Assembly: GCA_947372925.1 (NCBI GenBank)
Contig: CANBVQ010000010.1
Span: 1-34,734, forward strand
DNA from: Acidimicrobiaceae bacterium
GTDB taxonomy: Bacteria > Actinomycetota > Acidimicrobiia > Acidimicrobiales > RAAP-2
Direction of reading: 5' to 3'
Length of the DNA: 34,734 nucleotides
Shown: positions 1 through 34,734 of the stretch, in pieces
Layout: the number at the start of each line of letters is the position of its first letter
Numbering within the stretch: position 1 is the first letter of the stretch
Translations under genes and position numbers: made by a program
The notes under the pieces: model-generated
The model's input: the letters and a program-made list of their open reading frames with translations, nothing else
The model's database searches: none
What the model was told of the DNA's origin: nothing

Positions 1-426
1 GTAGCGAGACTCCTGTGGGTGCCCTTTATCGCCGTGGCGGTGGCCGGAACCATCACTACGGGTTCGGGACCGCACGCCGGTTCCTCACGGGGCCAACTGC
101 GCGCCCGCCGACTCCCCTTCGCCTTGAGCGACGCCACGATTGTTCACGCGGCGCTCGTCACGGTCTTCATTCTCATTGTCGTGGCCATCTACGTCGTACT
201 GCGACGTCAGGGTGCCCCGAACAAGGCCCAACGAGGCGTGCTGCGCCTCTTGTTCATCGGCTCCCTGCAGGGTCTCGTGGGCGGCGTGCAGTACTTCACG
301 CATCTACCCGTGGGTCTGGTCGAGATTCACGTCTGCCTCGCAGCATCGGTCACCATTGCCGTAACCCAATTCAATCTCGCGCAAACCGGTCGTGACCGCG
401 AGGTGGGACTGGAGCGGCAGTCGTGA
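1..426 (+). CDS. ctaA: CtaA/COX15-like haem A synthase, C-terminal part (5' end outside window)
   Basis: The reading frame is open from base 1, so this is the end of a gene that starts upstream. The visible part begins in a hydrophobic segment followed by a GTITTGSGPHAG stretch, typical of the COX15/CtaA family. A second membrane segment (HAALVTVFILIVVAIYVVL), a basic loop and a last segment containing QYFTHLPVGLVEIH follow. The two His residues, in HAAL and VEIH, sit where the family places haem-ligand histidines. The family oxidises haem O to haem A for cytochrome c oxidase in the cytoplasmic membrane. The stop codon overlaps the next gene's GTG by four bases (GTGA), which suggests coupled translation. 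Whether the N-terminal half is normal cannot be seen. Confidence 0.75.
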   Translation, partial: VARLLWVPFIAVAVAGTITTGSGPHAGSSRGQLRARRLPFALSDATIVHAALVTVFILIVVAIYVVLRRQGAPNKAQRGVLRLLFIGSLQGLVGGVQYFTHLPVGLVEIHVCLAASVTIAVTQFNLAQTGRDREVGLERQS

Positions 427-1493
427 GCGCGCCCCTTCGCTACGGCCTCATCGGCACCGGCATGATGGGTCTCGAGCACCAACGCAACCTCAACGCCATC
501 GAGGGTGTTGAGGTTGTAGCGGCGGCCGATCCCGAACCGGCTTCGTTGGCAGCGGCCGTTGCCACCGCCGAGGGTCGAGCAATCGCAACCTTCAGCGACT
601 ATCGAGAACTGCTTGCCGCTGATCTCTGCGACGCCTACGTCATCTCTTCGCCCAATTTCACGCATCGTGCCGTCCTCGACGACGTCATGGCCAGCGGCAA
701 AGCCATCATGGTGGAAAAGCCCATGTGCACCACGGTTAAAGACGCCCGGCACATTCTGGAGCGAGCCCAGACCTACCCCAACGTTTTTTGGGTGGGCCTC
801 GAGTACCGCTACATGCCCCCAGTCCAACACATCATCAATGTGGCCGCCGGCGGCGAACTTGGCGAGATTGCCATGGTGGCCATCCGAGAACATCGCCACC
901 CGTTCTTGGTCAAGGTCGGTGACTGGAATCGATTCAGTGAAAACACCGGGGGCACGCTCACCGAAAAGTGCTGCCACTTCTTTGATCTGATGCGACTCAT
1001 CGCCCAGAGCAATCCCGTGCGCGTGATGGCCTCGGGTGACCAGCGGTTCAACCACCTCGACGAGCGATACGACGGTCGAACTCCGGACATCTTGGACAAT
1101 GCTTTTGTCATTGTTGACTTTGAGAACGGTGTACGGGCCTCACTCGATCTCTCGATGTTCGCCGAGGGTTCAGTCAACAACGAAGAGCTCAGCATTGTGG
1201 GGCGCACCGGAAAGGCCGAGGCCTTTATCCCGAGTGGTCAGGTCCGCGTCGGACAACGAAAGAAGTGGAACCGCGGCGTCGCCGAAGAGACCATCACCGA
1301 CGATCGAGTCCTCGTCGAGGGCTTCCATCACGGGGCCAGCTTTCTCGAACACCTCGACTTTGCCGAAGCGATCAGAAACCAGACACCGGCACTCGTCACC
1401 GCCGAAGATGGCTACTGGAGCGTCGTCATGGGGGCCGCCGCCCACCTGAGCATTGACGAGGGTCGCGTCGTAGCGATTCGAGAGTTGCTCTAA
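423..1493 (+). CDS. Gfo/Idh/MocA family NAD(P)-dependent oxidoreductase
   Basis: The 356-residue protein has the family's two-domain plan. The N-terminal Rossmann fold carries YGLIGTGMMGLEH near residues 7-19, and the EKP motif (VEKPMCTT, about residue 98) places the catalytic lysine. The C-terminal half is the usual alpha/beta substrate domain, with a conserved GGTLTEKCCHFFDLMR stretch where a His/Asp pair contacts substrate. Members oxidise or reduce sugars, inositols and similar polyols; the substrate cannot be read from sequence. The GTG start overlaps the stop of the preceding ctaA-like gene by four bases, so the two are probably co-transcribed although no functional link is obvious. The 3' end overlaps the convergent LLM gene by four bases. 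Confidence 0.9.
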   Translation: MSAPLRYGLIGTGMMGLEHQRNLNAIEGVEVVAAADPEPASLAAAVATAEGRAIATFSDYRELLAADLCDAYVISSPNFTHRAVLDDVMASGKAIMVEKPMCTTVKDARHILERAQTYPNVFWVGLEYRYMPPVQHIINVAAGGELGEIAMVAIREHRHPFLVKVGDWNRFSENTGGTLTEKCCHFFDLMRLIAQSNPVRVMASGDQRFNHLDERYDGRTPDILDNAFVIVDFENGVRASLDLSMFAEGSVNNEELSIVGRTGKAEAFIPSGQVRVGQRKKWNRGVAEETITDDRVLVEGFHHGASFLEHLDFAEAIRNQTPALVTAEDGYWSVVMGAAAHLSIDEGRVVAIRELL

Positions 1494-2539
1494 GCCAACG
1501 GGGCGTGGGTGAGGCGAGGCATCACCAGTTCGCCGAAGCGTCGGCACTCATCGACGTGGGGATAGCCCGACAAGATCAGGCCCTCAATGCCCAGGGCCTG
1601 GTAGGCCTCAATCTTGGCCACCACCTGATCGGGCGAGCCGACAATCGCCGCCCCGCAACCGGAACGGGCCCGGCCAATGCCGGTCCAGAGATTCGGCTCG
1701 ACAAAACCATCGAGGTCGGCCGCTTCACGAAGTTCGCTCTGACGAGCCACGCCTACCGAACCGGCGTCGAGTGACTTCTGGCGAATGGCGCGACCAATTT
1801 CATCATCGAGTTCGGCCACGAGATGGGCGGCCGCGGCGCGCGCTTGTTCTTCAGTTTCCCGAACCACGACGTGCACGCGATAGCCAAAACGCAGGGTGCG
1901 TCCGTAGTTGGCGGCCCGGGCCGTCATGTCCTCAATGATGGCCCGCACGTTTTCATAGGTGTCGGGCCACATCAAATACACGTCGGCCATCTGCGCGGCG
2001 ACGTCGCGGGCCTCTTCGCTGAGACCGCCGAAGTAGAAAGCCGGGCGGGGGCCGGTGGCGATACGAGGCGCATCGGTGGCGAATTGGTAATGCTCACCCT
2101 GCACGTCAACCGCTTCGCCGTCGAGCAAGTCGTCGAGAATCTGCATCACTTCGAGTGTCCGTCCGTAACGAGGGCCCGAGGGCATGGACTCTCCGGCCAG
2201 ATCGCTCGAGATGATGTTGATGTCGATTCGATTATCGGCGAGATGTTGCAGCGTGGCAATCTGTCGGGCTAACTGGGGCGGCCAGTTCTCCCCGGTGCGC
2301 ACCGCGACCAGCAAACGAATCCGCGATGTAGATCGGGCCAAAGCGGCGGCCATTGCGACCGTGTCGAGACCGAGGGCGTACCCCGACGGCAGGAGGATTG
2401 AATCGAAGCCCTGCTCTTCGGCCGTGGCAACAATGGTGGAGCAGTGATCCCAGGAGGAGCGCAGCTGGGGGCTCACCACCCCGAGCTGGTCGTAGTCGTC
2501 ATCGCAGAGCGCGGAGAACCAGGAGATTTCAAGAGCCAC
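1490..2539 (-). CDS. LLM-class flavin-dependent monooxygenase, SsuD-like
   Basis: This 349-residue protein matches the luciferase-like TIM-barrel family and most closely the alkanesulfonate monooxygenase (SsuD) branch. It has PAFYFGGLSEEARDVAAQ near residue 166, the FGYRVHVVVRET stretch (R221, H223), a GCGAAIVGSPDQV stretch and the terminal LSGYPHVDEC. Known SsuD enzymes use reduced FMN and oxygen to release sulfite from alkanesulfonates. A Cys found near residue 54 of E. coli SsuD is not present here (the region reads LLPSGYALG), and no ssuE reductase or ssuABC transporter is adjacent. The substrate and even the cofactor (FMN or F420) therefore remain open. The start is GTG at 2539, divergent from the esterase gene. 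Confidence 0.85.
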   Translation of the reverse strand: MALEISWFSALCDDDYDQLGVVSPQLRSSWDHCSTIVATAEEQGFDSILLPSGYALGLDTVAMAAALARSTSRIRLLVAVRTGENWPPQLARQIATLQHLADNRIDINIISSDLAGESMPSGPRYGRTLEVMQILDDLLDGEAVDVQGEHYQFATDAPRIATGPRPAFYFGGLSEEARDVAAQMADVYLMWPDTYENVRAIIEDMTARAANYGRTLRFGYRVHVVVRETEEQARAAAAHLVAELDDEIGRAIRQKSLDAGSVGVARQSELREAADLDGFVEPNLWTGIGRARSGCGAAIVGSPDQVVAKIEAYQALGIEGLILSGYPHVDECRRFGELVMPRLTHAPLA

Positions 2540-2590
2540 GCCACTATGTTCTCACTAACGTTCCTAAGAGAACTGGATTGAGGGGGCCTC

Positions 2591-3721
2591 ATGGCTGAAG
2601 TACAGGGATTCACTACTGAGAAGTTCGAAGCCGTTCGGGCCGTGCTTTCGAGTCAGCTCGACAGCGGAGCAGACATTGGCGCCTCCATCGCCGTGGTGCA
2701 CCACGACGAACTCGTCGTCGATATCTGGGGTGGCTACCAGGACGAGGCCAAGACCACGCCGTGGGAGCGCGACACCATCGTGAACGTCTGGTCGACGACC
2801 AAGACGATGACGTTCCTCGTGGCCCTGATGTTGGTGGACCGTGGCGAATTGGACTTCTTCGCCCCCGTGGCGAAGTACTGGCCCGAGTTTGCCGCCAATG
2901 GCAAAGAGGCCATTGAGGTACGGCACCTGATGTCCCACACCTCGGGGCTCTCGGCGTGGGATGAACTGACCCCCGAAGAGCTGGCCGACTGGGAACTCTC
3001 GACGTCCAAGCTGGCGGCCCAAGCACCCTGGTGGACACCGGGCGACGGATCGGGGTACCACCTGGTCTCTCAGGGTCACCTCATTGGCGAGGTCGTACGC
3101 CGAATCACCGGTCAGACCATTGGTCAATTCTTTAAGCGTGAAGTGGCCGACGTGCTCGGCGCCGACTTTCACATCGGTCTCCCCGAATCTGAGGAGCACC
3201 GCGTGAGCTTGGTCATTCCACCGCCACCCCTCGACGCGTCGCAGCTCGGTATTGAAGCCGGTTCCGTCGCCTACAAGTCCTACACCGGACCGCTTCTCGA
3301 TGCGACCTATCCCCGTCACCGCTGGTGGCGGGCGGCCGAGATTCCCGCGGCCAACGGACACGGCAACGCTCGATCGGTGGCCACCATTCAGGCCATCATC
3401 GCCGGCAAGGGTCAGACGCAGGGTCACCGCTTCTTCTCGGAAGCCACCAGCGACTTGATCTTTCAGACCCAAGCCCACGGCGTCGACCGAGTCTTAGGCA
3501 CCGAGATTCACTTCGGTATGGGCTACGGACTCGCGAGCTCCATCATGCCGCTCGGACCCAGGGCTTGTTACTGGGGTGGCTACGGCGGATCAGTAATCAT
3601 CATGGACCAAGACGCCGACCTGACAATTGCCTACATGATGAATCGTATGGACAGCGTTCTCACCGGTGACGTTCGCAGTGTCAACGTGGCGCTGGCGGCC
3701 TTCGTTGCCGCCATGTCGTAA
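2591..3721 (+). CDS. serine hydrolase, class C beta-lactamase/EstB-like family
   Basis: The protein is 376 residues with no evident signal peptide, so it is probably cytoplasmic. It carries the SxxK nucleophile motif as S68-T-T-K71 and SHTSG at 115-119. It also has G-Y156-H followed by GHLIGEVVRRITGQ, the pattern of bacterial EstB-type carboxylesterases, in which this Tyr replaces the YxN Tyr of class C beta-lactamases. Such enzymes cleave small esters and rarely beta-lactams. The ATG start is supported by AGGGGG four bases upstream (2581-2586). It is divergent from the LLM gene, with about 50 bases between them, and convergent with doxX ten bases after its stop. Confidence 0.88.
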   Translation: MAEVQGFTTEKFEAVRAVLSSQLDSGADIGASIAVVHHDELVVDIWGGYQDEAKTTPWERDTIVNVWSTTKTMTFLVALMLVDRGELDFFAPVAKYWPEFAANGKEAIEVRHLMSHTSGLSAWDELTPEELADWELSTSKLAAQAPWWTPGDGSGYHLVSQGHLIGEVVRRITGQTIGQFFKREVADVLGADFHIGLPESEEHRVSLVIPPPPLDASQLGIEAGSVAYKSYTGPLLDATYPRHRWWRAAEIPAANGHGNARSVATIQAIIAGKGQTQGHRFFSEATSDLIFQTQAHGVDRVLGTEIHFGMGYGLASSIMPLGPRACYWGGYGGSVIIMDQDADLTIAYMMNRMDSVLTGDVRSVNVALAAFVAAMS

Positions 3722-3731
3722 TTGCAACGAC

Positions 3732-4085
3732 TTAGCGCGCCGTAATTTCGACAATCGCTACCGCGAGCGAAAGCCAGCCAAGCACCATCGCCGGAGCAAA
3801 GTCCTTGACCTTGTCCTTCGCGCGCAGATGGAAGAAGACGGCACCGTCGAAGTAGAGCATCAGACCAATGGCCGCGGCCACACCGAGAGGCTGACTCCAG
3901 ATACCGGCGAACAGACCGATTGCTCCGAAGATCTCAAGGAGTGCCAAGACCGGAATCATGTCGGGCTTAACGCCGACGTGCTCCATAGAAGCCATGATGT
4001 CGGGCTTCTTGGTGAGTTTGCCAAGCGCAGATGCCACGGCGACAGCGCCCAGAAGGCTCGCGAGAATGATGAGAACAATGGTCAC
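3732..4085 (-). CDS. DoxX family small membrane protein
   Basis: The 117-residue protein consists almost entirely of four hydrophobic segments: about residues 3-22, 44-62, 66-84 and 95-113. The layout, a GKL-like turn after helix 1 and an ALLEIFGAIGLFAG stretch in helix 2, are those of DoxX/DoxX-like proteins. The family is linked to redox and quinone-related roles, but the function of most members is unknown. The GTG start at 4085 is well placed, five bases after AGGAG (rc of 4091-4095). The gene appears monocistronic, converging on the esterase gene. Confidence 0.75.
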   Translation of the reverse strand: MTIVLIILASLLGAVAVASALGKLTKKPDIMASMEHVGVKPDMIPVLALLEIFGAIGLFAGIWSQPLGVAAAIGLMLYFDGAVFFHLRAKDKVKDFAPAMVLGWLSLAVAIVEITAR

Positions 4086-4143
4086 GGTGACTCCTAGTTA
4101 TTCAAGCGCCGAGATGGGCGACTGTGAAAAGCGTAGTGAGGGA

Positions 4144-4179
4144 GTCCCGAATCTTTGGGACACGGGCGAACACCGTGTC
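4144..4179. repeat. two overlapping inverted repeats between doxX and the toxin-antitoxin genes
   Basis: GTCCC (4144-4148) pairs with GGGAC (4157-4161), and GACACGG (4159-4165) pairs perfectly with CCGTGTC (4173-4179) across a 7-base loop. The two hairpins share bases 4159-4161, so they cannot both be complete. On the minus strand they lie in the doxX leader. They could form an attenuator or operator, or have no role. Confidence 0.4.
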
Positions 4180-4201
4180 GACCCGAGGCCATTGCGATGT
4201 G

Positions 4202-4230
4202 TTGTAAGTACTATTTTTATGTAGTACTTT
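4202..4230 (+). promoter_or_regulatory. promoter and palindromic operator of the first toxin-antitoxin pair
   Basis: TTGTAA (4202-4207), a 17-base spacer and TACTTT (4225-4230) form a credible -35/-10 pair. The -10 ends six bases before the antitoxin ATG, so the mRNA probably begins at the start codon; no ribosome binding site is visible. Perfect 8-base inverted arms AAGTACTA (4206-4213) and TAGTACTT (4222-4229) overlap both promoter elements, the arrangement expected for autorepression by the antitoxin or TA complex. Confidence 0.6.
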
Positions 4231-4236
4231 TTAATC

Positions 4237-4512
4237 ATGGTCACGGTATCGCTACGAGAGCTCAATCAAAAGACGGCCGAAGTAATGGCCCGCGTTGAGC
4301 GAGGCGAGTCACTCGAAATCACTCGCAACGGGCGGCGGATCGCCACCATCGTGCCATCGGGGCCCCACCCGTTAGAGCAGTTGCTCGCGTCGGGATTAGT
4401 CAGTGTCGTGGCCACTAGGAATGACCTAGCAATCGAGATTGAAGAAAATGTAGAGGGAAGCAGCGGACTAGATGCGATCCTCGATGATCGCTACGGCGCT
4501 GGTCGTTGGTAA
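4237..4512 (+). CDS. Phd/YefM-type antitoxin
   Basis: The 91-residue protein has a short N-terminal DNA-binding region with the Phd/YefM signature: VSLRELNQKTAEVMARVERGESLEITRNGR followed by an IATIVP strand. This fold binds operator DNA as a dimer, while the variable C-terminal tail wraps the toxin. The tail here is acidic (EIEENVEGSS). The gene lies three bases upstream of a PIN-domain gene. Antitoxin first, toxin second, under a palindromic promoter, is the classic type II layout. Base composition looks slightly more AT-rich than the neighbouring enzyme genes, as expected for an acquired module, but this was not measured. Confidence 0.85.
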   Translation: MVTVSLRELNQKTAEVMARVERGESLEITRNGRRIATIVPSGPHPLEQLLASGLVSVVATRNDLAIEIEENVEGSSGLDAILDDRYGAGRW

Positions 4513-4515
4513 CGC

Positions 4516-4935
4516 GTGACCATCTACCTGGATACGTCAGCAGCGATCAAGCTCGTCCATGCCGAAACTCATAGTCGGGAATTGAGCGACTGGCTTCAAC
4601 AAAGTGAAAACGAGAATCTGATTTCTTCTGCACTGATACTGGTGGAGACTCATCGAGCTGTTCGACGGATTGAACCATCCCTCGCAAGCCGAGCCAACCA
4701 CGTTCTGAGCAGAATCCACCACATTGCTATGGCAACGCCAATTCTTGAACGTGCCGCCGCGTTCCCCTCCGCAGACCTGCGCTCATTGGACGCAATCCAT
4801 CTAGCCACAGCCACGTACGTTCGCGATGAGGGATTGGCGGCTATCGACGCATTTGTCACCTACGACGTGAGACTGGCCACTTTGGCTAATGAGCACGGGC
4901 TACGAACAGTGAGCCCCGGCGTTTACGTTCAGTGA
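4516..4935 (+). CDS. PIN-domain toxin, VapC-like RNase
   Basis: The 139-residue protein opens with IYLDTSAAIKL (D6). It carries E44 in ILVETHRAV, D92 in RSLDAIHLATA and D117 in VTYDVRLA. These are the four acidic residues that bind Mg2+ in VapC endoribonucleases, and all are present, so the enzyme looks intact. Known VapC proteins cut tRNA or rRNA; the target here cannot be predicted. The GTG start lies three bases after the antitoxin stop, so translation is probably coupled. A VapC toxin with a Phd/YefM-type antitoxin is a common mixed pairing. Confidence 0.87.
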   Translation: MTIYLDTSAAIKLVHAETHSRELSDWLQQSENENLISSALILVETHRAVRRIEPSLASRANHVLSRIHHIAMATPILERAAAFPSADLRSLDAIHLATATYVRDEGLAAIDAFVTYDVRLATLANEHGLRTVSPGVYVQ

Positions 4936-5008
4936 CGAGCACGCTCAACGCATTGCTCCCGTTTCGAGCCCCCATAGCCTGAGACCGGCGCCCGAGCCCT
5001 CACAGCGT

Positions 5009-5014
5009 TAGTCT
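5009..5014 (+). promoter_or_regulatory. -10 box for a leaderless metallo-hydrolase mRNA
   Basis: TAGTCT fits the actinobacterial TAnnnT consensus and occupies positions -12 to -7 relative to the ATG at 5021, so transcription would begin at the start codon. There is no ribosome binding site. I see no good -35 element. Confidence 0.4.
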
Positions 5015-5020
5015 CGGACT

Positions 5021-5878
5021 ATGGCTGCCCAACGATCCGTTCCGGCACCGGTGATTACGGAGTTGCCCGAGATCGGCATCACCGTGATTTCGAAGTGGCT
5101 CTACAACTGCTACGTCATCCATGACGGCGGCAACGGCCAACCGTTCGTGGTCGACCTGGGTATGCCGTCGCAGATCCCGTTCGTGGCGAAGGTGTTGTCA
5201 GACCGGGGTTCCGACTTGTCCGAGCTCGGGGCGGCAATTGCCACCCACGGACACGCGGACCACGTCGGCGGCCTCCCAACGCTGCGCGACCAGCATGGAA
5301 CTGACGTGTACCTCCCAATCGCGATCGCCGAGATGCGCGCCGGGACACGAGCCCTCCGACCGCCGGGCATCAGGGAGGTCTCCCAGATTCTCCCAGTGAT
5401 GGCGAGCCAGCCCCGAGACCTGGCGGCCTCCAGGGAAGTCTCCGGCACGGCGGCGTCGATCGGCTGGAACGGTAAAGAAGTTCGACTTCCGTTCGAACCG
5501 GACTCGTGGCTCTCCGACGGCGATCACCTCCCCGGGCTCCCCGACTGGCAAGTGCTCAACACTCCCGGCCACAGTGATGACTCAACCTGCCTCTTCCACG
5601 CACCCTCCCGCACCCTCCTTTCAGGCGATGCGGTCCTGTCCGCCAACGGACGGGCGTGGTTCAACCCCGAGTTCGTCGACCCCGAGTTGTCGGCAATTAG
5701 CGAGACTCGACTTCGCGCCCTCGACGTCGAATACCTCCTGCCCGGTCACGGTCTCGTAGTCACTGGCTCGCGTGTGATGACCGAGGCGCGAACTCATAGC
5801 GACCAACCATCGATCGGGGCCAAGGCCACTGCGTTGTGGCGGGTCCTGCGCAACCACGCCGGCCGCCAGACTCACTGA
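5021..5878 (+). CDS. metallo-beta-lactamase-fold hydrolase
   Basis: The 285-residue protein contains the complete MBL ligand set: THGHADH (H76, H78, D80, H81), TPGHSDDS with H184, SGDAV with D203 and LPGHG with H243. It should therefore bind two metal ions. The compact fold and absence of a signal peptide suggest a cytoplasmic thioesterase, lactonase or glyoxalase II-like enzyme rather than a secreted beta-lactamase. The region at residues 120-160 is an insertion without recognisable motifs. It stands alone after the toxin-antitoxin pair and is probably transcribed from its own promoter. Confidence 0.85.
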   Translation: MAAQRSVPAPVITELPEIGITVISKWLYNCYVIHDGGNGQPFVVDLGMPSQIPFVAKVLSDRGSDLSELGAAIATHGHADHVGGLPTLRDQHGTDVYLPIAIAEMRAGTRALRPPGIREVSQILPVMASQPRDLAASREVSGTAASIGWNGKEVRLPFEPDSWLSDGDHLPGLPDWQVLNTPGHSDDSTCLFHAPSRTLLSGDAVLSANGRAWFNPEFVDPELSAISETRLRALDVEYLLPGHGLVVTGSRVMTEARTHSDQPSIGAKATALWRVLRNHAGRQTH

Positions 5879-6002
5879 CCGACCGCTGGCTCCCTGGTCC
5901 ACCAATTTGATATTGGTTAAGCGTTCATCCCGTTCGAAACTGAAATGAAGGCTCATCTGTCGTGAACTAAGACGGATGACCGTTCGGAGATTTTCGAAAC
6001 TG

Positions 6003-6075
6003 TGGAGACGATGGGGATCGAACCCACGACCTCAGGCTTGCAAAGCCCGCGCTCTACCAACTGAGCTACATCCCC
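6003..6075 (-). tRNA. tRNA-Ala (anticodon TGC)
   Basis: On the minus strand a 73-base cloverleaf runs from GGGGATG (acceptor arm, from 6075) to CGTCTCC and discriminator A (6003). The anticodon loop reads CTTTGCAAG with TGC, and the T-arm has GGTTCGATCC. The terminal CCA is not encoded. A TAGTAT sequence (rc of 6090-6095) about 15 bases upstream could be the -10 box. The 124 bases on its 3' side (5879-6002) hold no gene that I can see. Confidence 0.96.
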
Positions 6076-6109
6076 TTGGTTCATTCATGATACTAAATCT
6101 GTAGATGCC

Positions 6110-6706
6110 TTACCTCGTCGTCGTGGTCGCAAACCGTTGACCGACTTTAGTGAGGATGAGGAGCCAGATAATGATGTCGGCGACGAAAATAGCGAGGGGG
6201 AAGGCCACGCCGGCCGTCGTCCACTCGTGCAGGGTCAACATCGTGATGCCGGCATTGATAGTCCCCGTTACGTACGGGCCCTGGGCTTCACTTTGCGGAC
6301 TAAAGAAGGCCTTCCTCAGGGTCGGCAGTGCGGCCACCGTGTCGGCGGCCACCTGTGCGATGAGACCGAGCGTCGGTTGGTCACTCGCGAGCCAGATCAC
6401 GAGACCCACCACGGAGAGAACACCGCAGAGCAAGTCAAAGGGGCCAAGGTTCCACACGGCCGACTTGGACTTCCACGAGGCCACTAAGACGGCGCAGGGG
6501 ATGAGACCAACCATGAGTGTCATGGTCGAGGCCACGCCCACACCCTCTTGAATCTCAATCACGAAAGCCAGTAGCGGGGCCACGGCCCACATGATCCATG
6601 TCACCCGATTGGGCTGGGCCTCACCACTGAGAACTTTGCGGATATAGGTGGTGGCACCGACGACCGATATCGCCGCGGCAATAAAGACGGACCAGGAGGG
6701 AAGCAC
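6110..6706 (-). CDS. uncharacterised multi-pass membrane protein
   Basis: I do not recognise a named family with certainty. The 198-residue protein has about six or seven hydrophobic segments, the first immediately at the N-terminus. Two similar halves may exist: one has NRVTWIMWAVAPLLAF (about residues 33-48), the other DTVAALPTLRKAFFSP (about 122-137). Prolines after small residues near helix ends recall PQ-loop/SWEET-like or PnuC-like small-molecule transporters, but this is only a resemblance. The GTG start follows GGGGAGA by nine bases. Its stop lies 34 bases before the tRNA-Ala 5' end on the same strand, so read-through into the tRNA is possible. Confidence 0.6.
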   Translation of the reverse strand: MLPSWSVFIAAAISVVGATTYIRKVLSGEAQPNRVTWIMWAVAPLLAFVIEIQEGVGVASTMTLMVGLIPCAVLVASWKSKSAVWNLGPFDLLCGVLSVVGLVIWLASDQPTLGLIAQVAADTVAALPTLRKAFFSPQSEAQGPYVTGTINAGITMLTLHEWTTAGVAFPLAIFVADIIIWLLILTKVGQRFATTTTR

Positions 6707-6762
6707 TTGGATAGTCTCCCCTAATTCGAAGCGTCACGGGGGAACTACTAGCGTGAAACGCT

Positions 6763-7566
6763 ATGGACGTAAAGCAATTTCTTGGGCTGCAGCAAGTGGG
6801 CAAGGGTCACTGGCGACTCGAAGTCGATGAGCGACTCATTACCCCGGGCCAATTCCTCTTTGGTGGTTGTGGTCTGGCCGCCGGCGTGGTGGCCCTCGAA
6901 GAAGACAGCGGGCGGCCCTGCATCTGGGCCACCGCGCACTACCTCAGCTACGCCCCGACCCACGCCACGGTGGATGTCTTCACGACCCTGGCCGTCGTCG
7001 GGGGCAACGTCACGCAAGCGCGCGCGACCGCCATGGTCGACGGCAAAGAGATTTTGACGATCAATGCCGCCCTGGGGCGAGGATTGCTCACGGCCGATGA
7101 ACCGTGGACCCAGATGCCCGACGTTCCCGGCCCGATGGACTGTCCTCCCCGAATCATCCCCGCCGCCTACGGCCAATCGATTTTCACCAGTACCGAAACA
7201 CGCACGGCCTTAGGTCGCACCATGGAACAGATGGACGGCACCAAGGGCTCTCCCAACACCGCCCTCTGGGCTCGGGTGCCCGGTCACCTCGAGCCGTCGG
7301 CCGGCACACTTGCGATCTTTGGTGACTACGTTTCGGGCGGTGTGGCCAATCCCCTCGGTCAGCGCACCATGGGTCGCAGCCTCGACAACACGATTCGCGT
7401 AGTCACGCTGGAACCGACGGAATGGGTGCTGTGCGACATCCGCATGCACGCCCTTTCCGGTGGTTTCGCCCAAGGCACGGCCTTCCTCTGGAGCGAGCGA
7501 GGCACCCTCCTCGCGACGGCCAGCCAGACCATTGCCGCCAAAATTTGGGACGGTCCCCGCAACTAA
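6763..7566 (+). CDS. TesB-like double-hotdog acyl-CoA thioesterase family protein
   Basis: The 267-residue protein has the length and layout of a double-hotdog acyl-CoA thioesterase. The N-terminal half contains PGQFLFGGCGLAAGVVALEE, and the C-terminal half ends in RMHALSGGFAQGTAFLWSERGTLLATASQ, the strand pattern of the second hotdog. These enzymes release CoA from acyl-CoA in the cytoplasm; chain-length preference cannot be read here. The start is ATG. A TAGCGT box (6749-6754) ends eight bases before it, with TTCGAA (6725-6730) as a possible -35, so the leader would be very short. The membrane protein is divergent. Two further hotdog proteins lie within 3 kb. Confidence 0.75.
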   Translation: MDVKQFLGLQQVGKGHWRLEVDERLITPGQFLFGGCGLAAGVVALEEDSGRPCIWATAHYLSYAPTHATVDVFTTLAVVGGNVTQARATAMVDGKEILTINAALGRGLLTADEPWTQMPDVPGPMDCPPRIIPAAYGQSIFTSTETRTALGRTMEQMDGTKGSPNTALWARVPGHLEPSAGTLAIFGDYVSGGVANPLGQRTMGRSLDNTIRVVTLEPTEWVLCDIRMHALSGGFAQGTAFLWSERGTLLATASQTIAAKIWDGPRN

Positions 7567-7606
7567 ATCGGGACTCCCTTCCCGTGCTGTAGAATTTCTA
7601 CTTCGC

Positions 7607-7683
7607 GGGGCTATAGCTCAGTCGGTTAGAGCGCAGCACTGATAATGCTGAGGTCGTAAGTTCGATTCTTACTAGCCCCACCA
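7607..7683 (+). tRNA. tRNA-Ile (anticodon GAT)
   Basis: Acceptor arm GGGGCTA (7607-7613) pairs with TAGCCCC (7673-7679). The anticodon loop is CTGATAA, the T-loop is TTCGATT, and the discriminator A is followed by an encoded CCA (7681-7683). TAGAAT (7590-7595), inside a small GTAGAA/TTCTAC palindrome, is a plausible -10 box. Confidence 0.97.
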
Positions 7684-7685
7684 AT

Positions 7686-7724
7686 CCGTCGGCCCGCAGG
7701 GTCGCTTTCGGGACCCTTCGACGG
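7686..7724 (+). terminator. hairpin after tRNA-Ile
   Basis: CCGTCG (7686-7691) pairs with CGACGG (7719-7724), and inside it AGGGTC (7698-7703) pairs with GACCCT (7712-7717). No T-run follows. It could end the tRNA transcript in the U-less way seen in actinobacteria, guide 3' processing, or sit in the leader of the aminotransferase mRNA. Confidence 0.4.
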
Positions 7725-7746
7725 TTGAGTTGAAAGGGCGGTGTCC

Positions 7747-9090
7747 GTGAGCGCCAATCGAGACCACATGTCTTCCTACGACCGCGAACGGGCCAGTGTC
7801 TTTCACTCCTGGTCGGCCCAGAACGCCATCACCCCATTCATGGTGGCCGGCGGCGAAGGTAGCTACGTCATAGGCGAAGATGGCGAGCGCTACCTCGACT
7901 TCTCCTCCCAGTTGGTCAACACCAACCTCGGTCACCAACACCCCGCGATTGTGGACGCCATCGTGCAGCAGGCCCAAGAGCTAGCGACGATTGCGCCCCA
8001 GCACGGGTACCGGTCCCGGTACGAAGCGGCCGAGATGATCGTGGATCGTTCCTTCGATGGAGCGGCCAAGGTCTTCTTCACTAACGGTGGCACCGAAGCC
8101 GTGGAGCACGCGGTACGTATGGCGCGCCTCCACACCGGACGACCCAAGGTGCTCGCCACCTATCGCAGCTATCACGGCGCTACCGCGACCTCCATCAACC
8201 TCACCGGCGATCCCCGTCGGTGGACGACTGACACGGCCAGTGCCGGAGTCGTTCACTTCTTTGGACCGTTTCTCTACCGCAGTGAATTTCACGCCACCAC
8301 CGAAGCGGAAGAGTGTGCCCGCGCTCTGCAGCATCTCGAGCGCACCATTGAGTCCGAAGGACCGGCCACGATTGCGGCGATCATCTTGGAGTCAGTCCCG
8401 GGCACCGCTGGCATCATGGTGCCACCAGCTGGTTACCTCGCCGGTGTCCGTGCGCTGTGTGACAAGTTCGGCATTCTCTATATCGCTGACGAAGTGATGG
8501 CCGGCTTCGGCCGCACCGGGGCCTGGTTTGCCTTCCAGCACTTTGGCGTCACCCCCGATCTCGTCACGTTCGCCAAGGGCGTGAACTCGGGCTACGTGCC
8601 CCTCGGTGGCGTCATCATCAATGAAGCCGTGTCAGCCACCTTTGGTGATCGGGTCTATCCGGGCGGCCTGACCTACTCCGGTCACCCGCTGGCCTGCGCC
8701 GCCGCAGTGGGATCGATGCGCTTTATGAGCGACGCCCACGTCGTGGAGCACGCCAAGGCCCTCGGCGACGAAATCATTCGACCCGAACTGCTCGCCATGC
8801 AGGAGCGACACCCTTCCATTGGTGAGATTCGGGGCCTCGGTGTCATGTTCGCCATTGAATTGGTCAAGGACCGCGCCACCAAGGAGCCACTGGCTCCCTA
8901 CGGTGCTTCTTCCCCGGCGATGAACGAAGTGATTGCGGCCTGTCGGGCCGAGAAACTGCTTATCTTCGCCAACTTCAATCGCCTCCACGTCGTCCCGCCC
9001 TGCAACATCTCGGCCGATGACCTTCGCGATGGTCTGGCCCGACTCGATCGTGCACTCGCCGTAGCGGACCGTCACTATACGGGCTCGTAA
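7747..9090 (+). CDS. class III PLP-dependent aminotransferase
   Basis: The protein (447 residues from this start) has all class III landmarks: the TNGGTEAVEHAVRMAR phosphate-binding helix, SYHGAT, D248 in IADEVMAGFGRTG, the PLP lysine K277 in TFAKGVNSGYVPLG, and TYSGHPLACAAA. Class III enzymes move an amino group between an omega-amine or amino acid and a keto acid. Taurine-pyruvate and beta-alanine-pyruvate aminotransferases look similar, so the substrate is open. I prefer GTG at 7747 over GTG at 7741 because AAAGGG (7733-7738) is eight bases upstream of the former and only two from the latter. Its TAATG junction with the next hotdog gene implies coupled translation. Confidence 0.88.
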   Translation: MSANRDHMSSYDRERASVFHSWSAQNAITPFMVAGGEGSYVIGEDGERYLDFSSQLVNTNLGHQHPAIVDAIVQQAQELATIAPQHGYRSRYEAAEMIVDRSFDGAAKVFFTNGGTEAVEHAVRMARLHTGRPKVLATYRSYHGATATSINLTGDPRRWTTDTASAGVVHFFGPFLYRSEFHATTEAEECARALQHLERTIESEGPATIAAIILESVPGTAGIMVPPAGYLAGVRALCDKFGILYIADEVMAGFGRTGAWFAFQHFGVTPDLVTFAKGVNSGYVPLGGVIINEAVSATFGDRVYPGGLTYSGHPLACAAAVGSMRFMSDAHVVEHAKALGDEIIRPELLAMQERHPSIGEIRGLGVMFAIELVKDRATKEPLAPYGASSPAMNEVIAACRAEKLLIFANFNRLHVVPPCNISADDLRDGLARLDRALAVADRHYTGS

Positions 9091-9728
9091 TGAACTCTGA
9101 CGAGTTGCGCTCGTTCGTCGCCGGATTAATGCGGGAGTTGGGGCATGAGTTTGTCGCTCGCGACCTCAACGACGAAACCCTCCAACAGATGGCGGCGCTC
9201 TACACCCAACTTTTGGCCGACGTCAAAGCCTCACCGGAGCGCAGTCGCTCTATGCCCTCGGACTCCTTTAGTTCCTTCAAGATGTCGGTGCCCGAACACG
9301 GTGAAGGCGAAAAACGTCAGCTCTTCGCCGACTCCATCATCTCGGGCTCAGCTAATCCCATGGGACTCGGAGCCTGGCTCTGGCGCGATGGAGAGCACGC
9401 CATCATGGAGGCCGTCTTAGGCAAGGCCTTCGAAGGTGCGCCACAACGGGCCCACGGGGGCATCGTGGCCGCACTAATTGACGAGACGATGGGTCTCGTC
9501 CTCGCGATTCACCAGGCGTTGGCCTTTACGGTGCAGCTCAACATCACCTACCTCGCACCAACACCAATTAACGAAACATTGCTGGCGCGTAGTTGGCTCG
9601 AGCGACGCGAGGGACGCAAATTGTTCATGCGAGCCGAAGTGACCGCCGGTGAGACCACGATTGCCGAGGCGACCTCACTCTTTATCGAAGTCGACCCCGC
9701 CAGATTCTTGGCGCGTCAGGAATCGTAA
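9090..9728 (+). CDS. hotdog-fold thioesterase, PaaI-like
   Basis: The 212-residue protein has about 75 residues of poorly conserved N-terminal sequence, then a hotdog domain. RAHGGIVAALIDETMGLVLA (about residue 126) carries the family's HGG and the acidic residue on the central helix, and TVQLNITYLAPTPINETLLARSW follows as the long strand. PaaI/4HBT enzymes hydrolyse aryl- or acyl-CoA. The ATG overlaps the aminotransferase stop by one base, so the two are made together. The pair may clear a CoA ester related to the amine's carbon skeleton, which is inference. Its stop directly abuts the stop of the convergent gene with no base between. Confidence 0.8.
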   Translation: MNSDELRSFVAGLMRELGHEFVARDLNDETLQQMAALYTQLLADVKASPERSRSMPSDSFSSFKMSVPEHGEGEKRQLFADSIISGSANPMGLGAWLWRDGEHAIMEAVLGKAFEGAPQRAHGGIVAALIDETMGLVLAIHQALAFTVQLNITYLAPTPINETLLARSWLERREGRKLFMRAEVTAGETTIAEATSLFIEVDPARFLARQES

Positions 9729-10229
9729 CTATTCCGTTGGTTCGCGGTGCAGCAGAAATGTCGCGGTGCCCCGACTAATCACGCCACCCTCGGCGTCACG
9801 AATGTAGGACTCGCCGTAGGCGACCTGGCGACCAATACGCGTCACTTCGCCGCGGAAGGTGTACTTCTCGCCACGCTTGGCGCCGCGCATGAATTCGGTC
9901 TTCATCTCAATGGTGGCCTTGGTCCGGTCCTTGCCGTAGAGGGCCGAATTGATCGCGAAGTTGATAATGGCGTCCAGCAAAATGGCCTGAACCCCGCCCT
10001 GGACCCCACCGTGGGGATTGCAGGCCAATTCCGTGGCGTCGAGCTCGCCCTCGGCCCAGCCCAAATCTTCCCCGTCGACCCCGTAGGCCGTGATTTTTGC
10101 GCCCACGGCGTCAATAATGGCCATTCCGCCATTACCCAGCCACCGGTCCATATTTTTGCGTTCTGAACTCACCCCTGTGACGATACTTTCTCCGGCTGGG
10201 TAGGATTTCGCAGTTGGCACTTCGGCCAT
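9729..10229 (-). CDS. PaaI family hotdog thioesterase
   Basis: The protein is 166 residues when started at ATG 10229. A GTG at 10247 would add six residues and run up to the base before the divergent thiolase ATG. The core NPHGGVQGGVQAILLDAIINFAINSAL is the conserved hotdog helix with HGG and Asp, followed by TIEMKTEFMRGAKRGEKYTFRGEV and RIGRQVAYGESYIRDAEGGVISRG. This is the common single-domain tetrameric acyl-CoA thioesterase type. Being divergent from a thiolase with only 18 bases between starts, it may share regulation with it. Each promoter must then lie within the other gene's 5' coding region or immediately at the start. Confidence 0.82.
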   Translation of the reverse strand: MAEVPTAKSYPAGESIVTGVSSERKNMDRWLGNGGMAIIDAVGAKITAYGVDGEDLGWAEGELDATELACNPHGGVQGGVQAILLDAIINFAINSALYGKDRTKATIEMKTEFMRGAKRGEKYTFRGEVTRIGRQVAYGESYIRDAEGGVISRGTATFLLHREPTE

Positions 10230-10247
10230 TTTTAGAAAAGGAATCAC

Positions 10248-11423
10248 ATGCCTACAGCGGTCATTGTGGACGCCATTCGTACCCCTGGTGGGAAGCGTGG
10301 CGGCAAGTTAAGTACGTGGCACCCCGTGGACCTCGCGTCGGAGGCCCTCAAGGCCATCGCCGAGCGTAACAACCTCGACCCCGCCCTCATTGATGACGTC
10401 ATCATGGGCTGCGTGTCGCAGGTCGGTGGTCAGGCCTTCAACGTTGGACGTAGCGCCGTGCTCGCCGCCGGTTGGCCCGAGTCAGTTCCGTCGACGACGA
10501 TTGACCGCCAGTGCGGTTCGTCACAGCAGGCGTTGCACTTCGCCGCGCAGGGCGTTATGTCCGGCGCCTACGACATCGTCGTAGCGGCGGGTATCGAATT
10601 GATGTCGACCGTCGCCATGGGTTCTTCCATTGGTAAGGACTCCGGCTTCCCCTTCGGACCTCGCGTCCGTGACCGTTACGAGCCCCAGGGTGGACTCCAG
10701 GGTCAGGGCATCGGCGCCGAAATGATCGCCGACAAGTGGGGCATCTCACGTGAAGACCTCGACACCTTCTCGGCCGAGAGCCACAAGCGGGCCGCTCGCG
10801 CCACCGCCGAAGGTCGCTTCGAGAACGAGATCATCCCAATTCAGCTTAAGGACGCCGAGGGTAACTACACCGGCGAAGTCATGACCGCTGACGAGGGCAT
10901 CCGTCCCGACTCGAGCACCGAGAGCCTCGCCAAGCTCAAGCCCGCCTTCAAGGAGGGCGGCAAGGTGACTGCCGGAAACGCCTCACAGATCACCGACGGT
11001 GCTTCCGCCGTTTTGATCATGAGCGAAGAGAAGGCCAACGAATTGGGCCTGCCCATCCGTGCCAAGTTCCACAGCTTCGCCCTCGCCGGCGTGGACCCCG
11101 TCACCATGTTGACTGGTCCCATCCCCGCGACCCAGAAGATCCTCGAGCGCTCCGGCCTCACCTTGGACCAGATTGACCTCGTCGAGATCAACGAAGCCTT
11201 CGCTTCTGTGGTTCTCGCTTGGCAGAAGGAACTGAACGCGGACCTCTCGAAGGTCAACGTCAACGGTGGCGCTATTGCCCTCGGTCACCCGCTCGGTGCT
11301 TCTGGCGCCAAGCTCTGCGCAACCTTGCTCAACGAGCTCGAGCGCACCGGTGGCAAGTACGGACTCATCACGATGTGTGAGGGCGGTGGCTTGGCCAACG
11401 CCACCATCATCGAGCGCGTCTAG
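10248..11423 (+). CDS. acetyl-CoA acetyltransferase (thiolase)
   Basis: This 391-residue protein is a full-length thiolase. C89 in DRQCGSSQQ forms the acyl-enzyme. NEAFASV, GGAIALGHPLGASG (H347) and the second cysteine C377 in MCEGGGLANATI complete the active site. It either condenses two acetyl-CoA or cleaves 3-ketoacyl-CoA; the absence of the longer beta-oxidation loop features makes both possible. AAAGGA (10237-10242) lies five bases before the ATG, a clear ribosome binding site and one of few in the left half. A strong terminator follows. Neighbouring thioesterases suggest a role in acyl-CoA turnover, but there is no adjacent dehydrogenase or hydratase. Confidence 0.93.
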   Translation: MPTAVIVDAIRTPGGKRGGKLSTWHPVDLASEALKAIAERNNLDPALIDDVIMGCVSQVGGQAFNVGRSAVLAAGWPESVPSTTIDRQCGSSQQALHFAAQGVMSGAYDIVVAAGIELMSTVAMGSSIGKDSGFPFGPRVRDRYEPQGGLQGQGIGAEMIADKWGISREDLDTFSAESHKRAARATAEGRFENEIIPIQLKDAEGNYTGEVMTADEGIRPDSSTESLAKLKPAFKEGGKVTAGNASQITDGASAVLIMSEEKANELGLPIRAKFHSFALAGVDPVTMLTGPIPATQKILERSGLTLDQIDLVEINEAFASVVLAWQKELNADLSKVNVNGGAIALGHPLGASGAKLCATLLNELERTGGKYGLITMCEGGGLANATIIERV

Positions 11424-11434
11424 TTACACCTCAC

Positions 11435-11468
11435 GAAAAAGCCCCGCGGGAAACCGCGGGGCTTTTTC
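11435..11468. terminator. strong bidirectional rho-independent terminator
   Basis: A perfect 15-bp stem (11435-11449 with 11454-11468) closes a GAAA loop. The GC-rich part is flanked by A5 on one side and T5 on the other, so it works for both the thiolase (+) and crgA (-), which converge here. Confidence 0.95.
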
Positions 11469-11481
11469 AATTCCTAACGCA

Positions 11482-11799
11482 CTATTTGTAGCGGGTCGCC
11501 ATGAAGAAACCACCAAAGATAGCGGCGAGGCCAACAAGCAAGTACCACGATGACACTGAGCCCGGCAACGCGTGCAGATAGTTCATCGCAATAATCGCGA
11601 CGCCGGCGCCCAAGAGGCCCAGGATGGTCCGGCCGTACCAAGCAGGACTCGAAGCGTTCGCCTTAGGGGTTCGCGCGGTCACCCGTCCCGACTCGGTGGC
11701 CGAAACGTACCGGCCGGTGCGGTTGCCGGCGTGACGCACGGGCTTGGCAGGGGCTGCGACAGTCGTTGACGACTTCTTAAAACGTGAGAGGAGTGCCAT
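11482..11799 (-). CDS. crgA: cell division protein CrgA
   Basis: The protein is 105 residues from ATG 11799; a longer upstream frame is unlikely to be used. It has a basic, low-complexity cytoplasmic N-terminus (1-52) and two membrane helices (about 56-73 and 85-101) separated by the short MNYLHALPGS loop. That plan and the ending GGFFMATRYK fit CrgA, the actinobacterial protein that interacts with FtsZ, PBPs and other divisome parts. Its position beside trpG and pknB matches the actinobacterial neighbourhood. TAGTCT (rc of 11808-11813) ends eight bases before the start, suggesting an almost leaderless transcript. Confidence 0.85.
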   Translation of the reverse strand: MALLSRFKKSSTTVAAPAKPVRHAGNRTGRYVSATESGRVTARTPKANASSPAWYGRTILGLLGAGVAIIAMNYLHALPGSVSSWYLLVGLAAIFGGFFMATRYK

Positions 11800-11860
11800 A
11801 GGGCGACAGACTACCAAGCCCCTTCTGGCCGATTCGAAACCAAGGTAACCTTGCCCCACC

Positions 11861-12436
11861 ATGGCTGACGTACTGGTTATCGACAACTACGACTCCTTCA
11901 CCTGGAACCTCGTTCAGGAGATGGGTGAACTCGGGGCGACCCTCGAAGTGCGCCGCAACGACAACATCACGATTGACGAGATCCGCACCCTGCGTCCCGA
12001 CGGCATCGTCATTAGTCCCGGACCGGGCCGCCCCGAACAGGCCGGTATTAGCTGCGACGTCATTCGTGAACTCGGCGGAGAGATTCCCATTTTCGGCGTC
12101 TGTCTCGGCCACCAGGCGATTGGTCAGGTCTTCGGTGCCAGCATCGTTCGCGCCCCTTCGATTATGCACGGCAAGGTCAGCGAGATCACTCACGAGGGTC
12201 AGGGGGTCTTCGCCGGACTCCCCTCGCCCTTAATCGCCACCCGCTACCACTCGCTCGTCATTGATCCCGCCACACTCCCCGACGATCTCGTCGTAACGGC
12301 CTGGACCGGCGACATCATCATGGGCGTGCGACACCGCGCCAAGGAAATTGAAGGTGTTCAGTTCCACCCCGAGAGCGTCCTGACCAAAGATGGTCTGGCG
12401 ATGCTCGGAACGTTTCTCGGTCGTCTCGCTAACTAG
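11861..12436 (+). CDS. pabA: glutamine amidotransferase of anthranilate/aminodeoxychorismate synthase (TrpG/PabA)
   Basis: The 191-residue class I glutamine amidotransferase has the full triad: C81 in GVCLGHQ, H169 and E171 in FHPES. It also has the opening [16 protein letters not shown] and SPGPGRP. It feeds ammonia from glutamine to a chorismate-using partner (TrpE or PabB), neither of which is nearby, so it may serve both tryptophan and folate synthesis. In mycobacteria the orthologous gene, usually called trpG, is also next to pknB. A TAACCT -10-like box (11846-11851) lies inside a 13-base palindrome just upstream. The last eight bases overlap the 3' end of pknB on the other strand. Confidence 0.9.
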
Positions 12437-14324
12437 CGGGACAGTACGTCAGCGTTACCGGAGAACCGTAGAGCGTGCTCGCCCCCGGAGCAATATCTTG
12501 GTCGATCACTTCGCCGGGAGTACCCAAGCAGGCGGGGTTGTTCGCGGCGAGCGTGGTCACCGAAACGACGAGGCCTTGGGACTGCATCGCCGCGGTGGCG
12601 GAGGTCTTCGAGAAGCCGACAACGTTCGGCACGACTACGGAGCAGTACCCACTGGAGAGAACCAGTTTGATGGCAGTGCCGGCCGCCACGGGCTGACCAA
12701 ACGCCGGTTCCGCGCCCACCACAATGCCTTGGGCCTGCGTGTTGGAACACTGTGAGCCCTGATCGGGAGCGAGCGTTAGTCCGGCCTTGCCTAACAAAAC
12801 GGCGGCGTCGGACAACGTCTTGCCCCCGAGATTCGGAACGGGGTAGTTCGATCCCGGCGCGAGCACCGTGATCGTCACTTCATCACCAGTGCGTCCTTGA
12901 GTTCCACCATCGGGTGTCTGCGACAACACCGTGTTGGGGCTCGCACCTTCCGGAGCCGTAGCGGTGAAGTCAACCTTGTAGGCCAAACCGGCCTGCTGCA
13001 AGGTGCTCTCAGCATCACTCAAGCTCATGGTGGTGACGTCGGGAATGGTGACGGGCTGAGTCGAGGTGCCGAGGCTCACGTTCAACGTAATTGATTGACC
13101 CTTCGTCACCTTGGCTCCGGGCTTGGGAATTGACCCAACGACGGTGCCGGCGGGCCGGGTCGACTGCACCAGCTTGGTCGCACCGACCACAAGGCCCTGG
13201 CTCGTAATCGTCGAGGTGGCGTCACTAATGGAGGTGCCAATCACGTCGGGCATGACCGTAGCGGCCGATGAACCTAGGAAGAAGTAGCCAATTGCGGCAA
13301 TCAATAGCACGACCAGCGCTGACGACGTTGCAATCAGTGGCGTGTTGGACTTGCGACGACGCACAATGTCGGTTCGAGGACCGGCTTGAATCGGTACCGC
13401 TTGGGTGCGCTCGCCGGAAATGACCGAGACGGCCTGGGTGGTGTCACTTCCTGCGAAAGCGCGGGCGCCACGCTGGGCCGCCTGAACGGGACGGCCCTCG
13501 CTGAAGCGCAAGAGATCGGAACGCATCTCATCGGCTGTCTGGTACCGCTGAGCGGGATTCTTGGCCAACGCCATCATGGTGATGGATTCGAGGTCGGCCG
13601 GAATACCGGAGTTGAACTGCAGGGGTGAGGGCGCGGCGTCACGAACGTGCATACCCGCCACCGAGACTGGGGAGTCGCCGACAAATGGTGGACGACCGGC
13701 CAGCAGTTCATAGAGCACGATGCCGAGAGAGTAAACATCACTACGCCCATCGACCAACGAGCCTTCAGCCTGCTCGGGTGAGAAGTACGTCGCCGTACCC
13801 ATAACCGACCCGGCCGCGGTGAGGTGATCTTCCGTCGAAATCGCTTGGGCGATTCCAAAGTCGGTGACCTTCACGATGCCATCTTCGGTAATCAAAATGT
13901 TGCCCGGCTTCACGTCGCGGTGCACGACACCGGATCGGTGAGCGAAGGCCAGCGCGGCGGCCACTTGCGCGGTGATGGATGCGGCACGCGACGGCGACAT
14001 GATGCGCTCGTCACGCAGCAGTCCGGCCAGGGACGTTCCTTCGACCAACTCCATCACGATGAAGTACGCGCCGTCCTCTTCACCCCAGTCAAAGACCGGC
14101 ACGATATTGGAGTGGGAGAGGTTGGCAGCGGCCTGAGCTTCACGGCGGAAACGCTCGACGAAGTTCTGATCAACGCTGAGTTCGGGGTAGAGGACTTTGA
14201 GCGCCACGGGGCGGTTAAGCATCAAGTCGGTAGCTCGAAAAACCTGTGCCATGCCACCGCGCGCAATTAAGTGCGTGAGACGGTATCGACCTTTGTAAAT
14301 GTGCTGCTCGGTTACGGGCTCCAT
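12429..14324 (-). CDS. pknB: Ser/Thr protein kinase PknB with four PASTA domains
   Basis: The 631-residue membrane kinase is complete. The kinase domain spans about residues 14-275: glycine loop [10 protein letters not shown]43 in VALKV, H135-R-D137 in HRDVKPGN, D155-F-G, and an activation loop with T169 before [12 protein letters not shown] Thr-rich juxtamembrane region follows, then RRRK and one membrane helix (about 328-350). Four extracellular PASTA repeats lie at about 356-419, 424-488, 493-559 and 562-628. The last two contain cysteines (526, 561, 599, 628) that could form disulfides. PASTA domains sense peptidoglycan fragments or lipid II, and the kinase adjusts cell-wall synthesis and division. 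It is the last gene of the fhaA cluster. GATAAT and TAGGCT in the 34 bases upstream may give it its own promoter. Confidence 0.95.
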
Positions 14325-14358
14325 AGTCGTGCTTAGCCTACGCCTTTACTTATGAGAA

Positions 14359-15858
14359 TTATCGCGGACACGTGGAAGAAGTTCCTGACGCCGGACGACC
14401 ATGCGCCAAGGCGAGCGCACCCTCAATCACGCAACGCATGATCGGACCGGCCACGGCCGCTCCCGAATCAGACTTGGCCTGGAATGGCACCACCACGGCC
14501 ACGGCGATCACGGGGTTGTTCGCCGGCGCGAATGCAATCATCCAGTCGTGGGTATTTTCTGCCGCGTTGCCAGTTTGGGCCGTTCCCGTCTTGGCACCGA
14601 CGAGGTCGGAAGCGCGAAACAGTCCCGACGCCGTACCGAATCGGGCCACGTTCTGCATCATGGGCACAATCTGCTGGGTCTGGAGCGCCGAGAGTGGTCG
14701 CAGCCACTCGGCGGGCTTATAGCGACGGGCAATTGAGCCGTCCGCTCGAGCAATTTCGGCCATTAAGTGGGGCTTCATAATGACACCCTTATTGGCAATA
14801 GCCGCGGCCAGCAGTGCGTTTTGGAGCGCCGTGGCCCGCACATCCTTTTGCCCAATTGCGGAGTAGGCCAGTCCAGGAAGATCTTGGGCGAAGCTGGAGG
14901 CATCTGGAAAGTAGGAAGTGGCGACACCGGGTAGGTCGATGGGCGGTACTTGATTAAAACCGAATGCGGTGGCGGTAGCCGACATGACGTCGGCGCCGAG
15001 GTCCAAGCCCATCAGACCAAAGCCGGGGTCGCAAGACCCGGGCAACATGTCGGCCGCATTTCCACCACAGGCCGTGTGGCCCGAGTTCCACAAGAGTTTG
15101 TTTGACGTGGGCAGCGTCGTAAAGGCCTTGTAGGGGTACTTCTTCACGAAGATATCGGGGCGGGCCGAAACCGCGGCGGCGGCGGTAATTACCTTGAACG
15201 TCGAACCCGGCGCGAAGGTCTGCTGCGTCGCCATCAGCCCGAGTGGCGGGAAGCCCCGCTCGTTCTTCTTTACATACTTCTTCCACGCCGCCGTGGCCAC
15301 CGTTGAGTCGGCGGACGTGATGGGGCGGGGGTCGTAGTTCGGGTTGGAGTACATCGCGAGAATTGCGCCCGTCTTGGGATTGATCGCCACCACGGCACCA
15401 TCACGACCGGCGAGTGCCTTCTGGGCCACGCGCTGCAACTCGGGCTGCAGCGTCAACGTCAACGTGTTCGGCGAACTAATTGGCGCAATGACCTGAGAGA
15501 GGGACTTGGCCGGTTGGGGGTGGGACGTTAATTCCGAGTTGTAGTACGACTCCAAGGCCCACGTTCCGTAGATCGATGAGGAAAAGCCGATGACCCCCGA
15601 GGTCAGCGAGCCGAGAGGATACGAACGGCGCCAGGGGTAGACCCCCGAAGTAGCCGACTCCGAAGTGGCCAGCACGGTGCCATCGGCCGCGACGATGTCG
15701 CCGCGCGGTTGCATCAACCCGGCGTAGGAGACCCGCGGATTGAGCGACGAACTGTTGAGCGCTCCGGCGTGAAAGAACTGAATGTAGGCCGACTGGCCCA
15801 CCAATATCGCGAAGAGTAACGCAATAACGGTGCCGAGAATACCGAGGCGGCGCGTCAC
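14359..15858 (-). CDS. pbpA: class B penicillin-binding protein, PbpA-like
   Basis: The 499-residue protein has one N-terminal membrane anchor (about residues 7-25), an N-terminal module with QPRGDIVAADG, and a C-terminal transpeptidase domain. The nucleophile is S219 in PGSTFK222 and the KTG motif is K423-T-G in GAKTGTAQTG. The middle SxN motif, expected as SCN, reads S275-C-D277, an unusual Asn-to-Asp change. Class B PBPs crosslink peptidoglycan together with a SEDS glycosyltransferase such as RodA, but no rodA lies in this cluster. The GTG start is seven bases after the pstP stop. Confidence 0.92.
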   Translation of the reverse strand: MTRRLGILGTVIALLFAILVGQSAYIQFFHAGALNSSSLNPRVSYAGLMQPRGDIVAADGTVLATSESATSGVYPWRRSYPLGSLTSGVIGFSSSIYGTWALESYYNSELTSHPQPAKSLSQVIAPISSPNTLTLTLQPELQRVAQKALAGRDGAVVAINPKTGAILAMYSNPNYDPRPITSADSTVATAAWKKYVKKNERGFPPLGLMATQQTFAPGSTFKVITAAAAVSARPDIFVKKYPYKAFTTLPTSNKLLWNSGHTACGGNAADMLPGSCDPGFGLMGLDLGADVMSATATAFGFNQVPPIDLPGVATSYFPDASSFAQDLPGLAYSAIGQKDVRATALQNALLAAAIANKGVIMKPHLMAEIARADGSIARRYKPAEWLRPLSALQTQQIVPMMQNVARFGTASGLFRASDLVGAKTGTAQTGNAAENTHDWMIAFAPANNPVIAVAVVVPFQAKSDSGAAVAGPIMRCVIEGALALAHGRPASGTSSTCPR

Positions 15859-15865
15859 AATCGAC

Positions 15866-17038
15866 CTACGGCGCGACTGTGGGCTGCGTGGTCAGCCAGG
15901 CCGAGTGCATGTTGTCCGCGTGACGTATCGCTGCCGACAGGCTGGACTCCGCGATGTGCTTCTTTAGTTCCCGCGCATCACCGGGTCGCAGCTCGGAGGA
16001 CTTAAACGAGGTCACGAAGACTTCCTTCGGGTGATACCAGAGGAAGCCGTCGGGTTGACCTTGGTAGACCGCGATTGAGCCGTTGGCGTCACCGAGATAG
16101 AACGAGGCCGAGGCGAACCACCCCAAGATCACAAAGACGGCCGCCACGAGACCGGCCATAGCCGAGGCAAAAATTCCAGTCCGCAGCGTCATCCAGCGCG
16201 GCAAGTTGCGGCGGCGGCGGCGCATCACTGTTTCCCCGGTATCCGATGCGTGGGCACGACTGGCCGGAAACGTCCGCACGCTCGAGGGCGTCACCGCAAT
16301 TTCCGGGACAGCTACCGAGACTGATTCCACCTCGAGCAGGGCCACGGTGATGTTGTCGTGGCCACCGTTGGCGCAGGCTCGCGCTACGAGCGAGGCCACG
16401 GCATCATCGAGGCCAATCGGGCTCGATGCGAGTTCGGCCAACTCGGTGTCGCTCACTTCATTCGTCAGACCGTCACTACAGAGCAGTAGACGATCGCCAA
16501 CCTTCACGGAAAGCACGCCGGTGTCGCCGTCGAGTGCATCGGCCATACCTAATACCCGCGTCAGTTGGTGGCGGCGGGGGTGGACGGCCGCTTCTTCCTT
16601 AGAAATACGACCTTCGCGCACCCACTCTTCAGCCACGCTGTGGTCTTCAGTCACCTGACGAATCGCCCCGTCCCGAAGTTGATAGAGGCGAGAGTCACCG
16701 ATGTTGACCCAGGCGAGCGCCTCACCGTCTTCGTAGCTAACCGGCACGATGGCCGTCAGCGTGGTGCCCATACCGGCGCGCTCGGGGTGGGCGAGCGCGT
16801 CGTCCAAAATGGCCTGATTGACAACGTGGAGAGCGGTATTGAGTTCAGCGACTGAAGGCTCGCTGGTTATCGCTCGAGCAAAGACCGACACGGCGAGCTC
16901 GGACGCCACTTCGCCAGCGGCGTGACCACCCATGCCATCGGCCACCACGACCATGCGATCGGTGGCCGCTACGGCGTCTTCATTCGCCTCGCGAACGAGA
17001 CCGACATTCGTGGCTGTGGCGCAGCGCCAGGTAGTCAT
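15866..17038 (-). CDS. pstP: PP2C-family Ser/Thr phosphatase PstP
   Basis: The 390-residue protein has a PP2C domain in residues 1-237. E20-D21, D34-G35 in VVADGMGGHAAGE, D115 in NIGDSRLYQL, D189 in CSDGLTNE and D228 in GGHDNITVALLE form the metal centre. A basic linker (RRRRRNLPR) precedes one membrane helix (about 288-310) and an extracellular tail of roughly 75 residues. PstP reverses phosphorylation by PknB and acts on FHA-domain partners and cell-wall enzymes. It overlaps fhaB by four bases (ATGA), so the two are coupled. In mycobacteria rodA follows pstP; here pbpA follows directly. Confidence 0.94.
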   Translation of the reverse strand: MTTWRCATATNVGLVREANEDAVAATDRMVVVADGMGGHAAGEVASELAVSVFARAITSEPSVAELNTALHVVNQAILDDALAHPERAGMGTTLTAIVPVSYEDGEALAWVNIGDSRLYQLRDGAIRQVTEDHSVAEEWVREGRISKEEAAVHPRRHQLTRVLGMADALDGDTGVLSVKVGDRLLLCSDGLTNEVSDTELAELASSPIGLDDAVASLVARACANGGHDNITVALLEVESVSVAVPEIAVTPSSVRTFPASRAHASDTGETVMRRRRRNLPRWMTLRTGIFASAMAGLVAAVFVILGWFASASFYLGDANGSIAVYQGQPDGFLWYHPKEVFVTSFKSSELRPGDARELKKHIAESSLSAAIRHADNMHSAWLTTQPTVAP

Positions 17039-17514
17039 CGGACAACTTCCAAAATCACGTTGCCGATTTGAATCACGTCACCCTTCAAGAGTTGGGTGCG
17101 GTGGATCACCGGTTCGGCATTGACGTAAGAACCGTTGCGAGAGCCGAGATCTTCAATGAAGAGGTCGCCGCCATCGACTGAGAAACGGGCGTGCTGCGTT
17201 GACAAAAAGGTGTCATCAAGGATGATGTCGCTCGGAGCCCCCCGACCCAACACCACGGGATTCGAAACCTCAATCCGCTCGCCGGCCTGGGCCTCGGGCT
17301 CCATGAAGGAGAGGGTCAGCGGCCGGCGGCGTTGACGACGACCAGACTCTTCCTTGGGCGGGCGCATCTCCTCGGTGGCAATGGAAAGGACGCGCACGAA
17401 AAAGAGAATTACGCCCAGGAGGACGAGGATTTGGAGAGGCCGAACAATCGTGGCGTAGGCCGACGCCGCAACCAGCAAGTTAGGCCAACTCAATCCGGAA
17501 AACCTGTGAACCAA
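17035..17514 (-). CDS. fhaB: FHA-domain membrane protein FhaB
   Basis: The protein is up to 159 residues. An N-terminal membrane helix (about 22-44) is followed by a basic linker and a C-terminal FHA domain: VVLGRGAPSDIILDD, STQHARFS and DLGSRNGSYVN, which bind phosphothreonine. FhaB is expected to be phosphorylated by PknB and to tether cell-wall enzymes near the kinase. The start is uncertain. TTG at 17514 overlaps fhaA by 35 bases; TTG at 17493 or 17478 would give less overlap or none, and none has a clear ribosome binding site. The gene overlaps pstP by four bases. Confidence 0.88.
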   Translation of the reverse strand: MVHRFSGLSWPNLLVAASAYATIVRPLQILVLLGVILFFVRVLSIATEEMRPPKEESGRRQRRRPLTLSFMEPEAQAGERIEVSNPVVLGRGAPSDIILDDTFLSTQHARFSVDGGDLFIEDLGSRNGSYVNAEPVIHRTQLLKGDVIQIGNVILEVVR

Positions 17515-18127
17515 AGGAGATCTCGTCGTGAGGCGTCACGAGCACCGATTCGATGCGCCGGCCGTTGACCAGAGTCCCGTTGGTAGAGCCCAGGTCCCGA
17601 AGGCCCACGCCGTCGGGGGTGGACCAGATTTCAGCGTGGCGCCGAGAAACATTGGGGTCCGCCACCATAATGTCGCACTCCGCCGTGCGGCCAATGACCT
17701 GGGGGCGCTCACTGAGGTTGTACTGGCCGCCGTTCATGCTGACCAATTTGGGCTGGGGGCGCCCCGAAACAAAATTCACTCGAATGCCGAGCTGGCCCAT
17801 GGTGAGTGACGTGTCCTCGAAGATCTGCACTGAGACCGGGCCGACGAAGTCGTAGCCCTCTTGGAGGGCGTGTTCACGCACCGAGGAGGCCAATTCGTCA
17901 ATGGTGGACTGCTCAAAGCCGTGGAACCGGGGGGTGTCCTCGGCCGACAAGAAGATTCGAATGTCATTTGGCGCCATTGTCGAACTGGGACCGATACGAG
18001 CCGCGAGATCGAGCTCTCGTGCAATGCGCTGAGCGATCTCAATGGGCTGGACGTGTGAGCGCAGCCCCTTCGCAAAGGTACGGTCGAAGAGGCGCTCCAG
18101 CCGACTTTCTACGTTCTTAAGTGCCAT
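17480..18127 (-). CDS. fhaA: FHA-domain protein FhaA (DUF3662 N-terminus)
   Basis: The protein is 215 residues from ATG 18127. The N-terminal domain (about 1-120: MALKNVESRLERLFDRTFAK, QPIEIAQRIARELD) is the DUF3662 module typical of FhaA. The C-terminal FHA domain (about 142-213) has VIGRTAECDIMVAD, SRRHAEI and LRDLGSTNGTLVNGR, the phosphothreonine-binding residues. The long proline-rich linker of the mycobacterial protein is absent, making this form much shorter. FhaA binds phosphorylated partners of the MviN/PbpA machinery and links PknB signalling to lipid II supply. It is the first gene of the cluster. tRNA-Leu lies upstream on the opposite strand, as in mycobacteria. Confidence 0.92.
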   Translation of the reverse strand: MALKNVESRLERLFDRTFAKGLRSHVQPIEIAQRIARELDLAARIGPSSTMAPNDIRIFLSAEDTPRFHGFEQSTIDELASSVREHALQEGYDFVGPVSVQIFEDTSLTMGQLGIRVNFVSGRPQPKLVSMNGGQYNLSERPQVIGRTAECDIMVADPNVSRRHAEIWSTPDGVGLRDLGSTNGTLVNGRRIESVLVTPHDEISFGSQVFRIELA

Positions 18128-18213
18128 ACCCCTTAAGCGTACCGGTGTCGTTTGCCTATTTCGTGCCGGCAATTTGGAGCCTTTAGAAATAGAAGTAAAG
18201 TGATACTCCATTC

Positions 18214-18299
18214 GGGCGAGTGGCGAAATGGCAGACGCGCTGGCTTCAGGTGCCAGTATTCGAAAGGATGTGCGGGTTCAAGTCCCGCCTCGCCCACCA
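18214..18299 (+). tRNA. tRNA-Leu (anticodon CAG)
   Basis: Acceptor GGGCGAG (18214-18220) pairs with CTCGCCC (18289-18295), followed by A and an encoded CCA. The anticodon stem CTGGC/GCCAG encloses TTCAGGT with CAG. The long variable arm typical of tRNA-Leu precedes the T-arm GCGGGTTCAAGTCCCGC. Confidence 0.96.
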
Positions 18300-18309
18300 C
18301 ACCATCGTT

Positions 18310-18323
18310 GCCGCCCCGGCGGC
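18310..18323. terminator. GC-rich hairpin between tRNA-Leu and the VOC gene
   Basis: GCCGC (18310-18314) and GCGGC (18319-18323) pair around a CCCG loop between two convergent transcripts. There is no T-run, so termination activity is a guess. Confidence 0.35.
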
Positions 18324-18329
18324 TAGCCA

Positions 18330-18728
18330 CTAAGCAAGAAATTCTGCGGGATCGCGGTACCACTTGATTTCGATGACATTCCCACTGGGATCAGCCATCT
18401 TCCCGCCCAATTTGCCACTGAGTCGGGGGTCATCATGCAGCTTCGGAGCAGTAATCCACGTAACGCCAAACTTCGTCGCCCTGGCTACCACGTCACGGAA
18501 CTCCGACTCGTCCGGAAGGACTACGCCAAAGTGCAACACGCCCTGTTCGTCAGGAGAGCGAATTTCCTCGGGACGTTCCTGCAATGTCAGTTGCAGGCCG
18601 AAGAACCAGACATCGCACCATTCCGCAGTCTCTCGACCCAGGCGACAGCCGAGTGCACCTAGATAGAAATCACGTGCTTCGGGGAGACTTCGAACCGGTA
18701 TCGAAAGATGAAGGATTGATGTAGCCAC
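18330..18728 (-). CDS. VOC (glyoxalase/dioxygenase) superfamily protein
   Basis: The 132-residue protein has the two paired beta-alpha-beta-beta-beta units of the vicinal oxygen chelate fold. H7 (ILHLSIPV), H66 (VLHFGVV) and E120 (NVIEIKWY) occupy metal-ligand positions. SLPEARDFYLGALGCRLG and ADPSGNVIE are family-typical. Members include glyoxalase I, extradiol dioxygenases and antibiotic-binding proteins; nothing here narrows it down. The GTG start at 18728 is 29 bases after the PIN toxin stop on the same strand, so it may be read from the same transcript. Confidence 0.8.
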   Translation of the reverse strand: MATSILHLSIPVRSLPEARDFYLGALGCRLGRETAEWCDVWFFGLQLTLQERPEEIRSPDEQGVLHFGVVLPDESEFRDVVARATKFGVTWITAPKLHDDPRLSGKLGGKMADPSGNVIEIKWYRDPAEFLA

Positions 18729-18757
18729 AGAACAAAAGTAGTCAGGGGAGTGGGTGT

Positions 18758-19183
18758 TCAGCGGTGATCCGGATGAGGCACAGCAATGACGATGAGATTG
18801 TCGATGCCTTCAAAGTCTCGAGGATTGCACGTATAGATCGGAAGGTCATTACTCAATGCCGTTGCCGCAATGAGGGCATCGTATGCACGGGCTGTTGGCT
18901 TCCTTCCCCTTTGGCGGAGCGATGAAGCAACACGTCCAAACGCTCTCGCTGCGGCCGCATCAAAAGCAAGGGGCTCAAAATCGGCTTCCGCTTGTTGCAA
19001 GTGCGCCAGACGTGCAGACCGCTCCTTCTCATCATTGGTGGCCAAGGGGCCAACGGACAACTCCGCCAAAGTAATTGAGGAAATTAAGGGAATCTCGGGC
19101 AGCTTTTCGGGAGTCGTAATCCTGGGTAGGAGGATTACCGTAGAAGTGTCGAGAATCCCGTGAGTGGCTCGGTTCTCTTTCAT
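18758..19183 (-). CDS. PIN-domain toxin, VapC-like RNase (second pair)
   Basis: The 141-residue protein has ILDTSTVI (D12), ITLAELSVG (E41), ARAYDALIAATA (D102) and a C-terminal NPRDFEGI with D123. This is the full acidic set of active VapC RNases. The NPRDF-type ending groups it with the Mycobacterium-like VapC branch rather than with the toxin at 4516, so the two toxins are not a recent duplication. Its ATG overlaps the antitoxin stop by four bases (19180-19183), tying toxin synthesis to antitoxin translation. The RNA target is unknown. Confidence 0.87.
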   Translation of the reverse strand: MKENRATHGILDTSTVILLPRITTPEKLPEIPLISSITLAELSVGPLATNDEKERSARLAHLQQAEADFEPLAFDAAAARAFGRVASSLRQRGRKPTARAYDALIAATALSNDLPIYTCNPRDFEGIDNLIVIAVPHPDHR

Positions 19184-19416
19184 AATGCTGGGTCCACTAT
19201 CTGATCGATGTCATCGCGCAGTTTTTCGCCATCAAGGCGAGGAAGGTGCCGCCATCGTTCTAGAAGGGTTTCGGCGGTCACCCCTTGGCGCATTAGCGGC
19301 CGTAACTCAGCTACCGGCGTTCCATCTCGCGTTACAACAAGGGATTCGCCTCGTGACACACGATTGACGACATCGCCGCCATGATTACGCAACTCTCTAA
19401 TCGTTACCTCGCTCAT
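19180..19416 (-). CDS. Phd/YefM-type antitoxin (second pair)
   Basis: The 78-residue protein has the N-terminal signature MSEVTIRELRNHGGDVVNRV followed by SRGESLVVTRDGTPVAELRP, the Phd/YefM DNA-binding fold. The C-terminal part (ETLLERWRHLPRLDGEKL, ending DDIDQIVDPAL) should bind the toxin. Only the N-terminal half resembles the antitoxin at 4237. The ATG at 19416 has no ribosome binding site. A -10 box six bases upstream makes a leaderless message likely, with a palindromic operator over the promoter. Confidence 0.86.
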   Translation of the reverse strand: MSEVTIRELRNHGGDVVNRVSRGESLVVTRDGTPVAELRPLMRQGVTAETLLERWRHLPRLDGEKLRDDIDQIVDPAL

Positions 19417-19422
19417 GAAGTA

Positions 19423-19443
19423 AGTGTATCACGCGTGATACAC
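19423..19443 (-). promoter_or_regulatory. perfect palindrome and -10 box of the second toxin-antitoxin pair
   Basis: GTGTATCACG (19424-19433) is followed immediately by its exact reverse complement CGTGATACAC (19434-19443), a perfect 20-base palindrome. On the minus strand its end supplies TACACT, exactly at -12 to -7 from the antitoxin ATG. Binding of the antitoxin here would cover the promoter. The -35 region is weak. Confidence 0.7.
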
Positions 19444-19458
19444 GCGATTCAGTGGGCC

Positions 19459-20427
19459 CTACGCCTCGTCGAGCAGGGCCGCTTCGTCGGCCGAACTCAG
19501 CCAATGTCCGGGCCACTCACGAGTCCCAAACCAGGCGGCGGTGTCGTCAACACTCTCTTCCAGCGTTCGCAGAGTTAGGCCTAATGAGAGCGCCTTGGCG
19601 TTGCTCATATTGAGGGCCGTTTCACTCGAGGTGCCCGTCCAAAGCGGAAACTTCGCGTACCAGGCAGAGTCTTCAAGATGTTTGGGGTCGACCTCGACCA
19701 GCGTCGTGCCCTTGGGGGCCACGTGAGTCGCAATGCGCTCGAGAGTTTCGCCAAAGCTCAAGGCCGGCGAACTACCCAAGGCGTGTACCGCGCCGGCGAA
19801 GCGCTGCTCGGTAAGGAGCACCGCGAACGTTCCGAGGTCGCGAGCGTCAATCCACTGCAGGGAGTTCGCACGCGGTCCGGGGAATGCCACGCGGCCACCC
19901 TGTTGAATACGGGCGACCCAGTAGGGAAAGCGGAAGGTCTTGTCGTGACCACCGATCACGAAGGTCGGGCGCAGTATGCCAATGTTCGAACCGAATAGTT
20001 CTTCGGCGGCCCGCTCACACTCGGCCTTGAGAACGCCATACGTGGCCGCCGTGACGTCGGCGTTGGGATCGACGTCACCGAGCGCGAGACGAGGCGTGCT
20101 CTCGTCGGCCTGATCGGACTGGGGATCTTGGTAGGCGGAGATGGACGAGATCTGGAGGTAGTACCCGACTCGTGCGCCCATAGCGGCGTGGAGTAGTTCG
20201 ACGTCGCGGCGCTGGTAGGCAATGGCGTCGATGGTGGCATCAAAGGTGAGATCCGACAGAGCCGAGAGATCACTCTGACGATTCCCCACCAGGCGGTGAA
20301 TGGCTTCCGGCAGATCGGTGGGCGTCTCCCCACGATTAAAGACGGTGACGTCATGTCCGCGCTCGTGCGCCGCCAACGCAATGCCTCGACCAACAAAGGA
20401 TGTGCCACCAATAACGAGAATTTTCAT
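19459..20427 (-). CDS. NAD-dependent epimerase/dehydratase (extended SDR) family protein
   Basis: The protein is 322 residues from ATG 20427. MKILVIGGTSFVGRGIALAA is the N-terminal Rossmann GxxGxxG motif, and ATYGVLKAECE supplies the YxxxK catalytic pair. SSISAYQD with its upstream Ser completes the SDR active site, and LRPTFVIGGHD and LQWIDARDLG are typical of extended SDRs. The closest type I can name is the reductase group related to chloroplast CSP41 proteins; no substrate can be proposed. A promoter just upstream (20437-20465) gives a leader of only a few bases. The stop lies 15 bases before the toxin-antitoxin promoter palindrome on the same strand. Confidence 0.83.
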   Translation of the reverse strand: MKILVIGGTSFVGRGIALAAHERGHDVTVFNRGETPTDLPEAIHRLVGNRQSDLSALSDLTFDATIDAIAYQRRDVELLHAAMGARVGYYLQISSISAYQDPQSDQADESTPRLALGDVDPNADVTAATYGVLKAECERAAEELFGSNIGILRPTFVIGGHDKTFRFPYWVARIQQGGRVAFPGPRANSLQWIDARDLGTFAVLLTEQRFAGAVHALGSSPALSFGETLERIATHVAPKGTTLVEVDPKHLEDSAWYAKFPLWTGTSSETALNMSNAKALSLGLTLRTLEESVDDTAAWFGTREWPGHWLSSADEAALLDEA

Positions 20428-20436
20428 AGGGCTAGG

Positions 20437-20465
20437 ACTGTAGGCGAAACTCACTTCGGTCGCAA
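20437..20465 (-). promoter_or_regulatory. promoter of the epimerase gene
   Basis: On the minus strand TTGCGA (20465 to 20460), a 17-base spacer and TACAGT (20442 to 20437) match -35/-10 consensus in four positions each. Transcription would start about three bases before the ATG at 20427, and no ribosome binding site is present. Confidence 0.5.
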
Positions 20466-20490
20466 CACTCGTCACACCCGAGGGATATCC

Positions 20491-22089
20491 CTAGCGCTGT
20501 TCGACCATGTCCATGTAGTCCTCGCGCCAGAGATCGAAATACTCCTCCGGCAGCAAGACGGCGTGGGTGGGGTCGAGCGCCTCGACGAATGCTCGTTCGT
20601 GGGAAACGGCGATGATGGTGCCACTCCAGCCATTGAGCATCTCCCCCACCGCTTCAACCGAACGGGGGTCCAGGTTGTTGGTCGGTTCGTCCAAAATCAA
20701 GAGGTTGGCCTCCGAGGCGGCCAACATGGCCAGCGCCAATTTGGCCCGTTCACCACCCGACAACGTGTCGGGTGTTTGTAATGCGGCCGATCCCTTGAGG
20801 CCGAAGGCACCGAGGAGCGCGCGTCGCTGCACTTCCGTCTCGACGGTGGCGTTATCTAAGTGGGCCAGCACCGTCTTGTTGGGGTCCAGGTTTTCGTGTT
20901 CCTGGGCGAAATAGCCTCGCACCACATTGGCGCCGAGCTTCACCGATCCCGACGTGGCGACCTGGGCCTCCGCGAGACAGCGCAGGAGGGAGCTCTTGCC
21001 GGCACCGTTGCGACCGACAATCAAGATTCGATCCCCACGCTTGGTAATGAAACTGGTGTCCTTCAAAATCTGCGTGTCGCCGTAGCGAACAGAGATGCCC
21101 GACGCCGTGAGTGGCACGTCACCGCTGCGAGGCGGCGTGGGCAACTTGAACTTCACCTTGCGCTCGCGCTGGGTGACTTCCACACGGTTGTCCTTCAGTC
21201 GATCAACTCGATTATCCAAAACCTTGGCGAGGCGAGCCCGCTTTTCGGTCTGGCCTCGCATGGAGTTGGCCAACTGCGACAACCGTTCGATGTCGGCGTC
21301 CTGGCGGCTGGCCAGCTTCTCTTCACTGGCGATGGTCACTTCTTCTTGCTCGAGAAACTTGGTGTAGTTGCCCTTGTACTCGCGCAGGCGACCCTCACGC
21401 AGTGAGAGCACGCGGTCGATGGCCTTGTCTAAGAGGGGCAGGTCGTGACTGATAACGAGCACGGTGCCAGGGAACTTTTCCAATTCGTCAAACAGCCAAC
21501 GCTTGGCCGCCTTGTCGAGGTGGTTGGTTGGTTCGTCCAGCACCATCGTTTCGGGCTGTTCGTAGAGCACGCGCATGAGGTCCACGCGGCGTCGTTGTCC
21601 TCCGGAAAGCGAGGAGAGGTCTTCGAGGAGATACTCCTCCTCGAGACCGAGACCGGCCGCGAGGCGGGCCACTTCGGATTCGGCCTCGTAGCCACCGAGG
21701 TCACGGAAGCGCTCTTCAATGTTGGTGAAGGCTTCGATGTTTTCGCTCGAGGGATCGGCGGCCATCGCGTGGCGGGCCGTGTGCATATCGGCGTCGAGCT
21801 TGTCGAGACCGCGCGCCGAGAGGATGTGGGACAGACCAATTGGCTCCACGCCCAGTCCGCCGGGCACTGGTTCTTGGGGCAGGTGGGCCCATGACCCAAA
21901 GCGCTGCACGGTGCCTTCCACTCGAAGGTGTTCGCCGCCTTCGCTGAGTAGGACGGACAGGATGGTCGACTTGCCCGCGCCGTTACGTCCGACGATGCCG
22001 ACCTTCTCCCCCTCACCAATGGTCAGGTGGGTGGGCGTCAGGATACGGCGAGTACCAATTTCAATTGCGAGATCTCGAACTATGAGCAT
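20491..22089 (-). CDS. ABC-F family ATPase
   Basis: The 532-residue protein has two ABC ATPase domains and no membrane segments. The first has GIVGRNGAGKST (31-42), LSGGQRRRVDL and LDEPTNHLD; the second has LIVGRNGAGKSS (357-368), LSGGERAKLAL and LDEPTNNLD. Between them (about 245-325) is a charged, helical linker, the P-site tRNA interaction motif region of ABC-F proteins. Such proteins act on the ribosome, as translation factors or in antibiotic target protection; this sequence does not decide which. Its ATG overlaps the stop of the upstream CoA-transferase gene by one base. Confidence 0.92.
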   Translation of the reverse strand: MLIVRDLAIEIGTRRILTPTHLTIGEGEKVGIVGRNGAGKSTILSVLLSEGGEHLRVEGTVQRFGSWAHLPQEPVPGGLGVEPIGLSHILSARGLDKLDADMHTARHAMAADPSSENIEAFTNIEERFRDLGGYEAESEVARLAAGLGLEEEYLLEDLSSLSGGQRRRVDLMRVLYEQPETMVLDEPTNHLDKAAKRWLFDELEKFPGTVLVISHDLPLLDKAIDRVLSLREGRLREYKGNYTKFLEQEEVTIASEEKLASRQDADIERLSQLANSMRGQTEKRARLAKVLDNRVDRLKDNRVEVTQRERKVKFKLPTPPRSGDVPLTASGISVRYGDTQILKDTSFITKRGDRILIVGRNGAGKSSLLRCLAEAQVATSGSVKLGANVVRGYFAQEHENLDPNKTVLAHLDNATVETEVQRRALLGAFGLKGSAALQTPDTLSGGERAKLALAMLAASEANLLILDEPTNNLDPRSVEAVGEMLNGWSGTIIAVSHERAFVEALDPTHAVLLPEEYFDLWREDYMDMVEQR

Positions 22090-23381
22090 TAGCGGGCAAT
22101 AACTTCGGCAGCGGCGCGGAGCTCGTCTCGGAACTGGGGGTGGGCAATATCGGCCAACAAGTGGGCTCTCTCTCGAACGGTAGCCCCACGCAGATCGGCG
22201 GCGCCGAACTCCGTGACGATGACCGCAGTGTGGTGACGAGGGGTCGCCACAACTGAGCCGAGGGGTAGTTGGGCCGCGATGCGGCTCACCGTCTCTCCGT
22301 TCACTTCAATAGTGGAACGAAGGCAAATCAAAGAGACATCGTCGAGCGAGAGATCGGCGCCGGCCACGAAGTCCTCGTGACCACCGACTCCCGAGACCTG
22401 GGCCCCGGCGACCGAGTCGGCCACCACTTGACCGTAGAGATCGACGGAGATGGCACCGTTGATGGAAACAAAATTCCGGTTCTGTCCAATGATAGTGGGG
22501 TCGTTCACAACTGAGACCGGAGCAAAGCGAACGTCACGGTTCTCGTGGAGCCACTCGTAGAGTCCCTTGGAACCGAGTGCGAACGTCGTCAGGGAGAAGC
22601 CGTCGTAGATGCCCTTATGAGCATTAGTGACTTTGCCCGAAGCCTGCAATTTCCAAAGGCCGTCGGTAAACATCTCGGAGTGAATGCCGTACTCACCGCC
22701 CACGCGCTTCGCGAGTGCTTCGGCCACCGTGTTGGGAATCGCCCCGATGCCGGTTTGGAGTGTCGCGTTAGCGGTGATGTAGGGCAGCGTGTGTTGGGCA
22801 ATCGCCAGGTCGGCTTCAGTGGGTGCTTCACCTGGGAGCTCGAACGGCACTTCCTCGCCGCGGACGAGAACGTCAATCTCGTTAACCGAGAGTCGATTCT
22901 CCATGCCGGGAATTCCCGAAGTCCAGGGCAGATGTGGGGAGGTCTCCACAATCAGGAGGCGATCGGGGTCGGCGCCAGCGGCCCGGAGTTCATCCAGGGT
23001 CGCACCACAGTGCAGAGAAAGGCTGCAGAATCCGTGCTGGTCGGGTGGGGTGGCCTGGACCATCATCACGCGTGGAGCCAAGCGTCGAAGAATCGGTGCG
23101 AACTGGCGGAAGCCGGCCGGGACGTGCTCAACGTTGCCACCGACACTGCGGTAGTACCGCTCGGCCGGACCGAAGAAGCCCGCGCGATAGGCCACGTTGG
23201 GGTGCGTGAAGAGATCAAAGAGGCCGAGAATGAGCGCCCCACCAATAGTGAGCTGCTCCCAGTCCTTGCGCTCCGACATCGCTCGAAGCATGGTGTGGGG
23301 GTTGGCGGGACCGAGTCCAAGACCCACGGTGTCAACAGGACGTAGCAACGCGGTGGCTTCGGTGGCCGTCATTTCACGCAT
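22089..23381 (-). CDS. acetyl-CoA hydrolase/4-hydroxybutyrate CoA-transferase family protein
   Basis: The protein is about 430 residues. An N-terminal half (about 1-190) and a C-terminal half with NATLQTGIGAIPNTVAEAL, the catalytic Glu in GIHSEMFTDG, GAISVDLYGQVVAD and a final HHTAVIVTEFGAADLRGATVRERA are classic for the family. It moves CoA between carboxylates through a glutamyl-CoA intermediate, for example from acetyl-CoA to 4-hydroxybutyrate or butyrate. I prefer ATG 23381 over ATG 23387 because GGAG (rc of 23390-23393) is eight bases from the first and two from the second. The ABC-F gene follows with a TAATG overlap. Confidence 0.9.
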   Translation of the reverse strand: MREMTATEATALLRPVDTVGLGLGPANPHTMLRAMSERKDWEQLTIGGALILGLFDLFTHPNVAYRAGFFGPAERYYRSVGGNVEHVPAGFRQFAPILRRLAPRVMMVQATPPDQHGFCSLSLHCGATLDELRAAGADPDRLLIVETSPHLPWTSGIPGMENRLSVNEIDVLVRGEEVPFELPGEAPTEADLAIAQHTLPYITANATLQTGIGAIPNTVAEALAKRVGGEYGIHSEMFTDGLWKLQASGKVTNAHKGIYDGFSLTTFALGSKGLYEWLHENRDVRFAPVSVVNDPTIIGQNRNFVSINGAISVDLYGQVVADSVAGAQVSGVGGHEDFVAGADLSLDDVSLICLRSTIEVNGETVSRIAAQLPLGSVVATPRHHTAVIVTEFGAADLRGATVRERAHLLADIAHPQFRDELRAAAEVIAR

Positions 23382-23434
23382 TGTCATGACTCCATTCTGC
23401 CCTATCTCGCCGGCGACTGTGTCACGATGGTGGG

Positions 23435-24091
23435 ATGAGCACTGTACTTCGTATCGATGTTTGGGGCGACGTCGTCTGCCCCTTCTGTTATCTCGGCAAG
23501 CGTCAGCTCGAACTCGCGGTGAGCCAATTCGATCCCACCATCACGGTGGAGATTCATCACCGGGCCTTCGAACTCGACGTTCGCGCTCCGGAGCACTACT
23601 CGCACTCGCTGGCCGAACTCCTCAGTAAGAAGTACGGCATGACCGTGGAGCAGGCCGCCACCCAGAACCAACGGATGGAGGCGTCGGCCGCGCGCCTCGG
23701 CATGACGTGGCGTCTCGATCAGTGCCAGCCTTCAAATACCTTTAACGCCCATCGACTAATTGCGCTGGCCACCAGCCAGGGTCTTCAGGACGCCATGATC
23801 GAGCGGCTCTTTCAGTCCTACTTCTGCGAAGGGGGCCGGCCGGCCGATCGCGACCTCCTCGTGGCCCTCGCCAATGAGGTCGGCGTAGCCGACGCAGTCG
23901 TCACGCTCGAGTCCGACCGTTTCGCCGACGAAGTCCGACAGGACGAACTCGACGCCAACGAACTCGGAATCACCGGTGTGCCCAGCATCTTGATTGACGG
24001 ACGATTTATGGTCATGGGCGCCCAGGGCGCCGATGAAATTCTCTCCGTGATGGAACGGGCCTGGGCCCGACGTCAAAAAGAACTGGCCTAA
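23435..24091 (+). CDS. DsbA family oxidoreductase, FrnE-like
   Basis: The 218-residue protein starts with LRIDVWGDVVCPFCYLGKRQLE, a thioredoxin-fold strand followed by C15-P-F-C18. GITGVPSILIDGRFMVMGAQ holds the conserved cis-proline. The helical insertion between them is that of the DsbA/FrnE/2-hydroxychromene-carboxylate isomerase group. There is no signal peptide, so it is a cytoplasmic thiol oxidoreductase, as FrnE homologues are. The C-terminus overlaps gyrA by four bases (CTAA, tail to tail). Confidence 0.87.
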   Translation: MSTVLRIDVWGDVVCPFCYLGKRQLELAVSQFDPTITVEIHHRAFELDVRAPEHYSHSLAELLSKKYGMTVEQAATQNQRMEASAARLGMTWRLDQCQPSNTFNAHRLIALATSQGLQDAMIERLFQSYFCEGGRPADRDLLVALANEVGVADAVVTLESDRFADEVRQDELDANELGITGVPSILIDGRFMVMGAQGADEILSVMERAWARRQKELA

Positions 24092-26562
24092 GCCTCGTCC
24101 TCTTCAAAGGGCACGGCAGCAGCCGTGGCGACGACGTGTCCTTCGTCAAGATTCATCACTCGAACACCCGTTGCGTCACGGCCCTGCGAAGAGACTTCGC
24201 GTGCGGGGGTCCGAATCATCACACCACCCGATGAGGCCAACAGGAGTTCGTCCTTGATAGTCACCATGAAGGCTGCGGCCACGTGTCCGCGAGCAGCGGT
24301 GAGCTTGATAGCCCGCACGCCCATACCGCCACGGCCCTGTGTGGTGAAGCGCTCCACCTTGACGCGCTTGCCGAACCCGGCGTCGGTGACACAGAAGAGA
24401 TCGGCGTCGCTGCGAACGGTGTCGAGTGAAATGACCTTGTCGTCACCGCGCAACTTGATACCGCGAACACCGGTCGAGTCACGACCCATGGAACGCGCCT
24501 CGTCGGCGGCGAAACGAATGGCCGTTCCGCGATAGGTAACGAGCATGACGTCGTCGCCCTCCTTCACCGAGATCACGCGCACTACTTCGTCGTCGTCACG
24601 AAGCTTGATGGCGATCCAACCTTCGCGGCGAGACTTGTCGTACTCGGAGAAAGCCGTCTTCTTCACCGTGCCGTTCGCCGTGGCGAACAACAGGAATTGG
24701 TCTTCGGGGAAGTCTTCCGTTGACACGATGGCCTGGATTGTCTCGTTGGGCTGCAAGTTGAGCAAGTTAACGATGGCCGTTCCCTTGGCCTGACGCTCCT
24801 TCATGGGGATCTCGTGACCGCGGAGACGGAAGACGCGCCCACGGTTGGAGAACATCAAGAGATAGGCGTGAGACGACGTGTTAACTATCTGGTCAACGAA
24901 GTCCTCGTCCTTCAACTTGGCGGCCGTAACGCCGCGGCCTCCGCGGCCCTGCGACTTAAAGGCGTCTGCCGCGACTGACTTTACGTAACCCGACTTGGTC
25001 AACGTGATGACGATGTTCTCGTCGTCAATCAAGTCTTCCATGCCCAATTCGCCTGGGTCATTCACAATGGCCGTGCGGCGATCGTTGGCGAACTTGTTAC
25101 GAATGACCGTGATCTCATCGCGGATGACTCCACGAAGCTTCGTGTCACTCGCGAGAATTGATTCGAGTTCCGCAATGGTCTCGCGAAGCTTCTTCATCTC
25201 TTCTTCAAGCTCATTGCGACCCAGCTTGGTCAAACGGCCGAGCGTCATGTCCAAGATGTGGTTGGCCTGCTCTTCGCTGAACTCAAATGGTGCGGCCATC
25301 AACGCAATACGCGCTGCGGGGCGGTCGTCCGAACTGCGAATAGCGGCAATAACGGCATCGAGCATGTCGATGGCCTTGAGCAGTCCTTCGACGATGTGTG
25401 CGCGGGCTTGGGCCTTGCGGAGTCGGAACTGCGTACGGCGCGTGATCACCACAATCTGGTGGTCGACGTAGTGCGAAATCGCCTGGGACAACGTCAGCGT
25501 GCGGGGCACGCCATCCACCAGCGCCAGCATGTTGACGGCGAACGTCGTCTGCAGCGTGGTGTTCTTATAGAGCTTGTTGAGCACAACGTTGGCGTTGGCG
25601 TCACGCTTCAGACGAATGACGAGTCGAGACTTACGGTTCGCCGAGTCATTCTGCACGGCGGCAATGCCATCAATCTCGCCCGACTTAACGAGGTCGTAAA
25701 TCTTCTCTTCGACATTCTCTACTGATACTTCGTAAGGGAATTCCGTAACGACGATTCGGGTGTCGCCCTTGGTCTCTTCGATTTCGGCGACGGCGCGCAT
25801 CTTGATGGAGCCGCGACCCGTCCGGTACGCGTCGAGGATTCCCTGGCGACCGAGAATTTGTGCTCCCGTCGGAAAGTCGGGACCCTTCACGTGGGCCATC
25901 AAGTCATCCGGCGTAGCGTCGGGCTTTTCGAGGACGTGCAGCACGGCGTCGATAACTTCACCCAAGTTGTGCGGGGGAATACGGGTCGCCATACCAACGG
26001 CGATACCCTGCGAGCCGTTGACCAACAAGTTGGGGTAACGGGCGGGCAAAACGGTGGGCTGGGCCGAGGTGTTGTCGTAGTTGGGTTCGAAGTCAACCGT
26101 GTCTTCGTCGATTGAATCCAACAGCTCGAGGGCCAGCGGGGCGAGGCGACACTCGGTGTAACGCATGGCGGCGGCGCCCTCGTCGGGACCGGTACCTCCG
26201 AAGTTGCCGTGGCCGTCAATGAGGGGGTGGCGCATGGCGAAGTCCTGCACCATACGCACGAGGGCGTCGTAGATCGCACTGTCACCGTGGGGGTGATACG
26301 TACCCATAACTTCGCCGACCACCTTGGCGCACTTGGTGTGCGGGCGGTCTGGGCGGAGACCCTGGTCGAACATGGAGTACAGAATTCGGCGGTGCACCGG
26401 CTTGAGGCCGTCGCGGACGTCCGGTAGAGCTCGCGAGACAATGACCGACATGGAGTACTCCAGGAAGGAGCGCTCCATTTCGAAGTTGATCTCTACCGGC
26501 TCGATGTACCCGAAGGTCTCGTCGGAAGGAGTGGGAGTGGCGTCGTCGTTTTTCTTAGCCAT
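24088..26562 (-). CDS. gyrA: DNA gyrase subunit A
   Basis: The 824-residue protein is full length with no intein. The active-site tyrosine is Y135 in AAMRYTECRL. The quinolone-determining region reads HPHGDSAIYDALVRM, with S95 and D99 at the positions of E. coli S83 and D87, the usual sensitive residues. The C-terminal pinwheel carries a GyrA box of the form QGRGGRG, plus further blades with QGRGGMG and QGRDATG. Next to the active site, GTGPDEG appears one residue longer than the E. coli loop. Gyrase introduces negative supercoils. The gene starts 16 bases after gyrB and is surely co-transcribed with it. Confidence 0.98.
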   Translation of the reverse strand: MAKKNDDATPTPSDETFGYIEPVEINFEMERSFLEYSMSVIVSRALPDVRDGLKPVHRRILYSMFDQGLRPDRPHTKCAKVVGEVMGTYHPHGDSAIYDALVRMVQDFAMRHPLIDGHGNFGGTGPDEGAAAMRYTECRLAPLALELLDSIDEDTVDFEPNYDNTSAQPTVLPARYPNLLVNGSQGIAVGMATRIPPHNLGEVIDAVLHVLEKPDATPDDLMAHVKGPDFPTGAQILGRQGILDAYRTGRGSIKMRAVAEIEETKGDTRIVVTEFPYEVSVENVEEKIYDLVKSGEIDGIAAVQNDSANRKSRLVIRLKRDANANVVLNKLYKNTTLQTTFAVNMLALVDGVPRTLTLSQAISHYVDHQIVVITRRTQFRLRKAQARAHIVEGLLKAIDMLDAVIAAIRSSDDRPAARIALMAAPFEFSEEQANHILDMTLGRLTKLGRNELEEEMKKLRETIAELESILASDTKLRGVIRDEITVIRNKFANDRRTAIVNDPGELGMEDLIDDENIVITLTKSGYVKSVAADAFKSQGRGGRGVTAAKLKDEDFVDQIVNTSSHAYLLMFSNRGRVFRLRGHEIPMKERQAKGTAIVNLLNLQPNETIQAIVSTEDFPEDQFLLFATANGTVKKTAFSEYDKSRREGWIAIKLRDDDEVVRVISVKEGDDVMLVTYRGTAIRFAADEARSMGRDSTGVRGIKLRGDDKVISLDTVRSDADLFCVTDAGFGKRVKVERFTTQGRGGMGVRAIKLTAARGHVAAAFMVTIKDELLLASSGGVMIRTPAREVSSQGRDATGVRVMNLDEGHVVATAAAVPFEEDEA

Positions 26563-26578
26563 GGTTCTTTCGTCGCCC

Positions 26579-28573
<1,995 letters not shown>

Positions 28574-28644
28574 CTAAATCCTACCGGTTGGCGTGTGACA
28601 AACGGTGGTCCTAATGGTCGGTTAGGCCAAGTTTTTTGAGAGAA

Positions 28645-28947
28645 TTATCCGCGGACGACGCACTGAATTCCAGTGGGAGCGGACGGCCCGAGATCGCTCA
28701 GGGCGGCCACGATTCGCTGCTCTTCGTGACTCAACTTCTGGGCGTAGGCACCCGTCGGAACGCGGATGTGGAGCACACCATCTCGAACCACTTCGGGGTG
28801 GCATCGTTCGGCGAGGACTCCCCCAACAAGATCGGGCCACCGCAACAGGATTGTTTCCATCACCGATAAGTCGACGTGTTGAAAACGACCGATCAGCCCC
28901 CGGAGGGTCTGCCCGAGCTTTTCTGGTTCACTGGATCGCTTGGCCAC
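28645..28947 (-). CDS. DUF721 protein, DciA-like replicative helicase loader candidate
   Basis: The 100-residue protein has the DUF721 core: LGQTLRGLIGRF near the start, then a WPDLVGGVLAERCHPEVVRDGVLHIRV stretch (about 36-63) and AYAQKLSHEEQRIVAAL. The W...VG..la..t.P..l.dg.L.v.v pattern is the KH-like domain of DciA, which helps DnaB onto origin DNA in bacteria without DnaC/DnaI. Its place between recF and gyrB is typical of actinobacteria. The GTG start overlaps the recF stop by one base (TAGTG), implying coupling. Function as helicase loader is inferred from family and place. Confidence 0.85.
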   Translation of the reverse strand: MAKRSSEPEKLGQTLRGLIGRFQHVDLSVMETILLRWPDLVGGVLAERCHPEVVRDGVLHIRVPTGAYAQKLSHEEQRIVAALSDLGPSAPTGIQCVVRG

Positions 28948-30026
28948 TACTCCCCCTTCGAAAGATCAATGATGACGGCGGGGAGTAGCTCTTGTGGGAG
29001 CGGCGAGGCCGTCGTTACTAGCGTTTGTCCTGATGGGAGTAGGTGTAAGAGTCGGGAACAACGAATGGGGTCGAGCTCACTGAAGACGTCGTCGAGCATC
29101 AGCAGCGGCGAGATGTCGCGCTCCCGGCGCACGAGGGCGTCACCGGCGAGCAGCATCGAGAGGGCCACGCTGCGCTGTTCGCCCTGACTGGCCTGGCGTC
29201 GGGCGTCTCGCTGGTCGAGCGTGATGCGGATGTCATCTCGGTGCGGTCCGACCGTCGTGTGACCCCGGTAGCGATCGTCTCGAAATGCTTCGTCCAGCGA
29301 AGAGGCCAGCTCACCGGCCCACGATCGTTCGTACGCGAGCCCCACGTCACCACTACCACCGGCAATTTCTTCGTAGTAGGACGCGGTGAGTTCGGCGAGT
29401 GGGGTCAACACCTTTTCTCTCGCCCCAACGAGCAGTTCGCTCACCTCCACGAACTCTGAGGTCCAGATGTCCAACTCGTCGCGCTGCATCGCGGTAGGCA
29501 TTTCCCCGCCAAGGGATTTAAGGAGGGCATTGCGCTGACGCAGTACCCGTTCGAATCGTTCCACAACGTCACTGGTACGAGGGTCGAGATTCACGATGAG
29601 CCGGGTGAGAAAATCGCGGCGGCCGCTCGGCTCACGGCGAACCATGTCGACACCTTCGGGGGTGAAGATGGTTACGGGAAAGACGTCGTAGATATCGGCG
29701 TACGTCTGGGGTCGCTGCTCGTTAATGGTGAGCCGTTTTGTGACGTTGCGGGCGCCACGCTTTAACTGGAGCTTCATGTCCAGTCGCCGAGTGCCCTGGA
29801 AGGCCAGGCCGTGGACCGAGGCGGCGTCAGATCCCGTGCGCAGTAGGTCACTCGCCGACGTCGTTCGAAACGAACCACCGGTCGCCAGAGCGAAAACGGC
29901 CTCGAGAATGGAAGTCTTTCCGGTGCCGTTGGGCGACAGAAAGACAGTTACCGCATCGGCCGGGGGCGTGACGTGACGACTTTCAAAAACCCGAAAGTTC
30001 GTCAGTTGGAGTTCAACGAGACCCAC
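28947..30026 (-). CDS. recF: DNA replication/repair protein RecF
   Basis: The 359-residue SMC-like ATPase begins VELQLTNFRVFES. Its Walker A is S31-P-N-G-T-G-K-T38, where the first residue is Ser rather than the usual Gly. GPHRDDIRITLD, the signature region SQGEQRSVALSMLLAGDAL, and Walker B LLMLDDVFSELD complete the ATPase. RecF loads RecA at gaps with RecO and RecR. The GTG start is 14 bases from the dnaN stop, so dnaN-recF-DUF721 form one operon. Confidence 0.96.
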   Translation of the reverse strand: MGLVELQLTNFRVFESRHVTPPADAVTVFLSPNGTGKTSILEAVFALATGGSFRTTSASDLLRTGSDAASVHGLAFQGTRRLDMKLQLKRGARNVTKRLTINEQRPQTYADIYDVFPVTIFTPEGVDMVRREPSGRRDFLTRLIVNLDPRTSDVVERFERVLRQRNALLKSLGGEMPTAMQRDELDIWTSEFVEVSELLVGAREKVLTPLAELTASYYEEIAGGSGDVGLAYERSWAGELASSLDEAFRDDRYRGHTTVGPHRDDIRITLDQRDARRQASQGEQRSVALSMLLAGDALVRRERDISPLLMLDDVFSELDPIRCSRLLHLLPSGQTLVTTASPLPQELLPAVIIDLSKGE

Positions 30027-30040
30027 CGAAGTGGCGCGGA

Positions 30041-31138
30041 TTACTGAACGCGGACGGGCATGAGGAGGTAACGGAAGTTCGTGTCCTCCACCCCGTGCAA
30101 CATGGCGGCGCGACTGGCATCAGTCATCTCCAAGATGACTTCATCGCCGGGAACGGCCTCGACACCCTCCATGAGGTACGAGGGGTTAAAGGCGATGGTG
30201 ATCTCTTCGCCGTTGTAGTCAGCGTCAACGCTGTCCACCACTACACCCTGGTCGGCGCTCTGCGTTGTGATGTCGATGCTTCGATCGTTCATCGTGAGTC
30301 GCACAGATGAGGTGGGGTCTTTAGCCAACACCTTCATTCGCTTGAGCGAACTGAGGAACGTGTCCTTACCAACGCGGAGTTGGTTGGGGTAGTTCGGCGG
30401 AATCAGCGGGCGGTAGTCGGGGTAGTTTCCGTCGATCAACCGCGTGGAGATGCTCGTATTTCCCGCGACGAAGGTGACTTCGGCATCCGAGACAGCGACA
30501 CCAATGGTGCTATCGACTGGCAGGTTGGATGCGGCGCGCTGCAGTTCAGAAAGTGCACGTGAGGGAATCAGTAGATCATCATCGGTCGGCAACTTCTGTG
30601 AACTCATGAGGTCACGAACCGCGAGTCGGTACGAGTCGGTGGCGACCATACGAACAGTGCCACCTTCATTAGTAAAGAGCACGCCCGTCAACAAGGGACG
30701 TGCGTCGTCATTCGACGAAGCCCGAACAACTTGGCTAAGGCCTTCGATGAAATCCAGTGCAGCGAGTTGGGCCGCGGCCGCTGGAACTTGGGGCAACTTC
30801 GGAAAGTCCACGAGGGCGTACGTGCGCAACGAGTAGTTCGCCTTGCCGAGCTTGACTTCGACTTTGTCGTCTTTGGACTCAACGGTTACTGCGCCGGCGT
30901 CCAAAAGGCGGACGGCATCAACGAGGAGACGAGCAGGAACAACAACGGCGCCGTCTTCGTGACCAATCACGTCGAGACTCACTCGGGCCGTGGTGTCGAG
31001 ATCAGTACCGGTGACTGTTAGTTGGTTACCGGTGAGCGCCAAAAGGATTCCCTGGGTGGCACCGGAGGTCCGGCCAACGACGCGACTCGCGGTGGCGAGC
31101 GCTTCGACGAAGACATCCTTCTCTGATTTGAACTTCAT
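30041..31138 (-). CDS. dnaN: DNA polymerase III sliding clamp (beta subunit)
   Basis: The 365-residue protein has three similar domains of about 120 residues. N-terminal MKFKSEKDVFVEALATASRVVGRTSG, mid-domain LLTGVLFTNEGGTVRMVATDSYRLAVRDL, and the C-terminal FNPSYLMEGVEAVPGDEVILEM followed by FRYLLMPVR are standard for DnaN. It encircles DNA as a dimer and holds the polymerase. AAGGAAGGGAA lies just upstream of the ATG, a good ribosome binding site. The 252 bases between it and dnaA form the likely origin. Confidence 0.97.
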   Translation of the reverse strand: MKFKSEKDVFVEALATASRVVGRTSGATQGILLALTGNQLTVTGTDLDTTARVSLDVIGHEDGAVVVPARLLVDAVRLLDAGAVTVESKDDKVEVKLGKANYSLRTYALVDFPKLPQVPAAAAQLAALDFIEGLSQVVRASSNDDARPLLTGVLFTNEGGTVRMVATDSYRLAVRDLMSSQKLPTDDDLLIPSRALSELQRAASNLPVDSTIGVAVSDAEVTFVAGNTSISTRLIDGNYPDYRPLIPPNYPNQLRVGKDTFLSSLKRMKVLAKDPTSSVRLTMNDRSIDITTQSADQGVVVDSVDADYNGEEITIAFNPSYLMEGVEAVPGDEVILEMTDASRAAMLHGVEDTNFRYLLMPVRVQ

Positions 31139-31193
31139 GTCGTTCCCTTCCTTGGGACTGAGGCTATGGGGATTTTGTCTAATAAGAAGTACT

Positions 31194-31217
31194 TAGTAGT
31201 AGTAGCCCTGTGGATTG
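31194..31217 (-). promoter_or_regulatory. DnaA-trio-like unwinding element with adjacent DnaA box
   Basis: Four TAG triplets in perfect register (31194-31205), then CCC, then DnaA box TGTGGATTG (31209-31217). Read on the minus strand this is box, GGG, then CTA repeated four times, leading into AT-rich DNA. This is the order described for the bacterial basal unwinding system, in which DnaA passes from the box onto single-stranded trios. Confidence 0.65.
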
Positions 31218-31323
31218 CGGGTTATTTTCCGATTCTCCTGATAAGGCTGGTTCAAGTATGAGGCTCAAAAGTGACACCGGTGTGTCTAACTCTTTCAACC
31301 CTCATCTCCTAAGTCTCACTTGA

Positions 31324-31360
31324 TGTGGATTACTAGGCAGTTATTCCCAGCCCATCCACA
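31324..31360. promoter_or_regulatory. cluster of three DnaA boxes near the 3' end of dnaA
   Basis: TGTGGATTA (31324-31332) differs from TGTGGATAA in one base; TTATTCCCA (31341-31349) and CCATCCACA (31352-31360) differ from TTATCCACA in two each. The first is on the strand opposite to the others. Confidence 0.55.
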
Positions 31361-31390
31361 AGTTCTCCGCAGCTTTGTCCCCCTACTTTC

Positions 31391-32758
31391 CTAGTCGATT
31401 GAATTGGTGATTTCATTGGTGAGCCCAATGATGACCTGGGCTAGTTCCCGGTCAGAAACCATTTCACCCTTGATCTTCTCGACCGCACTGATGATCGATG
31501 TGTGGTTGCGGTCACCAAATTCCTTGGCAATCACTGGGTATGAAGATTGGGGCAACATCTCACGTACGAGATACATGGCGATGTGGCGGGCGTGTGTCAA
31601 GGGCCGAATACGGCGAGGACCCCTTAATTCCAAGGCGGAATAGCCAAAATGGCTGGCCACCGTATCGATTATGTGTTGGGGCTTCAGGACCATCTGGTCC
31701 CGCCCGAGGCCACCGAGGTGGCTCTTGGCGAATTCCAAGGTGATCTTCTCTTCGGCCAGCTGGGAGTGCGCGCGCAGCATGGTGATGGAGCCCTCAAGCT
31801 CACGAATCGAGTCACGAACGCGATTGGCAATGTATTCAATGACGTCGTTTGGAATGACGACATTCTCACGCTCGGCCTTCATTTGCAGGATGGCGATCCG
31901 GGTTTCGAGGTCGGGCTGGCCCACCTCCACGATCAGGCCCTGCAGGAGACGTGACCGGAGCCGCTCTTGCAGCTTGTCCATATCCCGGGGCGACTGGTCG
32001 GAGGTCAAGACGATCTGCTTGCCGGCGCCGTGGAGCGTATTGAAGGTGTGAAAGACGTTTTCGTGAAAACCTTCACCGCGGGGAATCATGAATTGAATGT
32101 CGTCAATAAGCAGGACGTCGACTGAGCGATAGCGCTCGTGGAGGGCAATCTGGCTCTGTTCTCGGACGGAGCGAATGAAGTCATTAAGAAACGTCTCGGT
32201 AGTTACGTAGAGCACTTCTTTTTCGGGCCAGTGGCGCTGTACGTAGTTACCAATGGCGTGGAGCAAGTGGGTCTTACCCAACCCGGACTTTCCGTAGATA
32301 AACAGGGGGTTGTACTCCCGGCCGGGGCGCTCGGCGGCCGATTCGGCCGCGGCCTTAGCCATGCGGTTGGAGCCACCGGTCACGAAGGTCTCAAAGGTCA
32401 TGCGGGGGTCGAGGCTCTGACCGCGACCGACCGAGGGTGAAGAAGGTGTGAAGGTTGCCACGGGTGTGGTGGTGGCGACGGGCGGCGCGATAGTCACCAG
32501 CGAGTCGAACCCGTCATCAATGGTGATGCGAATCGAACCCTGAGGCCCAACAATGGTCCGCAACTCCTGCTCGAGAAGCGGCAGATGGCGACTATTGATC
32601 TGGTTGGACTGCACTTGGCTCGGAACACCAATCGACAGGACGCTTTGTCCGTAATCCACAAACTTGATTGCGCTGAGTGTGGCGTTCCAGGTAGGGGCGG
32701 GAACCTTATTTTGAACGGCTTGTCGCCATTCTTGGTACACCTCCGGTCCCTCTAACAC
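31391..32758 (-). CDS. dnaA: chromosomal replication initiator DnaA
   Basis: The protein is 455 residues from GTG 32758, selected because GGAGG (32768-32764) lies five bases before it; the longer TTG start at 32770 would include that GGAGG. It has domain I (VYQEWRQAVQNKVPAPTW, LSIGVPSQVQSNQINSR) and a short Pro/Thr/Ser-rich domain II. The domain III AAA+ module has Walker A GKSGLGKT (156-163) and Walker B LLIDDIQF (D219, D220). The DNA-binding domain IV has RPLTHARHIAMYLVREM and FGDRNHTSIISAVEKI. It melts oriC and starts replication. Domain II is short compared with the long linkers of streptomycete DnaA. A DnaA box lies 30-38 bases upstream, suggesting autoregulation. Confidence 0.97.
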   Translation of the reverse strand: MLEGPEVYQEWRQAVQNKVPAPTWNATLSAIKFVDYGQSVLSIGVPSQVQSNQINSRHLPLLEQELRTIVGPQGSIRITIDDGFDSLVTIAPPVATTTPVATFTPSSPSVGRGQSLDPRMTFETFVTGGSNRMAKAAAESAAERPGREYNPLFIYGKSGLGKTHLLHAIGNYVQRHWPEKEVLYVTTETFLNDFIRSVREQSQIALHERYRSVDVLLIDDIQFMIPRGEGFHENVFHTFNTLHGAGKQIVLTSDQSPRDMDKLQERLRSRLLQGLIVEVGQPDLETRIAILQMKAERENVVIPNDVIEYIANRVRDSIRELEGSITMLRAHSQLAEEKITLEFAKSHLGGLGRDQMVLKPQHIIDTVASHFGYSALELRGPRRIRPLTHARHIAMYLVREMLPQSSYPVIAKEFGDRNHTSIISAVEKIKGEMVSDRELAQVIIGLTNEITNSID

Positions 32759-32787
32759 CCTGTCCTCCAACGACGATCAAAATTAAG

Positions 32788-32796
32788 TTATCAACA
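32788..32796. promoter_or_regulatory. DnaA box upstream of dnaA
   Basis: TTATCAACA has one mismatch to TTATCCACA. On the minus strand it overlaps the AT-rich TGATAACTTAATTTT stretch that is the best candidate for the dnaA promoter -10 region. DnaA binding here would therefore repress its own gene or add to origin function. Confidence 0.6.
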
Positions 32797-32892
32797 GGCC
32801 CGAGGGACTGCTCCAGGCGCATTTTGCTCCTTTGGAACGGTCACGCTACACCCTTCGGAACGAACGCGCCAGAAGACGGGCCAGTGGTGGGG

Positions 32893-32938
32893 TAGACTGT
32901 CCTTCGTGGCATCGGTGCCCGACCCCCGGGGTCAGCAC
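32893..32938 (+). promoter_or_regulatory. rpmH -10 box and leader hairpin
   Basis: TAGACT (32893-32898) fits the TAnnnT -10 consensus; no clear -35 is seen. About 17 bases downstream GTGC (32915) pairs with GCAC (32935-32938), and GACCCC (32921) pairs with GGGGTC (32928-32933), forming a hairpin in the rpmH leader, 26 bases before its ribosome binding site. Confidence 0.45.
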
Positions 32939-32973
32939 AGGTACTGGTCGCCCAAGATCGAATAGAGGTTTTT

Positions 32974-33108
32974 GTGAAGCGTACTTACCAACCAAACAAG
33001 CGAAAGCGCCAGCGTACCCACGGTTTCCGTGCCCGCATGAGCACTAAGGCTGGCCGTGCCATCCTTAAGGCACGCCGCGACAAGGGCCGCCACGAGCTGA
33101 CGGTTTAG
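32974..33108 (+). CDS. rpmH: 50S ribosomal protein L34
   Basis: The 44-residue basic protein reads [18 protein letters not shown] at the start and ends [13 protein letters not shown], unmistakably L34. The start codon is GTG, with GAGG (32965-32968) five bases upstream. It is a structural protein of the large ribosomal subunit near the exit-tunnel side of 23S rRNA. It heads the conserved rpmH-rnpA-yidD-yidC-jag operon, divergent from dnaA, and rnpA starts seven bases after its stop. Confidence 0.97.
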
Positions 33109-33115
33109 TCTGGGT

Positions 33116-33436
33116 GTGCCGGAACGGGTTCAGCTCCGTCGGCAGTTTGCAGCCTTTAAAACCCCTGATTACCGGGGTAAAAGTGGGCCGCTCCGGCTGT
33201 CATTCGTAGCTTCACCACAACCGGCAGCAGTGGCCTACGCCATTGGGCGGCACGTGGGTAATGCGGTGGTTCGGAATCGAATCCGCCGGCGCCTACGATC
33301 CCTCATTATGGAGCGTGCTACCCCGCTGCAACCCGGAACTTACCTGATCAAGTGCGGTATTGGCACCGATCTACTTTCTTATGACGATCTCCGAACTCAT
33401 CTCAACCGAGCCCTCGATGGACTCCCCGGCACCTGA
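33116..33436 (+). CDS. rnpA: ribonuclease P protein component
   Basis: The 106-residue basic protein carries the RnpA signature GRHVGNAVVRNRIRRRLRSLI (about residues 44-64), the RNA-binding RNR motif helix, after the strand PLRLSFVASP. It binds the RNase P RNA and helps process tRNA 5' ends. The GTG start is seven bases after rpmH. The last 20 bases overlap yidD. Confidence 0.95.
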   Translation: MPERVQLRRQFAAFKTPDYRGKSGPLRLSFVASPQPAAVAYAIGRHVGNAVVRNRIRRRLRSLIMERATPLQPGTYLIKCGIGTDLLSYDDLRTHLNRALDGLPGT

Positions 33437-33677
33437 GCTGGGCGGTGTCGCCCGGGGCCTGCGGACTCTGGTGCGTGGTTACCAACACCTCGCCGCCGGC
33501 CGGCCGAGCCCCTGTCGCTACTACCCCACCTGTTCGACCTACGCCATCGAGGCGGTCGAAACCCACGGTGCACTACGCGGTAGCTACCTGGCGACACGTC
33601 GTATTTTGCGCTGTAATCCCTTTGGTTCACATGGCGTGGACCTTGTTCCCCTACCGAAACGGAGCGAAGTTCAATGA
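33417..33677 (+). CDS. yidD: membrane protein insertion efficiency factor YidD
   Basis: The protein is 86 residues from ATG 33417; ATG 33381 would add twelve. It has the YidD pattern: GLRTLVRGYQHL amphipathic helix, then SPCRYYPTCSTYAIEAVETHGALRG with paired cysteines and CNPFGSHGVD. It is a peripheral inner-membrane protein aiding YidC-dependent insertion. The start overlaps rnpA by 20 bases, and the stop overlaps the yidC start by four (ATGA), so expression is tightly coupled. Confidence 0.93.
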   Translation: MDSPAPELGGVARGLRTLVRGYQHLAAGRPSPCRYYPTCSTYAIEAVETHGALRGSYLATRRILRCNPFGSHGVDLVPLPKRSEVQ

Positions 33678-34585
33678 TTTTCGCAGCTTCTTCAGGCATC
33701 GTAAAGTCCGTTAGCGACTTTTTCAGCCCTATTTTCAGGCTGTTTGGGTGGCTTTTGGCCCAGTTCTACCAGATCATCCCCAACTACGGGGTCGCGATCT
33801 CCCTGCTAACCATCTTCATTATGGGTGTTTTGACACCCTTAACGGTGAAGAGCACCCGCTCAATGATGGCCATGCAGGCACTGCAGCCAGAACTGAAGAA
33901 GCTGCAGCAGAAGTACAAGGGCCCCGAACACCGCGCCCAGATGAACGAAGAGATGATGCGTCTCTACAAAGAGCACGGCACCAATCCTCTCAGCAGTTGC
34001 TTCCCAGTGCTGGCCCAGGCCCCTTTCCTCTTCATCTTGTACTCCGTCATCCGGGGCCTTTCCGACGTGAAGCCCAAGCACATTCCCGAGACGTCGAGAA
34101 TGTATCTAGATTTGCTTGCATCTAAGGGCAAGATTGACGTTTTTGGCATGGACATGGCCCTTAAGCCACTTGACCATCACGCAACGCTATTTGCAGCAAT
34201 TCCATTCTTTGTAATGGTGGCATTGGCCGTCGGTCTCCAATACTTCCAGATGGCCCAGATCAACAACCGCAACAAGAAGTCGGGACAGGAGATGCCGTCA
34301 CAGCAGCAGCGCATCCAGAAGCTGATGCCAATCTTGTTCGCCTACTTCTACTTCATCATTCCCGCAGCCGTGGTGCTCTACATGGTTGTGTCCACAGTGA
34401 TTCGAATCGCCACTCAGGACATCATGTTCCGAATAGGTGTCTCGGATCCGGGTAAGGCGAAGGAGCGGCAAATTCCAGGCCGCGATAAGTCACCCGAAAA
34501 GAGTGCAGTAACTGAGGCTGAGGCCAAAACCCTCAAGTCTCAAGCAAACCGCTCCAAGTCGAAGCGTCAGCGAAAGGAACGATAG
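33674..34585 (+). CDS. yidC: membrane protein insertase YidC
   Basis: The 303-residue YidC/Oxa1 protein is of the short Gram-positive type. A short amphipathic start precedes a membrane helix (about 38-58) ending in TPLTVKSTRSMMAMQ with R62, the conserved groove arginine. The charged hairpin ELKKLQQKYKG...NEEMMRLYKEHGTNPLSSCFPVLAQAP follows, then helices near 110-130, 172-190 and 218-244 and a basic C-tail (SKRQRKER) that can bind ribosomes. It inserts membrane proteins alone or with SecYEG. The jag/khpB gene follows three bases after its stop. Confidence 0.95.
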   Translation: MIFAASSGIVKSVSDFFSPIFRLFGWLLAQFYQIIPNYGVAISLLTIFIMGVLTPLTVKSTRSMMAMQALQPELKKLQQKYKGPEHRAQMNEEMMRLYKEHGTNPLSSCFPVLAQAPFLFILYSVIRGLSDVKPKHIPETSRMYLDLLASKGKIDVFGMDMALKPLDHHATLFAAIPFFVMVALAVGLQYFQMAQINNRNKKSGQEMPSQQQRIQKLMPILFAYFYFIIPAAVVLYMVVSTVIRIATQDIMFRIGVSDPGKAKERQIPGRDKSPEKSAVTEAEAKTLKSQANRSKSKRQRKER

Positions 34586-34588
34586 CCC

Positions 34589-34734
34589 ATGGATTGGGTA
34601 GAAACCACAGGAAAATCATTAGAAGAGGCCACCAAGCGTGCCCTCCAGATCCTCGGAGTAGGCGCCAGTGACGCCGATGTCGAAGTACTCGAAGAGCCTA
34701 AGGCTGGTCTCTTTGGCCGCGTTAAGGGCGAGGC
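34589..34734 (+). CDS. jag: Jag/KhpB RNA-binding protein, N-terminal part (3' end outside window)
   Basis: The visible 48 residues read MDWVETTGKSLEEATKRAL, then ILGVGASDADVEVLEEPKAGLFGRVKGEA. This is the Jag_N domain (G-x-t-x-eeA ... evlee-x-x-x-GlfG), which precedes KH and R3H domains in complete proteins. KhpB binds RNA with KhpA and affects cell elongation in some bacteria. AAAGGA upstream and the usual place after yidC support the call. The window ends inside the gene. Confidence 0.88.
   Translation, partial: MDWVETTGKSLEEATKRALQILGVGASDADVEVLEEPKAGLFGRVKGE

Follow-up and report, generated by a model that had tools for sequence, protein, structure and literature searches.

The window analysed here is the whole stretch of 34,734 nucleotides, taken from an assembly of 1,486,445 bp (1.49 Mb) in 101 contigs, and the nearest named records to it were MAGs of uncultured Acidimicrobiaceae/Actinomycetota. 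It carries dnaN, encoding the sliding clamp (365 aa), at positions 30041-31138 on the minus strand, with homologues at the same place in relatives. In the best-aligned segment DnaN was 100% identical to that of WLNA01000013.1 (isolate UFOp-RH-23may17-1075). The initiator gene dnaA lies at 31391-32770, also on the minus strand (start codon uncertain; Bac_DnaA, 8.9e-64), and the alignment of its product to the B. subtilis DnaA structure 8btg covered the AAA+ and DNA-binding domains in full. The gap between the two genes (31139-31390, 252 bp) adjoins dnaA and dnaN and holds a cluster of DnaA boxes, by which a chromosomal oriC is recognised. Besides a box-trio module, it contains DnaA-box-like sites at 31281-31289 (TTAGACACA, minus strand, two mismatches), 31324-31332 (TAATCCACA, minus strand, one mismatch) and 31352-31360 (CCATCCACA, plus strand, two mismatches). 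An inverted pair resembling CACA-N4-TGTG (GACACACCGGTGTC in the window) is found at 31270-31290, preceded by GTTGA repeats, and recurs at a similar position in the gaps of the genus. In many genus members a sequence resembling CACACCGTAACCTCAGTAG also separates the AT-rich region from the ribosome-binding site of dnaN; the copy in the window (31139-31193) is degenerate, and no such stretch was seen in the order relatives. On the other side of dnaA, inside the rpmH-dnaA gap, a DnaA box with one mismatch (TTATCAACA, 32788-32796, plus strand) possibly serves dnaA autoregulation or forms a second part of the origin.

Read on the minus strand from dnaA towards dnaN, the module has the order CAATCCACA GGG CTA CTA CTA CTA AGTACTTCTTATTAG. 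The preliminary description of this DNA had reported four in-register TAG repeats followed by three C/G pairs and a box, and this was confirmed to the base on the plus strand, with TAGTAGTAGTAG at 31194-31205, CCC at 31206-31208 and TGTGGATTG at 31209-31217. The proximal, trio-side DnaA box CAATCCACA (31209-31217, minus strand) has two mismatches to TTATCCACA, and its core TCCACA is strongly conserved in the genus, order and class. It is overlapped by a weak distal box, TAACCCGCA (31216-31224, minus strand), in which three mismatches were read directly; in most relatives the second tandem box is clear at this position, as in TTGTCCACAATCCACA. The proximal box is separated by a GC step of 3 nt (GGG, 31206-31208, minus strand) from the four DnaA-trios (CTA CTA CTA CTA, 31194-31205, minus strand), which are unique in the genome. 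On the plus strand, which DnaA would hold, the trios read 3'-GAT-5'. Together with the adjoining AT-rich DNA they form a predicted unwinding region of low duplex stability at 31170-31205, about 30-70 bp from dnaN. The flank said earlier to reach back to about 31171 was indeed AT-rich, with 71% A+T over 31171-31205, and the 30-mers starting at 31170-31176 belonged to the most unstable in the 34.7-kb window, at about 4 SD from the mean. The palindrome AAGTACTT noted before is present at 31187-31194; it was rejected as a functional part, being carried by one of 35 non-redundant genus sequences.

The module was compared in the dnaA-dnaN gaps of same-genus, order, class and phylum genomes and of 80 named loci, amounting to about 250 related origins. 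Mononucleotide shuffling of the gaps (2,470 shuffles) gave a combined score for box, spacer and trios of 23.9 at most, with a 99% value of 21.4, and the window scored 31.2. Scores above the 99% value were reached in all 33 same-genus gaps, of which the window is one, in 19 of 23 gaps from the order, in 84 of 111 from the class/phylum set and in 68 of the 80 named loci. The sets for base-level conservation comprised 35 non-redundant sequences from the genus, 87 from other class members and 36 from members of other classes. They were thinned by identity only and selected for having a scoring module, so that their counts are not independent events and prevalence is given by the above-threshold gaps. 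Among the 35 genus sequences CTA was found at trios 1 and 2 in all, at trio 3 in 33 and at trio 4 in 23. The spacing of box, GC step and trios, which the preliminary description had wanted compared in related genomes, was a box, 3 nt and CTA-CTA in 35/35. The GC step measured 4 nt in 73/87 other class members and 34/36 members of other classes, and in both sets at least 89% kept the middle base in trios 1 and 2. The module is thus kept in the genus, and altered forms of it occur in the order, class and phylum. A full set of four perfect repeats is not needed, because the nearest named relative (L172) has CTG CTA CTA CTA. In a group of small class relatives of about 1 Mb (L129-L134, family f32) the dnaA-dnaN gaps were only about 104-117 bp long, with no clear box-trio unit in most.

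The published rule for predicting basal unwinding systems takes a DnaA box with at most two mismatches to TTATCCACA that has three or more 3'-NAN-5' triplets within 16 nt, GAT being the most frequent of these; the GC step averages 4, and a second tandem box is commonest without being required. In the window, CAATCCACA differs from TTATCCACA at two positions and is followed, after the 3-nt GC-rich step GGG, by four GAT trios, where at least three are expected within 16 bp. Given this match, the polarity, the single genomic copy of the repeat, the score above shuffles, the conservation from genus to phylum, the low duplex stability, the alignment of DnaA to that of B. subtilis and the weak skew signal in relatives, the element probably acts at the chromosomal origin as its basal unwinding system, as had been proposed for it, and we put the probability of this reading at about 0.88. 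Points against it are the weak distal box in the window, a genus DnaA with two changed DNA-contact residues, the missing skew switch in the window, whose genome is fragmented, and the opening position mapped in M. tuberculosis. By analogy with published systems, DnaA would bind the tandem boxes (31209-31224) in their double-stranded form and would then be led past the GC step of 3 bp to the GAT trios on the plus strand. A filament of ATP-DnaA, with about one protomer per trio, would stretch this strand, and a bubble at about 31170-31205 would open towards dnaN and become the entry site for the helicase.

The closest likeness is to B. subtilis (boxes 6/7 and DnaA-trios; PMC6669920, PMC8287927), which shares the box, GC step, 3'-GAT-5' trios, AT-rich DNA, dnaA-dnaN location and polarity. 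It differs in its GC step, which is GGCC in comparison to 3 nt in the window, and the window has a weak, overlapping distal box and an actinobacterial element (element X, below) upstream. In oriC2 of Helicobacter pylori (PMC8235120) the ts boxes are likewise followed by a GC-rich step, then trios, then an AT-rich region, whereas the box consensus is another; opening was shown there by footprinting and begins just beyond the GC step, and for the window it is predicted. The oriC2 of Clostridioides difficile (PMC7561715) has, as in the window, DnaA boxes followed by a trio run (CTACTACTATTACTACTA) downstream of dnaA, but belongs to a bipartite origin in a different phylum, and its unwinding has been tested. 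Mycobacterium tuberculosis (PMC2607554) shares an actinobacterial dnaA-dnaN origin. Its permanganate-detected opening lies in an A+T-rich stretch at -500 to -518 from dnaN (PMC2607554), and because this position differs from that of the window site, at about 30-70 bp, actinobacteria may not all behave alike. In vitro demonstrations of basal unwinding cover B. subtilis, S. aureus, L. monocytogenes, E. faecalis, H. pylori, S. elongatus and D. radiodurans. None of these is an actinobacterium, and our searches of the open-licence literature found no actinobacterial test of the system. The window origin and its relatives offer a defined scaffold for one.

As the block sits 56-67 bp before dnaN, and the conserved genus stretch (close to CACACCGTAACCTCAGTAG in many relatives) lies between the two, it could instead be mainly a control or leader region through which DnaA regulates dnaN, kept for transcription and not for unwinding. 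This is improbable given that the three-base register, box polarity and GC step recur throughout the phylum, whereas the stretch adjoining dnaN does not, and that in the order relatives the block lies anywhere from about 45 to 140 nt away from dnaN. Equally improbable is that the main opening site lies elsewhere near dnaA, in another A+T stretch or in the rpmH-dnaA gap, and that the block is auxiliary. The distant opening in M. tuberculosis and the one-mismatch box TTATCAACA (32788-32796) in the window's rpmH-dnaA gap would fit such an arrangement, but the most unstable DNA near dnaA-dnaN is that of the trios, and a reading of the rpmH-dnaA gap of the window revealed no comparable box-trio unit.

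An unwinding system at the module agrees as well with its rarity. The string CTACTACTACTA occurs once in the 1,486,445-bp assembly, at the gap. The short pattern TCCACA-N2-5-YTAYTA alone had about equal frequency in the genome and in a control reading, so the rarity is due to the four perfect repeats and their location. That the four TAG repeats are a triplet run from chance or slippage, as a short perfect tandem repeat with a fourth copy variable among relatives might suggest, was rejected as hardly conceivable, since the genome has one copy, no shuffle reached the module score and trios 1-2 are unchanged in 35 genus sequences.

GC skew had also been suggested as a check on the origin. No skew switch was found within the window itself, whose own genome is fragmented, and the relatives were weakly compatible with an origin in the gap, which is not proof of it. 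The skew changed sign near the gap in three same-genus contigs (G005, G025 and G032), being negative towards dnaA and positive towards dnaN, and the first 10 kb were irregular; in G114 it was flat towards dnaA. A complete relative from the order (4.78 Mb, sampled every 240 kb) had its cumulative skew peak at about 2.0-2.3 Mb, about opposite dnaN (4.68 Mb). Plus-strand skew in the window was mostly positive over 12000-31200, though dnaN and the adjoining large genes are on the minus strand; this sign is opposite to the usual leading-strand bias, and skew is weak in the group.

A further conserved element, X (TTATCAGG, 31237-31244, minus strand), was located by motif search and by its 20-nt distance to the distal box. 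Its forms are TGAYCWGS-like overall, T.ATCAGG in the genus and TGACCTGG-like in the class. An unsupervised search of the 48 bp upstream of the genus boxes found T.ATCAGG at -28 or -27 in 33/33 sequences, with a log-likelihood of 143 in comparison to at most 32.5 in shuffles. The class motif at -27 gave a z of 23 against shuffles (control region, z 2.6). In other classes the motif at -29 to -27 had a z of 5.0, which alone is not evidence because the control region reached z 5.6, probably from scattered DnaA boxes. Position was the better test, and for it a matrix was trained on the class only, the other classes being left out of training. Of the genus members with both parts, 26/26 have X starting 20 nt ahead of the distal box, as do 62/75 class members. 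In other actinobacterial classes 15 of 20 origins had this start at 19-20 nt, where about 2/20 would be expected by chance on two given offsets with 19 offsets searched. All these distances carry some selection, because one script, working with a tolerance, also placed the boxes. The spacing of the tandem boxes differs (7 or 8 in the genus, 7 in the class, 8 or 9 in other classes), and the distance from X to the proximal box drifts along with it. A compensation between GC-step length and box spacing was rejected as a genus rule, since the total is 11, as in the class, with 8-bp spacing but 10 with 7-bp spacing.

The window copy, TTATCAGG, precedes the weak distal box (31216-31224) by 20 nt. 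As 20 bp is about two helical turns, X would share a face with the distal box, and as its distance is fixed to the distal and not the proximal box, contact with DnaA bound at the distal box is predicted. We consider, at about even odds, that X is a third, undescribed element of the actinobacterial module, locked 20 nt before the distal box; it could be a low-affinity DnaA site or a site for a partner protein that steers DnaA to the boxes, and in the genus it is paired with a DnaA changed at the positions of E. coli D433 and H439. No description of it was found in the open-licence literature. It may be related to the I-sites of E. coli, which it resembles. An IHF-type site was rejected for X: the genus form GATCAGG is loosely like WATCARNNNNTTR, but the forms in the order and class (GACCTGSG, TACGCTGG) depart from it. 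A promoter -35 element for dnaN was likewise rejected, since no suitable -10 was seen by eye. The module itself is well supported as a further example of the described system, and element X and the unusual DnaA are offered in addition as observations.

At the D433 position, in the domain IV motif RNHTS, all 55 genus DnaA sequences, some of which are the same genome under two identifiers, have Asn. This residue was found in none of 186 other DnaA sequences, which have Asp (177), Ser (6), His (2) or Thr (1). The H439 position is Ser in 53 and Ala in 2 of the genus sequences, and His or Tyr in 178/186 others. D433 is highly conserved and reported to contact box position 7, and H439 is listed among the base-contact residues. 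The trio-side box nevertheless keeps its TCCACA core in the genus. A member of another genus in the same family (G106) has Asp at the D433 position, and its step is 4 nt long (L059, TCCACA-GCCC-TTACTA), so the residue changes and the 3-nt step arose on or near the same branch. Their co-occurrence is one event and shows no causation; the 3-nt step is also found in some Asp-bearing class members. A genus-wide box change matching the DnaA was rejected. CGCACA-type sites are commoner in the genus, but mostly as a single site towards the dnaA end, and many members, among them the window, lack them; the trio-side box stays TCCACA. In L129-L134 (family f32) DnaA has Ser at both the D433 and H439 positions.
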